From: Planctomyces sp. SH-PL14
Lineage (GTDB): Bacteria; Planctomycetota; Planctomycetia; Planctomycetales; Planctomycetaceae
NCBI RefSeq assembly: GCF_001610835.1
Contig: NZ_CP011270.1
Span: 5,164,001 to 5,228,000 of the forward strand
DNA: 64,000 nucleotides
Direction: 5' to 3'
Below are positions 1 to 64,000 of this stretch, piece after piece; the stretch's first letter is position 1; each line of letters starts with the position of its first letter. Made by a program: the position numbers and the translations under genes. A model generated the notes under the pieces. It saw nothing but the letters and a program-made list of their open reading frames with translations. It did no database searches and had not been told where the DNA came from.

Positions 1-489
1 CTGGCTCTCTATCAGGTCGGCGAGGCGGAGCTGGAGCTGATTGCGGACAGCCTGGCCTCGGTCTTTCCGCACGTCACGTTGTGGTGGGGGCGGCTCAGCG
101 CAGGACGCCCGATTGTGGCCCTCGTCGGCTCCGAGGAGCGACTGGCGATCGACATCGCTCAGGCCGCCCTTCGCTTCGAGAAACTCGCGGCCGATCGGCG
201 CTTCGGGGACGACGAGCTCTCGGCCCCGGCCAAACTGCTCGACCTCTGGATCGGCGACTGGCCGACTCCGTCTCCGACGGCGTTGCTCAACACCGAGGAA
301 CATCCGTGGGTTGAGTTCTCGTGCCCCGCGTCACACGGAAGCCGGCTGACCCTCAGCGGCAGCCGGCTCTTACGGTACCTCGATCGCCGCCTTCTCACGT
401 TGCCGCGTACGGCACTGCAGATCGACGGTCCCGTCGATCTGCAGGACGTTCACTGGCAGCGTTTCGTTCTCTTCCCTACGGCACCATGA
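1..489 (+). CDS. Spermidine synthase-like protein, C-terminal fragment
   Basis: An open frame enters from the left edge of the window and stops at 487-489, so only the last 162 residues are seen. The opening residues (LYQVGEAELELIADSL, then SVFPHVTLWW and a hydrophobic strand ending VALVGSEE) match the end of the Rossmann domain of spermidine synthase-like and fused transporter/spermidine synthase proteins, where a final helix and strand follow an FPH(A/V)xxW motif. The catalytic part lies outside the window, so the substrate cannot be judged. The tail after about residue 55 is not recognised. The family call is an inference from a short segment and an unrelated methyltransferase fold is possible. 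Confidence 0.5.
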   Translation: MALYQVGEAELELIADSLASVFPHVTLWWGRLSAGRPIVALVGSEERLAIDIAQAALRFEKLAADRRFGDDELSAPAKLLDLWIGDWPTPSPTALLNTEEHPWVEFSCPASHGSRLTLSGSRLLRYLDRRLLTLPRTALQIDGPVDLQDVHWQRFVLFPTAP

Positions 490-578
490 GAGACCGGAAC
501 AGGCCTGACGACAGAACAGACAACGTTCGCCAGACCTCGGAACTGCTCCCGGTCAGCGGGTTGCAGGCTGCGTCGTCT

Positions 579-1388
579 CTACGGGATCGTCTGCGGCGGC
601 GCCACGCTCAGCGGCCGGCCGGGAGCGGGCGGCGGGCCGAGCGGGCGAATTCCTCCAGCAGGCGGGGGCGCTTGCTCCAGTGCGCCGCCCGGGGGAGGAG
701 CGATCTCATCTCCGCGATCATGCGACGGTCGCACACCGATCTCATGCATAAGGTGATGAATGAGGTCTTCCATGTTCGCCATCTTGTCGACGATTCCAAG
801 CTGGCCGATCTGGCGGCGATGAGTTCTCTGCCATCCCTGAACATCCTGCTGGACGTGATGGAAGAGGTCGTCCATCGGACCGAGCGTTCGCGCCAGTCCC
901 TCGCGGTCCTGCTGATGCTCCTTCGCGTGAGCCCATTGAGCGGCCTGGAGAATCTGATACGCCTCGCCGTAGGTTTCAGCAAAGCCCGGGTTGTGCTGGT
1001 AGTTGTAGTGCAGATCCAGGCAGAGCTGGTTCGCCATGTCTTCCAGGCGAGCCGCCAGATCATCGACATGGGCAAAGCCGCCGAACTCGACCGCAACCGG
1101 TTGCGGTGCAACGGAGTTCTGAGCGGTCACGACTGGGGACGGGTAGTAGTAATGGGCGTTTTGGTACGTGTAGTACGTCCCCTGGAACCGTGGCTGCGCC
1201 GGAATCACGTGGCGGTAGCTGTCGTGGTGGGCGACGACCCGATGGCCATGCGGATCGACGAGGACGTGGTGATGATGCCACGGCGTCACGTGACCGTGAT
1301 TGTGGTGATGATGGAGGTGCTGCGCCAGCGCGGTGGAGCCACCGCCCAGCAGAGAGACCGACAAAAGAACGCGGCAAGCGGAATGCAT
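579..1388 (-). CDS. Exported histidine-rich protein of unknown function
   Basis: A 269-residue protein. The start is placed at the ATG that opens a signal peptide (MHSACRVLLSVSLLGGGSTALAQ) rather than at an upstream in-frame codon. The mature N-terminus is crowded with histidines (HLHHHHNHGH, then WHHHH), followed by a Tyr-rich linker. The middle of the protein is predicted helical and contains several more His pairs, and the C-terminal 50 residues are Pro/Gly-rich. His-rich exported proteins of this kind are usually thought to bind divalent metals in the cell envelope. That role is inferred here from composition and from the neighbouring metal ATPase. No known domain was recognised. Confidence 0.7.
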   Translation of the reverse strand: MHSACRVLLSVSLLGGGSTALAQHLHHHHNHGHVTPWHHHHVLVDPHGHRVVAHHDSYRHVIPAQPRFQGTYYTYQNAHYYYPSPVVTAQNSVAPQPVAVEFGGFAHVDDLAARLEDMANQLCLDLHYNYQHNPGFAETYGEAYQILQAAQWAHAKEHQQDREGLARTLGPMDDLFHHVQQDVQGWQRTHRRQIGQLGIVDKMANMEDLIHHLMHEIGVRPSHDRGDEIAPPPGGALEQAPPPAGGIRPLGPPPAPGRPLSVAPPQTIP

Positions 1389-1515
1389 TGTCACCGACTC
1401 CGTACAGTGATGTTCTCCGGCAAGCACGAACACCGTGCCCGCAGGACCATCTTCGATTCACTCGCTTAAGGGCGACATCGTTCCATCCCGCGGGAGCTCC
1501 GCGTCACCAGTTCCC

Positions 1516-1839
1516 TCAGTGGTGATGGTGATGCTGGTGATGGGACGTGGAAAAGCCCCCTCCCCAACCGGACGAGTAGCCGCCGTAACCGTGGCCATAG
1601 AACCCGCCCCCATACGAAGGGTAGGTGGAGTACGACGGCGCGACGTAACCCGACGGAGGGTAGTACGAATAGCCGGTCGACGGATAGCCGCTGTATCCGC
1701 CCGAGAAACTCCCTCCCGAGTACGCCCCGTAGTGTTGATGGCCGTGATGGTGGTGGCCCCCGCCGTAGAACTGAGCTGAGGCGGTTGAGCCTCCGATAGC
1801 GGCACCAGCAATGACCAGCGAAAGAGCTGCGGACTTCAT
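1516..1839 (-). CDS. Small exported Gly/Tyr/His-rich protein
   Basis: A 107-residue protein. The ATG chosen begins a clean signal peptide (MKSAALSLVIAGAAIGGSTASAQ); the reading frame stays open further upstream but codes for nothing signal-like. The mature part is low complexity: repeated GGY, YSG and YPS units bounded by His clusters (GGGHHHHGHQH at the start, HHQHHHHH at the very end). This is a candidate periplasmic or surface metal-binding protein, based on composition only. It lies in the same orientation as the His-rich gene downstream of it and is divergent from the metal ATPase gene, so the three could share a control region. Confidence 0.7.
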   Translation of the reverse strand: MKSAALSLVIAGAAIGGSTASAQFYGGGHHHHGHQHYGAYSGGSFSGGYSGYPSTGYSYYPPSGYVAPSYSTYPSYGGGFYGHGYGGYSSGWGGGFSTSHHQHHHHH

Positions 1840-2145
1840 GATGAGGACCTCGTCCTGATGTTTCGATTCCGAATGGTCGACGTGACCTTGATTCGTCTCC
1901 GAACGCACCGCGCGTGCCACGTTGCCTCCGAAATTCGCATCCGAGGCAAATTGCTGGTCGTCCGTGCTGCGGTCCGTCGGCAAAGTCTGCCGGCGCCGCC
2001 TGATCGATCCGTCCTGACATCAAAACGAACTCACTTTTCGCGTGACGGGGCCGACCGTCGCATCGTCGATCTGACCTTCCCGGTGAGTGCAGGGAGCAGG
2101 CGTCGCAATCGACGTCTGCGAATGACCTCTGCCTAGGAATCCTCA
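1840..2145. other. Divergent intergenic region before the metal ATPase
   Basis: About 300 bases separate the small His-rich gene (minus strand) from the P-type ATPase (plus strand), so promoters for both should lie here. A ribosome-binding sequence (AGGAATCCTC) directly precedes the ATPase start. No copy of the palindromes seen at 6411-6465 was found here by eye, and no other gene is visible. Confidence 0.4.
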
Positions 2146-4620
2146 ATGACTCAAAAGACGAAACTGTCGCTCAAGCTGCTGCTTCCCTCGATCCCGGACG
2201 GCGGGGACAGTTGTGTTAAACGCCTCGCCGATCTCCTCCGTGCGAAGGAAGGGATCGACATGGCGCACCTCGTGTCCGGGGGCCGCTCGGATTCAACGGC
2301 CCTCTGTATTCACTACGCACCAGAGCGGTTGACACTGGCGGCCGTTCGGGAGCTGGCACAGCGGGCGGGAATGACCCTGGAGGCGCGGTATGGCCATCTG
2401 ATGACCTGGACCGATGCCATGCCCGCGGCGCGAGCGCGGACACTGGAGGCACGGCTTCTGGAGACGCCGGGGATTCTCGAAGTTGCTGTTTCACCCACCG
2501 GGACGATTCGCGCGGAGTACGACCGCGAGCAGACGACCGAAGCCGTGGTTCAGGCGGCTCTGGCCCGGATGGGAGCGGACCACAAAGAGTCTGGCGACAA
2601 ATCTGAGACCAGGGCCCGTGGAGCCGCCGATGCCGGTGGCATCTCCGAGCATGAACATGAGCACAGCCACGAAGGCCCCTTCGGCGAATGGACAGAACTC
2701 CTGTTTGCGGGAGTCGCGGGCGCTCTCCTGCTCATCGGATGGCTGCTCTCGCTAACGGGACTGAACTCCTGGATCTCTTGGGCCTGCTATGTCGCCAGCT
2801 ACCTCTTCGGCGGCTACTTCACCCTCCAGGAAACGTGGGAGAACCTGCGAGCCCGGCGGTTCGAAATCGATTCCCTGATGCTGCTGGCGGCGGTGGGCGC
2901 CGCGACGCTGGGCGAATGGATGGAAGGCGCCCTTCTCCTGTTCCTCTTTAGCCTCGGGCATTCGCTGGAACACTACGCAATGGGGCGGGCCAAACGGGCC
3001 ATCGAGTCGCTCGCTGACCTGGCTCCACAGACCGCAATCGTGATCCGCGACGGACGTCCGCAGGAAGTTCCGATCGGAGAGCTGCAGCGAGGAGAGGTCG
3101 TTCTCATCAAGCCGAATGAGCGGATTCCGGCAGACGGATTCGTCATCAAGGGGGAAAGCAGCGTCGATCAAGCCCCAATCACCGGAGAAAGCATCCCGGT
3201 CGACAAGCGTCCCGTCCCGGATGCGAAGCAGGCGGCACAGGATCCGGACCGTCTCGACGCCGTTCATCGCGTCTTTGCGGGAACGATCAACCAGAGCGGC
3301 GCGCTCGAAGTCCAGGTGACACGGCTTTCGACTGAGAGCACTCTCTCGCGCGTCGTCAGGATGGTTAACGAGGCCGAAACTCAGAAGTCTCCAACGCAGC
3401 TCTTCACGGATCGTTTCGAGCGGATTTTCGTCCCTTCGATCCTGGTCTTCGTGGGGCTCCTGCTGCTGGCTTGGGTCGTCGTCGACGAACCATTCAGCCG
3501 ATCGTTCTACCGGGCGATGGCAGTCCTCGTTGCGGCGAGTCCTTGTGCGCTGGCCATTTCGACGCCGAGTGCCGTTCTGAGCGGCGTGGCCCGCGCCGCC
3601 CGGGGTGGCGTCCTGGTGAAAGGGGGTGGCCCGCTGGAAAGTCTTGGCACGCTCGGCGCGATCGCGTTTGACAAGACCGGGACCCTGACGGAGGGGAAAC
3701 CCCGCCTGACCGACGTCGTGCCGTTCGAGGCGACAGAGGAAGACCTGTTACGGTGTGCGGTCGCGGTCGAGAGCCTCAGCGATCACCCGCTCGCAGCCGC
3801 TGTCGTCCGCGGGGGCCGTGAACGTCTGGGGAATCCCGACGTCGCGGGGGCGGTGGATCTCAAGAGCATCACCGGCCGCGGTGTCCAGGCACGGGTCGGG
3901 GGAGAGCTCGTCTACATCGGCAAGGATGACCTGTATCGAGAGATTGAAGGTCCGCCCGTGCCGGACGAACTGCAGCGACAGGTGGAACGGCTCGAAGGAG
4001 ATGGCCGGACCACCATGATCGTTCGCAAGGCTTCCCGGTACCTCGGTGTCCTGGGGCTGATGGACACCCCCCGAAAGGCGGCCCAAGCCACGATCGCCGC
4101 GCTGCGGGAACTCGGCATCGGCCGCATGATCATGCTTTCGGGGGACAATTCTCAGGTCGCCAATGCCGTGGCCCGCGAGGTCGGCCTTGATGAAGCCATC
4201 GGCGACCTGATGCCGGACGACAAGGTCGAATCGATTCGGCGCCTTTCACAGGAGCATGGGGTGGCGATGGTCGGAGACGGTGTGAACGACGCACCGGCCC
4301 TCGCCAACGCGACCGTCGGGATTGCGATGGGGGCGGCCGGATCCGATGTCGCTCTTGATACGGCTGACGTGGCCCTGATGGCGGACGATCTCAGTCAGCT
4401 TCCGTTTGCCGTCGGCCTCAGTCGCAAAACGCGCGGAATCATCCGGCAGAATCTCTGGTTCAGCCTCGGAATGGTCGCGTTCCTGATCCCCGCCACACTG
4501 CTGGGGCTCAACATGGGGGCGGCCGTCCTGTTCCACGAGGGCTCGACGATTCTGGTCGTCTTCAATGCCTTGCGACTGCTGGCCTACGGGACACCCGCAC
4601 CACCCGAGGTGAAGCTCTGA
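2146..4620 (+). CDS. P1B-4 type heavy-metal translocating P-type ATPase
   Basis: This 824-residue inner-membrane pump should export a divalent metal using ATP. The visible landmarks are TGES (346-349, actuator domain), SPC in the transport helix (465-467), DKTGT with the phosphorylated Asp (509-513), SDHPLA (545-550, nucleotide-binding His-Pro), GDGVNDAP (710-717), and HEGST in the last helices (797-801). SPC together with HEGxT defines subgroup P1B-4, whose members move Co, Fe, Zn or Ni; Cu pumps carry CPC. The first 150 residues look like two HMA-type folds, but both lack the CxxC metal site. They are followed by a His-rich linker (EHEHEHSHEG, about 168-177). Its neighbours (His-rich exported proteins, a DtxR-type repressor, an HMA protein and ABC efflux genes) support metal export. 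The exact metal cannot be told from the sequence. Confidence 0.95.
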   Translation: MTQKTKLSLKLLLPSIPDGGDSCVKRLADLLRAKEGIDMAHLVSGGRSDSTALCIHYAPERLTLAAVRELAQRAGMTLEARYGHLMTWTDAMPAARARTLEARLLETPGILEVAVSPTGTIRAEYDREQTTEAVVQAALARMGADHKESGDKSETRARGAADAGGISEHEHEHSHEGPFGEWTELLFAGVAGALLLIGWLLSLTGLNSWISWACYVASYLFGGYFTLQETWENLRARRFEIDSLMLLAAVGAATLGEWMEGALLLFLFSLGHSLEHYAMGRAKRAIESLADLAPQTAIVIRDGRPQEVPIGELQRGEVVLIKPNERIPADGFVIKGESSVDQAPITGESIPVDKRPVPDAKQAAQDPDRLDAVHRVFAGTINQSGALEVQVTRLSTESTLSRVVRMVNEAETQKSPTQLFTDRFERIFVPSILVFVGLLLLAWVVVDEPFSRSFYRAMAVLVAASPCALAISTPSAVLSGVARAARGGVLVKGGGPLESLGTLGAIAFDKTGTLTEGKPRLTDVVPFEATEEDLLRCAVAVESLSDHPLAAAVVRGGRERLGNPDVAGAVDLKSITGRGVQARVGGELVYIGKDDLYREIEGPPVPDELQRQVERLEGDGRTTMIVRKASRYLGVLGLMDTPRKAAQATIAALRELGIGRMIMLSGDNSQVANAVAREVGLDEAIGDLMPDDKVESIRRLSQEHGVAMVGDGVNDAPALANATVGIAMGAAGSDVALDTADVALMADDLSQLPFAVGLSRKTRGIIRQNLWFSLGMVAFLIPATLLGLNMGAAVLFHEGSTILVVFNALRLLAYGTPAPPEVKL

Positions 4621-4652
4621 CCGTCGCCTTCTTTCGGGGACGTGGACGGCCT

Positions 4653-5573
4653 TCAATGCCAGCGCACGGAGTATCCGACGCCGCAGAACAGGTCGTCGGC
4701 CGCGTCATTGAGGCCCATCCCGATCCGAAGGTCCCACTGAATGTCGTCCGTGGGGCGGAACGTGAATCCCCCGTTGAGATAGTGCTCCGTCTGGATCGCT
4801 TCCGCACCGTCTGGAAAGAACGCGAACCACTCCGTGTACGCTCCAACATGCTCCCCGAGGGTGTAGCCGAAGGTCCAGGACTGAGCCCATTCGGTGAACT
4901 CGGAGCCGGTCTCGCCGTCAATGGTCTGATTGAATTGCGTGCTTCCGCCGGCGCAGAGGAAGTCATTGATGTCCCAACCGTACAGGAGATTGACTCCCGG
5001 AAGGGCTCGATCAGCCGTGCGCGACCGACTTCCGGTCGGGATCGTCAGCTGTGGGACGATCGACATCTCCGGGAACAGACCATCCTGCAACGTCAGGGCG
5101 AGCTTGGTCCCCACGTAAAGATCTTCCGCGCCGGACGTGCTGGCGGCGGGGAGGTACTCCGCCGAGAAGTTCCAGGCCATCCGTAACTCCAGCCAATCCC
5201 GCAAGACACCGACTCGCAACAGGGCCTCGGGAATGGAGTGCTCCGCGGAGGTCGTTCCTCCGTCACGGTCCATTACGAACGTGTAGCCCGTTTCGAGCTG
5301 GCAGACTCCCGCTCCGACTGTCGAACTCGCCTCGGTGAAATCCGGACGGTCGGTCGTAATAGCGGATTCTTCTGCCACAACCGGCGAACTCTCCCGCCAC
5401 TGGAACAGCGTGCTGGCGCGTTCTTCGGTTGTGGGCCAGTCGAATGCCGGCACGTCGAACGACGGGAGTTCGAATTCGGGCCAGTCAGCACAGGCCGGCG
5501 CCGCATGAATGCCGACCAGCCAGAGTACGGCAATCTGTCCGCCAAGGAGAATCCGTTCGAGGCCCCGCCTCAT
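4653..5573 (-). CDS. Outer-membrane beta-barrel protein (phenol meta-pathway transporter-like family)
   Basis: A 306-residue protein with a signal peptide (about residues 1-29). After a low-complexity stretch the motif ITTDRPDFTEASSTV appears, followed by QLETGYTF. This is the typical opening of the outer-membrane family often labelled 'transporter' or Phenol_MetA_deg. The rest alternates short amphipathic strands with turns and ends in an aromatic strand (GVGYSVRW then H), as expected for a beta barrel. The substrate is unknown. It is convergent with the metal ATPase, with only 32 bases between their stops, and lies downstream of the DtxR-type repressor in the same orientation. It may therefore act in the same metal locus, which is an inference. 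Confidence 0.65.
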   Translation of the reverse strand: MRRGLERILLGGQIAVLWLVGIHAAPACADWPEFELPSFDVPAFDWPTTEERASTLFQWRESSPVVAEESAITTDRPDFTEASSTVGAGVCQLETGYTFVMDRDGGTTSAEHSIPEALLRVGVLRDWLELRMAWNFSAEYLPAASTSGAEDLYVGTKLALTLQDGLFPEMSIVPQLTIPTGSRSRTADRALPGVNLLYGWDINDFLCAGGSTQFNQTIDGETGSEFTEWAQSWTFGYTLGEHVGAYTEWFAFFPDGAEAIQTEHYLNGGFTFRPTDDIQWDLRIGMGLNDAADDLFCGVGYSVRWH

Positions 5574-5694
5574 CGCGACACCAGCTTCCTGATCGAAAGT
5601 CCGTTCGACACAACCACGTCCGTCGGCGTGTGTCTATCGATTCGACCCGCGCACCTCGCTCGCGCGACGAAGAGCGGCTCTCGCGCCGCAAAGA

Positions 5695-6381
5695 TCAGGT
5701 GGTCGCCGAGCCATCCCGAACCGGCTCAGTCGTGAGGATTCGCCGAACGAGGAGCCGCCGAGCGGTCGAATGCCCCAGCGTGAGGGGCTTTCCGCCCACC
5801 CGCACAGAAACGGTTCCGGTCTCGCGATCGTTGATGAGGACTGCGATCTCAACTCCAGCTTGGAACAAGATGCCTCCGAGAGACACTGCGTGCGGCTCTC
5901 CCTCGATCCATTGCAGGCTAACGATCTCGCTGGTGACACACTCGGAGAGACGTAGGAAGGCCGGCAGTTCACCCGATTCGCTCGGAATCGGTTCGCCCAT
6001 GATGGTCCATTCCGGCTGACTCAGCATCGTGGCGATCGCTGCCACCAGTCGATCGGACGCCACCGACTCCAGTTCGACCGATTCGTCGATCGCAACCTGA
6101 TGAGGCAGCCGGAGCATCTCCTGCAGAAACTGCTGTAGCAGCCGACGACGGCGGACTAACCGCCTGGAACTGCGAAGTCCGGACGACGTGAGCCGCACTC
6201 CCTGGTAAGGGATGTGAATCACCAGCCCGTCTGCCGCCAGCCGCTTGAGCAGCGAGCTGACGGTCCCGGTCGAGACACCGAGCCGCTTCGCCAACGCTCC
6301 ATTGGTGGCGATTCCCGCGGACATTTCGTCACAGAGGATCCCGATGGTCTGGAGGCACACGTCACGTCGGAGTCGCTTCAC
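5695..6381 (-). CDS. DtxR/MntR-family metal-dependent transcriptional repressor
   Basis: A 228-residue protein starting at GTG. Residues 1-60 form a winged helix-turn-helix (GALAKRLGVSTGTVSSLLKRL, then a wing containing GLVIHIPYQGVRLTSSG). Next comes the dimerisation and metal-binding helix region (RRLLQQFLQEML, then ESVELESVASDRLVAAI). A C-terminal FeoA/SH3-like domain follows from about 150 to 215 (MGEPIPSESG, then small beta strands). Family members repress metal transport genes when loaded with Fe or Mn. The usual EAxxxEH ligand motif reads ESVELES here, so the conserved His is replaced by Ser and metal selectivity may differ. Two palindromes at 6411-6465 sit directly upstream, between this gene and the divergent gene at 6541, and are the likely operators. 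Confidence 0.82.
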   Translation of the reverse strand: MKRLRRDVCLQTIGILCDEMSAGIATNGALAKRLGVSTGTVSSLLKRLAADGLVIHIPYQGVRLTSSGLRSSRRLVRRRRLLQQFLQEMLRLPHQVAIDESVELESVASDRLVAAIATMLSQPEWTIMGEPIPSESGELPAFLRLSECVTSEIVSLQWIEGEPHAVSLGGILFQAGVEIAVLINDRETGTVSVRVGGKPLTLGHSTARRLLVRRILTTEPVRDGSATT

Positions 6382-6410
6382 GTCGATGGAATCGATCGGG
6401 CTGGCTGCAC

Positions 6411-6440
6411 GCTGTAATGTAGCCCCAGCTACATTACAGC
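6411..6440. promoter_or_regulatory. Perfect 13-bp inverted repeat, probable repressor operator
   Basis: The arms GCTGTAATGTAGC and GCTACATTACAGC are perfect inverse copies separated by CCCA. The site lies 30 bases upstream of the DtxR-family gene and about 100 bases upstream of the divergent gene at 6541. Its length and symmetry fit a dimeric winged-helix repressor, most simply autoregulation by the adjacent gene. Confidence 0.65.
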
Positions 6441-6441
6441 A

Positions 6442-6465
6442 GAAATGTATCGTACGCTACATTTC
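6442..6465. promoter_or_regulatory. 24-bp near-palindrome, probable second operator
   Basis: The sequence runs GAAATGTA, T, CGTACG, C, TACATTTC. Every position pairs with its mirror except the single T/C pair flanking the central CGTACG. It shares the AATGTA half-site core with the palindrome ending one base upstream. Two adjacent sites in a divergent promoter suggest cooperative binding by the DtxR-family protein. Confidence 0.6.
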
Positions 6466-6540
6466 AGGCAAACCCCGGTTTGCGCCTGGGACAACTCTAT
6501 CCGTATTGCCCGCTATCGGGGGGCAGAGTAAAATCCGGCC

Positions 6541-6939
6541 ATGTTCCGCTGGGCACACATTCTCGTGACCATCGCTTTCCTCCTGATCTGTCCGATCCGG
6601 TGTGTTAGCGCGGCTACGTCGACACCGTCCGGGGTGTCTGTCCGGCAGAAGTGCGCCTGCTGTCGCCACAAAGTCGCTCCGAAGCCGGCTTCCGAACAGA
6701 AGAGTCCTCCGGTTGATGATTGCGGGTGCGGTAGTTGTCTTTGTCACGGTGCCCTGCGAGTGACGGGAGTCGATGCGATCGATTTGGGGGCGGTGGCTCC
6801 GGCTTTCAGTTTTCTCATGATCGTGCCGGAGTGCACGACGGAGCGGTCGCAGCCCGCTAGTGCCTCTGAGCGGACGTTTGATTTCAAACGCTTGGATGGG
6901 CAAAGTACTCGCATTGCGTTCAATTCTTGGCTCTGCTGA
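6541..6939 (+). CDS. Small exported cysteine-rich protein
   Basis: A 132-residue protein with an N-terminal signal segment (about residues 1-25, ending CVSA). Two cysteine clusters follow: KCACCRHK near residue 38 and DCGCGSCLCHG near 60-69. CxxC-type clusters like these commonly bind Zn, Cu or similar metals. It is divergent from the DtxR-family repressor and shares its operator region, so it is probably under the same control. No named family was recognised, and the function is inferred from the cysteines and the context. Confidence 0.6.
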   Translation: MFRWAHILVTIAFLLICPIRCVSAATSTPSGVSVRQKCACCRHKVAPKPASEQKSPPVDDCGCGSCLCHGALRVTGVDAIDLGAVAPAFSFLMIVPECTTERSQPASASERTFDFKRLDGQSTRIAFNSWLC

Positions 6940-7140
6940 GAGCCGGCGCGCCTCCCGCTCGGATTGGCGCTACTTATCCCTTCGCATTCGCAGAGTGATT
7001 GGAGCACTGCGCTCCGACATGGCTCTCTGCGTGCACCGCTGAAATCTCCTTGTCTGGGGCGATCGTCTCCCCACGCGGCATCCCGCTCGGCAGCAACGGC
7101 TGTCGTTGCGCACCCCCGTTTTCTCGAAAGGAATCGATTC

Positions 7141-7473
7141 ATGGCCCAAGCAATTACGCGAAAAGTCTTCTGCGCTATCGTCCTCACCTGCCTCGTATCG
7201 TCCTCTGTTCCCACCTGGGCGGGAGCTTCGAAAACGACCGTGGTCACCGTCGCCGAAATGTGCGGCGGTTGTGTCAAAAAGATCAATCAGCGCCTCGACG
7301 GATTCCCGGGGATCGCCACGGTCTCCTGCGATATCAAGACGAAGACGGTCACGATCACTCCGCAGGCGAATGCCACAGTCTCCTCCCGTGCTCTTTGGGA
7401 GGCGATGGATGAGATCGGCAAGACGCCCACCAAAATGGTCAGCCCGCAAGGCGTTTTCACCGCCAAACCATAG
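7141..7473 (+). CDS. Exported heavy-metal-associated (HMA) domain protein
   Basis: A 110-residue protein. The ATG at 7141 follows a purine-rich AAAGGA and opens a signal peptide ending TWAGA. The mature part is a single HMA domain (beta-alpha-beta-beta-alpha-beta) with the metal-binding motif EMCGGCVKKINQ, giving CxxC, and the second half VSCDIKTKTVTITP. HMA domains bind soft metals and pass them to transporters. Export of an HMA protein is less usual than a cytosolic chaperone such as CopZ and suggests periplasmic metal capture or hand-over to the adjacent efflux system. The frame is open further upstream, but without a signal-like start. Confidence 0.8.
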   Translation: MAQAITRKVFCAIVLTCLVSSSVPTWAGASKTTVVTVAEMCGGCVKKINQRLDGFPGIATVSCDIKTKTVTITPQANATVSSRALWEAMDEIGKTPTKMVSPQGVFTAKP

Positions 7474-7492
7474 GCTTCTTGTCCCCGTGAAC

Positions 7493-7527
7493 GTCGCGTC
7501 CTGAAGGTCCGTCCTTTGGGACGCGAC
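7493..7527 (+). terminator. Terminator-like hairpin after the HMA gene
   Basis: Arms GTCGCGTCC (7493-7501) and GGACGCGAC (7519-7527) pair perfectly, and an inner AAGG/CCTT can extend the stem. A pyrimidine-rich run follows, but it is not a pure T tract, so this could also be an attenuating hairpin before the permease gene. Confidence 0.4.
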
Positions 7528-7561
7528 ATCCTCCTCTTTCCTCCTTGCGTCTCGCACCTCC

Positions 7562-8731
7562 ATGATTCGGCGACGATTTCTTCCGTGGGAGTACGGTGTC
7601 CGCAATCTGCTGCGGCGACCTAGCCGGAGCCTGCTGACCCTTGGCGCCATTGCCACCGTCGTGTTCCTCGTTCTTGTCGTAGTCGGCTTTATCCGCGGGT
7701 TGGAGAAGTCCCTTGCAGGGAGCGGCGATCCCTCGGTCGTGCTCGCCTATTCCGTAACGGCTGAGGCGAACATCGAGAACTCATCGATCGTCGGCCGCAG
7801 CCCGGACCTGCTCGCGGCCAGCGTCGACGATGTCGAGGAACGGCACGGCGTGCGATGCGTCTCCCCCGAGCTCTATTTTGGAACGCGGGTCCAGGCGGGC
7901 CAGACCGGTCATGTCGGTCTGGGCCTGATCCGCGGCGTCTCGCAAGCGGCACCGCTGGTGCGGCGGCGAGTCCAGATCGTTGACGGCCGGTGGCCGGGCG
8001 CAGGGGAAGTGATGGTTGGCAAGCTCGTCGCTACCAAGCTGGGATGTCGCCCCGAGGATCTGGCGATCGGAAGTGAGGTCCAGATGGAACGGCGAAAGTG
8101 GAAGATCAGCGGTCATTTCGTCGCCGGCGGGTCGGCATTCGAGTCGGAGATGTGGTGCCGGCTTCCGGATCTCCAGCAGGCCCTTAACCGTCAAGATCTG
8201 AGCCTGGTGGCGCTGTTGATGAAGCCTCGTGTGGGCTCGGCGGGGGTCGAGCTCTTCTGCAAGGAACGAACGGACCTTGAACTCCAGGCCATCGGAGAGA
8301 CCGCCTACTACGAGTCGCTGCAGAAGCACTACCGGCCAATGCGGCTCGTCGGATGGATGGTCGTATTCCTCGTTGCCGGCGCCGGAATCTTCGCCGGACT
8401 CAACATGATGTATGGGGCCGTCGCCGGACGGATCCGGGAGATCGCGACCTTGCAGGCGATCGGCTACCGCCGCCGTGCCATTCTGCTGAGTCTCATCCAG
8501 GAGGGAGCCCTTATGGCGGCAGCCGCTTCGCTCCTGGCCGGACTGGTCGCCATGCCGCTACTCAACGGCGCATCGGTTCGGTTCACGATGGGAGCCTTCG
8601 AGCTCCGCGTGGACGGTCCCGCGCTGCTGATCGGCTGCGGCATCGGCCTCGCACTCGGGATCCTGGGAGCGATCCCCCCGGCGCTTCGCGCCTTGCAGCT
8701 CCCGGTCGCCCAAAGCCTCAAAGCCATTTGA
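7562..8731 (+). CDS. ABC transporter permease, MacB/FtsX type (first of two)
   Basis: A 389-residue inner-membrane protein with the FtsX/MacB layout. There is one N-terminal helix (about 24-45), a large periplasmic domain (about 46-260), then three helices (about 262-285, 318-338 and 355-375). The typical cytoplasmic loop [17 protein letters not shown] lies between the second and third helices, and the protein ends with the usual [19 protein letters not shown]. Such permeases do not import solutes; they couple ATP hydrolysis to periplasmic events such as efflux through an adaptor. It opens a run of five same-strand genes ending at 12883 that includes the ATPase and adaptor. Confidence 0.85.
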
Positions 8732-8786
8732 ACTGTTTGTATTCATAGCACGCAGCCCATGCGGCTGCCCAATTCGGAGAAGCGTG

Positions 8787-9332
<546 letters not shown>

Positions 9333-9392
9333 GCCGACCAGGGGAGCGGTGATCCTCCGCCGCTCCCAGGACAATCGTTGAAGGCACCCCTC

Positions 9393-10946
9393 ATGGGAAC
9401 CGAGGTCAATCTCCGAGAACTGGCCCTCGAACGGACCGAACGCCGACCTGTGGCCGGCCAGCGCGGGAAGAGCGCCTGGGTGTCGCGGTATGCGATACCC
9501 GGAACGATCCTGGCGGCATTCGCGCTCCTGATTGGCTGGGCGACGCGCGACTCATTCACGACGCGTCGGCCGGTCACGGTGACGCCGGTCATCGTGAGCC
9601 GGGCCGAAATCCAGCAGTCTGGAACGCCGCTGTTCCAGGCGGCGGGATGGATCGAGCCTCGGCCGACGCCGATCAACGTCGCGGCCATGACCGAAGGGGT
9701 CGTCCAGGAGCTGCGGGTCGTCGGCGGACAGGCAGTCAATGCCGGAGAAGCGATCGCACAGCTCATCGACACGGATGCCCAGTACTCCGTTAAGGAGGCG
9801 CAGACGGCCCTGCTCCTTCGTGAGGCGGAGCTGAAGGGAGTTCAGGCGGAACTCCGGGCGGCCCAATCGCGGCGGGAGAAGCCGGTTCACCTCCACGCAC
9901 AGCTTGCCGAGGCAGAGTCGCTTCAAGCGAAGGCCCAGACGGAGCTCGCGAAGCTTCCGTTTCAGATCCGGGCAACTGCCGCCCGGCTGGAGTTTGCCAA
10001 GAACAACTTTGAGGGGAAGCAGTCGGCCGGAACTGCCGTCACCGGCCGCATCGTGCAGCAGGCGGAAAGTGAGTATCTCGCTCTCGAAGCGGAAGCGGCG
10101 GAACTCGAACGCCGGAAGCCGAGCTTGGAGCTGGAAGTCGAGACGCTCAAGAAGAAGACCGCAGCCCTCGGCGAACAACTCCGGCTGCTGGTGGAGGAGA
10201 CGCGCCAGGTGGAGGAGGCGGAGGCCAAGGAGGCGGGGGGCAAGGCCGCCGTGGAACAGGCCCGGCTGAAGGTTGAGCGTGCCCGGCTGGCGCTCGACCG
10301 GACGACGATCCGCAGCCCGATCTCGGGGGTGATCCTCCAAGTAGTCGCCCACCCCGGGTCGCGGGTCATGGGGCTCGACAGCAACGCGACGATCAGTTCC
10401 AGCACTGTCGTAACGATGTACGACCCAACCCAGCTCCAGATCCGGGCGGATGTCCGGCTGGAGGATGTTCCACTCGTCGAGACTGGACAGCCCGTCGAGA
10501 TCACGACTGCTTCGTCGAAAGAGACGATTCGAGGGACCGTTCTCCGGCCAACCTCGACGGCGAACGTGCAGAAGAACACCCTCGAAGTGAAGGTCGCCAT
10601 CGACAATCCGCCGGCCGCTCTCCGTCCGGAGATGCTCGTGTCGACGACGTTCCTGGCGCCGGAACGGGCAGCGGAGGTAAACGAATCGCCTGGCGAGACC
10701 GAACGGCTTCTTGTTCCGAAGGACCTCGTCGATCGTAGCGGGAGCCGGCCCGCCGTCTGGGTCGTCGATCCGAGTGGCCTGGCTCGTCAGAAAGGAGTGA
10801 CGCTCGGAAAGGCGAGTACGCCGACCCTTGTCGAGATCGCCGAGGGGCTGAATGTCACAGACAAGCTGATCGTGGACGGCCGCGAAGGGTTACGAGAGCG
10901 AGATCCGGTCACGATCAGCGGTGAAACATCCGGCCCGGGGCTATGA
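9393..10946 (+). CDS. Efflux periplasmic adaptor (HlyD/MacA-type membrane fusion protein)
   Basis: The 517-residue adaptor should bridge the inner-membrane permease to an outer component. It has one N-terminal membrane anchor ([16 protein letters not shown]). Next comes a lipoyl-type half ([23 protein letters not shown]), then a very long alpha-helical hairpin rich in Ala/Glu/Arg (about residues 130-300), and the second lipoyl half with [15 protein letters not shown] beta-barrel and membrane-proximal region follow ([18 protein letters not shown] onward). At over 150 residues the coiled-coil hairpin is longer than in MacA. TTG at 9378, behind AGGA, is an alternative start adding five residues. 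The ABC ATPase gene follows 61 bases after its stop. Confidence 0.88.
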
Positions 10947-11007
10947 GCCGCGACAGCGAATCGCGACGTCGTTCACAAGATCGCGCCCAAGCGCAGAGGA
11001 GATCAGC

Positions 11008-11727
11008 ATGCCACTCGTCGAGATCCGCAATCTCACTAAACAGTTCCGCAAAGGGGATGAAGTTCTCACCCCCTTGAATGATGTCAGTCTGGACGTCGAG
11101 GCGGGAGACTTCGTTTCGATGATGGGACCAAGCGGAACCGGAAAGAGTACCTTGCTCAACATGGTGAGCGGGATCGACCGCCCCAACTCCGGGTCGATCA
11201 CGGTCGACGGCGTGGAGATCACACGGCTCTCCCGGGGAGCCCTCGCTGACTGGCGGGCGGCGAACCTCGGATACATTTTCCAGACGCACAATCTTGTTCC
11301 TGTTCTCACGGCCTTTGAGAACATCGAGCTGCCGATCCTCCTGCTTCCGCTGACGGCTGGCGAACGCCGCCGGCGTGTTGAAATTGCACTCGAAGCGGTT
11401 GGTCTGTCTGACAGGGCGGACCACTACCCCAGGCAGCTCTCCGGAGGACAGGAGCAACGCGTCGGGATCGCACGGGCCATCGTGGCTCATCCGAAAGTCG
11501 TCGTCGCTGACGAACCGACGGGAAGTCTCGACGCCGAGACAAGCAAACAAATCCAGGTCCTCCTGCGACGTCTGAACGTCGAGCTGGGAATGACGCTGCT
11601 GATGGTGACGCACGACGACGAAGTGGCGGCGATCGGAACGAGGCAACTGCGGCTGGACCGCGGTCAGATCCAGGAAGCCGGGCGAACAACCGGACGTCCC
11701 GCTTCGCTCGCCGCCAGCCGAAATTGA
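11008..11727 (+). CDS. ABC transporter ATP-binding protein, MacB/LolD type
   Basis: The 239-residue ATPase drives the flanking MacB/FtsX permeases. Walker A is GPSGTGKST, the Q-loop is YIFQTHNL, the signature is [14 protein letters not shown], Walker B is [12 protein letters not shown] and the switch His lies in MVTHDDEVA. The short form with [10 protein letters not shown] after the Q-loop is typical of the LolD/MacB/FtsE group. The start is the ATG behind AGAGGAGATC; a GTG further upstream overlaps the adaptor gene and has no such signal. The next permease begins 13 bases after its stop, which indicates one operon. Confidence 0.93.
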
Positions 11728-11740
11728 ACAGGAGATCGAC

Positions 11741-12883
11741 GTGTTTCGGTTTGCTCCCTATGTCATCAAGAGTCTTGTGGGACACGCCTCCCGCACGCTG
11801 CTGACCATCAGCGGGGCTGCGGTCGCCATTTTTGTATTCTGCTTCGTGGGAGCGGTGCAGGAAGGTTTGCAGCGGCTGACGTCCGACAAGGACGCGCAGC
11901 GTACGCTGATTGTGTTCCAAGAGAACCGCTTCTGCCCCACCAGCAGTCGCCTTCCGGAAGACTACGCCAAGACGATTCTTCAGGTCGACGGCGTGAAAGA
12001 GGTCATGCCGGTGCAGGTCTGGACGAACAATTGCCGGGCCAGTCTCGACATTATCGTCTTCAACGGCGTTCCGGCGACGCAGCTCCGCCAAGCGAGAGAC
12101 ATCGAGTTGATCGAAGGGGACTGGGGAACATTTGAATCACAGCGGGACGCAGCGGTCGTCGGCCGCAATGTCGCCCAACGCCGCCGTCTCCGGGTGGGGG
12201 ATCAATTCTCGATCGGCGAGATGAACGTGAAAGTGGCCGGGCTGTTCCGCTCCCACGTTCCCGCGGAAGAAAACCTGATTTACACGAGCCTCCCGTTCCT
12301 GCAGTACACAAAGGGGATGGACTCCGCCGGCCTTGTGACGATGCACGAGGTCCAGCTGACGGAGGAGGCCGATCCGGACGCGGTGGCGGCCGCGATCGAT
12401 GCCGCGCTCCGCTCCGGCCCGGTCGCCACCGCGACTCGCCGCAAAGGAGCGTTTCAAACGAGCACCCTATCGGACCTCGTCGACCTCATCGGCTTTGCCC
12501 ATTGGCTAGGTTACGCTAGCGTCGGCCTCGTTCTGGCACTCGTCGCAACGACGACGATCATGTCCGTCCAGGACCGCGTGAAAGAACATGCCGTTCTCCA
12601 GACTCTCGGCGTTCGGCCCGGCCGCATCTTTCGGCTGATCCTGGTGGAGAGCCTGCTCCTTTGTGTCTTGGGAGGGACAATCGGAACCGGAGCGGCAATG
12701 GGCGTTCTGGGATGGAGCGGCTTGGCGATTGGGGCGGAGGGGGTCACGATCGCCTTTCGGCCATCTCTTTTGCTCGCCTGCTCGTCCTTGATTGTGGCCA
12801 CAGCTGTAGGTCTTGCCGCAGGCGTTCTCCCGGCGATCCAGGCAAGCAGAACGAGTATCGTCGAGGCGCTTCGTGAGGCGTAG
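11741..12883 (+). CDS. ABC transporter permease, MacB/FtsX type (second)
   Basis: A 380-residue permease starting at GTG, preceded by AGGAGA. It has the same layout as the permease at 7562: an N-terminal helix (about 20-40), a periplasmic domain (45-255), then three helices with the cytoplasmic loop [20 protein letters not shown]-like segment ([17 protein letters not shown]) and the closing [20 protein letters not shown]. The two permeases differ strongly in their periplasmic domains; this one carries an [10 protein letters not shown] segment and an NNCRASL segment. They probably form a heterodimer served by the single ATPase at 11008, instead of the MacB homodimer. Confidence 0.87.
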
Positions 12884-12996
12884 TTCGTCGCGGCGAAGCT
12901 CGAAGAACTGCGACGTCTCTGCGAGACGATCTGCGGATATCGCTGGACTGTGGAACTGTCAGTTGTCGAAGGACCGAAGAGTCTGGTTCGCAGCGA

Positions 12997-13575
12997 CTAG
13001 GTCTTCTTCAGAACTCCCGCCGCCACAGCGGCCTTCTCGATCGCCCTCTCGACTCGCTTTCGGACGGCCTCCTCTGTCGCCCCAGCCGATGCCGCCAGTT
13101 CATTCCAATCAGCACCGTTCATTCGTCTCTCGATGAGGGAGCGGTCGGCGTCGGAACAGTGCGTGTAGACTCGCTCAACGAGCTCCTGCATCTCAAGGAT
13201 CCGCTCGACGTGATCAGTCGACTCCTGCAGTGAGGCCAGCAACTCGTCACCGCCCAGTTCCGTACGCCGGGCGTCCCGCTTTTTGGCGTGTTGAAGAGCC
13301 ACTGCGTCATAGATTCGATTCTGTGCAATCTGCAGGAGCAGTGCTCTGAGCTTGGCGGGATCTGAGATATCGAGCTCATCCGAATCGAGAGAGCGGAAGA
13401 ATCGGGCGAGAACGGACTGACAGATATCCAATGAGTCGACGAACCGCCGGACCGAGCTCGACGTCATCCGAAAGCGAATGAATCGACGGAGCTCAGGCTC
13501 GTAGTCTCGAACAAGCGACGTACACGCGTCTTCATCGCCCGTGCGGATTCGCTCGATCAAGTTGGCCAGATCCAT
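12997..13575 (-). CDS. ECF-type RNA polymerase sigma factor (sigma-70 family)
   Basis: A 192-residue protein. The ATG at 13575 follows AGGAAGAG, and the open frame upstream of it shows no protein-like sequence. Region 2 is recognisable as LVRDYEPELRRFIRFRM, then DSLDICQSVLARFFRSL and KLRALLLQIAQNRIYDAV. Region 4 is a helix-turn-helix near the end (ADWNELAASAGATEEAVRKRVERAI). The D(I/V)CQSVLxRFF motif in region 2 is characteristic of the large planctomycete ECF groups, which are often tied to Ser/Thr kinase signalling. No anti-sigma gene is adjacent. The divergent neighbour at 13827 may be a target, and kinases lie within 10 kb. Confidence 0.85.
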   Translation of the reverse strand: MDLANLIERIRTGDEDACTSLVRDYEPELRRFIRFRMTSSSVRRFVDSLDICQSVLARFFRSLDSDELDISDPAKLRALLLQIAQNRIYDAVALQHAKKRDARRTELGGDELLASLQESTDHVERILEMQELVERVYTHCSDADRSLIERRMNGADWNELAASAGATEEAVRKRVERAIEKAAVAAGVLKKT

Positions 13576-13826
13576 CGCTCTTCCTGGAGGCTGTCCGACT
13601 GGCCGACGTTGGAAGGCCACGGATTGGGTGATAATGCCGTCACTCGACGATTGCAAATGCGCTGACGACCGCAGGCGAACGGGCGAGGTTCCAGGGGAAA
13701 AAACTCCAGAAAGTGTGTCCGGGCCGAGAAGGACCGCCGTTTGGATTGGCAGAACAGACATCCATGCGGGCTGCCACAGATCGATGTCCGATCCCCTCCG
13801 TCCGCAATCCAATCTGGAGAAGAGTG

Positions 13827-14129
13827 ATGAAAGGTCTGCTGAAACTGATGGTCCTGTCCGTCGTCACCGTTGTGCCCGCGGTGTGGCCGAGCAACGCTCA
13901 GGCCGGGCTCTGTGGTCCGCTGACGGTTGAGAACCGGTCGAATGAATGCGTGAAAATCTTCTTCAACAACGGCTACGTCGGCACCGTTCACGAAGGCGGG
14001 ACGATGACATTCCAGATGGAAGACCATCAGGATGCGACGACGATCAAGGCCATCTGCGAGGACGGTGATCAGGTAGCCCGCGTGCACTTTCACGGCTTGC
14101 GAAACCAGTACCGGATGGTGATCCCGTAA
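13827..14129 (+). CDS. Small exported protein sharing a domain with the gene at 15061
   Basis: A 100-residue protein. The ATG at 13827 sits behind GGAGAAGAG and opens a signal peptide (ending NAQAG). The mature 70 residues align across their whole length with the C-terminal domain of the protein at 15061-15795. Shared positions include (T/R)VxNxSxxC(V/L)(K/R)IF, then (Y/F)VGxVHxG, then a (F/A)-C-E-(D/E)-G stretch and a late FHG. Two Cys and several His residues are conserved between the pair. No named family was recognised. It is divergent from the ECF sigma gene and closely followed by a strong terminator. Confidence 0.7.
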   Translation: MKGLLKLMVLSVVTVVPAVWPSNAQAGLCGPLTVENRSNECVKIFFNNGYVGTVHEGGTMTFQMEDHQDATTIKAICEDGDQVARVHFHGLRNQYRMVIP

Positions 14130-14155
14130 CGGACGACGAAACTCTCAAGTCTTTG

Positions 14156-14192
14156 AAGGGGCGAGTTGGAGATCCAGCTCGCCCCTTTCTTC
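14156..14192 (+). terminator. Rho-independent terminator after the small exported gene
   Basis: Arms AAGGGGCGAG (14156-14165) and CTCGCCCCTT (14178-14187) pair perfectly. The intervening bases TTGGA/TCCAG can prolong the stem, and TTTCTT overlaps and follows the end. Confidence 0.75.
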
Positions 14193-14348
14193 GCGCGCCG
14201 AGCGAACCTTCAGACGTTTCGAAAATCCGCAGATTTCTTGTCCGGCCCCAGCGTCATCCCCGTTTTCATTGGCAGAACGCAACTCATACGGTAGTCCAGT
14301 CAGCCTGATGTTCAGGTCGCACAAGACTGCCTGTCCTGGAGAAGACTC

Positions 14349-14672
14349 GTGAAGACTCGCATTCTTGCCACTCTGTTTTCCATCGCCTTTGTGCTCCCCG
14401 CTGGCCTCGCCAACTCCGCGGAAGCGGGGCACGGTCATTTCCACGGCAGTATTCCCCAGAGCGGGTATTACGGGGGAGGCTACACCGCACCGATCTACCA
14501 CGGCCCTTCGGTTCACTACGATCGCGTCTTTCACCCGACCTACACCCATTGGACTCCGAGTGGCGGAGTGCACTCCCACGGCCACTACGACGCAGTTCCG
14601 CACTACACTCCGGGACACGTTGACACGGTCCACAACGGCCACATCCACGGCAACCCCTGGTATCACCACTAG
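14349..14672 (+). CDS. Small exported His/Gly/Tyr-rich protein
   Basis: A 107-residue protein starting at GTG, with GGAGAAG upstream at good spacing. The signal peptide is about residues 1-26 (ending NSAEA). The mature chain is about one fifth histidine, spread as GHGHFHG, then YHGPSVHYD, then HSHGHYD, and ends HGNPWYHH. This resembles the His-rich exported proteins at 579 and 1516, although the sequences are low complexity and homology cannot be claimed. A metal-buffering role is inferred from composition. Confidence 0.68.
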   Translation: MKTRILATLFSIAFVLPAGLANSAEAGHGHFHGSIPQSGYYGGGYTAPIYHGPSVHYDRVFHPTYTHWTPSGGVHSHGHYDAVPHYTPGHVDTVHNGHIHGNPWYHH

Positions 14673-14706
14673 GAACTTGTCGAGTCTGTGATCATTCAAG
14701 AAGGAG

Positions 14707-14743
14707 GCCTCCCCAGAGCTTGTTGGGGAGGCTTTTCTTTTTT
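14707..14743 (+). terminator. Strong Rho-independent terminator
   Basis: GCCTCCCC (14707-14714) pairs with GGGGAGGC (14725-14732) around a 10-base loop, followed by TTTTCTTTTTT. It lies 35 bases after the stop of the His-rich gene. Confidence 0.88.
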
Positions 14744-14970
14744 CTGGGGCATTCGAACGGAATCGCCCTGTTAACAGCGGCGGCTCGGCCCCGGTCGTTC
14801 AGCTTACACCGACACCAAGCCAACGGCCGGCGTGAACGGAACACCGTAAAGACAGACTGAAGTCGCTTGAGATGAGCTGACGAAGACGGGGTCCTCGCGC
14901 TCCACCGAATGATCTCGGCTCACACACTCAATGATCGTGGGTAGGTCATCTCGGACAGATCAGCAAAGAC
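14744..14970. other. Intergenic region between convergent terminators
   Basis: No gene, repeat or recognisable RNA was seen between the terminator at 14707 and the hairpin at 14971. Confidence 0.4.
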
Positions 14971-15006
14971 AAAGAGCCTTGGCAACCGGGGTCACCAAGG
15001 CTCTTT
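14971..15006 (-). terminator. Terminator-like hairpin for the minus-strand gene at 15061
   Basis: Arms AAAGAGCCTTGG (14971-14982) and CCAAGGCTCTTT (14995-15006) form a perfect 12-bp stem with a 12-base loop. Read on the minus strand, it lies about 55 bases beyond the stop of the gene and its stem ends in CTCTTTGTCTTTG, a loose T-rich tail. It can act in both directions. Confidence 0.65.
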
Positions 15007-15060
15007 TGAACGCGGAAGCAGATGCACATTGCCACTCCGCCGGCTGAACTCCGAGATTGA

Positions 15061-15795
15061 TCAGTCGGAAATGTGCCAAGTCAGGAAGTGGCTGTGCCCA
15101 TGAAATTCGCTGCACGTCACCAGTTCGCCACCTTCTTCGCAGAAGGCTTCGAGGTGATTGTGGTGTCCATGCGCATGGGCGTGGAGATGCCCTGTCTGTC
15201 CTGCATGGACCTCGCCAACAAATTGACCATCGATGAAGATGCGCAGGCAGTGGCTTGAGTGATTGATCACTCGAAGTGTTCCAAAAATCTCTCGGGTCGA
15301 CTCACCCGAGTCAGAAGCCGCCTTGCTCTCCTCTTCGTCTTTCGCGGCGGTGGCAGCCAACTTGGACAAATCGGACTTCAGGGCACTGTCGGATACGATC
15401 GCTGCGACGGCCTGAAGCTCCGCTGACAGGTTTCGGCGCTTCGTGAGCTCGATGGCTTCCTTCCGAATTTCGTCAGCGGTCACTTCCGCCTTCTTTCCCG
15501 AGACCTTCTCTGCAACGGCCAGGCTTTCCGCCGCGAGCGCGAGGTCGACCGGATCCGGTGACGTCCGTGCGTCATGGATTCGCACGCCGAGGCCGCTCAG
15601 ATAGTCAAACGGAACTCCGAGGGCCTGCCGAAAATTCACGGTGCACGCCCTGGCGCAACACTTCTTGCCCTCCTTGGACAACTTGCATTGCACTTCCTTC
15701 GCCGCCTCTTCGGGCTTCTTCGCGTCGTCGGCGAACGCCCGAACAGACAGGAGTGCCACCAGCGACAACAGCGCAGACCACTTCCTTCCAGACAT
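15061..15795 (-). CDS. Exported protein with C-terminal Cys/His-rich domain
   Basis: A 244-residue protein. The ATG at 15795 follows GAGGAGAC and opens a signal peptide ending RAFAD. A segment near 38-55 contains four Cys (VQCKLSKEGKKCCARACTV), followed by a helical, charged middle region rich in Ala, Lys and Glu. The last 70 residues (from GTLRVINHSSHCLRIFI) are homologous to the whole mature protein at 13827, with an extra His-rich insertion (HLHAHAHGHHNH). It therefore looks like a longer relative that gained a Cys-rich head and metal-binding histidines. The function is unknown; an envelope metal-binding role is possible. Confidence 0.7.
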   Translation of the reverse strand: MSGRKWSALLSLVALLSVRAFADDAKKPEEAAKEVQCKLSKEGKKCCARACTVNFRQALGVPFDYLSGLGVRIHDARTSPDPVDLALAAESLAVAEKVSGKKAEVTADEIRKEAIELTKRRNLSAELQAVAAIVSDSALKSDLSKLAATAAKDEEESKAASDSGESTREIFGTLRVINHSSHCLRIFIDGQFVGEVHAGQTGHLHAHAHGHHNHLEAFCEEGGELVTCSEFHGHSHFLTWHISD

Positions 15796-15944
15796 GACAC
15801 GTCTCCTCAAATTGGCCTCGAAGCATCAAAAACAAACGATTCCCCGCGACTGCAGCACGACTGCCTTCGCCAGGAGATGGCCACAATACGGCCCCAGCCG
15901 GCGCATCACTCCGGCAAACGAGAGCGCGCGCCCTCAAACTCCAG

Positions 15945-18900
15945 CTAACGGTTGCCCGTCAAAACAGTCTCGCGGACCGGAGTTGATGGTTGAGCATCTG
16001 TCGAGCGGAAAACGACAACACCCTCGGGAAGCCGGAATGGGAATTGATCCACAATCCGGGCACCGGCCTCGCCTTCGGACGAACGCGCGTCCAACGCGTC
16101 TTCCGTCTCCGACCGATCGAGTCCGACACGCATTGCGGTAACGGCTTGCTGGCCGTCTGATCCAATACGGCGAACTTCATCTCGCCACAGCCCAACGACA
16201 GGAGTCCCGTCAATGGCTGCGACCGAGAGTTCCTTGAACACTTCGCGAGGAAGGCTCAGACGGTCCTTGCTCCGCGCGGCGGCCTGAATCGCTTCGACGT
16301 TGATGCTCGGGTCGAGCGGATACACGGAACTGGTCGACCCTGGGATGTCCAGGAAGACGTAGCTGGCTGGAGAGGCGCTGTAGACGACCAGAGAGATCAC
16401 TTTCTCGGATGGTTTGCGATGAGTCTCACCCGTCATCGACTCACAGGCAATCTCGAGAAGCTGTTTGCTGTTGGTCGGTTTGAGAGCGACGAGCGAATGA
16501 ACGGCGCAGTCGAAGTACGGCCTGGCAAACTGCAGAGACTCCTGGCGGCCGCGCCGCGCCGATCGGCAGTAGCCAAGAAGACGCTCGATATCGTTTCGCC
16601 GCGTGAGCTGGAATTCTCGCAGACGCTGTTCCTGCAACTCTGCCAACGGCTGGTCAAGCTCCTCGATCATCGTTCGGAGGCAGAACAGAGCTGCCTCGAT
16701 TTCATCGCGGGTCAGCGACCGATCCAGCCGTTCTTCGTCCAGGTAACGATCGAGAATCGCTCGCAGCTCGGCAGCCTGATCAGCGATCTGCTTCTCGCAG
16801 TCCGAGGGGGCGGTACCGACCGGATGGTTCGCCACGGCCATCAGCAGTTCCGCCAGCCGCGCGCAGATTGCGACGTCCTTCTCTCCGATCCGATTCAAAT
16901 GTTCGCGGTTGGCGGCAACCGCCTGTGTGTTCGTCTGCTTAGCCAAAGCCTCAGCCGACTTCGGCTGTTCCACGACGTTGCCCTCTTCCTTCGTCGATAG
17001 GAAGTCCTTTGATGGGGCCGTTGGGTTTCCAGCGGCCGACGTCTGGGCGGCGGTGGCCAGAGCGAGCTCTTGCTTCGCAAGCCGCAACTGCTCCTCTGCA
17101 ATCGGTGGATCGAAGGCGGCGGATCCCGGAATCAGCAGGCTGAGCGCGTACTTGTACCTCAGCCGCGTCTGGAACCGCGGACGGAGCTCCGCAGGCAGGT
17201 AACTGCACGTCCGCAGGGCACGCCGGTAGTCGTCGGCCGCCTCGGACGGGTCGATCGGGTAACTGAAGAGGTTGCAGTCGCCAATCCGCTCCTGCGTATT
17301 CACCAGTCGTTCCACCAGCCGATTCTTCGTCTGACGGTAGTTCGACTCTCGGCTCTCGCTGGTGCGGATGTTCTGAAAGAGGTCCACGATCTTGCCGTAA
17401 AGCGATCGATACTGACTCAGCGCAACGTCCCGTTCTCCGAGGAACCGCGTCGCCATCGCTTTGCCATGAAGGTTGTGAAAGTAGAGGATTTCCTTCTCAC
17501 GGTTGACGATGCCTCCGAGTCCGGCTCGATCGTTCAAAGCCTGAAGAATCTCGGACGAGCTATCAAAGTCCTTGACAGCCTTGGTGAACTTGCATGAGCT
17601 CATCCTGAGCCAGGCTCGGCGGTGATAGAAGGCGGCGCTGATTGGCATCTCGCCCCGGGGATCGACGCTCTGAATGCTCGCCTTCGCCAGTTCCAGTTGC
17701 TCCTCGGCCGCTCCTTCTCGCCCCTGCCGCTGAAGGGCTTCGGCATGGCGGCAGAACACAAAGGTCTTAAACGAAGCCGGCGTCTTGTCTGCGCCGAACA
17801 CGGAGTTGGCTTGAGCGAAGTGGCGACAGGCCGCGTCGTAGTCTCGCGAGACGTCCAGGGCGAACCAGCCGTGGTCGGCGTGGCACATCGCCTGCATGGC
17901 CTGCATGTGGATCGTTGTCTTGGCCTCCTCGCGATATTTCTCGATGGCTCGTGCGTAGGCCTTGTCCGCGGCCACAGGATCCTTCCGCAAGGCATGCTGC
18001 AGTACCGCGAGAAAGTGGAAATCGACGGCTTCGAGGGCTGAGGATGGCTGTTGGGCTACGGAATCCGCCGCCTCTGCGAGTGCATTGAGGGATGCCACGA
18101 TCTCGCCGGCCTTAGACTTCCATTGTTCATCGCTCGTTGCCCGCAGTTTCTCCATGTGTTCGAGGCGCCGCCGAACCTTGTCGTTCGACGGCGAGTGCTC
18201 ACGCGCCTCGCGCATCCGGTTCAATGCTTTGCTTGCGGCCTGTTCGATCTCATCAACGGAGATCATCTCCTGGCCGGCGCTGCGCGTCGTCTCGGTCTCC
18301 TTCAGGATCTCGAAACGCAGGCCGGGATGAAACCAGGGGGACTCGTCGAACCACCAGTTTCCGAAGGTGCCGGGCACCATCGCGATCATGCACTTTCGAA
18401 TCTCTTCCGAGGGGACCCCCGGCTCCGGAAGCTTGCCCCGCACTGTGAAATGAAACTCCCCCAGCGAGTCATTGATCCAACCGCATGAGGGGGCCTGATT
18501 GGAGGACAGGCTGGCATCCAGGTAAATCTTCATACCCTGGAACAGGTACGTCGCCTTGAAGGACTTCTGGTCACCGACCAGATTGGCGCGGTCGCGGAGC
18601 GCCTTGAGCAGTGCCGATGTGAAAGGAGAGTGCCCCTCGCCACCTTCCGCACGGGCGGAATCGGCCGCGTTTTGGAGGGCGTGGCTGGCCACAATTGCCT
18701 GGAAACCCGACGCCTTGAAAGCCGACGGATCATGGGCGCCTTGATCAGAGCCGTCGTTGCGCCAATCACGTCCAAACAACGCACCGGAGGCACAGGAGTC
18801 CAAAACAAGGAGCTTGTGCCGCGCCTTGGACTTCGACAGCTGTTTGACCAGCTGCTCCATGCCGATCGTCGTATGTTCTTCAGGCTGTCGGTTGACGCAC

Positions 18901-19484
18901 GTAACGTCATAAGGCAGCAACGCGCCCTGGGTATTCTGCCGGCCCGACTTCAACAGGACTCCGTGTCCACTGAAGTAGAAAAGGACGCAATCGTCTTCCG
19001 CCGCTTCCTCGGCCTTGGCGATCTCGTGCCAGATCGCCCGTTCGGTCGCAGCTTCGCCGACAAGCAAGGTCAAATCATCGGGCTGAAATCCGAAGTGGGC
19101 TTTCAAAACCTCGGCGACTTCTTTTGCGTCATTCTCGGCATTCCGCAACGGCACCACTCCATCACCCTGGTCGGGGCGGCCCGCATAGTTGATGCCGATG
19201 ATGACTGCTCGCCGAGTGCGATACTCCACCGGAGAGGTCTGGCCGTGGAACGTCATTCCCCGGACGCCCTGCTCGGCTGACTCAATCGGCTTGGTCTCAG
19301 CGCTTTGCGCACTGGACGAAGGCTCCGAAAATGTCTCCTCTGGAAGCGAGGCCCCAGGGCTTGGGTTGACGGCGGCTTCGTCGCGCACCTGCGGAGTCGC
19401 CCCTGCATCACTGGCGTCCTGACCGAAGACGACGGTACGTCCCATCAGAATCAGGCCGATCGTCAACAACACGCGAAGTACCAT
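15945..19484 (-). CDS. Exported caspase-family (peptidase C14) protein with TPR-like region
   Basis: This 1179-residue protein starts with a signal peptide (about 1-21). A caspase p20 domain spans about 90-330: RRAVIIGINYAG, then NAENDAKEVAEVL. The catalytic His is in YFSGHG (H174) and the catalytic Cys in LDSCASGAL (C231). Both dyad residues are intact, so protease activity is plausible; bacterial members usually cut after basic residues. About 450-800 is helical with repeated A/L-rich pairs that resemble TPRs, and the last 300 residues are not recognised. It is followed on the same strand (toward higher coordinates, upstream) by a second caspase-family gene, and two membrane kinases lie beyond that. 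It may be exported to the periplasm-like space. Confidence 0.87.
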   Translation of the reverse strand: MVLRVLLTIGLILMGRTVVFGQDASDAGATPQVRDEAAVNPSPGASLPEETFSEPSSSAQSAETKPIESAEQGVRGMTFHGQTSPVEYRTRRAVIIGINYAGRPDQGDGVVPLRNAENDAKEVAEVLKAHFGFQPDDLTLLVGEAATERAIWHEIAKAEEAAEDDCVLFYFSGHGVLLKSGRQNTQGALLPYDVTCVNRQPEEHTTIGMEQLVKQLSKSKARHKLLVLDSCASGALFGRDWRNDGSDQGAHDPSAFKASGFQAIVASHALQNAADSARAEGGEGHSPFTSALLKALRDRANLVGDQKSFKATYLFQGMKIYLDASLSSNQAPSCGWINDSLGEFHFTVRGKLPEPGVPSEEIRKCMIAMVPGTFGNWWFDESPWFHPGLRFEILKETETTRSAGQEMISVDEIEQAASKALNRMREAREHSPSNDKVRRRLEHMEKLRATSDEQWKSKAGEIVASLNALAEAADSVAQQPSSALEAVDFHFLAVLQHALRKDPVAADKAYARAIEKYREEAKTTIHMQAMQAMCHADHGWFALDVSRDYDAACRHFAQANSVFGADKTPASFKTFVFCRHAEALQRQGREGAAEEQLELAKASIQSVDPRGEMPISAAFYHRRAWLRMSSCKFTKAVKDFDSSSEILQALNDRAGLGGIVNREKEILYFHNLHGKAMATRFLGERDVALSQYRSLYGKIVDLFQNIRTSESRESNYRQTKNRLVERLVNTQERIGDCNLFSYPIDPSEAADDYRRALRTCSYLPAELRPRFQTRLRYKYALSLLIPGSAAFDPPIAEEQLRLAKQELALATAAQTSAAGNPTAPSKDFLSTKEEGNVVEQPKSAEALAKQTNTQAVAANREHLNRIGEKDVAICARLAELLMAVANHPVGTAPSDCEKQIADQAAELRAILDRYLDEERLDRSLTRDEIEAALFCLRTMIEELDQPLAELQEQRLREFQLTRRNDIERLLGYCRSARRGRQESLQFARPYFDCAVHSLVALKPTNSKQLLEIACESMTGETHRKPSEKVISLVVYSASPASYVFLDIPGSTSSVYPLDPSINVEAIQAAARSKDRLSLPREVFKELSVAAIDGTPVVGLWRDEVRRIGSDGQQAVTAMRVGLDRSETEDALDARSSEGEAGARIVDQFPFRLPEGVVVFRSTDAQPSTPVRETVLTGNR

Positions 19485-19828
19485 GTTCGCCCTCTCGACT
19501 CCGGCCGTCCGCCTGGCCCGCCCCGAATCAAACCCCGAACGCTCACGCCCCGTGACGCTCTTTTGCCCCAGCGAGCTCTCGATTCCCCCGGAGGACGCTG
19601 CGGAATGATCCTAAAACTCCACAATGGCCGAGTCAAACTTCTGCACGGCTGCCCCCTTTAGAAACCCAAACATTCTTCTTCGTCCTCTCGGCAAATCCTT
19701 TGACGGGACCCGCGTGCGAGGGCGTTCCGTTCCGGTTGTGACAAAGATGTGCGCGGGCTGCGAAATTGCTACGTCGATCTCACACCCCGTCTGCCGACGC
19801 AGTCGGTGATCCGGCGAGGTCTCGCTCC
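19485..19828. other. Intergenic region between the two caspase-family genes
   Basis: About 340 bases with no gene or clear repeat. Both neighbours are on the minus strand, so a promoter for the 1179-residue gene probably lies here. The gap argues against tight co-translation of the two. Confidence 0.4.
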
Positions 19829-22066
19829 TTACCGCAGTGGCGCACGAGTGACCCAGGACCGGAGCATCACGGAAGGCTGTTCAGCAGACGTTCGGGACAG
19901 CCCTCTCGTTTCCTTTCCGGACGATGCAGTCTCCATCAGTTGCCCAAAAGGAGATGTTGACTCTCCTTTCAAGGCACGGGTTCGTTCCAGGTCAGCCATC
20001 CCTCCCTGCTCGAGGAACTCATACTTCGGCTCCTCCCGCTCGGTCGTAACAGGACTCGCGAATACGACGAATCCTTCAACCCCCTCACTGTCGCTGTTCA
20101 CGGTGGCGATTTGAGGTCGGAACTGGCCTCCTCGTGGGAGGGAGCCCGAAGCCCACTGCGTAATGCTCAAATCACTTCCCAGGAACAGACAGCTCACCCA
20201 CCAGTGGCGGACGCCCTCGTTGCGGAGCTGGACTTCCACACTCTCTCCCGCGTAAAGCTGCGGTGGATTGAGAATCTCCTCACCCTCTCGCTCGACTTTG
20301 ACGGTCAACGTCAAGTCGCCCGCCGGGGCCTCGCCGTTCACTCCTTCCGCGACCCGCCAGACGTTCTGCCAGATAAAAATCTTGCGGACGTCGTCCGTCA
20401 GCTGATCCGTGAGACGTTCCAACTCTCGGGCATCGGATGATGACGGTATCGGCCGAATGGCTCGTGCAGGTTGCAGTGTGGCCAAGGGCAGCGAGGGACG
20501 CTTCGCGGTCGCCTCGCCCTTGAGCCTCGCTTCCGGGATGCGATTCGACAGGGGGGATAGGATTCCCGTCGGCTCCTGAACTTCCAATCGGTAGTCCTCT
20601 TTCGCCGTCGTTGGGGAGACCAGATGGAGGATCCAGTCCGCCGAGGACGCCTCGGGGTGCAGGACAAAGAGGTCTCGGCTTGCCGGGGGGATTCGATTGA
20701 CCGCTCCTCGCAGGGATTCTGCGGTCGAGGACGCGACCGTGTCGTCGATTCGAAGATGAAGCTTGATCCGGGTGTCGCCAAGGTTTCGGGTCGACATCAG
20801 GCATCGCGACGTCTCAAGGAGCTGCAGAGCCGTCACGACGGACTGGCCGTCGGCGGCACACGGAACCCCCACGGAATTAGACGCAGTCGCGGAGACGACT
20901 TTCAGGTATCCCTGAGCCGACTCGGGTTCCACATCGCCCGAGTCGTGAACACGGAGAACGGAGCCGGGAGTGAATCCGTGAAGTTCACCTGCGTTGATCT
21001 GATACTGACCATTTCGAAGTCGAACTCCGTATCCGATCTCGTGGTCCCATTTCCGGGTCCCGACGACCTGTTGTCCCAGGTCCCCTTCGAAAACGGGAGT
21101 CGGGCCCCGGGCTCCTCGTTCGGAACAGTACAGGTTCAGGATCGACTGACTGAGATCCCGGTAGCTGTTCGGCTTATTGGGCCGCTGCATGGCCTTCACG
21201 AGCGAGTAGGTAAAGAGGCCAAAGTAGTTGCCAGGAACGCGCGCCGCGTCGGCAGGGCGCGGCAATTCGGGGGCTTCCTCAAAGGATTGGGCCGCGAAAA
21301 AGGCGGTCAGTGTGCCCCCAGACTCCCGCCGCTTCGCGGGGACGCGGGCTGACACTTTGTCATCCTGCCCGGACGGTCCAGTTCCGCGCCGGTCGGCGGG
21401 GGCCGGAATCTTCAATTCGTCGGGAAGAACCATGCGTGAGACTTCCGCCGGAGCCTCGCCTTCGATCGCGCGGGTCATCGTCCCGGAGTGGCACGTATCG
21501 AACGTCACCCAGACATGCGCCCCCTTGTCGGCCAGCGCATTGAGCCAGGTTTCAAACTCGTCGTCGACAATGGCGTTGGGAAGCTTCTGCCCATCCCAGG
21601 CTTCGACATCCGCCGGGAGATAGACTTCGTTGAGGTCATCGTCCTCGGACGGGTCCGTAGTCCGCCCACCGGTTTGGGGGACGGGAACCTGCGTCCCGTG
21701 TCCCGAGATCAAGATCACGATCTGATCCCCCGCCTTGGCGTCGGCAATCAGTCTTTCGAATCCCCGGACGATATTGGCTCGCGTCGGACGGGTAGACGTG
21801 TCGCTTTCCCAACCGAGTAAGGTCGTGATGTCGTCCTCTTGAAATCCGAACTGTTCCTTCAGCATCGCCTTGAACAGCGGCAAATCGTTCGCGGGGCCCT
21901 TCAGCGATCGAATGGACTGACACGCCGGATAGCTGGTGCAACCGACGAGCAACGCGCGGCGGGAACCGACGGTCATCGGCGGCGTTTCCGCCCCGTGCAA
22001 GTGAACGTTCGAGGCGCCCAATGACACGCAACCGAACAGGGACAGCAACACAACGACGCGATGCAT
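19829..22066 (-). CDS. Exported caspase-family protein with C-terminal DUF4384-like domain
   Basis: A 745-residue protein. The start is placed at the ATG of a signal peptide (MHRVVVLLSLFGCVSLGAS); an in-frame start 67 codons upstream lacks one. The C14 domain covers about 35-390: RRALLVGCTSYP, the catalytic His in ISGHGTQ (H123), an acidic EDDDLNEVYLP stretch, and the catalytic Cys in FDTCHSGTM (C192). This order with the acidic insertion is typical of metacaspase-like proteins. The C-terminal 170 residues contain YAGESVEVQLRNEG and a strand-rich WWVSCLFLGSDLSITQW segment, resembling DUF4384, a domain often joined to bacterial caspases. It is divergent from the kinase gene at 22473 and could share its promoter region. 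Confidence 0.88.
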   Translation of the reverse strand: MHRVVVLLSLFGCVSLGASNVHLHGAETPPMTVGSRRALLVGCTSYPACQSIRSLKGPANDLPLFKAMLKEQFGFQEDDITTLLGWESDTSTRPTRANIVRGFERLIADAKAGDQIVILISGHGTQVPVPQTGGRTTDPSEDDDLNEVYLPADVEAWDGQKLPNAIVDDEFETWLNALADKGAHVWVTFDTCHSGTMTRAIEGEAPAEVSRMVLPDELKIPAPADRRGTGPSGQDDKVSARVPAKRRESGGTLTAFFAAQSFEEAPELPRPADAARVPGNYFGLFTYSLVKAMQRPNKPNSYRDLSQSILNLYCSERGARGPTPVFEGDLGQQVVGTRKWDHEIGYGVRLRNGQYQINAGELHGFTPGSVLRVHDSGDVEPESAQGYLKVVSATASNSVGVPCAADGQSVVTALQLLETSRCLMSTRNLGDTRIKLHLRIDDTVASSTAESLRGAVNRIPPASRDLFVLHPEASSADWILHLVSPTTAKEDYRLEVQEPTGILSPLSNRIPEARLKGEATAKRPSLPLATLQPARAIRPIPSSSDARELERLTDQLTDDVRKIFIWQNVWRVAEGVNGEAPAGDLTLTVKVEREGEEILNPPQLYAGESVEVQLRNEGVRHWWVSCLFLGSDLSITQWASGSLPRGGQFRPQIATVNSDSEGVEGFVVFASPVTTEREEPKYEFLEQGGMADLERTRALKGESTSPFGQLMETASSGKETRGLSRTSAEQPSVMLRSWVTRAPLR

Positions 22067-22472
22067 ATCGCGACTCTCTCGTGAGAGCGACCGGAGGTAG
22101 GTTCCCCGATCACGGGACCAGGATGAACTTGAAAACGGCAGAACGGCCCGTCGCGGACACAAATATTCTCGAAAAGGCGCAGACTTTCCCAGACGGATGG
22201 GAGCGGCCAGGAGACCGAAGCGGAGCCCTGGCGTCACGGCAGCCCGAAACTTGTTGCACGCAACCATGACGATTGTGCCCCGCCCGGATTAGGATCGCAA
22301 CCATCTTCCCATGTTCGTCGGAAGCGTTGTCCAGGGCGGTCGGAAACGCCGTTCATTCCAGGGAAGGCCTGAACGGGCCCTCTTCGATCGTGTTGGCTCG
22401 CTCGCCGAAGACCGCGGACGGGGCCTGACCTGCACGTTTGCGAACGTCCCTGCCGGTTGAAGGAAGCAGAGC
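22067..22472. other. Divergent promoter region between caspase and kinase genes
   Basis: About 400 bases between a minus-strand caspase gene and a plus-strand kinase gene. Promoters for both should lie here. A ribosome-binding AAGGA precedes the kinase start. No clear palindrome or small gene was found by eye. Confidence 0.4.
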
Positions 22473-24380
22473 ATGGCCGAGCACAGCGCCTTTGATCGTT
22501 CCGACAACCACAGTCGGTCCGTGCGAGACGATGAAACGTCGCGAACACATTCGGAGACTCAGGTCATCGAGCTTGCGACGGGAGAGCGGGTGCGAATGCT
22601 CATTGAAGATATGCGGGCGCGATGGGCCCGAGGCGAGCGGCCCCTATGCGACGAGTATCTCAGTCGGCTGCCCGACCCGACCTTCAACGTCGACGCCACC
22701 CTCGACCTGATCTACTGCGAGTATTTGCTCCGACGAGAGTACGGCCTCGACGCGAACGCGGACTCCTTCGTTGTGAGGTTTCCAAAGTTTGAAAGCGCGA
22801 TTCGACGGCAACTCGACCTGGAAAGCGCCTTCCAGGAGACGAGCACGAGCCCGGCGCCTGATCCCGCGTCCGCTCATCCGTTGCTGCGGGATCGGGTGCT
22901 GCCGGCACCACTCGGCCGTTATCTCGTCGTCGCACCGCTGGACGCTGGCGGTCAGGCGACGGTTTACCTCGGCCTCCATCCGACTCTCCGCAAGAACGTT
23001 CTCCTCAAGCTGTCGCGGCATGCCATCCGGTCAGGAATTGACAGTACCGATGGACTCCTGCAAGAGGGGCGGCTGCTGGCGACCCTGGAGCATGAAAACC
23101 TCGTCCGTGTGTACGATGTCGACGTGGTGGACGGCTACCCACTGGTCGTCATGGACTACGTGCCCGGGCAATCGTTGGACCAGTACTTCCGATCTCATCG
23201 CATCGCTCCCGATGCCGCCGCGAAGATCGTCCTGTCGGTTGCGCGGGCGGTCGACTACGTGCATCAGAAGAACCTGCTGCACCTCGACATCAAGCCGAAG
23301 AACATTATTGTCGACGAGTCCGGCGTGCCGCGTCTGATCGACTTTGGGCTGGCCCGACTTGTCGACGCCTGGAACCCATCGTCGGCGGACGATCGAGTCT
23401 CGGGAACGCTTCAATACATGCCTCCGGAGCAGATTCGGGGCGACTCCCAGAACGTCGGCCCGGCAACGGACGTTTTTGCGCTCGGCGGTGTGCTGTACTT
23501 CCTGCTGACCGGCAAGGCTCCTTATCCGGCTGGGTCGGTGAAGGAGTTGGTGTCGCTGGTGCAGGCTGGGAAGTGGGATGCGATCGCTCTGGCCGCCTCC
23601 CCCTCGCCGCGATTGCAGCGGGTCTGTCGCCGGGCCCTGGCGCCAGCGGTTGCGGACCGCTATGGATCAGTCGCAGAACTGGTGCGGGACCTTGAGCGGG
23701 CCGTCTCGACGCGGCGAATGGCTATCGTGGCCACGCTGTTGTCGCTTGGTGTTCTGCTCCTGCTCGGGATTGGGACGTGGGTCAATCTATCTGCACGCCC
23801 CCCGCGCGGAACCGGATCCGCGAACCGCGCGGTAGTGCCTGGGACTTCGGTTCCCAAGTTGGTCGTCACATCCTGGAACATGGGCCGATTTGAATCCCTC
23901 GAAGATCGCCTGCCTCTCTCAAACGGGGACGAGTTGCACTTGGAAGCCGTCATTCCCCCGGGAGTCCAGGCCGCCCTCATGCATCATGACATTGAAAACG
24001 GCTGGACGGAGCTTCGTCGATGGGAGGAGGCGAAGGACGAGCGAGTCGTTCATTACCCCGATGTGGAATCAACGACTCCTTTGGAAGGGGAGCCGGGCCC
24101 CCAGGTCATCCTGTTGGTCGCGGGTGAGGACGTGGCGAGCCTAGTGAATGTTCTGAACGAGCGGCAGGCGGACCTTCGGCAAGTATCCAATCTGTCGAGC
24201 TACTCGCTCGTTCACGTGGACAATGTTGAAGTGAAGGAGGAAGCCACCGGCAAGGGGTTGGGAGGACCGATTTCAAGGCGGGAGGTCGAGCGATCGATGC
24301 CGAGGGAGCTTGAGGCCGTTCAACGACAGATCCGCGGCAAGCAGGGAGCGGTCTCTGGCGTTGCCTTCTTCAAAGAGTGA
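22473..24380 (+). CDS. Membrane Ser/Thr protein kinase with extracytoplasmic domain (first paralogue)
   Basis: A 635-residue kinase. Residues 40-115 are the planctomycete kinase N-terminal region (RWARGERPLCDEYLSRLP, then LIYCEYLLRREYG and RFPKFE). The catalytic domain runs about 148-410: glycine loop LDAGGQATVYLG, Lys179 in NVLLKL, catalytic loop HLDIKPKN (270-277), DFG at 290-292 and the MPPEQ segment. HLD in place of HRD makes it a non-RD kinase. One transmembrane helix follows (about 418-440). The outside domain (about 450-635) contains LPLSNGDELHLEAVIPPG and LMHHDIENGW and ends GVAFFKE. The kinase at 24546 has the same architecture and ending. The adjacent caspase genes suggest a joint pathway, which is inferred. 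Confidence 0.9.
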   Translation: MAEHSAFDRSDNHSRSVRDDETSRTHSETQVIELATGERVRMLIEDMRARWARGERPLCDEYLSRLPDPTFNVDATLDLIYCEYLLRREYGLDANADSFVVRFPKFESAIRRQLDLESAFQETSTSPAPDPASAHPLLRDRVLPAPLGRYLVVAPLDAGGQATVYLGLHPTLRKNVLLKLSRHAIRSGIDSTDGLLQEGRLLATLEHENLVRVYDVDVVDGYPLVVMDYVPGQSLDQYFRSHRIAPDAAAKIVLSVARAVDYVHQKNLLHLDIKPKNIIVDESGVPRLIDFGLARLVDAWNPSSADDRVSGTLQYMPPEQIRGDSQNVGPATDVFALGGVLYFLLTGKAPYPAGSVKELVSLVQAGKWDAIALAASPSPRLQRVCRRALAPAVADRYGSVAELVRDLERAVSTRRMAIVATLLSLGVLLLLGIGTWVNLSARPPRGTGSANRAVVPGTSVPKLVVTSWNMGRFESLEDRLPLSNGDELHLEAVIPPGVQAALMHHDIENGWTELRRWEEAKDERVVHYPDVESTTPLEGEPGPQVILLVAGEDVASLVNVLNERQADLRQVSNLSSYSLVHVDNVEVKEEATGKGLGGPISRREVERSMPRELEAVQRQIRGKQGAVSGVAFFKE

Positions 24381-24545
24381 TGGGATGCCCGCGCGGAGAA
24401 AGCGAATCAGTCCGGTTAGGCGTCGTCACCAAGACTCCCCGGAGTTCTTTACTTCGAAGGAACGCGCTGCCAGCCACAACGGAGCCCTGACCGGGTATTG
24501 ACCGATTGGCTCTGACCACCCCGCCACTGGCCGACCGACCGGCGG

Positions 24546-26399
24546 CTATTCTTTCTGGAACGCAACGCCAACAACGTGTCCTCGCGCCTTCTCCGCTTCC
24601 AGCGCCATCGCCCGCATGGCGTCCTCCAGGCGAGTTTCCGGAATGGGGCGATCGACGGGAACTCCGAATCCGCGGCCCCCGTGCTCCGTCCGGACCCCGG
24701 AGGAATCCACCTGGATGACCGCATAGGGCGAGATCGCATTGACCGTCATCACGGTCGAGCCGTGCTTCTTCAACGCTGCCACGAGAGACGAGGTCGTCGG
24801 CGCACAGCACAGAAGCAACAACTGCGGGCCCGGCCTTCCGGTCAAGGGGAGGTTCTGATCGCGGGCCGGGTAGTGAATCTCCCGACGCTCATCTGAATTC
24901 GGCCACTCCTCCAAGACTGTCCATCCATTGTCCAGATCGTGGTGCAACAGCACCGCCTCCTGGCCGCGGGGAACAGTCGCCTGCAGATGAAGTTCATCCC
25001 CATTCACCAGCGGAAGTCGTTCGTGAAGCGGCTCCAGATGGTCGTTGCTCCAGGCCGAGGCGAGCAGCCGTGGATGGGACAATCCTGCAGTCGGACCGTC
25101 CAATGCGGCTGGAACTGTCGGCCGACGAGGTCGTAGGAATACTGCCAGAATCAGACACGTCAGAACCATTACAGCGGTCACAACGATGGCGGTCCGCCGT
25201 CGCGAAACTGGAAGGAGACAGGCTTCTGCTCGCCTGGCGAACTCGCCCGCGGATGGGCAACGCCACCTGGGGTCAAACTGCAGCGCGCTGCGACACAACT
25301 GCTTCAAACGGCCGTCGTGGGGCGCATCTTTTAGCGCCTTACCGTTCCACCGAGCAAAGCGAACGAGCGGCATGATCTGCTCAACGGTCTCCGCGACATA
25401 AGGAGGCCGTAGCGTCATCATGAAGTAGAGAATTCCTCCAAGCGCGAAGATGTCGGACGGACGTCCAACGGCATCGCGATCTCCAATGACCTGCTCGGGC
25501 GACATGAACTGCAACGTGCCGGAAACCTCGTTGCTGTTGCTTTGCTGTGTCCAGGCGTCGATAAGGCGGGCGAGACCAAAATCGATGAGACGCGGCCGCC
25601 CATCCTCGTCGACGAGGACGTTCTTGGGCTTGATATCGAGATGCAGAAGATTCTTCTGGTGGATGTAGTCCACCGCATGCGCGAGTTCGCTGACGAGCTG
25701 AGCAATATCTTTGTCGGCCAGCGTGCGCCCGCGCACGTATTGGTCAAGCGACGGGGCGGAAACGTGCTGCATGACGACGATCGGGTATCCCTCGATGACG
25801 TCCACATCAAAGACCCGAACGAGATTCTCATGATTCAGGTTCGCAAGAAGTCTTCCCTCTCTGAGGAGCGCCTCGGCTTCCGCTTGCCGGTGCGCCATTC
25901 CATGTCGTCCCACTTTGATGACAACGTTCTGGTGTAACGTCGGATGCACTCCCAGGAAGACGTCGGCCTGTCCCCCGGAGTCCAAGCGGGAGATGACGGT
26001 GTAACGGCCGATCTGGGCCGGGAGCACTTTGTCTCTGAGGAGTGGATGGGACGACACTTCTCCCATCGGAGGCTTTGATGTCGTGGCGGAGGCCCGGTTC
26101 GAGGGGACTTCTGGTCCGAGCTTCTCTGCGAACACTGCCGCAAACTGCGGAAAGCGGTTGCAGAACGCCTCGCGACTTGCCGGAAGCCCGTAGCGTTGGC
26201 GCAGCAAGAACTCGCAGTGCATCAATTCAACCGCGTCACTGCCCTGCAGTGCCTGATCCCCAATCAGGCGAAAATAGGCTTCACACGTAGGGCGTTCACC
26301 TTGTGCCCAACGCCTCTGCATGTCATCGATTAGATGAGGCACCATTTTCGGGGCTTTCGCAGTCCTCGTTTCAATTTCAAGGCGACGTCCAACCGACAT
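24546..26399 (-). CDS. Membrane Ser/Thr protein kinase with extracytoplasmic domain (second paralogue)
   Basis: This 617-residue paralogue of the kinase at 22473 is convergent with it. It has the same N-terminal region (RRWAQGERPTCEAYF, LMHCEFLLRQRYG, RFPQF), glycine loop LDSGGQADVFLG, Lys162, HLDIKPKN (253-260), DFG (273-275) and MSPEQ. The membrane helix comes after about residue 400 (TAIVVTAVMVLTCLILAVFL). The outside domain shares LPLVNGDELHLQATVPRG, LLHHDLDNGW and the terminal VVGVAFQKE. The high similarity over kinase and sensor domains indicates a local duplication followed by inversion. No strong ribosome-binding signal precedes the chosen ATG; a start at the Met19 codon is possible. 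Confidence 0.9.
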   Translation of the reverse strand: MSVGRRLEIETRTAKAPKMVPHLIDDMQRRWAQGERPTCEAYFRLIGDQALQGSDAVELMHCEFLLRQRYGLPASREAFCNRFPQFAAVFAEKLGPEVPSNRASATTSKPPMGEVSSHPLLRDKVLPAQIGRYTVISRLDSGGQADVFLGVHPTLHQNVVIKVGRHGMAHRQAEAEALLREGRLLANLNHENLVRVFDVDVIEGYPIVVMQHVSAPSLDQYVRGRTLADKDIAQLVSELAHAVDYIHQKNLLHLDIKPKNVLVDEDGRPRLIDFGLARLIDAWTQQSNSNEVSGTLQFMSPEQVIGDRDAVGRPSDIFALGGILYFMMTLRPPYVAETVEQIMPLVRFARWNGKALKDAPHDGRLKQLCRSALQFDPRWRCPSAGEFARRAEACLLPVSRRRTAIVVTAVMVLTCLILAVFLRPRRPTVPAALDGPTAGLSHPRLLASAWSNDHLEPLHERLPLVNGDELHLQATVPRGQEAVLLHHDLDNGWTVLEEWPNSDERREIHYPARDQNLPLTGRPGPQLLLLCCAPTTSSLVAALKKHGSTVMTVNAISPYAVIQVDSSGVRTEHGGRGFGVPVDRPIPETRLEDAMRAMALEAEKARGHVVGVAFQKE

Positions 26400-26714
26400 T
26401 CGAGGGGGACACTCATACGGCGTCGTACGTCAAACCTGCAGCAAGATTCCCAGGAATCCTGGTGAACTGCCCGCATCTCCCCCGAAGCCCATTTTAGCCG
26501 TACCGACGCTCTGCCACCGAGAATGACGGTCTCGATGATAGATGTCCATACTTTGGTCACTGGTTCCTGGGAAACGTTTGGACACGCAATTGCAGCAGGG
26601 GAACTGAGCTGGGAGAGGTCTTTCGATGCTTCGAGAAGGACTCCTGGCAACATGAAGAAGGAATGGCTCGGCGCTAACCCGCCTCCATCGAGACGCGGGG
26701 ATCACGAAACTGAG
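26400..26714. other. Intergenic region between kinase and recombinase-like gene
   Basis: About 315 bases, visibly more AT-rich than its surroundings (counting one 60-base line gave about 47% GC). Apart from the short inverted words TTCCCAGGAATCC and TTCCTGGGAA near 26445 and 26568, nothing was recognised. Confidence 0.4.
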
Positions 26715-28244
26715 TCAGTTGAATCCAACTGTCGGGAACGAGAAGGTGGCTTCCAACCAGCCTATGGCTCGCGCAAGCAAGTTTGTTGGGACACCCGCGT
26801 AATGTCGATCTGACATCGTCTTTGGCGCATGGTCGAGGAAGACTGCCTCGATGCCATTGAACTCAGCGTTGTCTCGCAGAAATGAGGCGCTCGTCTTCTT
26901 CAGGCTCTTGAAGTCCCCGGTTTGCCCGAGGGACTTCCGAAGGCGTTCGAAGGCGACGCGGATCGGATCCCGTCGAACGAGCTTGCCATTCCTGAGTTCC
27001 TCGCCTCGAAGAGTCTTCCCATTCGAGGAAAGCAGCAAATGGTTCGGATCGTCAGACCGTAGCTTCTTCAAGAGCATGAGCGTGATGCCCCACAGTTTGT
27101 ACGTGACCGTGGGAACCCGCTCGAAGTGGATGGTCTTTCCTCGCTTGCGAGTCAGTGTTCCGGCGTCCCAATCGATGCTCTCAGGCTTGAGCGTGCTGAT
27201 GTCGACCTGCGTCATTCCGCAATTCAGGGCCAGGAGGATGTAGAGCTTGAGGTCCTCGGGAGCCGCTGCGAACAGTTCTCGGATCTGTTCCACAAGGTAG
27301 GTCTTGATGACGGGCGGTTCCCGAGTGATCCGCAGAGCCCGGGACGTCAAGTTCTTCGGGAGCTGGGTAAGAACGTCTGTTTCGTGGAGCCAGCGGATGA
27401 ACATCTTCGCCGTCTTGAAGATGTCCGCGGCATATGTCTTCGTGAAGCGTTTTCCTTCGCAGTCCTGCAGTAACGCCTGATGGAGATCATCGACATGCTT
27501 GCCCCCGACTGCCGAAGCATCAAGGCCTGGGCCGAGCTTTCTCTGCATGTACTGCAAGTGCCGGCGGATGTTGTCTGCAGCCGTGGGAGTGATCCCGGAC
27601 TCACGCCGCTTGACGACGTATCGGTCGACGAATGCCTTCAAGGTGGACTCGCGAGGCGTCTCTTGCGAGGGTTGGACGCTGGCGGCGGAGAGGCGATCTT
27701 TCCAGATCACATTGCTGATGTACCTCTCGACAATTTGTTCCAGTTCCTCTTCCCGATCCTCGGCAACACCCAGTTCGTCAACGAGATCGACGGCGGCAGA
27801 GCGCGCAACCTTGGCCACATCGGACTGGGCGAGCGGTGCCTGGATTTGACCGATCCGCAATCCAAATCGACGAACTGGGTAGTCTGTCCGCCTGCTGACT
27901 CCCGGTGGCTTCCGGCTGTTCATTCGCCGATGGAGGTCATCGATCTTCGCCGCAGCGACGATCGCTGCCGATTGGTCTTCCACCGTCCGTGCGGCCAGAA
28001 GAACTCGCTCCCACTCCACGATGGCCCGTTCGTACTCCGCTCGGTGTGGTTTTTCAAATGCCACCTCAGCGTCAATCAGTAGCTTCTGACGCTCAAAGTC
28101 CGCCAGGGCCCTGGAATAGGCCTCCGCGTCAGACTTTCCATTCCCTCCATCGAAGTACAGGATCCGCCCCTTGTACATCTTCTTCCATCGCCCACGTCGC
28201 CCCGCTCCAGTCTGCCAAGTCAGCTTGAATCTCTTACGTGCCAT
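26715..28244 (-). CDS. Tyrosine recombinase/integrase-like protein with degenerate active site
   Basis: A 509-residue protein. The start is the ATG behind GGGGAG; the open frame upstream is not protein-like. Residues 200-300 fit the core-binding SAM-like domain (TLKAFVDRYVVKRRESG, then FKTAKMFIRWLHE). The catalytic domain is about 315-495: LYILLALNCGMTQVDISTL, RKRGKT, FKSLKKTSASFL, FLDHAPKTMSDRHYAGV. The nucleophile region HY (481-482) and LDH (His472) are present. The first catalytic Arg is replaced by Thr (about 345), and the HxxR box reads KSLK. It may be inactive, or may belong to the divergent planctomycete lineage of integrases. It sits at the right border of the accessory block, next to an rluA-type gene. 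Confidence 0.75.
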   Translation of the reverse strand: MARKRFKLTWQTGAGRRGRWKKMYKGRILYFDGGNGKSDAEAYSRALADFERQKLLIDAEVAFEKPHRAEYERAIVEWERVLLAARTVEDQSAAIVAAAKIDDLHRRMNSRKPPGVSRRTDYPVRRFGLRIGQIQAPLAQSDVAKVARSAAVDLVDELGVAEDREEELEQIVERYISNVIWKDRLSAASVQPSQETPRESTLKAFVDRYVVKRRESGITPTAADNIRRHLQYMQRKLGPGLDASAVGGKHVDDLHQALLQDCEGKRFTKTYAADIFKTAKMFIRWLHETDVLTQLPKNLTSRALRITREPPVIKTYLVEQIRELFAAAPEDLKLYILLALNCGMTQVDISTLKPESIDWDAGTLTRKRGKTIHFERVPTVTYKLWGITLMLLKKLRSDDPNHLLLSSNGKTLRGEELRNGKLVRRDPIRVAFERLRKSLGQTGDFKSLKKTSASFLRDNAEFNGIEAVFLDHAPKTMSDRHYAGVPTNLLARAIGWLEATFSFPTVGFN

Positions 28245-28384
28245 CTCCCCGTGTTCTCCAGCGAGAACTGATACAAAACTCGGATACAATTCTTCGCGGG
28301 AAGTGCCAGATTCTGTATCAATGATCTCGCAATATGCGGGAGATTTGTGGATTTCGCACGCCGTTGGCGTGGCAGACCGTCCGA
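28245..28384 (-). promoter_or_regulatory. Promoter region of the recombinase-like gene with GATACA repeats
   Basis: A 140-base AT-richer gap (about 47% GC for one 60-base line). On the plus strand GATACAAAAC and GGATACAATTC occur as direct repeats, and an inverse TGTATC lies about 40 bases further on. Such spaced half-sites could bind a repressor or the recombinase itself. No binding partner is known. Confidence 0.3.
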
Positions 28385-29419
28385 TCAAGGAACCGGTTGC
28401 GCCGACTCCGCTCGAAGCTCCGTGATCGTCTCCCGCATGTCTTCCGGCAGCCGCGCCGTGAACTCCAGCCACAGGTTCGTGACCGGGTGGGCGAACGCGA
28501 GACGCCCGGCGTGCAGCGCGTGGCGGCGGATCGCGTAGCCGGTCTCGATCCCTTCATCCTCGGCCGCGTCTTCCTCTTCCTCGCTCATCGGCGGTTCCTT
28601 GAGCGGGCGGATGTGACCGTGCGGCAGGTAGAACTCGTCGCCGATCAGCGGGTGGCCGATGTGGGCGAAGTGCACCCGGATCTGGTGGTTCCGCCCCGTC
28701 AGCGGCGTCGCGGCCACCAGGGTGTGGCGGGCGTACTGTTCCAGGACCTCGTAATTCGTCTGGGACGGCCGGGCATCGAGGGCGTCGGCACGGCAGGACA
28801 TGAGGACGCAGCGGCCGGTCGGGACCCGGCCGATCGGGAACTTGATCGAGCCCTTCCGCTCCTTGGGGCGGCCTTCGACGAGGGCGAGGTAGGTCTTGGA
28901 GACGCGGCCCGCTTCGAAGGCGGCGGCGAGCATGCGGTGGGAGTGGTGCTGGAGGGCGATGACCATGACGCCGCTGGTCTGGCGGTCGAGGCGATGCATG
29001 AGGCCGGGGCGGATGAGGCCGCGGGGTTGGAACCGCTGGTCGGCCCAGTGCTGGAGGATGTTGACGAGGGAGCCGTACTGGAACTCGCCGGTGGGATGGG
29101 CGATGACGCCGGCGGGTTTGTCGATGACGAGGATCCAGGGGTCTTCGTAGAGGATCCGGAGAGGCCCCGGGTGTCCTTCCATGACGCGGTCGGGGGGCTC
29201 GGCGAGGCGGATGGTGACGCGTTCGCCGGTGAAGACGCGGCGGGTCTGCTGGATGGGGGCGTGGTCGATCCAGGCGTTTCCTTCGCGAACCATGCGCTGG
29301 AGGCGCCACATGGTGTAGTTGCGAAGGTGGCGGGAGAGGAACGAGTCGATGCGGTCGCCGTCGGAGAATTCCTCGACGGTGAGTTCGATGCGGTCGGTAT
29401 CGGAGGAGCCGGAGAGCAT
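28385..29419 (-). CDS. RluA-family pseudouridine synthase
   Basis: A 344-residue enzyme that should isomerise uridine to pseudouridine in structured RNA, probably rRNA. An S4-like RNA-binding domain occupies about 12-75 (RIDSFLSRHLRNYTMWRLQRMV). The catalytic domain begins ILYEDPWILVIDKPAGVIAHP. The family motif HRLDRQTSG carries the catalytic Asp (D145), and the C-terminal block TGRNHQIRVHFAHIGHPLIGD is intact. The order and length match the RluD/RluC group; the target base cannot be assigned. An acidic insertion (SEEEEDAAEDEG) lies before the last strand region. A copy of the dispersed 300-bp repeat begins 30 bases upstream of its start. Confidence 0.93.
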   Translation of the reverse strand: MLSGSSDTDRIELTVEEFSDGDRIDSFLSRHLRNYTMWRLQRMVREGNAWIDHAPIQQTRRVFTGERVTIRLAEPPDRVMEGHPGPLRILYEDPWILVIDKPAGVIAHPTGEFQYGSLVNILQHWADQRFQPRGLIRPGLMHRLDRQTSGVMVIALQHHSHRMLAAAFEAGRVSKTYLALVEGRPKERKGSIKFPIGRVPTGRCVLMSCRADALDARPSQTNYEVLEQYARHTLVAATPLTGRNHQIRVHFAHIGHPLIGDEFYLPHGHIRPLKEPPMSEEEEDAAEDEGIETGYAIRRHALHAGRLAFAHPVTNLWLEFTARLPEDMRETITELRAESAQPVP

Positions 29420-29448
29420 AGGGAGAAGATTCTATCGGTGAGTCTCTG

Positions 29449-29770
29449 CTCGAACACCGTCCCTGCCGGCACAGCGTGGCAGCTCAAACCCAACGTGCGA
29501 CGGCACCTGGGGTCAAGGGGTTTCGACCCCTTGCCGCCGGAGGCACTTCCATGAGGAACCGTGGTACACAACGGATGTCCCCCTTGTGGGACCGGCGTTG
29601 AGGACTCCACGCTCGCTCTGGAATCCCGGCGGGTTGGTAAGGGGGCATATGGCACGGTTTCCGCGTTTGGACACTCTCTCCTTCAGACACCTCGCGACGG
29701 CTCAAGCCTCCGGCGGGCAAGGGGCATTCTGCCCCCTGCACCCCCTGACCAGGGTGCCCCTGGACCCCGG
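29449..29770 (+). repeat. Dispersed ~300-bp hairpin repeat, copy A
   Basis: Full-length copy in the intergenic gap between the RluA gene and the NtrC-like gene. It starts CTCGAACACCGTCC, contains CAAGGGGT-TTCG-ACCCCTTG near its left end and GGGGC-ATTCT-GCCCC and CCAGGG-TGC-CCCTGG near its right end. The other copies are at 33849, 35523, 42613, 45351 and 46502. Confidence 0.85.
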
Positions 29771-29849
29771 TCAACAATGCTGCCGATTTCGCTCACCTGC
29801 CAAACCGTTTACACTCACTCGACTCGACTCACTGCCGGTCCCGTGATTC

Positions 29850-31250
29850 ATGCCCACCCCCAACGAATCCGCACCTGCCCCTGCACCCTCCGCCGCCGCA
29901 TCCGCTGCGACGCCCTCCGTCCGCCGATCCGTCCTGATCGTCGAAGACGAGGCGATCATCCGGAAGACGCTGGCCGAATTCCTCACCGGCGAAGGATTTG
30001 ACGTCGCCCAGGCCGGCTCCATGGCCGACGCCCTCCAGGTCGCCCGCACCCGCGACTTCAATGTCGCGATCTGCGACGTGCAGTTGCCCGACGGCGACGG
30101 CATCGTCCTCCAGCGGCGACTCCAGCAGATCAACCCCTCCGTCTTCGTCCTCATCATCACCGCCTACGCGACGGTCGAAAACGCCGTCGAGGCCTTCAAG
30201 GCCGGAGCCTTCGACTTCCTCGTCAAACCGGTCATCTACGAGGACCTCAACAACAAGCTCCGCCGCGTCTTCCAGTACCGCGACCTCTACCTCGAAAACC
30301 AGGCCCTCCGCCGCGAACTCGCCCAGCCACAGAAGTTCGACCAGATCGTCGGCTCCAGCAAACCGCTCCAGGAACTCCTGGCCACGATCAGCAAGATCGC
30401 TCCCACCCACTCCAACGTCCTCCTCGTCGGCGAAACCGGTACCGGCAAGGAACTCTTCGCCCGCGCCATCCACGCCGCCGGCCCCCGTAAGGACGAGAAG
30501 TTCCTGGCGGTGAACTGCGCCACGCGGCCGGTCGAGCAACTCGAAGCGGAACTGTTCGGCAGCGAGTCCACCGGACAGGCCCAGCTTGGCATCCTCCGGA
30601 CCGCCGGGACCGGGACCGTCTTCCTCGACGAGATTTCCGAACTCCCGATGGGGACCCAGACGAAGCTGCTCCGGGCGATGGAGTACCAGGAGAGCATGCC
30701 GGTCGGCGGGACCGACACCTACGCCGTCACCTCCCGGATCATCGCCTCCTCCAGCCAGGACCTCCTCAAGCTCGTCGGCGAACAGAGTTTCCAGGAGGAC
30801 CTCTTCTACCGCCTCGACGGAATGAAGCTCCGCATTCCCCCCCTGCGGGAACGGCTCGACGACATTCCGGAGCTCGTCGACCACTTCGTCGGCCGACACT
30901 CGCGGGCGATGCGGAAGCGGGTCACGAGCGCCAACAGCGAGACGATCCGCCTCCTGATGGCGGCCCAGTGGAAGGGGAACGTCCGCCAGCTCGACAACGC
31001 GATCGAGCGGGCGGTCATCATGTGCGACAAGACGTCGATCGAGCCCGACGACCTGCCGCCCGACCTCCTCGGCGTCGGCCAGCCCCTCCCCGACACCGAC
31101 GACCTCCGCTCCGCTCTGCGGCACTACGAGCGGCTGCACATCATGCGGGTCCTCCGGCAGTGCCCGGACAAGCGGGAGGCCGCCAAACGCCTTCGCCTGG
31201 GGCTTTCGAGCCTGTACCGCAAGATCGAAGAGCTCGACATTGAAACGTGA
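29850..31250 (+). CDS. NtrC-family response regulator without a GAFTGA loop
   Basis: A 466-residue regulator. The receiver domain (about 27-145) has the phospho-acceptor Asp76 in AICDVQLPDGDG and Lys127 in VKP. The AAA+ domain (about 165-395) has Walker A GETGTGKE (Lys201), Walker B TVFLDEI, and the sensor segments DLFYRLDGMKLRIPPLRER. A Fis-type helix-turn-helix closes the protein (DKREAAKRLRLGLSSLYRKIEEL). Between ELFG (about 236-239) and Walker B, where sigma-54 activators carry GAFTGA, this protein has only SESTGQAQLGILRTAGTG. Without that loop it should not contact sigma-54 in the usual way, so its output mode is uncertain. No histidine kinase gene is adjacent. Confidence 0.9.
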   Translation: MPTPNESAPAPAPSAAASAATPSVRRSVLIVEDEAIIRKTLAEFLTGEGFDVAQAGSMADALQVARTRDFNVAICDVQLPDGDGIVLQRRLQQINPSVFVLIITAYATVENAVEAFKAGAFDFLVKPVIYEDLNNKLRRVFQYRDLYLENQALRRELAQPQKFDQIVGSSKPLQELLATISKIAPTHSNVLLVGETGTGKELFARAIHAAGPRKDEKFLAVNCATRPVEQLEAELFGSESTGQAQLGILRTAGTGTVFLDEISELPMGTQTKLLRAMEYQESMPVGGTDTYAVTSRIIASSSQDLLKLVGEQSFQEDLFYRLDGMKLRIPPLRERLDDIPELVDHFVGRHSRAMRKRVTSANSETIRLLMAAQWKGNVRQLDNAIERAVIMCDKTSIEPDDLPPDLLGVGQPLPDTDDLRSALRHYERLHIMRVLRQCPDKREAAKRLRLGLSSLYRKIEELDIET

Positions 31251-31265
31251 ACAGAGGGGGACAGG

Positions 31266-31431
31266 CTTAAGGCGGAAGGCTGAAGGTAGAGAGCAGCCAT
31301 GACGTCTCCGGCCGCTCTCCTTGCCCCGAACTTGTCCAACTTCCCACTCAAAGCGGAAACCGAAGCAGACGCCCCTCTCTTTCCCCTCTACCTTCGGCCT
31401 TAAGTCTTCCGCCTTCAGCCTTCAGCCTCCT
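31266..31431. repeat. Inverted pair of a short dispersed repeat
   Basis: The word CTTAAGGCGGAAGGCTGAAG plus GTAGAGAG starts at 31266, and an inverse, partly rearranged copy (CTCTACCTTCGGCCTTAAG then CCGCCTTCAGCCTTCAGCC) lies at 31388-31426. The pair occupies the gap between the NtrC-like and glycosyltransferase genes. Further copies start near 33742 and 46450. Confidence 0.65.
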
Positions 31432-31436
31432 CCTCC

Positions 31437-32234
31437 ATGTCCACGACCACTGAGAACTTCTCCCGCGCCACGCCGCTTTCCGCCATTCCGCGCGGGAAGG
31501 TGATCGTCGTCATGCCCGCCTACAACGCGGCGACGACCGTGAAGGCGACCGTCGAGGACCTGCCGCCGGACGCCGTCGACGAGATCATCCTGGTCGACGA
31601 CTGCAGCAAGGACAACACGGTCGAAGTCGCCCAGGGGCTGGGCCTGACGGTGATCCGCCACGAGTCCAACCAGGGCTACGGCGGGAACCAGAAGACCTGC
31701 TACACGCGGGCCCTGGAGTCCGGCGCGGACTACGTCGTGATGATCCACCCGGACTACCAGTACGACGCGCGGGCGGTCGGCGTGGCGGTCGACATCATGC
31801 GGCTGGGGACGTGCGACGTGGTCCTCGGCTCGCGGATCCGCACCCGTCGCGAGGCCCTGGCCGGGGGGATGCCGATGTGGAAGTACATCGCCAACCGCCT
31901 CCTGACGCTGACCGAGAACCTCGCCCTGGGGCAGAACCTGGGGGACTTTCACAGCGGGTTCCGGGCCTATCGCCGGGAAGTGCTGGAGCGGATTCCCTGG
32001 CAGAACAACACGAACGACTTTGCCTTCGACAGCCAGTTCCTGGCGCAGTCGGTCTACTTCGGCTTCAAGCTGGGCGACATCCCGGTCCCGGTCCGGTACT
32101 TCGATCAGGCGTCGAGTATCAACTTCCGGCGGTGCATCACCTACGGGAACACGACGCTTCTGATTTTGGTGCAGTTCTGGCTCCAGAAGCTGGGCCTGGC
32201 CCGGTTCAAGATCTTCCAGAAGCGCGAGGGCTGA
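31437..32234 (+). CDS. Family 2 glycosyltransferase, dolichyl-phosphate-mannose synthase-like
   Basis: A 265-residue GT-A fold enzyme that should transfer a sugar from a nucleotide donor, possibly to a polyprenyl phosphate. The first strand is [13 protein letters not shown], then [28 protein letters not shown], and the metal-binding acidic region [26 protein letters not shown] segment follows, as in DPM1-like and cell-envelope glycosyltransferases. It lacks the C-terminal membrane helices of ArnC/GtrB types, so it is probably peripheral. The start is the ATG after a pyrimidine-rich stretch without a ribosome-binding signal. It stands alone, and no sugar-pathway genes are adjacent. Confidence 0.9.
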
Positions 32235-32282
32235 GCGGTTGTGGACGGACCGCCCCGGCGAAGGGGGTCAGCGAGCATTCCG

Positions 32283-32475
32283 AACGCTGAAGGCGTTGAA
32301 CACCTTAGCCTGGGGCAACGCCCCAGGTATGGTAAAGGCGAGCGAGCCCAAGCCCTGAAGGGGCGCAACAACGACCGGGATTGTTGCGCCCCTTCAGGGC
32401 TTGTCGACTGATGTGCGCCACGAACCTGGGGCGTTGCCCCAGGCTGAGGTTGTTTCACGCCGTTGGCGTGGTGCG
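32283..32475. repeat. Large nested inverted repeat element
   Basis: The centre is a perfect inverted repeat with 23-base arms (32349-32371 and 32381-32403, starting CAAGCCCTGAAGG) and a 9-base loop. It is flanked by a second pair (32302-32327 and 32424-32450) built on CCTGGGGCAACGCCCCAGG, and by an outer pair of related short hairpins (GAACGCTGAAGGCGTT and CACGCCGTTGGCGTG). The whole unit can fold into a long cruciform. It lies between the glycosyltransferase and tatA genes. Confidence 0.8.
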
Positions 32476-32492
32476 ATTCGAACCTGAAAACG

Positions 32493-32529
32493 AACAAGGC
32501 GGCCGGTTATTCCAACCGGCCGCCTTGTT
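32493..32529 (-). terminator. Terminator of tatA
   Basis: Arms AACAAGGCGGCCGGTT and AACCGGCCGCCTTGTT form a perfect 16-bp stem with a 5-base loop, about 30 bases beyond the tatA stop on the minus strand. TTCGTTTTC follows in the direction of transcription. Confidence 0.8.
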
Positions 32530-32559
32530 AATGCAATCCCACCAATCACTTAGAGTGAA

Positions 32560-32904
32560 TCAGGCCTGTTCGCTGCTCGAACCGGAGACGACCGGTTCCG
32601 ACTTCGGGGGTTCGAACTTGGGGGCGGAGACGATCGGCTCTTCGTCGATCGCTTCCGGGCGGCGGACGTTGGTGGAGCGGTTGCTGGAGGAGCTGGAGCT
32701 TCCGCTGCCGCGGATCTCGTCTTCCACGCCGGCCAGTCCCTTCTTGAATTCAACGATTCCCTTGCCGAGGCTCTTGGCCACTTCCGGCAGCCGCTTGCCG
32801 AACAGCAGGAGGGCGATCATCCCCAGGATCATGAGTTCCCAGGGGTTGGCGTTGCCGAAGATGAAGCCGAGGGTCGTGAGGCCGGAAGTGAATTCCGTGA
32901 ACAT
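32560..32904 (-). CDS. tatA: Sec-independent (twin-arginine) translocase subunit TatA/E
   Basis: A 114-residue protein that helps form the channel exporting folded proteins with RR signal peptides. An N-terminal segment carries the TatA helix (PWELMILGMIALLLFGKRLPEVAKSLGKGI) with the FGxxxLPE hinge, followed by the amphipathic helix EFKKGLAGVEDEI. The tail is Ser- and Glu-rich, as is common. The N-terminus is about 20 residues longer before the helix than in E. coli TatA. No tatB or tatC gene is adjacent. The DUF1501 protein at 53708 has an RR signal and is a possible substrate. Confidence 0.92.
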   Translation of the reverse strand: MFTEFTSGLTTLGFIFGNANPWELMILGMIALLLFGKRLPEVAKSLGKGIVEFKKGLAGVEDEIRGSGSSSSSSNRSTNVRRPEAIDEEPIVSAPKFEPPKSEPVVSGSSSEQA

Positions 32905-33257
32905 GGGACGTTCCTTTGCGGGAGATGGCCGGTCGGCAGAGTGGGCGACGGACCAAGGTGGGAGTGGCGCGGCGATGCGATGAGGGCATCAACCCGACGA
33001 GGGACCGCGGAGCACCGGATGGAGGGTCCCCACTTCACGACCCGCAGGCGGCAGGTTCTTCAAGCGGAGTTCATCCCGAATTCTACCCCCGCGGCGGTGT
33101 GTGTCAACGCGATCTCGGGCGGCGGCGTCCGTTCGCCGCAACCGCCGCTTACACTGATCCGCGCCACCCCCTACACTTCCCTTGGAATCGCCCGCTTCGA
33201 TCCCCCTCCGCCTTTTCCGGTCCCGTCCGCACGGGCGTGTCCGTCAAAATCACTGCA
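32905..33257. other. Divergent intergenic region between tatA and a response regulator
   Basis: About 350 bases that should hold the promoters of both flanking genes. No repeat, small gene or clear operator was recognised. Confidence 0.4.
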
Positions 33258-33725
33258 ATGAGCGAACCCCGCAAACCTGGCCGCATCCTGATCGCTGACG
33301 ACAACCAGCAGAATCGGGATTTGCTTGAAGCCTACCTGGCGCCGGAGGGGCATCACATCCTGATGGCGGTGGACGGGAAGCAGACGCTGGAAGTGGCCCA
33401 GGCGGACGAGCCGGACCTGATTCTGCTCGACATCATGATGCCGAAGCTGAGCGGTTACGAAGTCTGTGAGCAGTTGAAGCGGGAAGAGGGGACGCGGGAC
33501 ATCCCGGTGCTGATGGTGACGGCCCTGCGGGAGATGGGTGATATTGAGAAGGCGGTCGCGGCGGGCGCGGACGACTTTCTCACGAAGCCGGTGCATCGGT
33601 TGGAGTTGCTGACGCGAGTCCGGTCGTTGATCCGGGTTCGGCATTTGAAGAATGAGCGGGACCGGCTGTTGGCGTATCTGAATGAAGTGGATGCGTCTTT
33701 CGCTCGGGACCGGGCGGTGAAGTAG
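33258..33725 (+). CDS. CheY-like single-domain response regulator
   Basis: A 155-residue protein consisting of a receiver domain (ILIADDNQQNRDLLEAYL; phospho-acceptor Asp58 in LILLDIMMPKLSGYE; Thr in VLMVTALRE; Lys in FLTKPV) and a short helical tail (RVRSLIRVRHLKNERDRLLAYL). There is no DNA-binding or enzymatic output domain. The helical tail resembles the start of a coiled coil that in longer relatives links to HD-GYP or other domains. The ATG at 33258 is chosen because the receiver begins soon after it; a GTG at 33237 would add seven residues. Its kinase partner is not in the window. Confidence 0.88.
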   Translation: MSEPRKPGRILIADDNQQNRDLLEAYLAPEGHHILMAVDGKQTLEVAQADEPDLILLDIMMPKLSGYEVCEQLKREEGTRDIPVLMVTALREMGDIEKAVAAGADDFLTKPVHRLELLTRVRSLIRVRHLKNERDRLLAYLNEVDASFARDRAVK

Positions 33726-33741
33726 TGGAGAGAGGCCGAAG

Positions 33742-33769
33742 ACTTAAGGCGGAAGGCTGAAGGTAGAGA
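33742..33769 (+). repeat. Short dispersed repeat (CTTAAGGCGGAAGG type)
   Basis: A near-identical copy of the 28-base word first seen at 31266, just after the stop of the response regulator. A shortened copy (CTTAAGGCGGAAGGTAGAG) is at 46450. Confidence 0.6.
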
Positions 33770-33848
33770 GGCCAGAGCCGACTTCGGTCTTTCGGACACT
33801 TTTCCCGGCGGGCGGGTTTTCTTTGCGTGCGCCGACATCATTCGCCCA

Positions 33849-34162
33849 CCGGGTCCAGGGGCACCCTGGTGGGGAGTGCAGAGGGGCAACGCCCCGGAGG
33901 CTTGGCCGTCGAAAACTATCTGAAGGAGCCCGTGTCCAAACGCGGACAGCGTGCCGGACGTCCCCTCGCCAACCCGCGGGGAGTTCAGAGCGAACGGCGA
34001 GTCCTCGATGCCGGTTCCACAAAGGGGACATCCGTTGTTTACGACGGTTCCTCATGGAAGCGCCTCCGGCGGCAAGGGGGTGAGACCCCCTTGACCCCAG
34101 GCTGCCGTCGCACAATGGGTTTGCGCTAGCGACGCTGTGCCGGCAAGAACGATGTTCGAGCC
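33849..34162 (-). repeat. Dispersed ~300-bp hairpin repeat, copy B
   Basis: Full-length copy in inverse orientation, ending four bases before the stop codon of the PP2C fusion gene. It contains CCAGGG-GCA-CCCTGG, GGGGC-AAC-GCCCC and, at the far end, CAAGGGGGT-GAG-ACCCCCTTG, then GTGCCGGCAAGAACGATGTT, the inverse of the outer end of copy A. Confidence 0.85.
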
Positions 34163-34165
34163 ACT

Positions 34166-35422
34166 CTACACAATCTCGACCACGATCGCCGTCGCGTTGT
34201 CCCGCCCCGACTCCGCGACCGCTTCCCGAACAATCTTGTTCGCCGACGGCACCCCGCCTTCGTCCCGAACCGGGAGACGCAACAGATCTTCGAGAGCGTG
34301 GTCCCACAGGCCGTCGGTCACACCATCGGTGCACAGCAGCAATCGGTCCCCCCGGTCACAGCGGATCTCTCCAATGTGCGGCTTCACGAACTGATTCCCC
34401 GACCCCAGCGACTGCGACAGGACGTTCTTCCGCGGATGGTTCCGCGCTTCCCGCTCATTGATCTGCCCGGATCGCCGCAGCCAGCCGACGTGCGTGTGGT
34501 CCTCGGAGAGCTGCTGCATCTTCCCCCCCTTGGGCAGAAAGTAGATGCGGCTGTCGCCAATGTGGCCGTAGTAGCACACCCCCTGGATGTACCAGACCAT
34601 GCTCAGCGTCGCCCCCATGTTCCGGCCTTCGTCGTACGACTCGCCGAGGGTCGTGAGCTGGAAGTGGATGCCGAGGAACAGGTCTTCGAGAAGCGTCCGG
34701 ATCTCACCGGGGTTGTGGGCATCGGACATCCGGAACCGCCGTGGCATGAGGCGGGTGATGTTGTCGACGGCGAACTTGCTGGCGAACTCACCGGAGAGCT
34801 CCCCCCCCATCCCGTCGCTGACGGCGAAGACGTAGTCGAAGTCCTCGACGTGGACGTCCCCCTCGCGTGGGAGGTAGGTGAATTCCTCGGTGTTGAAGGC
34901 GACGAGGAGGAGCTGGTCCTCGTTGTTGGGGCGGAAGCGGCCGCGGTCGGTGGTGCCGGACCAGCGGAGCTTGAGGGAGTCCGATTCGGCCCCGGAGGCG
35001 CTGGGGACGCCGCGGAGGTCGAAGGGGTGTTCGCCCGCTTCGGCATCGGGTTCGAGGATGGTAGCGAACTCGAAGTCGATGATGCAGAACTGGCCGTCTT
35101 GGGCGCGGTAGGTGATGTTGCGGAGGAACGCGTCTTCGTGGCGGACGCCGTATTTCTCCAGTTCGGCGTAGAGCGACTTCATCTTTTCGTCGCTCATCTG
35201 TTCGACGCGGGCGCCGGCGTTGGTGGTGATGAGCTCGAGGGTTTCGGTGTCGTAGCCGAGGACGCGGGGGACGAAGTCACAGCCGCGTCGTTCGAGGTAT
35301 TTGAGGACGCGGAGTTCGTTGTCGAACCGTTCGCGGCCGTTGGAGGCGCGGAAGAACTTGTGGACGCGTCCGTCGTAGCCGATGCGGACGAGGGCGCGGG
35401 CGGTGTTTTTGGCTTCGTGCAC
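34166..35422 (-). CDS. Fusion of a small kinase-like domain with a PP2C protein phosphatase
   Basis: A 418-residue protein. Residues about 150-418 are a PP2C-type (PPM) phosphatase that removes phosphate from Ser/Thr: GRFRPNNEDQ, VSDGMGGELSGE, YGHIGDSRIY, LLCTDGVTDGLWD and the final GRDNATAIVVE. All metal-binding Asp positions are present. Residues 1-135 resemble a minimal lipopolysaccharide-kinase/RIO-like kinase: GYDGRVHKFF as glycine loop, a Lys, NELRVLKYL, then RHEDAFLRNITY as catalytic loop and IIDFEFA as the DFG equivalent. The pairing of kinase-like and phosphatase domains in one chain is unusual. The head could be an active kinase, a sensor or a pseudokinase. The planctomycete Ser/Thr kinases in this window are possible partners. 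Confidence 0.85.
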   Translation of the reverse strand: MHEAKNTARALVRIGYDGRVHKFFRASNGRERFDNELRVLKYLERRGCDFVPRVLGYDTETLELITTNAGARVEQMSDEKMKSLYAELEKYGVRHEDAFLRNITYRAQDGQFCIIDFEFATILEPDAEAGEHPFDLRGVPSASGAESDSLKLRWSGTTDRGRFRPNNEDQLLLVAFNTEEFTYLPREGDVHVEDFDYVFAVSDGMGGELSGEFASKFAVDNITRLMPRRFRMSDAHNPGEIRTLLEDLFLGIHFQLTTLGESYDEGRNMGATLSMVWYIQGVCYYGHIGDSRIYFLPKGGKMQQLSEDHTHVGWLRRSGQINEREARNHPRKNVLSQSLGSGNQFVKPHIGEIRCDRGDRLLLCTDGVTDGLWDHALEDLLRLPVRDEGGVPSANKIVREAVAESGRDNATAIVVEIV

Positions 35423-35522
35423 GTGGGGAATCCGTCGTGTCGCGGAGTGAGCGGCGGGGGTGGGAATTCTAGTGATTCAGCGACAGGGAAATGAGCGATC
35501 CACGGAAAACCGAACCAGACTC

Positions 35523-35727
35523 ACCGGGTCCAGGGGCACCCTGGTGGGGGATGCAAGGGGGCGAAGCCCTCTTGCCCGCCGGAGGCCTGGCCGTCGGAAG
35601 ATATCTGAAGGAGCGCGTGTCCAAACGCGGACAGCGTGTCGTATGCCCCCCCCCACTAACCCGCGGGGATTCCAGAGCGAGCGGTGAGTCCTCAACGCCG
35701 GTCCCACAAAGCGGACACCCGTTGCGG
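35523..35727 (-). repeat. Dispersed ~300-bp hairpin repeat, copy C (truncated)
   Basis: Inverse orientation. The first two thirds match copy B (start CCGGGTCCAGGGGCACC; GGGC-GAA-GCCC hairpin; CCGCCGGAGGCCTGGCCGTC), but the copy breaks off after AAGCGGACACCCGTTG, so the CAAGGGGG hairpin end is missing. Confidence 0.8.
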
Positions 35728-35764
35728 TAGTGCCCGATTGCTTGGAATTGCGGCCCGAAGGGTC

Positions 35765-36010
35765 ATCCGTTCTTCCAGCCAGGGCCATCGGCCCTGGCGG
35801 TGCCGACAAGAGAAGTTGACGGCCCAACGGGCCAACCGTTCGGTTCGGAGTGGTGAAGGCAAACCGTCAGTTTGCCCGAACGGAATGGCCGGCCTTTCAG
35901 GCCTGTCGTTCTTTTGTTTCGGGTTGAGTCCAGGGCCGGTGGCCCTAGCTGGGCGAATGCCTGGCCCTTTGGGCCGAAGAGTCTCGCGTCTTCAGAAGTC
36001 GATCGTTCGG
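35765..36010. repeat. Cluster of short GGCC-type hairpins
   Basis: Six or more palindromes follow one another, including CCAGGGCCATCGGCCCTGG, GGCCCAACGGGCC, GGCAAACCGTCAGTTTGCC, GGCCTTTCAGGCC, CAGGGCCGGTGGCCCT and GGCCCTTTGGGCC. The units share a logic (GGGCC, a few bases, GGCCC) but are not tandem copies. No credible gene lies here; this fills most of the gap between copy C and the methyltransferase gene. Confidence 0.7.
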
Positions 36011-36041
36011 AGACAACGATGCGCGACACCTCGCGCTGCCC

Positions 36042-36800
36042 TTATCTCGAAGACCGACTTTCCCACGCCGCCGGTTTCGCCGCCGCGAAAATGATCCCAC
36101 CCGCCTTCAAACTCCTGTGCAGCGGCGTCAGCCACAGCCGCTGCCGCCACGCCAGCCCCGCCTCCAGACAGGCGTCGTGCAACTCCCCCTCCGTGTACGT
36201 CCGGCACTTCCACGCCCGGCTCACGATCGCCCCGCTCAGGCAGTCCTCCGTCGCCAACACCAGCAAGGTTCCCCCCGGCTGAAGCACCCGGCGAAGTTCC
36301 TGGAAGGCGGGGACCGGATCCTTCTGGTACTCCAGCACCCAGCCGCATGTAATGGCGTCAAAGCTGTTGTCGGGGAACGGAAGCCGGACGAGATCGGCTG
36401 TGACATAGTGCGGCCGGGAACTCCGGACATTCGTCCGCGCCCGGGCCAGCATCGGCGCAGACAGGTCGGTGGCGACGATCGAAGCCTCTGGATCCGCGCG
36501 CTCCACAAGATGCCGCAGGATCTGCCCCGCGCCGGAACCGATGTCGAGAAGGGACCGCCGCCCCCGCAGGTCGAACTGCCGCGTCTCGAACAGCCGGCCG
36601 ACGAGCGGCTCGTGGAGCGAGAGCAGGCTCCCCAGCCGGAGAATCGCCCCCGCGGGACCGTCGTAGCAGTGCCGGACCGCGTCCCGGTACGCCTCGCAGC
36701 TCCACTCCCGCATCCCCTGGAACTCAATCAGGCGGTTCAACACCCCGCGGCGCGGAGCGGTCCCGCGGGAAAGAGGGAGATCGAGACGCGAGGAAACCAT
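36042..36800 (-). CDS. Class I SAM-dependent methyltransferase
   Basis: A 252-residue enzyme. The start is the ATG behind a GGAG-containing leader; the upstream open frame is not protein-like. SAM-binding motif I is LLDIGSGAGQILRHL, motif II includes IVATDLSAPMLARAR, then ADLVRLPFPDNSFDAITCGWVLEY and the post-motif RRVLQPGGTLLVLATED. This is the Methyltransf_11 arrangement used on small molecules such as quinones and lipids. The N-terminal 80 residues (EAYRDAVRHCYDGPAG) are a helical cap. The substrate is unknown and no pathway genes adjoin it. Confidence 0.88.
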   Translation of the reverse strand: MVSSRLDLPLSRGTAPRRGVLNRLIEFQGMREWSCEAYRDAVRHCYDGPAGAILRLGSLLSLHEPLVGRLFETRQFDLRGRRSLLDIGSGAGQILRHLVERADPEASIVATDLSAPMLARARTNVRSSRPHYVTADLVRLPFPDNSFDAITCGWVLEYQKDPVPAFQELRRVLQPGGTLLVLATEDCLSGAIVSRAWKCRTYTEGELHDACLEAGLAWRQRLWLTPLHRSLKAGGIIFAAAKPAAWESRSSR

Positions 36801-37180
36801 TGCGAGCGGCTCCAACAGGTGACGGTCGGCTTCGGCACCGACCTCAACGCCGTTTGGCAAACACAGTGCCGCTGTCGGGCGATCGCTGCGGTTTCGTCGA
36901 AACGATTTCGCGGAAACATTACAGTTTTGCAATCTCCGGCAGGCGTGGCCGGCGGTCAAAACGCGATGGTCGCCGTCGCGGGGAACCGGGGGCGGGAACT
37001 GGTTGTTCCGGCGTCAGCCTGCTTCGACGACCGCCACTTTTTGTGCCAGTGACACGGTTTCCAACGCGGCAGCCCGGTTCGTCACCGTGTGTGAGTTCCG
37101 TCCGGTTGATAGGATGACGATGGAGCCGGAGCGGCGGCCTTCGCCCCCCTCTCCATCCTCCGAACTCTGAGGATCGACGA
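36801..37180. other. Divergent intergenic region
   Basis: About 380 bases between the methyltransferase (minus) and YdjY (plus) genes. Both promoters should be here. No repeat or small gene was recognised. Confidence 0.4.
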
Positions 37181-38158
37181 ATGCCCTCCAAAGTCACCCG
37201 TCTCGCCGCCGCACTCCTCCTGGCCCTGGGGGGGACTGTCGTCGCCTCCGCCCAGGAGACGACCCCGCCGAAGACCGAGGCCGCCCCGCCGGCCGGGACC
37301 GCCCCGAAGACCGAGGCTCCCGCGTCCGATAGCCAGCCGGTCCCGCTGAACAAGCAGGGGACGGTCCTCCTCGACAAGGCGGCCGGGAAGCTGATCCTCA
37401 AGGGGCGGGTCTGCCTCAAGGAGGGGCTCCTCGAGATGCTGGTCTGCAAGGCGAACACGAAGGAGCACGAGTCGATCTTCGCCGTCGATTCCGAGGCGTT
37501 CGTGATCCACGGCGGACTCCTGGCCCTGGGAGCCAAGACCGGAAAGCCGGTCCAGTTCCAGCCCGAGTACCGCGCCCCGGAAGGACAGGCGATCGAGATC
37601 ACGGCGTCGTGGACGAACGCCGAAGGGAAGCGGGAAAGCTGGAAGGGACAGCAGCTCGTCCGGCACGCGCTGAACCGCTACTTCATCAGCAAGATCGACA
37701 AGGTCCCGGACGGACTCACGCTCGACCGGTTCGATGAGCTGCGTTACGACGACATGACGAAAGAGCTGATCTGGTACGGCCAGATGAGTGACAAGCAGCG
37801 AGACACCTGGCTGGCGAAGTCGGCCGACCCCAAGTGGAAGGCAGCGATCCAGGGCTTCTACGACCGGACCCGCACCAAGGAGCTGGAGGCGAACTTCGTC
37901 TTCACCGGCAGCGTCTTCGACCGTCTGCCGGACGGCACGCAGTACTACCTCGCCGAGGCGGGGAACGTGATCTGCGTGGCGAATTTCGGCGACGCGATGA
38001 TCGACATCGCGATGAAGAGCAGCGCCTCGAACGACGCCGGCCTCGAGTTCGAGCCCTACACCGAGCGTCTTCCCAAGACCGGCACGGAAGTCACGCTTGA
38101 ACTCAAGCCGATCCTCAAGCCGGAGGCCAAGGGGACGGACAAGCCCGCCGACAAGTAG
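37181..38158 (+). CDS. Exported YdjY-domain protein
   Basis: A 325-residue protein with a signal peptide (about 1-24, ending VASAQ) and a Pro/Ala/Thr linker to about residue 55. The YdjY domain follows (about 60-160): GKLILKGRVCLKEGLLEMLVC, then ESIFAVDSEAFVIHGGLLALGAK and a strand-rich end. A second part (about 200-305) repeats a beta-type pattern with FVFTGSVFDRL and YYLAEAGNVICVANFG, which looks like a second, degenerate YdjY-like copy. The domain is common in planctomycete exported proteins, with no known biochemical role. The gene lies 62 bases upstream of the next plus-strand gene. Confidence 0.82.
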   Translation: MPSKVTRLAAALLLALGGTVVASAQETTPPKTEAAPPAGTAPKTEAPASDSQPVPLNKQGTVLLDKAAGKLILKGRVCLKEGLLEMLVCKANTKEHESIFAVDSEAFVIHGGLLALGAKTGKPVQFQPEYRAPEGQAIEITASWTNAEGKRESWKGQQLVRHALNRYFISKIDKVPDGLTLDRFDELRYDDMTKELIWYGQMSDKQRDTWLAKSADPKWKAAIQGFYDRTRTKELEANFVFTGSVFDRLPDGTQYYLAEAGNVICVANFGDAMIDIAMKSSASNDAGLEFEPYTERLPKTGTEVTLELKPILKPEAKGTDKPADK

Positions 38159-38220
38159 CCGCGTCGCCGGCTCGTCTTCCCGTCTCGAGTCCCTCGTCCC
38201 CAGACCCCAGCCCCTCCCCC

Positions 38221-39375
38221 ATGGCCCACGCCTACACCCCGGGATTGCAGGTGGCCGAACGGATGCGGTTTCGTACCCGCCGCTCGCTCCCCATCGCGGG
38301 GGAGGTCCTGGTCCGGGAGGGGGCTCGCGTCCAGGCGCGGGACGTCGTGGCCGCGACGACCCTCCCCGGCGAGATCCAGGTCGTCAACGTCGCCCATCAG
38401 CTCGGGGTCTCGGCGGGGGATGTGCCGAAGTGCATGGTCCGCCGCGTCGGCGAGGCCGTGACGGAGTCGGCTGGCGAGAACGGGGAGACCACGGGCCTCG
38501 TGCTGGCGCGGTCCGCCGGGATGTTCGGCTGGTTCCCAAGAGAGGCGTCGGCCAAGGAGCCGGGGACCATCGAGTCGATCTCGAACGTCACAGGACAGGT
38601 CCTCCTCCGCGGAGCCCCGATCCCCGTCCAGGTCCGGGCCTATGCCACGGGAGAGGTCGTCGAGGTCCTTCCCGGCGAAGGTGTCGTAGTCGAAGCCCCG
38701 GTGACCTTCGTGCAGGGGATCTTCGGCGTCGGCGGCGAGGCCTACGGGACGATCCGCACCGTGACCGCCACGCCCGCCGAGCCGCTCGTCCCTGGCCTGC
38801 TGCGGCCCGAGCATAAGGGGGCGATCCTCGTCGCCGGCGGACGGATTCACGGCGATGCGGTCCGGCGGGCGATCGAGCTTGGTGTCTCGGCCCTCATTGG
38901 AGGAGGGATCGACGATCAGGATCTGCGGACGATCCTGGGTTGCGACCTGGGGGTGGCGATCACCGGGACCGAACGGATCGGGATCACGCTGATCGTGACC
39001 GAAGGGTTCGGCGACATCGCAATGGCGGACCGGACCTTCGCGCTGCTCAAGGCCCGCGACGGAGCGGAAGCGGCGGTCAACGGGGCGACGCAGATCCGGG
39101 CGGGCGTCCTGCGGCCGGAGATCGTGATCCCGTGGCCGGAGGAGTCGATCGCGGCTCCCGAGGGCTCGCAGTACGGCGGCGGGGTGCTGGCGGTCGGTTC
39201 GGCCGTGCGGATCATCCGCGACCCGCACTTCGGCGTCCTGGGAGAAGTGACTCGCCTTCCGCATGAGCCGCATGTGCTTCAGACCGGCTCCAAGGCCCGC
39301 GTCCTGCATGTCCGGAGCCGCGACGGCCGGGAGCTGGTGATTCCGCGGGCCAATGTGGAGATCGTCGGTGTCTAG
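38221..39375 (+). CDS. Conserved protein with barrel-sandwich-like N-terminus, partner of DUF6754 gene
   Basis: A 384-residue protein without a signal peptide or membrane helix. The N-terminal third (LPIAGEVLVREGARVQARDVVAATTLPG) has the turn pattern of a barrel-sandwich hybrid (lipoyl/RnfC-like) fold. The middle has GGRIHGDAVRRAIELGVSALIGGGI, and the C-terminal 60 residues (AVRIIRDPHFGVLGEVTRLP) look like a KOW-type beta barrel. No catalytic motif was recognised. It is followed on the same strand by the DUF6754 membrane protein, and the two probably work together. The function is unknown. Confidence 0.75.
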   Translation: MAHAYTPGLQVAERMRFRTRRSLPIAGEVLVREGARVQARDVVAATTLPGEIQVVNVAHQLGVSAGDVPKCMVRRVGEAVTESAGENGETTGLVLARSAGMFGWFPREASAKEPGTIESISNVTGQVLLRGAPIPVQVRAYATGEVVEVLPGEGVVVEAPVTFVQGIFGVGGEAYGTIRTVTATPAEPLVPGLLRPEHKGAILVAGGRIHGDAVRRAIELGVSALIGGGIDDQDLRTILGCDLGVAITGTERIGITLIVTEGFGDIAMADRTFALLKARDGAEAAVNGATQIRAGVLRPEIVIPWPEESIAAPEGSQYGGGVLAVGSAVRIIRDPHFGVLGEVTRLPHEPHVLQTGSKARVLHVRSRDGRELVIPRANVEIVGV

Positions 39376-39422
39376 CACCCGCCTCATCAAAGCGAGCAGC
39401 GCCGTGCTCCCGTGGGCATCCT

Positions 39423-39510
39423 CTCTGTGTTCCTCTGTACCCTCTGTGTTTTCCTCTTCCTTCCACCGGAAGAGTTTGGAAACACAGAGGACACGGAGAG
39501 GCACGGAGGA
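39423..39510. repeat. Inverted repeat of the ACACAGAGG family
   Basis: CTCTGTGTTCCTCTGTACC and CTCTGTGTTTTCCTCTTCC (39423-39460) are mirrored by GGAAGAGTTTGGAAACACAG and AGGACACGGAGAGGCACGGA (39469-39508). Related words occur at 51644-51674 and 51894-51925. It lies between the two genes of the DUF6754 pair and its right end is close to the ribosome-binding GGAGG of the second. Confidence 0.7.
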
Positions 39511-39529
39511 AAGAGGAGGGCGTGCTTTT

Positions 39530-40729
39530 GTGACGGCGTTGCTGGTGCTGGTCGCCACTCTGTTCGGGGTATCCGCATCGTCCGCCGCCCCGGTTCCCCC
39601 TCCGGAGTGGCTGGTCGTCGAGGACCGTCCCTGGGATGACGGGACCAGCCTCGACATCCGGTTTCCCCTCGCGAAGGAGGACACCGATCCGGCGAATCCC
39701 GTCCGCTACCAGGTCCAGATGTCGGGGGAATACCTCGGCCTCTACGCGGACCTGATCCAGGTCACGGCCACGCCCGAGCAGCGGCGCCGCAACGAGATCA
39801 CGGCTCGCGCCTCCGAGCTCAACATCGGCGAGCCGTACTGGTTCCGGATCCGGACGGTCGATGCCGCCGGAGCCCGCTCGGCGTTCGTCGAGACCGGCCT
39901 CGACGGGGTCCGCCCCCGGCGGCAGTGGTTCGACGGCCGGCGGTTCTGGCTGCTCACGATCTCGCTCCTGATCTGCGGCGCGGTCATCTGGTACATCATC
40001 CGCTCGCGCCTCGGCGCGCGGTACACGATCCGGCGGATCGCCGGCCTCGACGCCATGGAGGATGCCGTCGGCCGCGCGACCGAAATGGGGCGGGCCTGCC
40101 TCTTCGTCCCCGGCGTCAATGACATCAACGAGATCCAGACGATCGCCGGGCTGACGATCCTGGGCCGCATCGGCGAGCGGGCGGCGGACTATGACTGTCC
40201 GATCGACGTGCCGACCAGCCGCTCGCTCGTGATGACCGCGGCCCGCGAGACGCTGGCGGCCGCCTACTCGAAGGCGGGCCACCCGGAAGCGTACCGCGAG
40301 GACGCCGCCTACTACGTCACCGACGAACAGTTCGGCTACGTGGCGCACCTCACGGGGAAGATGGTCCGGGAGAAACCGGCCGCCTGCTTTTACATGGGCT
40401 CGTTCTTCGCGGAGTCGCTGATCCTGGCCGAGACCGGCAACGCCATCGGTGCCATCCAGATCGCCGGCACGGCCCAGCCGGCGCAGCTCCCGTTCTTCGT
40501 CGCGGCGTGCGACTACACGCTGATCGGCGAAGAGTTTTTCGCGGCCAGCGCCTACCTCTCGGGCGACCCCGACCAGCTCGGGACGCTCAAGGGGCAGGAC
40601 TTCGGCAAGTTCTTCGTGGCGGTCGTCGTCGCCGTCGGCGTGCTTCTCAGCCTCGTCGCGGCAGCCACCGGCAGCCAGTCGCTGAAGGCGGCGACCGCGT
40701 ACCTGCGGAACTCGGTGCTCGGCGAGTAG
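39530..40729 (+). CDS. DUF6754-type membrane protein
   Basis: A 399-residue protein. The GTG at 39530 is chosen because it opens a signal-like helix (TALLVLVATLFGVSASSA) and has GGAGG upstream; the earlier ATG in frame would add 59 residues translated from a repeat. A fibronectin-like segment comes first (about 25-130: RYQVQMSGEYLGLYADL, EPYWFRIRTVDAAG). A membrane helix (about 140-165) precedes the conserved core, with FVPGVNDINEIQTIAGLTIL and FYMGSFFAESLILAETGNAIGAI typical of DUF6754. Another helix follows near 355-375. The function is unknown. It pairs with the gene at 38221. Confidence 0.8.
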   Translation: MTALLVLVATLFGVSASSAAPVPPPEWLVVEDRPWDDGTSLDIRFPLAKEDTDPANPVRYQVQMSGEYLGLYADLIQVTATPEQRRRNEITARASELNIGEPYWFRIRTVDAAGARSAFVETGLDGVRPRRQWFDGRRFWLLTISLLICGAVIWYIIRSRLGARYTIRRIAGLDAMEDAVGRATEMGRACLFVPGVNDINEIQTIAGLTILGRIGERAADYDCPIDVPTSRSLVMTAARETLAAAYSKAGHPEAYREDAAYYVTDEQFGYVAHLTGKMVREKPAACFYMGSFFAESLILAETGNAIGAIQIAGTAQPAQLPFFVAACDYTLIGEEFFAASAYLSGDPDQLGTLKGQDFGKFFVAVVVAVGVLLSLVAAATGSQSLKAATAYLRNSVLGE

Positions 40730-40762
40730 GTCTTCGCCTGTGTGCCGGCGACGACCGGCGGC

Positions 40763-42529
40763 CTACTTCTTCGCGACGTCGGGAAAGCCGCTCCACAGGA
40801 CGGTCCCGTCCGGCGCGGTCACGCGGAGTTTTCGCCAGCGGACGGCGGAGTTCCAGGTGACGAGCGCGATTCGCCCCTTGAGCCGCGTCGTCTCGGTGAA
40901 GCGGATCGGCGGGAGGTCGTCGAGGCGGCACTCGATCTCCATGCCCCGCACGCGGACATGGACCCGCTGCCACTGATTGTGCTGGTGCCGCCGGCCCTGC
41001 AGAGGGGCGTCGCGGCTCCAGTGTCCGCCGACCACCCGGACCGCTTCATCGAAGCTCCCTCCGTACGACCCGATGTTGAACGAGAGATAGTTGAGAGGTG
41101 AACTCGCCCGGAAGTGCAGGATTCCCCCCTGGGCATCCGGCAGGCCCGGATGCGACAGACATTCGACCGTGACGTCGTAATCGGTCCATTCCGGGTCGCC
41201 GAAGTACAGCTCGAAGTTCCCCGGTTCCGCCTGGACGAACTCGTCTCCCTCCCGGAGCCACCGGCCCCCTTTGACGATCTCATAGACCGGAGGCTTGGCC
41301 GCCGGCGCGGGAGGGTGTGGCGTTTCGGGACTGGAACTCACCTCTCGGGGGTGGGGCCCTCGCGCCCACTGTGTCACTCCGAATGCGAGAGTGGCGAGGC
41401 CAAGGAACGCAGCGACGGTGATCGGCCACTCTCGGCGTCGTATGGGCGTTCGCTCCGGTGCGGGAGACGCGGCAGCTTGATCGACGACGGTCGGAGTGAG
41501 GCTCTCGTCAACGGGCTTCCCGCCGACGTCGCAAGGGCGTCCCTGCTGCCAGTCGACGAGGCACCGCTCCAGGATCTGTGCCACCTCGCGGGCCGAGGCG
41601 TAACGGTCCTCCGGGGACTTGGCGTGCAGCCGGGTGATGATCGCCTGGAACCAGGCGGGCGTCTCCGGAATGAGGTCGCTGATCGGACGCGGCTCGTCGT
41701 GAACCACCTTGAACAGGATTCGGACCGCATTCGTGTCTCGAAACGGAGCGCGGCCGGTGTAGAGGCAGTAGAGCACGCTCCCCAGGCTGAAGAGGTCGGA
41801 CCGCGCGTCGAGCCCGAGCCCCTGCGCCTGTTCCGGCGACATGAAGTTCGGCGTCCCGGAGATGAGGGCGGTGCGGGTGACGCTCGTGTCGTTGAGCGAG
41901 CGGGCGAGGCCGAAGTCGGTGATCCGGACCCGGTCGAGTCCTTCCTCCAGGAGGATGTTGCCCGGTTTGATGTCGCGGTGGATGAGCCCCCGCTCGTGCG
42001 CCGCCGCCAGCCCGCGGGCGATCTGGGCTCCGACGACGAGGAGTTCGCGAAGGGGCAGGGGGCCGGTGGCGTCGAGCCGCTGCTGGAGCGTCGGTCCGGC
42101 GACGTACTCCATGACGAGGAACGGCAGCGGCGTCTCCTCGACGGCGTAGAGCGTGACGATGTTGTCGTGGCGGACCGCGGCGGCCGCGCGGGCTTCCCGG
42201 AGGAATCGTTTGCGGGCGGGGGAGGTCGTGGTCAGTTCCGGCCGCATGACCTTGATGGCGACCAGCCGGTGGAGCTTCTCGTCCTGAGCGAGGAGGACGA
42301 TGCCGCAGCCGCCTCGTCCGAGGATCTGCCGGATGTCGTAGGAGCCGAGTCGGCCGAGGGAGCCGGGCTCGATCGGCGGCGCGAGGAACGAGAGGTCGAT
42401 CGGTTCGTCGGCCTCGTCGACTTCGGTGTCGGGAAGCAGGTCGGGCTCGACGGCGTCGGTGCGGTGGGGATCGTCGCCGGGCGGCCGGTGGCGCTCGGTC
42501 GTGTCAGAGGAATCCGCGTTGTCCGACAT
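40763..42529 (-). CDS. Ser/Thr protein kinase with C-terminal DUF1080 domain
   Basis: A 588-residue kinase. The start is at the ATG behind AAAGGG. The kinase domain is about 62-330: GRGGCGIV (71-78), Lys93 in VAIKVMRP, HRDIKPGN (184-191), DFG (205-207) and MSPEQAQ. It is an RD kinase of the PknB type. A membrane helix lies about 373-393 (PITVAAFLGLATLAFGVTQW). The outside part (about 415-588) is a DUF1080 / 3-keto-disaccharide hydrolase-like jelly roll (YEIVKGGRWLREGDEFVQ, ELYFGDPEWTDYDVTVEC, RRWRKLRVTAPDG-like end). Here that domain probably binds a glycan rather than cleaving it, which would make this a carbohydrate-sensing kinase. That is an inference. Confidence 0.9.
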   Translation of the reverse strand: MSDNADSSDTTERHRPPGDDPHRTDAVEPDLLPDTEVDEADEPIDLSFLAPPIEPGSLGRLGSYDIRQILGRGGCGIVLLAQDEKLHRLVAIKVMRPELTTTSPARKRFLREARAAAAVRHDNIVTLYAVEETPLPFLVMEYVAGPTLQQRLDATGPLPLRELLVVGAQIARGLAAAHERGLIHRDIKPGNILLEEGLDRVRITDFGLARSLNDTSVTRTALISGTPNFMSPEQAQGLGLDARSDLFSLGSVLYCLYTGRAPFRDTNAVRILFKVVHDEPRPISDLIPETPAWFQAIITRLHAKSPEDRYASAREVAQILERCLVDWQQGRPCDVGGKPVDESLTPTVVDQAAASPAPERTPIRRREWPITVAAFLGLATLAFGVTQWARGPHPREVSSSPETPHPPAPAAKPPVYEIVKGGRWLREGDEFVQAEPGNFELYFGDPEWTDYDVTVECLSHPGLPDAQGGILHFRASSPLNYLSFNIGSYGGSFDEAVRVVGGHWSRDAPLQGRRHQHNQWQRVHVRVRGMEIECRLDDLPPIRFTETTRLKGRIALVTWNSAVRWRKLRVTAPDGTVLWSGFPDVAKK

Positions 42530-42612
42530 GGGGCCCTTTTCTGGCCGCACGAGGTGTGGGTGCGGCTCCGCCATCCTATGTCAGGACGCCGTGCCGGCAA
42601 CAGCGCGGCGCC

Positions 42613-42926
42613 TTGCCGGCACGACGTCCATAGCTCAAACCCAACGTGCCACGGCAGACTGGGGTCAAGGGGGTCTCACCCCCTTGCCGCCGGAGGCGCT
42701 TCCATGAGGAACCGTGGCAAGCAACGGACGTCCGCTTTGTGGAGCCGGCGTCGAGGACTCACCACTCGCTCCGGAATCCCCGCGAGTTGGTTTGGGGGGC
42801 ATACGGCACGTTGTCCGCGCCTGGACACGCACTCCTTCCGACAGTGTCCGGCGAGCCAAGCCTCCGGCGGGCATGAGGGCTTCGCCCCCCTGCACCCCCC
42901 ACCAGGGGTGGCCCCCTGGACCCCGG
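42613..42926 (+). repeat. Dispersed ~300-bp hairpin repeat, copy D
   Basis: Full-length copy in forward orientation between the DUF1080 kinase and the hydrolase gene. It contains CAAGGGGGT-CTC-ACCCCCTTG, GGGC-TTC-GCCC and CCAGGGG-TGG-CCCCCTGG, and ends CCCCGG. Confidence 0.85.
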
Positions 42927-42941
42927 TTGTGGATGGGATGG

Positions 42942-44078
42942 CTACTGCGCGGGCTTCGGCGCGAGATGCTCTTCAAAGAACTTGTACGCCACCTCACGCA
43001 CTGCCGGCGGAAAATCGTGCGCACAGTCCGGATACTCCGCCCGCAGATTCCCTTCCGCACCCAGCAGCTTGTAGATCGGCGCCGCGGCCGCCACGCAGTC
43101 CCGGACTCCACTGACTTCAAAATTACTGTCATGCAGCGGCGAACACGCCAGGAACGGCCGCGGAGCAAAACTGGCCACAATCTCCGGGAAGTCGAACGGG
43201 ACCTCATCCGCGTTGTTGTGGTACTCCTTCGCGATCAGCGGCATGTACCGGGCACTCGTCCAGCCAGCCAGCTTCCCCTCGTAATACTTGTGAAACCGCG
43301 TGAACCCGCAGCTCGAGACCATCACCTTGATCCGCGGATCAAACGCGGCGGTGAACATCGTGTTGTGCCCGCCCAGCGAATGCCCGATGCAGCCGATCCG
43401 CTCGCCATCGACGCGCGGGAGGGACTGCGTCAGCAGGTCGACGGCGCGGAGGTTGTCCACAATCGCCTTCATCGTGCCGCTGACGTAGCCGTCTTCCGGC
43501 GGGAACTCGTACTTGTACTCCCCAAAGCTCGGATAATCGGGCGCGAGGGTCACGAAGCCCCGCTGAGCCAGTTCGAGCGCGTAGTGCAGGTTCGGATTGC
43601 CGGCGAGCAGCGACGGCTCGTCCTTCCCGATCCCGGTCGTCTGGTGCAGGCAGAGGATTCCGGCCCGCTTGTCCTCCGCCGGCTTCTCCGGGTCCTTGCC
43701 CGGCGTGTAGGGAGGGAAAAAGAGCCACGCCCGCACCTTGCGCTGGAAGGTGTCGGTGTGGTACTGGATCTTGTTCCGCTTCACGCCCCCTTCCAGCTCA
43801 GCCCGCTCCAGGACCTCCAGGAGCGGCGGCGAGAACTTCGACCGGTCCGGTAGCGGCCCCATCGCACGCTCCATCCCCTTCAGAATCTCCTGCCGGCGAG
43901 CCTCCCACTGCTCGCGGGTCGTGATCGGCTGCCGCCGTCCTGAGTCGTCGACGAAGTCGGACGGAGTCTGGTGAAGACCGAGCGGGATATCGCTGGTCTG
44001 GGCGGCCGCCTTCGAGGCCGGAAGAGCCAGGAGCGCGGCGCCGAACGCCACGGAGAACACGACTCGCAGAAGAGGCAT
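42942..44078 (-). CDS. Exported alpha/beta hydrolase (dienelactone hydrolase/acetyl xylan esterase-like)
   Basis: A 378-residue protein with a signal peptide (about 1-26, ending KAAAQ). The alpha/beta hydrolase core runs from about 105 on: the strand [30 protein letters not shown], and the nucleophile elbow GHSLGG in [16 protein letters not shown]. An Asp-containing strand follows ([13 protein letters not shown]), and the late His is in [12 protein letters not shown]. The whole Ser-Asp-His triad is therefore plausible. The N-terminal region ([19 protein letters not shown]) is typical of planctomycete acetyl-xylan-esterase-like proteins, which act on substituted polysaccharides. The substrate is not proven. 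Confidence 0.85.
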
Positions 44079-44181
44079 GGTGACCCTTTGGCCCGGCCTT
44101 CCGGAGCGGGGGGAAGGGGGTGAGAGCGAGGGAGGGGAAGGGGATCGAAAACGGTGTGCGGTGAGGTGGCCGGGGAGCGAA

Positions 44182-45240
44182 TCAGTTGAGCGCGTCGAGT
44201 CCGTCCATCAGGGAGTCGAGTTCGTCCTTCTCGCGGGCCGGTTTCTGTTCCTGCCGCTTCTTGAGCCCGACCGCCGCCCCGACGGCGTCCCGGCCGTCCT
44301 TGAGGAGCTCGGCGTCGCGCTCGGCGACCGCCATGTCGAGCGCGTTGCCGTCGCCGCCGCCGAACAGTTTCGAGAGGTCGATCTTGAGTCCCGCGACTTC
44401 ACCGTCGGCTCCGGCGATTCCGGGGGACTTGTGCTGCGGAAAGATGATGGCGTTCGCCGGACAGACACGGCTGCAGGCGGGGCAGCCCTTTTTGCAGTTG
44501 TCCTGCGCCTCGACGAGGATCCGGTCGAGGGTGTCGACGCCGTAGACGCCGAACAGGCAGAAATCGATGCACTCCATGCAGTTCGTGCAGCGGGAGTAGT
44601 CGATGACCGGGTACCACCGCCGCTTCACGGGATCGACGAGGAGCGCCGCTTGGCCGTTCGCGTCTGTGCCGCTTGAGACCTGAGCGGCCGCGGGTTCCGG
44701 CGTGCCCGGGAGAGTGACGATCGGCAGCGGGTTGAGGAACCGCTCGGTCTGGGCCGGCGTGGGGGAGCCGCCGATCCAGCTCATCAGGTCGACCGTCTCG
44801 GTCGTCTGCTCGCGGGCGATGCGGCGGACTTCTTCGAGGAACGGTTCGGCGCGGTTCCGGATCCGGAGGTCGAGGCAGTAGATGAAGCGTTTGGGGACGT
44901 CGGTCGAGCCGATCCCTTGAGCAGCGGCGTTCTGTTCTTCCTCTTCGTCGGTCTCTTTGAGGAGGACGGTCCCTTCGCGGCCGCGGACTCCCTGGCGGTC
45001 GAGGGTCCAGTGGGCGGCCCGGGGGTAGAGCCACGAGAGGACGATGATGGGACCGGAGAGTTTGCGGAGGTGGAGCAGGCCGGTGTGGTCGGCCGCCATG
45101 TCGTAGAGGTGGGGGACGATGGAGACGTCGAGTCCCGGCTCCATGATGAGCCGGGCGGCGAGGTCTTCCTCGAGCCCTTTTTTGGCGGGGTTGAGGCTTT
45201 GCCCCTGGGCGATGACGACGTGGATTTTCCGGGGGGCCAT
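44182..45240 (-). CDS. Protein with two [4Fe-4S] ferredoxin motifs
   Basis: A 352-residue protein. The ATG at 45240 opens [13 protein letters not shown]; the frame upstream runs into repeat E and is not protein-like. Residues 1-200 form an unrecognised alpha/beta domain. Around 218-262 two cluster motifs occur: [14 protein letters not shown] (CxxCxxCxxxC) and [18 protein letters not shown] (CxxxCxxCxxxCP). These should bind two [4Fe-4S] clusters and carry electrons. The C-terminal region is charged and helical. No partner oxidoreductase gene is adjacent, so the redox partner is unknown. No signal peptide is present, so it acts in the cytoplasm. Confidence 0.85.
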
Positions 45241-45350
45241 GAACTCACGACTTGGTGTGGCGGCGAATTCCTTCGCGTAAAAAGCATTACGGGCGATTGG
45301 TAGGAGAAATGCAAGTGGTCGACCCGCGTCCTGGCCGGCCCGGCTCCCAT

Positions 45351-45644
45351 TGCTCAAACCCAACGTGCGACGGCGAGCCGGGGTCAAGGGGGCCACGCCC
45401 CCTTGCCGCCGGAGGCACTTCCATGAGGAACCGTGGTAAGTAACGGGCGACCGCTTTGTGGAACCGGCGTTGAGGACTCACCGCTGGCCCTGGATTCCCC
45501 GCGGGTTGGTTTGGGGGGCATACGGCACGGTGTCCGCGTTTGGACACGATCTCCTTCAGACATCTCTCGACGGCCGGGCCTCCGGCGGGCAAAGGGGCGT
45601 TGCCCCTCTGCACTCCCCACCAGGGGTGGCCCCCTGGACCCCGG
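45351..45644 (+). repeat. Dispersed ~300-bp hairpin repeat, copy E
   Basis: Forward copy, near full length, between the ferredoxin-type gene and the methyltransferase gene. It contains CAAGGGGGC-CAC-GCCCCCTTG, where the closing pair is C-G instead of the T-A of copies B and D, plus AGGGGC-GTT-GCCCCT and CCAGGGG-TGG-CCCCCTGG. Confidence 0.85.
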
Positions 45645-45801
45645 TTCTTTAATGACCTGTCAAACTGGGAGGATGCGCGAAGCTCTGACGGTTCCGCAAA
45701 GTTCCCTTGAGACCCAACCGCCCACCCGCCGAATCCACCGGTACGCTTTGCGCGGCGCTGACCAGGACGGTCCGCCGCAGTCTCAGGGAGGAGTGCGGCG
45801 C

Positions 45802-46431
45802 ATGTCGGCCACGGTTTCCGGTCAGATCCCGTCTCGACTTCTGCAGTCCCTCGTCGGACCTGCCGCCAACTCCAAAGGGGCCATCCTCGATGTCGGCTGC
45901 GGCGACGGAAACGTCGTCCGCGGACTCCGCGACATCGGCTGCACCGCCCAGGGGATCGATGACACCCTCCCCCGCGCCGGCGATGGCCTCGTCCAGGGCT
46001 CCCTCTCCGGCAACGTCCCGTTCGTCGTCCACGCCTTCGACGCCATCCTCGTCCGCGGCATGAAGGTCTATTCCGGCCCGCTCACCGGTCCGGAAGTCTT
46101 CACCGCCACCGCCAACCTGCTGTCGTGTCTCAAGCCGAGCGGCCGTCTCGTCCTGTTTGAGCCCCAGGGCTTCACGACGCCGGGCTCGATCGACGCTGGC
46201 CGTCTGAACGCGTGGCGCGAGCACCTCTCGCAGTTCCCCGGCCGCTGCGATATCTCGCAGTTTGCCGATGGTCTCGGCTTCCTTCTCAGTCTTAAGTGGC
46301 TGATGGGCGAGAAGAAGATTGCGGCCACGATTGTCTCGATGACGGTTCCCTCCCCCGCTCTCAGCCGGCTGGAGTGGCATCGTGTTGTGCGGGACATTCT
46401 GCTGGGCAAGAAGAAGCGCGGCGCCGCCTGA
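45802..46431 (+). CDS. SAM-dependent methyltransferase-like protein
   Basis: A 209-residue protein. The ATG at 45802 follows GGGAGGAG at good spacing; longer in-frame starts reach back into repeat E. The SAM-binding motif is AILDVGCGDGNVVRGLRD, then the acidic strand AQGIDDTLP, the strand FDAILVRGM and the post-motif LLSCLKPSGRLVLFEPQG. The fold is clear and the substrate is not. The second-strand acid is shifted (GIDD), and the protein is short for the class. It is isolated between repeat copies E and F. Confidence 0.8.
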   Translation: MSATVSGQIPSRLLQSLVGPAANSKGAILDVGCGDGNVVRGLRDIGCTAQGIDDTLPRAGDGLVQGSLSGNVPFVVHAFDAILVRGMKVYSGPLTGPEVFTATANLLSCLKPSGRLVLFEPQGFTTPGSIDAGRLNAWREHLSQFPGRCDISQFADGLGFLLSLKWLMGEKKIAATIVSMTVPSPALSRLEWHRVVRDILLGKKKRGAA

Positions 46432-46501
46432 TTGGGGAGAGGCCGGAGGCTTAAGGCGGAAGGTAGAGGGGACGGTCCTCGAAGGTGACCGCCCCAGGAG
46501 C

Positions 46502-46667
46502 CAGGTCCAGGGGGACCCTGGTCAGGGGGGTGCAGGGGGGCAGAATGCCCCTTTGCCCGCCGGAGGCCTGGCCGTCGAGAGATGTCTGCAGGAGGGCGTG
46601 TCCAAGCGCGGACACCGTGTCGTATGCCCCCACATCAACTCGCGGCGATTCCAGGGCGAGCGATGAG
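46502..46667 (-). repeat. Dispersed ~300-bp hairpin repeat, copy F (truncated)
   Basis: Inverse orientation. It keeps CCAGGG-GGA-CCCTGG, GGGGC-AGAAT-GCCCC and the GCCCGCCGGAGGCCTGGCCG block, then stops near TCCAGGGCGAGCGATGAGG, at about the same place as copy C. Confidence 0.8.
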
Positions 46668-46689
46668 GTGTAAGGGAGCTCCCATCCCA

Positions 46690-46955
46690 GGAAGTCCCTC
46701 AGGGACGGCCGAAAATAGCCCACCCTTTCAAGGGTGGGGCCCGGCTCCGCAGCCCGACAGCGCAGTCCCGACAGGGACGAAAGAGACAATCGAGGTGCCG
46801 CGGACCGTTGTGTTCTTCCGTCCCTACCGGGACTCGATTGAAATGCCGTCGCGTCCCCCCCCCCGTTGAAACGGGGGCTACTTTCTGTCGTCCCTGCCGG
46901 GACTATTCTGCAGCGCTGCTCTGATCTGTGTGCATCTGTGTTTATCTGTGGCTCA
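46690..46955. repeat. Mixed intergenic repeats (GTCCC-GGGAC hairpins and ATCTGTG words)
   Basis: The words GTCCCTCAGGGAC, GTCCCGACAGGGAC, GTCCCTACCGGGAC and GTCCCTGCCGGGAC recur, with CACCCTTTCAAGGGTG and CCCCGTTGAAACGGGG. From 46920 there is a triple ATCTGTGTGCATCTGTGTTT and ATCTGTGGCTC, also found at 51822-51852. No gene is supported in this 630-base gap. Confidence 0.65.
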
Positions 46956-47062
46956 ATTCCTTCGGAGAGCCAGGTTGAGCGCGGGATCAGGGCGCTGACG
47001 CCCCCCGCTCGACTCTCTTGTTCGAGCTGCGCCGGCAAGCCTTCTCCCGGCCATCGGTGAAC

Positions 47063-47524
47063 TCACCCCAGGTTAGCCAGATCCTTCAGCAGCGCCTCGC
47101 GATCCCCCTCCGCAGGCACCGCCGTGGCCAGCTCTTTCGCCCGCTCCAGATGCCGCCGCCCTGCCTCGACATTCCCGAGCGCAAACTCCGCCCTCGCCAG
47201 CGCCTCATGGGCATAGCCCGCATAAAACGGCTCGTCCGCCGGCGTGATGTCGAGACAAAGCTGCCCGTACCGCCGGGCATTCTCCGCCTGCCCGACAACG
47301 ACATACGCCCGCGATGCCTGCCAGTAGCCGATCGACCGACTGAGATCCGTCACATCCGGCCGCTGCGACCAGTGCCACATCGAGGCATGCACCAGATCGA
47401 TCAGCGCCAGATCGTAGGCCGCCGTCCGATCGGCCAGGTCCATCAGATCCCAGGCCCGGTTGAAACAGTCCGCCGCGAAAAACCGATGCGCGGGGGCGGG
47501 GTCGAACGCGGACTTGTCGGACAT
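47063..47524 (-). CDS. Conserved hypothetical helical protein (TPR-like)
   Basis: A 153-residue protein. The start is the ATG behind GGAG; an upstream in-frame start lacks protein-like sequence. The sequence is almost all helical with alternating small and aromatic residues: HRFFAADCFNRAWDLMD, ALIDLVHASMWHWSQ, then PFYAGYAHEALARAEFALGN and RRHLERAKELA. The spacing of Ala/Tyr/Leu in the second half fits two or three TPR-type helical pairs. Two Trp-rich positions (HASMWHW, WQASRAYV) suggest a ligand or protein-binding surface. No known function. The gene lies just downstream of aspS on the same strand (95 bases). Confidence 0.72.
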   Translation of the reverse strand: MSDKSAFDPAPAHRFFAADCFNRAWDLMDLADRTAAYDLALIDLVHASMWHWSQRPDVTDLSRSIGYWQASRAYVVVGQAENARRYGQLCLDITPADEPFYAGYAHEALARAEFALGNVEAGRRHLERAKELATAVPAEGDREALLKDLANLG

Positions 47525-47619
47525 GACTCCTCCACTTCGCTGGCAAACGAATCCCGAAGGCACGCCTCTCAACCGACCTCTGACTGATCACGGAAAACTG
47601 ACGACTGAAAACTCCACCC

Positions 47620-49392
47620 TCACTTGGCCGGAATATCGATCTTGATCCGCAGGTCGCGGAGCTGCTTGAAATCGACAACGCTCGGGGCGCCGCTCATCGC
47701 GTCCGCCGCCTTCTGCGTCTTCGGGAACGCGATCACGTCCCGGATGTTCTCACCACCCGTGAACAGCATCACCCACCGGTCGAGACCAAGGGCCACGCCG
47801 GCGTGCGGCGGGGCCCCGTACCGGAGCGCGTCGAGGAAGAACCCGAAGCGGGCCTCGGCTTCTTCGGCCTTGATGTTCAGCAGTTCGAAGATCCGGGCCT
47901 GGGTCTTGGAGTCGTGCACGCGGACGCTGCCGCTCGCCGCCTCGTAACCGTTGCAGACGAGGTCGTACGAGTTCGCCCGCACGCGGCCCGGGTCGGTCTG
48001 CAGGTACTCAGCGTCCTCCGGATGGATCGCGCAGAACGGATGGTGCTCCGCGTCCCATTTGTTCTCTTCGGCGTTCCAGGTGAACATCGGGAAGTCGATG
48101 ACCCAGAAGGTCTGCATCGACCGCGGATCGTACAGCTCCAGCTCCCGGCCGAGCTTGTTGCGGATCGCCGAGAGAGCGGCGCTCGTCACCTTGAAGGTGT
48201 CCGCCACGAACAGCAGCAGGTCGCCGTCCTGGCCTTCGAACTTCTGAACGATCGCCCGCTGCTGGTCCTCGGTGAAGAACTTGGCGATGGACGATTCCAG
48301 CTTCCCGCCGGCGACCTTGAAGTAGGCGACACCCTTCGCGCCGTACTCGGCGACGAGGCCCTTCATGTCGACGTCGAGCATCTTGCGGCTGTACTTCTCC
48401 GCTGCCCCCTTGGCGTTGATCCCGCGGACGCGGTTGCCAGCGGCGACCGTCTGCTTGAAGACGCCGAAGTCGCACTCCGCCGCGATCTCGCCGATGTCGA
48501 CGATCGGCAGGCCGAACCGCAGGTCCGGCTTGTCGCTGCCGTACTTCTCCATGCATTCCTGGTAGGTGTATCGCTTCAGCGGCAGCTCGATCTTCTCGTT
48601 GCGGAGCTGGTTCGTCATCTCGGCCACGAGACCGTCGATCGCGTTGAGGATGTCGTCCCGCTCGACGAACGCCATCTCGACGTCGATCTGCGTGAACTCC
48701 GGCTGCCGGTCGGCCCGGAGGTCTTCGTCGCGGAAGCAGCGGGCAATCTGAAAGTAGCGGTCGAGACCGCCGACCATCAGGAGCTGCTTGTAGAGCTGCG
48801 GCGACTGCGGCAGGGCGTAGAAGTGCCCTTCATGGACGCGGCTCGGGACGAGGTAATCGCGGGCTCCTTCCGGCGTACTCTTGCCGAGCATCGGGGTCTC
48901 GATCTCGAGGAACCCGAGCCGGTCGAAGTATTGCCGGACCGCCATCGTGAGCTTGTGGCGGAGGATGAGGTTCTGCTGGAGGGCGGGCCGCCGCAGGTCG
49001 ATGTAGCGATGCTCCAGCCGGATCTCCTCGTTCGGGATCGACTGCCCTTCGGGCTCAAACGGCGGCGTCTTGCTCTTGTTGAGGAGCGAAAACTCGTTGA
49101 CGAGAAGCTCGACTTCGCCCGTCGAGAGCTTGGGGTTCGCAAGCCCCTCGGGCCGCTGGACCACCTTGCCGCTCACCTGCACGACGTCCTCGTGCCGCAG
49201 GTGACGGGCCTGCTGCTGGATCTCCGACGAGTCCGCGAGGTCGAACTTGATCTGGGTCTTGCCGTAACGATCCCGGAGGTCGATGAAGACGATGCCGGCG
49301 TGGTCGCGGTATTTGTCCACCCAGCCGCAGAGCGTCACCGTCTGGCCGGCGTGAAAGGGTCGCAGTTCACCGCAGGTATGTGTCCGAAGCAC
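47620..49392 (-). CDS. aspS: Aspartyl-tRNA synthetase, bacterial type
   Basis: The 590-residue class II synthetase charges tRNA-Asp with aspartate. The OB-fold anticodon-binding domain comes first ([22 protein letters not shown]). Motif 1 and the flipping-loop region follow ([21 protein letters not shown]), and motif 2 is [31 protein letters not shown] insertion domain, which marks the bacterial type, covers about 290-420, and motif 3 is [15 protein letters not shown]. Length is normal for the family. GTG at 49392 is chosen because it gives the typical N-terminus (LRTHTCGEL); the open frame upstream codes for nothing AspRS-like. Its ribosome-binding signal is weak. Confidence 0.95.
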
Positions 49393-49570
49393 GGCTATCG
49401 ATTCGTAAACGTAAGGGCGGAGCTCGGTTCGGCCGGAACCGGACGGACCGGGGCGCAGACCAAGACGGAATTTCGTGGGGAGGCATGATAGGGAGCGGCC
49501 GGGAGGGGTCGCAATGCCCCATAATTCGACCCAGCCACTATACTTGCGGTTCGCCTCCCTGGAGAACCGC

Positions 49571-51424
<1,854 letters not shown>

Positions 51425-51954
51425 CCGTCTCGCTCCGCGAGACGAGCGCGCGAGCGGCGTGTTCAAACGACTCCCGCGCCTCCGTTTCGTTTTGGATCGA
51501 GACGCCGCTCACGGTTCGAAAGCGCGGGTCGGGAGCTCATCTCGCGGAGCGAGATGGCTACTGACGATCACGACCGTCAGCCACAGCGACACGGTTCGCC
51601 CGGAATGCCAGCCGACGGCGGACTGTTCGGGAAGCCTTCGGATTTGGGAAACACAGAGGCACAGAGAGCACGGAGAAGAGGACCTCTCCGGATTAGCGGT
51701 CATTAGTGACGATGAGTGTTCCGTAACTCTCCGAGAAGAGACAGAGGAACACTGATTTTCGCTAATGCTCACTAGTCCGGAGAGAAGAGCATGGAGCTGG
51801 GAGTTCCGTGTTCCCCGCCTTATCTGTGTTGATCTGTGTCCATCTGTGGCTCACTCCTTCTTCCACAGACGTCTCACGGCTCCCTGCAAATTCCTCTGCG
51901 CTCTCCGTGCCTCTGTGTTTCAAATCCTCCACGCATCCGAGCGCGGATTGCCGA
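51425..51954. repeat. Intergenic repeat cluster
   Basis: The gap starts with GTCTCGCTCCGCGAGAC (51427-51443, possible terminator of the peptidase gene) and the inverse-type ATCTCGCGGAGCGAGAT (51539-51555), a word similar to one near 55204. ACACAGAGGCACAGAG (51650) is mirrored by CTCTCCGTGCCTCTGTGTTT (51901-51920). Between them CTCTCCGGATTAGCGGTCAT and CGCTAATGCTCACTAGTCCG form another imperfect inverted pair, and ATCTGTG words occur at 51822-51848. No gene is supported. Confidence 0.7.
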
Positions 51955-53583
51955 TCACGAGCCTTTGACAATCGTCAGCCAGAGCGCCGTGATCCGGTCC
52001 GACACCCCGGAGATCGGGCCATCGGCGACGCGGCGGCGGTCGCCCGCCTTGCCGATGATCTTGAGCGGGACGTTCAGCGGCGTTGTTCGCTTCGTCTCGA
52101 TCTTGAGCTTCACGCTCTTGGCGGAATCCCCCATCGCCTGGGACTTCGTCTCCGCGAGCGTCACTTCGGCGTCGGCCGGGAGTCCTTCGACTTCGAACAC
52201 GATCTCGTCCTTGAACCCGGCCCGCCGGGCGATCGTCACCGGGATCTCCAGCGGCGTTCCGGCCTTCAGCGTCCAGCGGTTCGTGTCGACGTTCAGATCG
52301 AAATCGGGAACGGTCGGTTCGGCGGTCAGGAGGTAGGCGTACCGCGGTCCGCCGTGGCGGAAACGGTCGGTCACTTCGAGGCGGTATTCGCCGTCGGCCG
52401 GAAGCGACTGGTTGAAGTCGATGTCGTAGGACCGGCGGCCATCGTCGTCCTGCTCCTTGATGAGCTTCCCGTCGGGACCGAAGAGCCGCAGGACGGCGTC
52501 GAGCGGCGAGTCGAATCGCCGGGCATCGACCGCCAGTCGCAGCGATTCCCCCTTCTTACCCGCAAACCGGTACCGGTCGACTTCGCCCGGAGCGCTCACG
52601 TGGCCGGTGAGCGACATCGGCACCGTGAGGAGCTGGGGCGTGTTCGGCTCCGCCGGAGCCGCTTCGATAGGCGTGGCATGCGAGACCAGCGGGAGCCGGT
52701 GAGCGAGCAGCGTCGACGGCTCAGCCGCCGGGAGGATCGCGGTCTCGTCGATAAGCACAGGAGTGAGCGGCGCAGCGTCCGGGGCGATGCCGGTTCGGAC
52801 GGGAGCGAGCGGTGCGGGGGTCGGACTCGCGACCGCCAGCGGGACGGTGTGGTCGATCACCGGACCCGTCGTGAGGAGCAGGCGGTAGATGTAGCCCTCG
52901 CCCCCGGCGTAGTTGATCGTGCTGTTGGGATCGGCGGGAAAGGCGAAGGCCCGGACGAGGTACGGACCGGGGCGCGTGGCGGTGAAGGTAAGCTGGGGGT
53001 CGTTGCCCCGGTCGTCGTCGTTCTGGACGAGGACGAACCCGTCCGGGGTGGCGATCTGGAGGACGCCGTCCATCGGTGTGCCGAGGCTGCGATGAGACTC
53101 GACGGAGGCTGTGAGGGTCTGTCCCGCTTCGAGCGTGACGGAGAAGGCATCGACTTCGCCCCCCTTGTGGAGGACACCGTTCACGACGACCGGCAGAGCT
53201 TCGACCTTCTGGGCCTGGGCGTTTGTGTTGTTCGGCTCGACCTCGGCGATCTCGGGGAGCGTGCCGACGAAGACCGGCCGCAGGTCGCTCGCCCCCTCAT
53301 CGTTGAAGAAGCGAATCCAGACGATCCCCGGCGGGCAGTCCGGAGCGGCGGTCAGTGTCCACTCCTTCGGCTTGTCGGTCGGGGCCAGCGTGATCCCGGG
53401 GCGGCTGAACCAGACCTGCGGAACAGGTTCCCCCGCGGCCCCCACGAACGAGACGGTCACGGACTTCCCGGCCTGGACCCCGGCGGGAGAGATCCCGGTC
53501 ACCGCCGGCGGAGCGGCCAGGACCCAGGCGGGAACGAGAGCGGCAATGGCGAGGACGGAAGACCGGAGGAACGAGAACGGCAC
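51955..53583 (-). CDS. Exported protein with PPC-type (pre-peptidase C-terminal) domains
   Basis: A 542-residue protein. The GTG at 53583 directly precedes a signal peptide (PFSFLRSSVLAIAALVPAWVLAA); a TTG 14 codons earlier is the alternative. An Ig-like N-terminal domain (VTGISPAGVQAGKSVTVSF) is followed by two beta-sandwich PPC-type domains. The first is at about 125-250 (EVEPNNTNAQAQ, VDAFSVTLEAGQTLTASVES, DGVLQIATPDG). The second is at about 330-420 (GEVDRYRFAGKKGESLRLAVDA, DAVLRLFGPDGKLIKEQDDD). No catalytic domain is present. In planctomycetes such proteins often accompany DUF1501/DUF1549 genes, as here. Confidence 0.83.
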   Translation of the reverse strand: MPFSFLRSSVLAIAALVPAWVLAAPPAVTGISPAGVQAGKSVTVSFVGAAGEPVPQVWFSRPGITLAPTDKPKEWTLTAAPDCPPGIVWIRFFNDEGASDLRPVFVGTLPEIAEVEPNNTNAQAQKVEALPVVVNGVLHKGGEVDAFSVTLEAGQTLTASVESHRSLGTPMDGVLQIATPDGFVLVQNDDDRGNDPQLTFTATRPGPYLVRAFAFPADPNSTINYAGGEGYIYRLLLTTGPVIDHTVPLAVASPTPAPLAPVRTGIAPDAAPLTPVLIDETAILPAAEPSTLLAHRLPLVSHATPIEAAPAEPNTPQLLTVPMSLTGHVSAPGEVDRYRFAGKKGESLRLAVDARRFDSPLDAVLRLFGPDGKLIKEQDDDGRRSYDIDFNQSLPADGEYRLEVTDRFRHGGPRYAYLLTAEPTVPDFDLNVDTNRWTLKAGTPLEIPVTIARRAGFKDEIVFEVEGLPADAEVTLAETKSQAMGDSAKSVKLKIETKRTTPLNVPLKIIGKAGDRRRVADGPISGVSDRITALWLTIVKGS

Positions 53584-53707
53584 TGCAGGACAGCCTTTCA
53601 AGAACTCAACACGGCACGAAGGCAACGGGGCGTCCTGGGCGAGTGGCGAGGAGAACTCCCCTTCCTCTCCCTAGACTCTAGACCCTCGTCCCTAGTCCCC
53701 AGACCAC

Positions 53708-55039
53708 CTACGCAAACAGCTCGCTAATCGGCGTCGCGTCGCTCACGAGGTGCGTCGGGCGGCCGAGCGGGGTGTAGTAGATCTTGTCCGGATCGATCCC
53801 CAGCTTGCGGTAGATCGAAGAGGCGAAGTTCTCCGGCGAGAGGACCCGGTCGACCGCCGAGTAGCCGGCCCGGTCGGTCGCGCCGATCACCTGGCCGCCG
53901 GGGATCTTCGCCCCCGCCATCAGGACCGACATCGCGTTCGACCAGTGGTCGCGGCCGGCGTCCTTGTTGATCTTCGGGGTTCGGCCGAACTCGCCCAGGA
54001 CGCAGACCATCGTCGAGTCCAGCATCCCCCGGTCGTCGAGGTCTTCGATCAGGGCCGACACCGCCGTGTCGAGTTCGGGCAGCCGCTTGCGGCAGGCGTT
54101 GAACAGGTCGGCGTGGTGGTCCCATCCCCCTTCGTAGAGAGTGATGAACGGCACGCCCGCCTCGACCAGCCGCCGGGCCAACAGCGCCCGCTGGCCGAAG
54201 CTCGAACGGCCGTAACGGTCGCGCAGTTCCTTCGGCTCGCTGGCGACATCGAAGGCCTTCTGGGCTTCGGGCGACGAGACGAGGCTGTAGCCCTGCTGGT
54301 AGTACTCATCGAGAGCGTTCACCGGGTCTCCGGCCGCCTTCTCGGCGATCCGCGGGAGCTTGTCGACGAGCGAGCGGAGGTCCTTCCGCTTGCCGAACCG
54401 GTCGTCCGTCAGTCCGCCCGGAAGAGCGACGTCGCGAACGCGGAATTTTTCGCGGTTGGGATCGTCGGCGACGACGAAGGGGGCGTACTGGGCGCCGAGG
54501 AAGTTCGGGCCCCCCGAGCGGGACATGCTCGGCATCGAGAAGTAGGCCGGGAGTCCGTTGTGGTTCCCCCGCTCGTAGGCCGTGACCGAGCCGAAGCTGG
54601 GGTGAAAGCTGACGAACGCGCCGCAGCCGACCGGAATCCGCGGCGGGGCGCCGGTCATCATGTAGTGGTTGCCGGCGCCGTGGTTCCCCTGGTCGTGCCG
54701 GATCGAGCGGATGACCGCCAGCTTGTCGGAGATCGAGGCGAGCTTCGGGAGGTGTTCGGAGAACTGCATCCCCGTCACCTTGGTGTCGATCGCCTGGTAC
54801 TCGCCGCGGACTTCGCTGGGGGCCTCGGGCTTGGGGTCGAAGGTCTCGTAGTGCGTCGGGCCGCCGTCGAGCCAGACGAGGATGCAGCTCTTCGCCTCCG
54901 TCCGCAGCGCGGTCTCGGTGGCGTAGGCGGTGCCGCGGAGACGCAGCAGGTCGACGAGTCCCGTGCCGAGAGCGGCTCCGAGACCGAGCTTGAGGCAGTC
55001 GCGACGACGGATGCCGAGGCAGTTCGAATGGGCCGACAT
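53708..55039 (-). CDS. DUF1501 (sulfatase-like fold) protein with Tat signal
   Basis: A 443-residue protein with a twin-arginine-type signal (IRRRDCLKLGLGAALGTG, about 10-30). The DUF1501 domain covers nearly all the rest: CILVWLDGGPTHYETFDPKP, IRHDQGNHGAGNHYMMTG, PFITLYEGGWDHHADLF, VCVLGEFGRTPKIN and DHWSNAMSVLMAGAKIPGGQVIGATD. The fold is related to alkaline phosphatases and sulfatases, with the metal-binding Asp/His positions visible. The biochemical role is unproven. DUF1501 genes in planctomycetes normally pair with DUF1549/DUF1553 genes; here the partner starts 224 bases upstream on the same strand, suggesting one operon. Confidence 0.93.
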   Translation of the reverse strand: MSAHSNCLGIRRRDCLKLGLGAALGTGLVDLLRLRGTAYATETALRTEAKSCILVWLDGGPTHYETFDPKPEAPSEVRGEYQAIDTKVTGMQFSEHLPKLASISDKLAVIRSIRHDQGNHGAGNHYMMTGAPPRIPVGCGAFVSFHPSFGSVTAYERGNHNGLPAYFSMPSMSRSGGPNFLGAQYAPFVVADDPNREKFRVRDVALPGGLTDDRFGKRKDLRSLVDKLPRIAEKAAGDPVNALDEYYQQGYSLVSSPEAQKAFDVASEPKELRDRYGRSSFGQRALLARRLVEAGVPFITLYEGGWDHHADLFNACRKRLPELDTAVSALIEDLDDRGMLDSTMVCVLGEFGRTPKINKDAGRDHWSNAMSVLMAGAKIPGGQVIGATDRAGYSAVDRVLSPENFASSIYRKLGIDPDKIYYTPLGRPTHLVSDATPISELFA

Positions 55040-55262
55040 CAGGTGGGCTCCCGTGGCGATTCCCCGGAGCGCTCGCGCTGGGAGAGATCGGCCGTGCAGG
55101 CAATCAGATCAGGTGGGCAATCAGGCAGGTCGAACGAACGCTCCGGGGAGGAGGTTCGCCACGGCGGCCGGGTCGCGCGTCCGGCGGCCGAATTTCCTCA
55201 TCTCATCTCGCCGGGCGAGATGGCCATCCTCGCTCTCCCGCGGGGCGGAAGAACGGCGGAAA

Positions 55263-57737
55263 CTAATCCTTGAACACAAACTCCGGGGTGTTGAGGAGCG
55301 CCCACAACAGATCTTCGGTCGCTCCCCGGCGGTTCGTCTCCGGATTCTCATATAAAGCGGTGCCGATCCGCAACTCTTCCTCGCTCGGCCGGCGTGAGTA
55401 GACGGCCAGATACAGCTCCTCGACGATCGCGGCGGGGGGCTTTTCCGTTTTTGCCAGTCGTGCCGGCAGGCTCTCGTCCCCCATGACTTTGCCGTACAGG
55501 TTCCGCGCGTTCATGAGGTGCAGGGCCTGGACGATCGTGGTGTTGCTCGTCCGTTCGCAGGGGGGATCCTGGTTCGGGTCGGGACGGCCGAAGGCGTCGA
55601 GGAACAGCGAGTCGATGCGGTGGGTCCAGATCGACTTCGAGTGCGCCGCGGGGGGCATCGCCTCGAAGTTCTCGGGGACGCCGGTCACCTGGCAGACGGA
55701 ATCGAACAGGACTTCCGCCCGCAGCCGCCGCCGGTAGTAGCGGGAGTAGTTCCGGGTGTCGACGACGTTCCGCTCGTTGGGCAGGGAGCCGAGCCCGTAG
55801 ACGTACGAGTTCGTGATCCGGCGGATGAGCGTCTTCTGGTCGAAGCCGCCGTCGCGGAAGTCGTTGCCCAGCGCTTCGAGCAGCGGCGGGTTCGAGGCGG
55901 GGTTCGTGGCCCGCAGGTCGTCGACCGGATCGACGAGTCCGATCCCCATCAGGTCGGCCCAGATCCGGTTCGCCTGCGTCTGGGCGAAGAAGGGATTTTC
56001 CCTGGACGTCATCCACGTCGCCAGCGAGGCCCGGGGATCGTCCCCCTCGCCGATCGGCGGGGTCTCGCCAAAGAGGACCTTCGGAGCCATCGTCGCCCCG
56101 GTCCGCGGGTGCGTGACGCTCCCCGCCTTGGCGGTGAAGACGAACTCCTCCGAGCCGGAGATCGGCGGCGAGAGCCCGGTCCCCTTGCGGCCGAGTTTCG
56201 CGAAGAAGGCGGCGAACGAGTAGAAGTCGTCCTGGCTCCAGACCTCGAACGGATGGTGGTGGCACTTGGCGCACTCCAGCCGGATCCCGAGGAACAGCTG
56301 GCTCACGATCGTCGTCAGCTCGTCCGGCTCGCGGCGGTCGCGGAACAGCGTGACATGGCCGTCGCGGAACGTGCTCCCCTCGGAGGTCACGAGCTCGCGG
56401 ACGAACTGGTCGTACGGGCGGTTCTCGCGGAACGCGCCGCGGATCCAGTTGTCGTAGTTCAGCGTCGCCTTGATGCCGACGCGGTACGGGTTCGGCCGCA
56501 GGAGGTCGGCCCACTTGTTGGCCCAGTGCTCGGCGTACTCCGGATCGTCGAGCAGGCGGTTGATGAGGCGGGCCCGCTTGTCCGGCGCGGCATCGGCGAG
56601 GAACGCCTGCGACTCTTCGGCGGTCGGGATCCGGCCGATGATGTCGATCGTCGCCCGCCGCAGGAACGTCTGGTCGGAGGCGGGAGCGGAGGGCTGGAGC
56701 TTGAGCCGCTTGAGCGTCGTCCAGACGTGTTCGTCGATGTAGTTGTGCCGCGGCAGGGCGGCGTAGAAGTCATCCGGCACATCGCCGTCGAGCGGCCGCG
56801 AGGTGCGGCAGACGACGAAGTTGTCCATGTACCGCGCCATCACCGCCACTTCCCCGGTGACGCTCCCGCCGGTGATCAGCCCCGCGTCATCGACGGCGGC
56901 GACCGCCCCTTCGTTCGACTGGAACTGGGCCAGCGGCGTGACATCCCGCGTCGTGCCGTCGCTGTAGTGGGCGGTGACGACGAGCTGCTGCTGTTCCTCT
57001 TTCTTGAGGACGCGAGCAGTCGGAAAGACCTCGATCCCCTTCAGGGTCGGAACGTTCGGCACGCTCCGCGGAGCGCCCGACGTAATCCACCGCAGGAGCA
57101 TCCGGTAGTCGTCGCTGTCCCGCCGCAGCCGGACGCCGCCGCCGTGGGGAACCGCCCCGACCGGCTTCTGGATCAGGAGACTGTCGGCCGGCGCGGCGGG
57201 CTGGATCCGCCGTCCGCGGGCCTCTTTCGTCAGGGCGTCGAAGTCGAAGTCCGAATCGAACCCGAGGAGCGAGAGCTGAAATCCGTTCTGTCCCCGCTGC
57301 TTGCCGTGACACGGGCCGGAGTTGCACCCGAGCTTCGTGAACACCGGCTGGATATCGCGCTGGAAGTCGACGGGAGGCTCGGCCGGCATCTCGCCGACGG
57401 TCACGACCGCTTCGAGCGCCTGCCCGGCACACTCGATCCGGACCCGCCCCTCACCTTGCGCGACCGCCCGCACGACGCCCCGTTCGTCGACGGAGACGAT
57501 CGCGGGGGTCGTGGTCGTGAACCTGGCCGAGCGGGTCAGGTCCACCGCATCGCCGCTGCCGGCCTGCAGCACGAGAAGCTGCTGCCGCGGCGAATTGCCG
57601 TCGAGCCGGACCTGCGACGGGTGAAGCTGCAGGTCGGCCGCCGACAGCGGGCCCGCAACCACGAGCGCGGCGAGAAGGACCAGCAGAGCCGGGCCAAGCG
57701 ACGCTGGGAAAAAACGGGGGGACTGACGCATAAACAT
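55263..57737 (-). CDS. DUF1549/DUF1553 protein with Ig-like and cytochrome-type haem motif
   Basis: An 824-residue exported protein. The ATG at 57737 follows GAGGGGAA and opens a signal peptide (about 1-34). A BIG2-type Ig domain (about 36-115: TPAIVSVDERGVVRAVAQGEGRVRI) is followed by a planctomycete cytochrome-like segment with CNSGPCHG (138-145). This is a CxxxxCH variant, with five rather than the usual CxxCH spacing. DUF1549 (about 280-490: HNYIDEHVWTTLKRLKLQPSAPAS, ECAKCHHHPFEVWSQDDFY) and DUF1553 (about 560-800) follow. The second Cys pair, CAKCHHHP, is a true CxxCH. The role is unknown; a surface redox or polysaccharide-related function has been proposed for the family. It forms a pair with the DUF1501 gene. 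Confidence 0.93.
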   Translation of the reverse strand: MFMRQSPRFFPASLGPALLVLLAALVVAGPLSAADLQLHPSQVRLDGNSPRQQLLVLQAGSGDAVDLTRSARFTTTTPAIVSVDERGVVRAVAQGEGRVRIECAGQALEAVVTVGEMPAEPPVDFQRDIQPVFTKLGCNSGPCHGKQRGQNGFQLSLLGFDSDFDFDALTKEARGRRIQPAAPADSLLIQKPVGAVPHGGGVRLRRDSDDYRMLLRWITSGAPRSVPNVPTLKGIEVFPTARVLKKEEQQQLVVTAHYSDGTTRDVTPLAQFQSNEGAVAAVDDAGLITGGSVTGEVAVMARYMDNFVVCRTSRPLDGDVPDDFYAALPRHNYIDEHVWTTLKRLKLQPSAPASDQTFLRRATIDIIGRIPTAEESQAFLADAAPDKRARLINRLLDDPEYAEHWANKWADLLRPNPYRVGIKATLNYDNWIRGAFRENRPYDQFVRELVTSEGSTFRDGHVTLFRDRREPDELTTIVSQLFLGIRLECAKCHHHPFEVWSQDDFYSFAAFFAKLGRKGTGLSPPISGSEEFVFTAKAGSVTHPRTGATMAPKVLFGETPPIGEGDDPRASLATWMTSRENPFFAQTQANRIWADLMGIGLVDPVDDLRATNPASNPPLLEALGNDFRDGGFDQKTLIRRITNSYVYGLGSLPNERNVVDTRNYSRYYRRRLRAEVLFDSVCQVTGVPENFEAMPPAAHSKSIWTHRIDSLFLDAFGRPDPNQDPPCERTSNTTIVQALHLMNARNLYGKVMGDESLPARLAKTEKPPAAIVEELYLAVYSRRPSEEELRIGTALYENPETNRRGATEDLLWALLNTPEFVFKD

Positions 57738-57811
57738 CAACTTACATTTCCCCTCGGCCGGGCAACAGGCCGGGAACGTGTGAGTCCGGAAAGTTGGGTG
57801 CGGTGACCGCC

Positions 57812-57896
57812 CGGGAGGGCTCAGCTCCTGCTGAGCCGCGCAGGTTCCCGGCCGCGTTCGCCACCGCCGCGGCTCGGCAGGAGCCTCGCCCTCCCG
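57812..57896. repeat. REP-like inverted pair (GGCTCGGCAGGAGCC type)
   Basis: Two 29-base words, 57812-57840 and 57868-57896, are inverse copies with 25 of 29 positions matching, separated by 27 bases. Translated, this repeat gives GEAPAEP, a fragment I associate with interspersed palindromes rather than genes. The pair lies in the divergent gap between the DUF1549 and DUF1559 genes. Confidence 0.7.
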
Positions 57897-58014
57897 ATGA
57901 CGGGGCGTCGCGATGCGCGTACGTCCGCCGGCCGTGCGGCTGGAGGACTTCCTCTTCTCGGGGTGGCGCGTCGACCGGTAGACTTCCGGCCGCACTTGTC
58001 GGGAGGACAAGCCA

Positions 58015-58944
58015 ATGAGGGCCTTGCGGAGTTCGCGCCGTCGTGCGGCGTTCACGCTGGTGGAGTTGCTCGTCGGGCTGGCGATCGTGGGCCTTCTGGC
58101 CGCGTTGCTGCTTCCCGCCATCCAGAGCGCCCGCGAAGCAGGACGTCAGACCGAGTGCCGGAACCGGATGCGGCAGATCAGTACGGCGGTCCAGAACCGG
58201 ACGGAGGCGTCGCAGGTCATCACGGACGACCAGCATCGTGATCTGTTCGATCTCCTTCCCTTTCTCGGGGAGACCGCGTTGTACTCGCATCACGTCGAAT
58301 CGACTCAGCACACGCCGGGAACGCCGGTCTTCGTCTGCCCGTCGGACCCGCAGTCGTCGGCCCCCCTCGCCACCTTCAACTACGTGCTGAACGGTGGGAA
58401 CCAGTTGACCCCGCGGGCCAAGAACGGCGTCTGTGCCGACTTGTTCGATCCACCGGTGCGGCCGGCCGACGTCACCGACGGCTTGAGTCAGACCGCCTGC
58501 CTGTCCGAGCGGCTGTTTAGCCGCGGAAGAAGCCAGCTCCATCACACGTGGGACGAGGTGGTCGCTGAAGGGGCGCGGTACACGTGGTTCCTCCAGCAGA
58601 CCAGCCCGAACACGGAACCGGAGTTTGTCGACGCCTGTCGCAACGCCCGTCTGACCCCGTTCTCGACATTCCTGATCGGCAGCGCGCCGATGGGGCGGTT
58701 CTTTCCCCCCTACACCCACATCCTTCCGCCGAACTCCCTGGGCTGCTTCAACGCCACGGCCGCGGATCCGCTGCTCGACATGTCGAACTCGATGAACGGC
58801 GTCACCGCCACCAGCCATCACGCCGGCGGAGTCCACCTGGCGTACTGCGACGGCCACGTGGTCTTTCTGAACGACGCGATCGACGGCACCGTCTGGAAGG
58901 CGATCGGCTCCCGGAACGGGAGCGAACTGAACCACACCCCTTGA
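58015..58944 (+). CDS. DUF1559 protein with type IV pilin-like N-terminus (first of four)
   Basis: A 309-residue protein. The N-terminus has a prepilin-type cleavage and methylation motif followed by a hydrophobic helix (RRAAFTLVELLVGLAIVGLLAALLLPAI), then QSAREAGRQTECRNRMRQI, the standard DUF1559 start. The domain continues with VFVCPSDP and ends with the H-X9-DG type close, seen here as THHAGGVHLAYCDGHVVFLNDAI-like residues (HHAGGVHLAYCDGHV). Cleavage would be before Phe in AFTLVE. The role is unknown; these proteins are abundant in planctomycetes and are thought to form pseudopili or surface structures. It is the only one of the four DUF1559 genes here on the plus strand. Confidence 0.93.
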   Translation: MRALRSSRRRAAFTLVELLVGLAIVGLLAALLLPAIQSAREAGRQTECRNRMRQISTAVQNRTEASQVITDDQHRDLFDLLPFLGETALYSHHVESTQHTPGTPVFVCPSDPQSSAPLATFNYVLNGGNQLTPRAKNGVCADLFDPPVRPADVTDGLSQTACLSERLFSRGRSQLHHTWDEVVAEGARYTWFLQQTSPNTEPEFVDACRNARLTPFSTFLIGSAPMGRFFPPYTHILPPNSLGCFNATAADPLLDMSNSMNGVTATSHHAGGVHLAYCDGHVVFLNDAIDGTVWKAIGSRNGSELNHTP

Positions 58945-58974
58945 TCGCGACACCGACGTCCCGGGAGCGAGACC

Positions 58975-59598
58975 ATGACGACGTACGACCGCCCGCGGCT
59001 CCTGGCTGCGGCCCTCGGCCTCCTGCTCGTCGCGGGGGCGATGTGGTTCGTCTTCGGCCGGCGTCCGCCGCATGAGACGGTTCCGATCCGGGCGGAGCTC
59101 CTCGAGATCGACAAGTGGGTCGTCGATGGCGCCCCGCAGCCCGCATGGCCGACGCGGTTCCGGGCCGCCTCGCGGATTCCGCTGGAGCTCTGGGCCCGAC
59201 CGACGCACCCCGTTTCGCGTTCGCCTGCCACGACGGGGCCGATGCGGCGCGAAGAGGTCACGCTGTTCCTCGTCGACAAAGCCCATCCGGAGCAGCCGGT
59301 CCCCAACGGGGCCGCCCTCGTCGAAAAACAACCGGGCGATCCGCAGCCGGTCGTGACCCACGACGGAGTCATCCGCTTCGTCGAAACCCGGCCCTCTCCT
59401 GGCCCGCGGAGTCCGGAGAAGCCACTCGACCAGAGCCGGGTCCGCCGGTACTCCGGCGACCTCGTGCTCCCCGCATCGGCCGGGGAGTACGTCGTGATGG
59501 TCGCGGTCAGCGAGCCGTCCGGAACCTACGGCGCCGGCGATCCCCGGAGCCCGGGCGCCCTGACGATCGTCCGCCGCTACGACATCGCGATCGACTGA
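58975..59598 (+). CDS. Hypothetical membrane-anchored protein
   Basis: A 207-residue protein 30 bases after the DUF1559 gene on the same strand, so probably co-transcribed. One N-terminal helix (RLLAAALGLLLVAGAMWFVF) acts as an anchor or uncleaved signal. The outside part is strand-rich with PIRAELLEIDKWVVDG, EEVTLFLVDKAHPEQPVPNGAA and a late SGDLVLPASAGEYVVMVAV, suggesting an Ig-like fold. No family was recognised. The hydrophilic region is Pro- and Arg-rich, normal for this high-GC segment. Confidence 0.68.
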   Translation: MTTYDRPRLLAAALGLLLVAGAMWFVFGRRPPHETVPIRAELLEIDKWVVDGAPQPAWPTRFRAASRIPLELWARPTHPVSRSPATTGPMRREEVTLFLVDKAHPEQPVPNGAALVEKQPGDPQPVVTHDGVIRFVETRPSPGPRSPEKPLDQSRVRRYSGDLVLPASAGEYVVMVAVSEPSGTYGAGDPRSPGALTIVRRYDIAID

Positions 59599-59617
59599 CG
59601 GTCCCGGGCGGGAGGAG

Positions 59618-59643
59618 GCCGGTCGGAACGGTGTCCGACCGGC
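59618..59643. terminator. Hairpin between convergent genes
   Basis: GCCGGTCGGA (59618-59627) and TCCGACCGGC (59634-59643) form a perfect 10-bp stem with a 6-base loop, between the stops of the plus-strand gene at 58975 and the minus-strand gene at 59697. There is no T tract on either side. Confidence 0.5.
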
Positions 59644-59696
59644 TCCGGGAGTCGAAGAAAAGCCCCCGGGCTGGCGGCCGGCCTGCTGCATGGAGC

Positions 59697-60098
59697 TCAC
59701 TTCTTGAGGTCGAACACCGGGTCGTTCGGGCCGACCTTGACGTCGAGCGTCAGGTCGGACTTCTCGTTGTACTGCTTGGGGATGAACTGCTCGCGGACCT
59801 GGACCTTCTCGCCCGGGTTGTCTTCCCGGAACTTCCCGGGGACGTCCCGCATGGCCATGATCTCGACCTTCTTCTTCCCCACGTCGGTCTGGAGCGTGAA
59901 CGCGCCGTCGACGATCTTCGCGCCGGCGCTCCGTCCCCCCGGATCGAGCGGCGTGACGGTCACGTCCCCCTCCTTCAGCGGCTGGCCGTCGAACGTGACT
60001 TTGCCCGTCACGGTCTCGAGCTTCGGGCCCGCGGGCTTTCCGCCGCAGCCGGCGAACGAGAGGGAGATCAGGCAGAGCAGAGCGAACGCGATGCGCAT
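59697..60098 (-). CDS. Small lipoprotein with carboxypeptidase-regulatory-like fold
   Basis: A 133-residue protein. The ATG at 60098 opens a lipoprotein leader (MRIAFALLCLISLSFAGC), giving a lipidated Cys18. The mature part begins PKLETVTGKVTFDGQPLKEGDVTV, the typical seven-stranded transthyretin/CarboxypepD_reg-like pattern, and continues GAKIVDGAFTLQTDVGKKKVEIMA. Planctomycete genomes commonly place one such lipoprotein beside each DUF1559 gene; here it follows the DUF1559 gene at 60243 on the same strand. The function is unknown. Confidence 0.82.
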   Translation of the reverse strand: MRIAFALLCLISLSFAGCGGKPAGPKLETVTGKVTFDGQPLKEGDVTVTPLDPGGRSAGAKIVDGAFTLQTDVGKKKVEIMAMRDVPGKFREDNPGEKVQVREQFIPKQYNEKSDLTLDVKVGPNDPVFDLKK

Positions 60099-60147
60099 GG
60101 GTTCTTCGCTGAGGTTGAGGCGGATGCGATGAGCGCTTCCGCGTGAG

Positions 60148-60186
60148 ACAAAAGAAGGTTGAAGGCCAAGGATGCCTTCAACCTTC
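60148..60186 (-). terminator. Terminator after the DUF1559 gene at 60243
   Basis: GAAGGTTGAAGGC (60154-60166) and GCCTTCAACCTTC (60174-60186) make a perfect 13-bp stem with a 7-base loop. On the minus strand TTTTGT follows directly. Confidence 0.85.
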
Positions 60187-60242
60187 GGGGGCCGTCCGTC
60201 GACGGCGAAAAGCGATGTCGGCACGGGTTCTGGGACCGTGGC

Positions 60243-61157
60243 CTAGAAGTCGGCGACCCGTTCCTGGCCGTTGCAGCTTCCAACGTTCTGCCACAGCGTC
60301 CGGTCGATGGAGTCGGAGACGAACTTCACGGCGCCGTCACCCATGGCGGCCTGCACGCCGCCGACGTGGGCGCTGCGGGCAAAGTTCCGCTGGGTCGTGT
60401 AGACGCTCATGCTCGTGCAGGGAGCGTTCGGCCAGGTGGTCGACTTGCAGGTATAGACCTGATCGGTAACGGTCGAGTTCGGCGTCTCCATCGTCGTGAA
60501 GCCGAAGCCTCCCCCTTCGCCGCCGCCCCAGTAGCCGCCGGGCTCGCCCCAGCCGCCGGTCGTCTTTCCGCGGCAGAGGCCTTCGCTGAACATGACGGTG
60601 TTGCTCAGGCCGTCCGCGACGTGCTTGACCCGGGTGCTCGAGTTCCAGTGGAACATCCCGCCGTTGTCGACGTTGTGGTTCTGCGTCTTGCCGATGCAGA
60701 CGACGTAGTTCCCCTGGAAGCCGTAGGCGCCGCTGCGGAGGCCGCCGTTCGCTCCGAATCCGCCCCCCGAGGGATCGGTCGGACAGACGAGGGTCGGGAT
60801 GATCGCGTCGCGGATGTCGACCGGGGTGTCCATGACCCACTGGCCGACCCAGTTCTGATACTTGTTGTACATCGGCCCCTGGTCGATGTACGGCAGGACC
60901 TGCTGCATCCAGGTGTCGCGGGTGTGGTACGTCCCGAAGGTCAGCACCCCGTACGGGAAGACGTTGAGCGTCTCGTGATAGCTGTGCATCGCGATGCCCA
61001 GCTGCTTCAGGTTGTTTCCGCACTGCGAGCGGCGGGCCGCTTCGCGGGCCTGCTGGACAGCCGGCAGGAGGATGGCGACAAGCACGGCGATGATCGCAAT
61101 GACGACCAGCAGTTCGATGAGGGTGAACCCTCGGGAGGCGAGGCGACGCACTTTCAT
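60243..61157 (-). CDS. DUF1559 protein with type IV pilin-like N-terminus (second)
   Basis: A 304-residue protein. The start is the ATG of MKVRRLASRGFTLIELLVVI; an upstream in-frame Met has no such leader. The prepilin motif and helix are followed by QQAREAARRSQCGNNLKQLGIAMHSYHE, the canonical DUF1559 sequence. The middle is Gly/Trp-rich (GGWGEPGGYWGGGEGGG), and the ending AHVGGVQAAMGDGAVKFVSDSID carries the conserved close. A likely promoter is at 61249-61276 and a strong terminator at 60148-60186, so the gene may be transcribed alone. Confidence 0.95.
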   Translation of the reverse strand: MKVRRLASRGFTLIELLVVIAIIAVLVAILLPAVQQAREAARRSQCGNNLKQLGIAMHSYHETLNVFPYGVLTFGTYHTRDTWMQQVLPYIDQGPMYNKYQNWVGQWVMDTPVDIRDAIIPTLVCPTDPSGGGFGANGGLRSGAYGFQGNYVVCIGKTQNHNVDNGGMFHWNSSTRVKHVADGLSNTVMFSEGLCRGKTTGGWGEPGGYWGGGEGGGFGFTTMETPNSTVTDQVYTCKSTTWPNAPCTSMSVYTTQRNFARSAHVGGVQAAMGDGAVKFVSDSIDRTLWQNVGSCNGQERVADF

Positions 61158-61499
61158 TGACGTGATTCCCGGGAAACAGGGACTACGGAGCGACAGGACA
61201 AAGCACGACGAGACCGTCCAGCGGCGGAAGACTCCACCGCAGTAGAAAACATAAACAAGCACGCATATTAGTCAATCCTGCTCAGCCACTAGGCAGAGTT
61301 CCGAGAGCGGCCGGGAAGCCTCCTCAGGACAATTCTTTGCCGACGGCGAGCGACGGGAACGGGAGCGAAGGCATGGCAACCGGCGTTCCGAATCAAACGC
61401 AGGTGCAAAAATCTTCAGCGTCTCCCGCAAATCCTTCGCGTGCTCATCGGCGTTTCGCCGTGCGCATCATGAGCGCACGTCCTGTTTCCTGCGGATCAA
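61158..61499. other. Intergenic region upstream of the second DUF1559 gene
   Basis: About 340 bases. An AT-rich stretch near 61240-61280 contains the promoter listed at 61249-61276. Otherwise only the short palindrome CGGCGTTTCGCCG near 61450 was noticed, and no gene is supported. Confidence 0.4.
61249..61276 (-). promoter_or_regulatory. Sigma-70-type promoter candidate
   Basis: On the minus strand TTGACT (-35, 61271-61276) is followed after 16 bases by TATGTT (-10, 61249-61254), in an AT-rich island 90 bases upstream of the DUF1559 gene that starts at 61157. Spacing and both boxes fit the vegetative consensus. Confidence 0.45.
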
Positions 61500-61922
61500 T
61501 CACCCGGGCTGGCCTTTCTCCGGGACCGTAATCTCCAGCGTGTTCTCACCCTCCTTGACCTGCACCGGTTCCGGGATCAGGTAGAGCGTCGGCGGCTTGG
61601 GGGGAGCGGGGGGCGGCGCGTTCGGATCCATCGGGGCGGGGATGATCCCGCCGACCGTTACCTTGACCTTGTGCGGGCCGATCTTGGCCCCCTTCGAGCC
61701 GTCCCGGTACGTCAGCTCGAACGCCCCCTGGCCGTCCGAGGTCGCCGTCGAGGGAGCCCCGCTTTCGGGCATGAACTCGACCATCGCGTTCGCGAGCGGA
61801 GCCCCCTTCTGGACCAGTTTCCCCTGGACGGGAGCCAGCGGCGGCTTGTCCTTCGGCTCTCCGCCGCCGCATCCCACACTGCACGCGACGACCGCCGCCA
61901 ACAGGACCTGCAACCCGCGCAT
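61500..61922 (-). CDS. Small lipoprotein with carboxypeptidase-regulatory-like fold
   Basis: A 140-residue protein. The ATG at 61922 begins MRGLQVLLAAVVACSVGCG with a lipobox VGC. The mature domain reads PVQGKLVQKGAPLANAMVEFMP, then SDGQGAFELTYRDGSKGAKIGPHKVKV, the same beta-sandwich type as at 59697 and 63187. The C-terminal Pro-rich stretch (PPPAPPKPPTLYLIP) also appears in the lipoprotein at 63187 (PPPAPPKLPATLP), so these two are closer relatives. It follows the DUF1559 gene at 62072 on the same strand, repeating the pairing pattern. Confidence 0.82.
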   Translation of the reverse strand: MRGLQVLLAAVVACSVGCGGGEPKDKPPLAPVQGKLVQKGAPLANAMVEFMPESGAPSTATSDGQGAFELTYRDGSKGAKIGPHKVKVTVGGIIPAPMDPNAPPPAPPKPPTLYLIPEPVQVKEGENTLEITVPEKGQPG

Positions 61923-61949
61923 CGAACTCACCGCGCCTTTCGAGAACAG

Positions 61950-62040
61950 AAAGTGAAACACCAAGACACAAAGACCGCACCAAGACCACCAAGGCTCCCT
62001 CTCGGCAACTTGGTGCCTCCTTGGTGCCTTGGTGTTTAAA
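61950..62040. repeat. Inverted ACCAAGG-type repeat
   Basis: GAAACACCAAGACACAAAG, ACCGCACCAAG and ACCACCAAGG are mirrored, across CTCCCTCTCGG, by CTTGGTGCCTCCTTGGTGC and CTTGGTGTTTA. The unit sits between the DUF1559 gene at 62072 and its lipoprotein gene, like the ACACAGAGG repeats elsewhere in the window. Confidence 0.65.
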
Positions 62041-62071
62041 AAAGACGCCCGTCATCTCAGGAGACGGAGGG

Positions 62072-63094
62072 CTAGTTGATCCCTTCGAGCTTCTTGTTGT
62101 CGTCCCGCTGGCAGGCCCGATAGAACATCGTCGCGTCCATGTTGTCCGACAGGAACCGGACCGAGCCGTCGCCGAAGAGCAGGTTCGCTCCGCCGGCGTG
62201 GACCGAGGTGATCCGCGTGTGCCGGTAGTACGGGTAGTGGTTCCCGTTGTCCCCCTGCTTGCTGTTGATGGGGGAGCGGACGACGGTCATGTTGAGCCAC
62301 CAGCCGGTGTCGTTCCCTTCGCCGCCGGACCACGGCCCGCCGTCATGGTTGCAGGCCCGCAGGTCGCGGTTGGCCCCGGTCGTCGGATCGACGTCGTAGG
62401 CCGACTGCTCGCCGACGGCGATCGTGTTCGACAGCCCGTCCGGACAATCGGCGATCTTGGGGGGCTTGGCCTGCGTGTAGGTCTGGTTCGAGGCGACGAT
62501 CAGGCCGTTGTAGTTCGACCGGTAATAGCCGGTCCAACTGCTCGGAACCGGGCAGCAGGCCCCAGTCTGCTGGTCGTCGTACGGACCGGCGATCCCGACG
62601 TAGTTCGCCAGCTGATAGGTGATCGTCGCCGGGGCCCCCAGCCCCTGCGTGACGGAGTTCGTCGTCTGGTTCCGCGTCGCGGGCATGGAGCTCGACGGGC
62701 AGCTGAAGATCGGAACGCGGAGGTTGTGGGTCACTTCCCAGTTCCGGTTCGGGGCGCTCCCCTGCATCGTCCAGTCGGTGTCGTCGAACGTCATCTTGGC
62801 GTAGGCGGCGTTCTGCTCGAGCATCGGGAGCAGCCGGACCATCCACGACGCCCCGCGGCGGCCGGCACCGTCGGTCTTCACGTTCCCGGGGGGGAACATG
62901 TTGTTCGTGTCGATGTAGTTGTGGAGCGCGATCCCCATCTGCTTCAGGTTGTTCCGGCACTGGGAAGCCCGGGCCGCCTCGCGGGCCTGCTGGACCGCGG
63001 GGAGCAGGATGGCGACGAGCACGGCGATGATCGCGATCACGACCAGGAGCTCGATCAGGGTGAAGCCGACTTTCGACTGTGGACGCGACGTCAT
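62072..63094 (-). CDS. DUF1559 protein with type IV pilin-like N-terminus (third)
   Basis: A 340-residue protein with start MTSRPQSKVGFTLIELLVVI, prepilin motif, hydrophobic helix, then QQAREAARASQCRNNLKQMGIALHNY. This and the protein at 60243 are nearly identical over the first 60 residues after the cleavage site. The core includes VPIFSCPSS and a DNRDLRACNHDGGPWSGGEGND-like loop (RACNHDGGPW), and the end VHAGGANLLFGDGSVRFLSDNMD is the conserved close. A lipoprotein gene follows 150 bases downstream on the same strand. Confidence 0.95.
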   Translation of the reverse strand: MTSRPQSKVGFTLIELLVVIAIIAVLVAILLPAVQQAREAARASQCRNNLKQMGIALHNYIDTNNMFPPGNVKTDGAGRRGASWMVRLLPMLEQNAAYAKMTFDDTDWTMQGSAPNRNWEVTHNLRVPIFSCPSSSMPATRNQTTNSVTQGLGAPATITYQLANYVGIAGPYDDQQTGACCPVPSSWTGYYRSNYNGLIVASNQTYTQAKPPKIADCPDGLSNTIAVGEQSAYDVDPTTGANRDLRACNHDGGPWSGGEGNDTGWWLNMTVVRSPINSKQGDNGNHYPYYRHTRITSVHAGGANLLFGDGSVRFLSDNMDATMFYRACQRDDNKKLEGIN

Positions 63095-63186
63095 GACGGA
63101 ACCTCGAGGGAGGAACGGAGGGACTTGAGAAACGCGGACGGTGGACGGAGAAGTGCGCGACGTCGGGGGCCCGGGCGGCGTGCGGC

Positions 63187-63618
63187 TCAGCCCGGGATCT
63201 GGATCTGGACTTCGCTGCCGTCGGCCTTGACCTCGACGATCAGGTCCGACGTATCGAGCTGCTGGTATTTGCGGGGGAGGGTGGCCGGGAGCTTCGGCGG
63301 TGCCGGGGGCGGTCCCGCCGCTCCTGGTTCAAACGGCATGAGGGTCGGCGAGAACGCGACCTTGTACTGGCCCGGGGGAAGCGGACCGCCGGAGGCGAAC
63401 CGGCCCTGGTCGTCGACGACGCAGCTCGTCCCGACCCCTTTGACGCCGTCCTGCAGCGTGACGGTCACGCCCGTGAGCGGCTTTCCCTTGAGGGTCACGG
63501 CCCCTTTGACCGGGTCCCCTTCGGGCATCTGGACGCTCTCGCCGCAGCCGAAGGCCGCGAGGAGCAACAGGCCGGCCACCAGGGACCGGCAGACATTCGA
63601 GGCCAGGAGTGATCGCAT
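63187..63618 (-). CDS. Small lipoprotein with carboxypeptidase-regulatory-like fold
   Basis: A 143-residue protein. The ATG at 63618 opens a lipoprotein leader (about 1-25, ending LLAAFGCG). The beta-sandwich region reads PVKGAVTLKGKPLTGVTVTLQ, then CVVDDQGRFASGGPLPPGQYKVAF, and a Pro-rich linker leads to DLIVEVKADGSEVQIQIPG. It lies just downstream of the DUF1559 gene cut by the window edge, completing the third DUF1559-lipoprotein pair. Confidence 0.82.
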   Translation of the reverse strand: MRSLLASNVCRSLVAGLLLLAAFGCGESVQMPEGDPVKGAVTLKGKPLTGVTVTLQDGVKGVGTSCVVDDQGRFASGGPLPPGQYKVAFSPTLMPFEPGAAGPPPAPPKLPATLPRKYQQLDTSDLIVEVKADGSEVQIQIPG

Positions 63619-63751
63619 GACGCGTGGGCTTTCGATCGCGGAGCCCGAGCGATTCAGGCCGCCGCGCGAGGTTGGAATCGGGAAGTGCGGGCGAGCGGCG
63701 TTCCACCCGCGGCTGACTGACGACTGAGAACGGACGACCGACGACTCACCA

Positions 63752-64000
63752 CTAGTCACCAAAGCTCGCGGGCTTGCCGTCTTCCCGCATCGCCAGCCGC
63801 TTGAGGGTCGTCAGGTCGATCGCGTCGGCGACGAACCGGACTCCGCCGTCCGCGGACAGGCCGTTGATCCCGCCGGTGTGCTTCGAGGCGAGCGGCAGGG
63901 AGTTCGTGTAGACGTAGCCGCATTCAAAGGGAGCCCCGCAGGAGGCGTTGGGCGGGTAGAGCACGGGAGCGAGGCCCGAGGCGATGCCGCCCGCGCTGTA
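63752..64000 (-). CDS. DUF1559 protein, C-terminal fragment (fourth)
   Basis: An open frame runs from the stop at 63752-63754 to the right edge, giving about 82 visible residues. The segment SLPLASKHTGGINGLSADGGVRFVADAID is the conserved DUF1559 close (compare HVGGVQAAMGDGAVKFV at 60243 and HAGGANLLFGDGSVRFL at 62072). The N-terminal pilin-like part lies outside the window. Confidence 0.85.
   Translation of the reverse strand, partial: YSAGGIASGLAPVLYPPNASCGAPFECGYVYTNSLPLASKHTGGINGLSADGGVRFVADAIDLTTLKRLAMREDGKPASFGD

Follow-up and report, generated by a model that had tools for sequence, protein, structure and literature searches.

The 64-kb window, the whole stretch of Planctomyces sp. SH-PL14 DNA analyzed here, contains a 13.4-kb cluster that encodes two caspase homologues, two kinases, an ECF sigma factor, the secreted protein SEC, and two small secreted proteins, interspersed with a repeated promoter-like element. 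The initial annotation drew attention to four open reading frames (CasA, CasB, K1, and K2). All four were found where it placed them, with CasB and K1 divergent and K1 and K2 convergent as it described, but the four-gene unit proves too small: SIG, SEC, the two small secreted proteins, and the repeated element also belong. The features are as follows.

12997 to 13575, minus strand: SIG, an ECF sigma factor (PF07638; Pfam, 1.4e-12) with DSLD at the usual sigma-2 DAED position
13716 to 13741, plus strand: promoter-like element upstream of SML, a gene outside the first discovery set
13827 to 14129, plus strand: SML, a small, probably secreted protein (hydrophobic N terminus) homologous to the C-terminal domain of SEC (SEC profile, 6e-14)
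14239 to 14264, plus strand: promoter-like element upstream of HIS, also outside the first discovery set
14349 to 14672, plus strand: HIS, a small protein rich in histidine that starts with GTG and has an apparent signal peptide
15061 to 15810, minus strand: SEC, a secreted protein, Cys-rich near its N terminus and His-rich at its C terminus, with no Pfam match
15945 to 19484, minus strand: CasA, a C14 caspase that is very probably exported and has an extended C-terminal part, the CasA tail (Pfam, dyad, hydropathy; tail profile)
19829 to 22066 (likely start, 22066), minus strand: CasB, a C14 caspase, also very probably exported, whose C-terminal tail is predicted to contain a beta-sandwich (Pfam, dyad, hydropathy, model)
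22134 to 22159, minus strand: promoter-like element upstream of CasB, from the joint enumeration
22328 to 22353, plus strand: promoter-like element upstream of K1, from the joint enumeration
22473 to 24380, plus strand: K1, a predicted transmembrane Ser/Thr kinase with the ectodomain ECTO from about residue 462 (Pfam, motifs, hydropathy, model)
24546 to 26399, minus strand: K2, a K1 paralogue of the same predicted architecture, with ECTO from about residue 444 (Pfam, motifs, hydropathy)

The cluster has a patchy distribution, a lower GC content, and an integrase-like neighbor. A tRNA scan and Rfam at gathering thresholds returned nothing, and no direct repeats of at least 18 that might mark island ends were found. 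P-type ATPases occur in the window and in two other loci (L083 and L066) at distances of about 2 to 10 kb from the cluster; their motifs differ (SPC, CPC, and CPC, respectively), and a heavy-metal link is not proposed. HIS lookalikes, recognized by eye, occur near clusters in L064, L083, L086, and L066.

Predicted exported caspases and receptor kinases

CasA and CasB are, by sequence, members of the C14 caspase family and predicted proteases. Pfam Peptidase_C14 matches them at E values of 2e-19 (70.5 bits) and 9e-15 (55.5 bits), respectively, against a curated cutoff of 21.4, and these are the sole C14 matches in the whole 8.44-Mb genome. The catalytic dyads reported for them are intact (H174/C231 in CasA and H123/C192 in CasB, numbered from 22066); the dyad His and Cys are retained in all seven aligned CasA-type caspase domains, and the motifs in 5 of 5 CasB proteins. 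The CasB open reading frame as listed spans 19829 to 22267 on the minus strand. Its start is probably 22066 rather than 22267, since the signal peptide begins there and the promoter-like element falls between the two positions.

Where do these proteases reside? Both carry signal peptides, as had been predicted, and these are conserved among homologues, which speaks against a cytoplasmic location. With the called start lying upstream of the signal peptide in several homologues, an N-terminal hydrophobic stretch exceeds the hydropathy threshold in six of seven CasA homologues and in 5/5 for CasB; the seventh CasA homologue, from Stieleria, has a shorter hydrophobic core recognized by eye. CasA and CasB are therefore very probably exported. 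The modeled CasB tail (pLDDT, 74.5) gives nine Foldseek matches at E ≤ 0.001 (best, 2.3e-4), to AlkC, MSP-type, PapD-like, and beta-arrestin chains, all with low TM-scores by query.

K1 and K2 display the sequence hallmarks of transmembrane Hanks-type receptor kinases. The catalytic lysine (VLLKL/VVIKV), HLDIKPKN, and DFGL are present in both, and each has one strong hydrophobic helix ahead of the C-terminal domain, strongest at about residues 417 and 405. At 46% overall identity, and 39 to 40% in the C-terminal domains, they are the paralogous pair of one architecture that had been described. As had been expected, the kinase C-terminal domains should face the same side of the membrane as the exported proteases. 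The AlphaFold2 model of ECTO has a pLDDT of 87.5, and Foldseek gave no PDB match to it at E ≤ 0.001 (best, 0.023). VIA-align 2 returned sandwich folds only, mostly immunoglobulin-like; the best match, the AGS-C domain of a Pycsar cyclase, has close rivals, and its Z score of 7.4 is below the tool's level of 8, so no fold was assigned. DUF4384, a candidate family for both ECTO and the CasB tail, is absent from the Pfam families listed at E values up to 1. A profile comparison of ECTO with the CasB tail gave no significant support for homology (probability, 0.5%; E, 0.13), but it does align a short stretch that contains GD.

Conservation, fusions, and domain swaps

With 87 kinase stretches in this genome, finding one close to a caspase is unremarkable in itself; what is remarkable is recurrence of the same set elsewhere. 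The neighborhood search that the initial annotation had suggested shows that adjacency is conserved in other genomes. Three of them combine the sigma factor and the ectodomain kinase with CasB and either CasA or a fusion of it. The sigma and kinase genes are divergent from SEC-CasB-CasA in G042 and Stieleria tagensis, and from CasB and a fusion of CasA tail and caspase in Roseimaritima sediminicola. A fourth genome, CA13, has the arrangement sigma-kinase-CasA. SEC was found in 5 of the 170 genomes from the order; it adjoins CasB or CasA in G042, G084, G523, Stieleria, and a metagenome-assembled genome (L082), whereas in G014 SEC and a CasB-like gene lie on separate contigs.

Some lineages have rearranged the parts. 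In R. sediminicola, one protein (L085:8507-12682) consists of a pseudokinase, a membrane helix, the CasA tail, and a caspase, with SGHG and DACHSG present. In G037, ECTO is attached to a nucleotide cyclase that has a single membrane helix; the neighboring gene encodes a CasB-like exported caspase, and there is no sigma match on that stretch (L071 and L135). G041 has the CasA tail placed behind the membrane helix of an intact kinase, whose gene adjoins a SIG-like one. The R. sediminicola fusion and the G037 arrangement strengthen the case that ectodomain and caspase may be functionally linked, as judged from domain architecture.

How tight is this association? Among the 170 genomes of the order, strong CasB matches (5 genomes) and SEC (5 genomes) share 4 (hypergeometric, 7e-7), and strong CasB and ECTO (8 genomes) share 3 (hypergeometric, 7e-4), figures in which the strong-CasB cut is post hoc and the kinship of genomes is ignored. 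At E ≤ 0.001, the CasB profile matches in 63 of the 170. G084 (completeness, 100) carries SEC-CasB-CasA, yet its genome gave no ECTO match at E ≤ 0.001, and neither the kinase nor the sigma profile matches on the contig concerned (L066/L133/L134). Of the 10 ECTO genes in the order, 4 adjoin a caspase (two in the window, one on G042:C19, and one in G037). The other 6 do not (L065, L128, L129, L130, L131, and L132, the last at a contig end), and in L065, L128, L129, and L130 an ECF sigma gene accompanies ECTO instead. G084 and the six lone ECTO genes count against strict coupling of ectodomain and caspase. What stands of the initial caspase-kinase interpretation is a real unit, very probable export, and an expected shared side of the membrane; the sensing, binding, or cutting that it proposes between ectodomain and caspase is conjectural.

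A shared promoter-like element and the sigma factor

The element TGTCC-N17-CGTT occurs exactly four times in the window, each time upstream of a cluster gene (expected, 0.62; 0 of 100 shuffles reach 4), and is absent there upstream of SIG, SEC, and K2. Of five clusters compared, two have it at the equivalent position, L064 and L085, and in each it is the sole copy; it does not precede the cluster genes of Stieleria, CA13, or HKST-UBA51. The background is 7 matches, 3 of them distinct, in 611,577 bases of other, partly overlapping loci, excluding loci that repeat the cluster's own sites; with these included, there are 16 in 631,077 bases, 9 of the 16 being such repeats. By itself, the initial joint enumeration lacked significance (four regions were also reached in 8 of 60 shuffles), and random same-length stretches elsewhere in the window had some dyad in at least four places in 16 of 300 draws. 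What supports the element instead is the pair of copies ahead of SML and HIS, the number in the window, and its presence in two further genomes. Summed over all scanned loci, a spacer of 17 is not special (10 matches, versus 9, 9, and 8 for spacers of 13, 15, and 16). Strict copies number 11 genome-wide, 3 of them in the cluster. The other 8 all fall within mechanically called ORFs, but the same caller also puts three of the four window copies in ORFs, which makes this comparison uninformative, and a wider regulon is not proposed. Judging from these sites, the cluster genes likely share promoters via the element.

What about the sigma factor? SIG is 47 to 49% identical to the sigma factor adjoining the G042 kinase. 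In G042, Stieleria, R. sediminicola, and CA13, a sigma gene adjoins the kinase ORF or overlaps it; in the window, SIG and its closest kinase gene are 9.4 kb apart, which counts against the link. Kinase-sigma pairing is usual in this genome, where 9 of 16 other ECF matches are no more than 1,003 bases from a kinase stretch. SIG is a likely target of the kinases. Precedents come from the transmembrane Ser/Thr kinases encoded near ECF sigma genes, PknT-EcfP of Vibrio parahaemolyticus and PknS-EcfK of Xanthomonas citri, for which the sections concerned report that phosphorylation in the sigma-2 DAED region (and, in EcfK, also of a linker residue) activates the sigma factor (PMC8103513; PMC13147305). 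The cluster resembles these in having a kinase gene near an ECF sigma gene; it differs in its caspases, which go unmentioned in the same sections (PMC8103513; PMC13147305). The DAED position differs as well. EcfP has STTA, whereas the SIGs here mostly have [DE]-S-[LIV]-D (DSLD, DSLD, DSID, ESLD, ESVD, and DSVD in six of seven aligned, GDSD in the seventh); they retain acidic residues rather than swapping DAED for uncharged phosphorylatable ones, the ECF43 pattern. The DSLD of SIG, unlike the EcfP motif, has two acidic residues, and phosphorylation at this site is not necessarily what activates it. Groups other than ECF43 may use another mechanism and have Ser or Thr within or close to the motif, according to the part of PMC8999054 that treats them.

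A proposed signaling module and its rivals

The best reading of the cluster, to which we give a probability of about 0.5, is an extracytoplasmic caspase/receptor-kinase/ECF-sigma module with feedback. CasA, CasB, SEC, and the small proteins would lie outside the cytoplasmic membrane, K1 and K2 would span it, and SIG would be inside. A stimulus would change the exported proteases, with the CasA and CasB tails as sensing or scaffold parts. The caspases would then bind or cut a partner, altering the kinase ectodomain. K1 and K2 would phosphorylate SIG, probably at the Ser of DSLD, and SIG would recognize the TGTCC-N17-CGTT promoters of K1, CasB (probably CasB-CasA-SEC), SML, and HIS, giving positive feedback. 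In this module, the signal is suggested to run from caspase to kinase, beyond mere kinase control of caspase production. The full outside-in protease receptor pathway, in which exported caspases act through kinase ectodomains and an ECF sigma factor on their own caspase and receptor genes, and in which one lineage fused receptor with caspase, is a tentative proposal, possible but somewhat doubtful.

A realistic competitor, though one we do not favor, is that the kinases and SIG respond to some unconnected signal from the envelope or the environment and turn on production of the caspases and small secreted proteins as effectors, for example against neighbors or predators or in envelope turnover, with no signal from caspase to kinase. 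The element would place CasB, K1, SML, and HIS under one control, ECTO kinases with a sigma factor and no adjoining caspase exist, and the PknS-EcfK pathway controls effectors likewise, as the relevant portion of PMC13147305 has it. Against this, the pseudokinase-helix-tail-caspase fusion suggests contact beyond co-expression, as does the G037 cyclase-ECTO protein beside a CasB-like caspase on a stretch with no sigma match.

Could the cluster instead serve defense or cell suicide (EACC-like, or of the CBASS or CRISPR-associated protease type), with the kinases and sigma factor as regulators? The PADLOC caspase model matches both CasA (6e-13) and CasB (1e-13), and the patchy distribution, lower GC, and integrase-like neighbor would fit. 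The NCBIfam model caspase_w_EACC1 (NF047832) matches too, but at 89.9 bits for CasA and 26.4 for CasB, below its cutoff of 140, and an EACC1-type assignment was rejected. No EACC, SAVED, or Cas domain was found in the eight proteins scanned (Pfam and PADLOC), and the signal peptides place both proteases outside the cytoplasm, contrary to an intracellular phage trigger. The SAVED-CHAT/PCaspase cascade of the type III CRISPR system of Haliangium is cytoplasmic, is triggered by nucleotides, and has two caspase-fold proteases. Two different proteases of that fold are likewise encoded together here, but CasA and CasB have signal peptides, and no Cas domain is among the scanned proteins. In EACC2 systems and ECF54 neighborhoods with CHAT proteases, a caspase-fold protease lies near an ECF sigma factor, sometimes with a TPR protein, as described in the pertinent passages (PMC8195603; PMC8999054); the EACC2 neighborhoods, with ECF sigma and TPR protein (PMC8195603), count toward defense. 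The present cluster shares the protease near an ECF sigma and is unlike them in lacking an EACC or CHAT domain (Pfam), in its signal peptides, and in its receptor kinases. Overall, a defense role seems unlikely.

Chance assembly of abundant planctomycete kinases, sigma factors, and caspases is least probable of all: the 87 kinase stretches, the breadth of the CasB profile (63/170), and the 6/10 ECTO genes with no adjoining caspase would allow it, but several genomes carry the same kind of ectodomain kinase and sigma factor together with CasB, CasA, and in many cases SEC, and three of them share the element.

Caspase homologues have been linked to sigma genes before. Metacaspase and sigma-70 genes share an operon in Myxococcus, Anaeromyxobacter, Haliangium, Sorangium, Ralstonia, and Fibrobacter, in a likeness to the present cluster, and the sections of that survey dealing with them do not mention a receptor kinase, which is present here (PMC3501461). 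The same sections list four groups with multi-metacaspase operons, Planctomycetes not among them, and 46 metacaspases with N-terminal helices that are possibly signal peptides (PMC3501461), so caspase export by itself is not a new idea. A literature search found no published description of such a caspase/receptor-kinase/ECF-sigma module.

What, then, would the cluster mean for this family of proteases? Caspase homologues abound in bacteria, but a pathway is known for few of them, and most discussion treats them as enzymes of cell death or defense. We know of no counterpart to a caspase-based membrane signaling relay, and a natural transmembrane pseudokinase-caspase fusion would be an unusual kind of receptor. 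The cluster looks like a signaling pathway leading from proteases outside the membrane to transcription inside. It joins exported caspases to a receptor, a target sigma factor, and a promoter, each of them likely; what such caspases signal to, a question usually left open, thereby becomes testable in a cultured planctomycete.

Composition and recurrence of the cluster

The initial annotation had proposed a four-gene group of two exported caspases and two membrane kinases of one architecture, with the outside domain of the kinases sensing, binding, or being cut by the caspase. All four ORFs are found in the window, which spans bases 5164001-5228000 of an 8.44 Mb single-contig genome. CasA and CasB exceed the Pfam Peptidase_C14 cut-off and have the intact catalytic dyads ascribed to them; no other C14 match occurs in the genome. 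The kinases, K1 and K2, do share an architecture: they are 46% identical, each has the catalytic Lys, HxD, and DFG, and between the kinase domain and the C-terminal domain (ECTO) there is a strong hydrophobic helix at about residue 410. Four further genes belong to the cluster, which fits within 13.4 kb.

SIG: ECF sigma factor (Pfam PF07638)
SML: small protein, secreted judging by its N terminus
HIS: small, histidine-rich protein, secreted judging by its N terminus
SEC: secreted protein without a Pfam family

The surroundings include the following.

2146-4620: P-type ATPase, metal type by motif (SPC)
7562-12883 (+): MacB/FtsX permease, HlyD-type adaptor, ABC ATPase, and second MacB/FtsX permease, adjoining SIG
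26715-28472 (-): tyrosine-recombinase-like protein directly beyond K2 (Pfam Phage_integrase, E 6e-4, under the cut-off)
40766-42574 (-): another kinase, perhaps a receptor that senses sugars, with a 3-keto-disaccharide hydrolase domain at its C terminus

The recombinase-like neighbor and a lower GC content (0.578 at that region and 0.605 in the cluster, with 0.63 and 0.66 on the flanks) make it possible that the cluster is part of an acquired island; a search around it for direct repeats of length 18 or more found none.

Does this neighborhood occur elsewhere? A profile search of genome contigs with the CasA alignment gave 8 loci, which were pooled with genomes from the 170-genome order set; L066/L084 and L067/L081 are each one contig, judging by length, and were counted once. 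Stieleria tagensis and Roseimaritima sediminicola belong to the Pirellulaceae (order Pirellulales), and the remaining loci of the scan are planctomycete or Pirellulaceae.

Arrangement of cluster genes in other genomes
G042 (L064): a His-rich gene, SEC, CasB, and CasA run divergently from kinase and SIG, which share a strand
Stieleria tagensis (L083): SEC, CasB, and CasA run divergently from kinase and SIG
Roseimaritima sediminicola (L085): CasB and, as a separate gene, a CasA-tail fusion run divergently from kinase and SIG
CA13 (L080): SIG, kinase, and CasA on one strand; ECTO matched in pieces only
HKST-UBA51 (G084, L066): SEC, CasB, and CasA; the 43.7 kb contig has no match to the kinase or sigma profiles
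OFTM354 (G086, L067): 6.4 kb contig with CasB and CasA
MAG L082: SEC and CasA, close to the contig end
Neorhodopirellula pilleata (L086): CasA tail fragment and, divergent from it, an ectodomain kinase; no SIG match
MAG L087: weak SIG-like match and a kinase that matches the CasA tail weakly; caspase absent

Thus, SIG, ectodomain kinase, CasB, and CasA (or a CasA fusion) occur together in three genomes in addition to the window, and a fourth has SIG, kinase, and CasA. P-type ATPases of metal type lie about 2 to 10 kb from three clusters (the others at L083:17108-19336 and L066:995-3508), with unlike motifs, SPC in the window and CPC in both others. L066 likewise has a MacB/FtsX permease near the cluster, and MerR and MerT/HMA genes adjoin its SEC.

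Profile searches covered the 170 genomes, with “strong” cuts chosen after the lists had been seen. ECTO occurs in 8 genomes (3 of them weaker than E 1e-10), the long C-terminal part of CasA (the CasA tail) in 15 (5 at E<1e-40), SEC in 5, and CasB in 63 (5 at E<=1.2e-140); an initial search with the two window ectodomains alone had found ECTO in 2 of 150. With kinship ignored in the hypergeometric values, strong CasB shares 4 genomes with SEC and 4 with the strong CasA tail (7e-7 each); strong CasB and ECTO share 3, as do SEC and ECTO (7e-4 each), and CasA tail and ECTO share 2 (0.018). SEC and CasB share a contig in G523, where the CasB match runs from base 1 and the ectodomain kinase is on another contig; in G014, SEC and the CasB-like gene are on different contigs. 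A caspase adjoins 4 of the 10 ECTO genes in the order and is absent beside the other 6. In a phylum-wide sample, the CasA profile matched in 135 of 392 genomes, and among the matches listed all but the window's own CasA cover the caspase part only.

Predicted export, catalytic residues, and domain fusions

Export was judged by an N-terminal hydropathy scan. A peak is present in 6/7 CasA, 5/5 CasB, and 4/4 SEC proteins examined, and in all 7 CasB-like proteins scanned (9 such loci were fetched). Stieleria CasA falls under the threshold, yet has a short hydrophobic core. The catalytic His and Cys are retained in 5/5 CasB and in 7/7 aligned CasA-type domains, one being the more distant G133 protein. 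Some caspase motifs vary (e.g., GHA instead of GHG), and the Cys pattern is unmatched in one of nine CasB-like proteins (L076).

Several proteins join these parts directly. The R. sediminicola fusion (L085:8507-12682, 1391 aa) consists, in this order, of a pseudokinase (DFG missing, HADLRPAN retained), a membrane helix at about 479-497 with RRR just before it, the TPR-containing CasA tail, and at 1111-1318 a C14 domain that has SGHG and DACHSG; by its expected topology, the caspase would lie outside the cell membrane. The fifth strong CasA-tail genome, G041 (L078), carries the tail on a kinase, with intact kinase domain, helix, and tail in one protein adjoining a SIG-like gene. In G037 (L071), a Guanylate_cyc domain, a helix, and ECTO (E 9e-10) form one protein, and the gene that follows in the same orientation encodes a CasB-like caspase.

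CasB-like caspases also adjoin TPR-CHAT proteins, a second caspase-fold protease, in G073, G146, G074, and G077; selected neighbors only were examined, so these are four loci and not a rate, yet they make paired caspase-fold proteases a repeated sight. The TPR-CHAT neighbors (L068, L069, L070, and L072) are large, and the two adjacent proteases are of different kinds. In the window, CasA occupies the place of the CHAT protein. Related small proteins, possibly SEC counterparts, lie directly upstream of CasB-like caspases at L074:11302-12159, L075:11015-11857, and L076:2521-3288; they have apparent signal peptides, no Pfam family, and a conserved GDGDGDLDLWVYD...NW domain at the end.

The sigma factor and a promoter-like element

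SIG matches the cluster sigma profile, of which it is itself a member, at 1e-81; the genome's next ECF matches that profile at 4e-18. A review and one study describe kinases as activating such sigmas by phosphorylation in the DAED region or linker (PMC8103513, PMC8999054, and PMC13147305). At the DAED position, seven aligned SIGs read DSLD, DSLD, DSID, ESLD, ESVD, DSVD, and GDSD; Ser is at the second position in none of the 13 other genome ECFs (of 16) with the stretch displayed. A kinase stretch lies within 1,003 bases of 9 of the 16 other ECF matches, so kinase-sigma pairs are usual in this genome.

Joint enumeration of 5-mer/4-mer dyads over 13 upstream regions placed TGTCC..CGTT among the top dyads, with 8 of 60 shuffles equally good. 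Sixteen regions gave two extra copies, before SML and HIS, neither in the 13-region set. The spacer is exactly 17 in 6/6 copies, where 15-18 had been permitted. The window has 4 copies in 64 kb versus 0.62 expected (0/100 shuffles reach 4), all correctly oriented upstream of cluster genes, at 85 (SML), 84 (HIS), 67 (CasB), and 119 (K1) bases from the start codon. Window-only re-enumeration ranks TGTCC-N17-CGTT and its one-base shift first; at least 4 places were reached by 1/300 Markov shuffles and, when stretches of equal length were drawn from other parts of the window, by 16/300 sets. The SML and HIS copies have additional downstream bases in common and so may be duplication-related, not two independent events.

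L064 (19.5 kb) and L085 (15.2 kb) have one copy each, in the divergent gap and facing the caspase side. L083 has no copy, and CA13 (L080) and UBA51 (L066) have copies only outside their cluster gaps. Over all scanned loci, spacer 17 (10 matches) barely exceeds 13 (9), 15 (9), and 16 (8), so the enrichment is local. The background in other fetched loci is 7 matches in 611,577 bases, 3 of them distinct, and the stricter TGTCCG-N15-CCGTT has 11 genome copies (3 in the cluster) versus 6 for a reversed-pattern control. The argument for the element rests on the window count and two other genomes; we infer that SIG reads it.

How the cluster may work

Kinase-ECF pairs are already known. So are caspase-sigma operons (PMC3501461, PMC8195603), ECF54 with CHAT (PMC8999054), and metacaspases with N-terminal helices, possibly signal peptides (PMC3501461). 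The open-access literature searched, which takes in few subscription papers, yielded no account of a system that combines exported caspases, receptor kinases, and an ECF sigma.

What, then, could connect these proteins? In the main rival reading, to which we give a somewhat smaller chance, the kinases and SIG do no more than govern production of the secreted caspases. Tight coupling is opposed by G084, which has caspases without ECTO, by L065, L128, L129, and L130, where an ECTO kinase and ECF sigma occur on stretches lacking a caspase, and by L131 and L132, where ECTO has neither. Against control of production only, the L085 fusion and the G037 cyclase swap speak for an ectodomain in contact with the caspase and not for shared expression alone. 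We favor, at roughly even odds (about 0.5), an extracytoplasmic protease-receptor kinase-sigma relay, in which caspases outside the cytoplasm would act on the receptor kinases and these on the sigma factor, with feedback.
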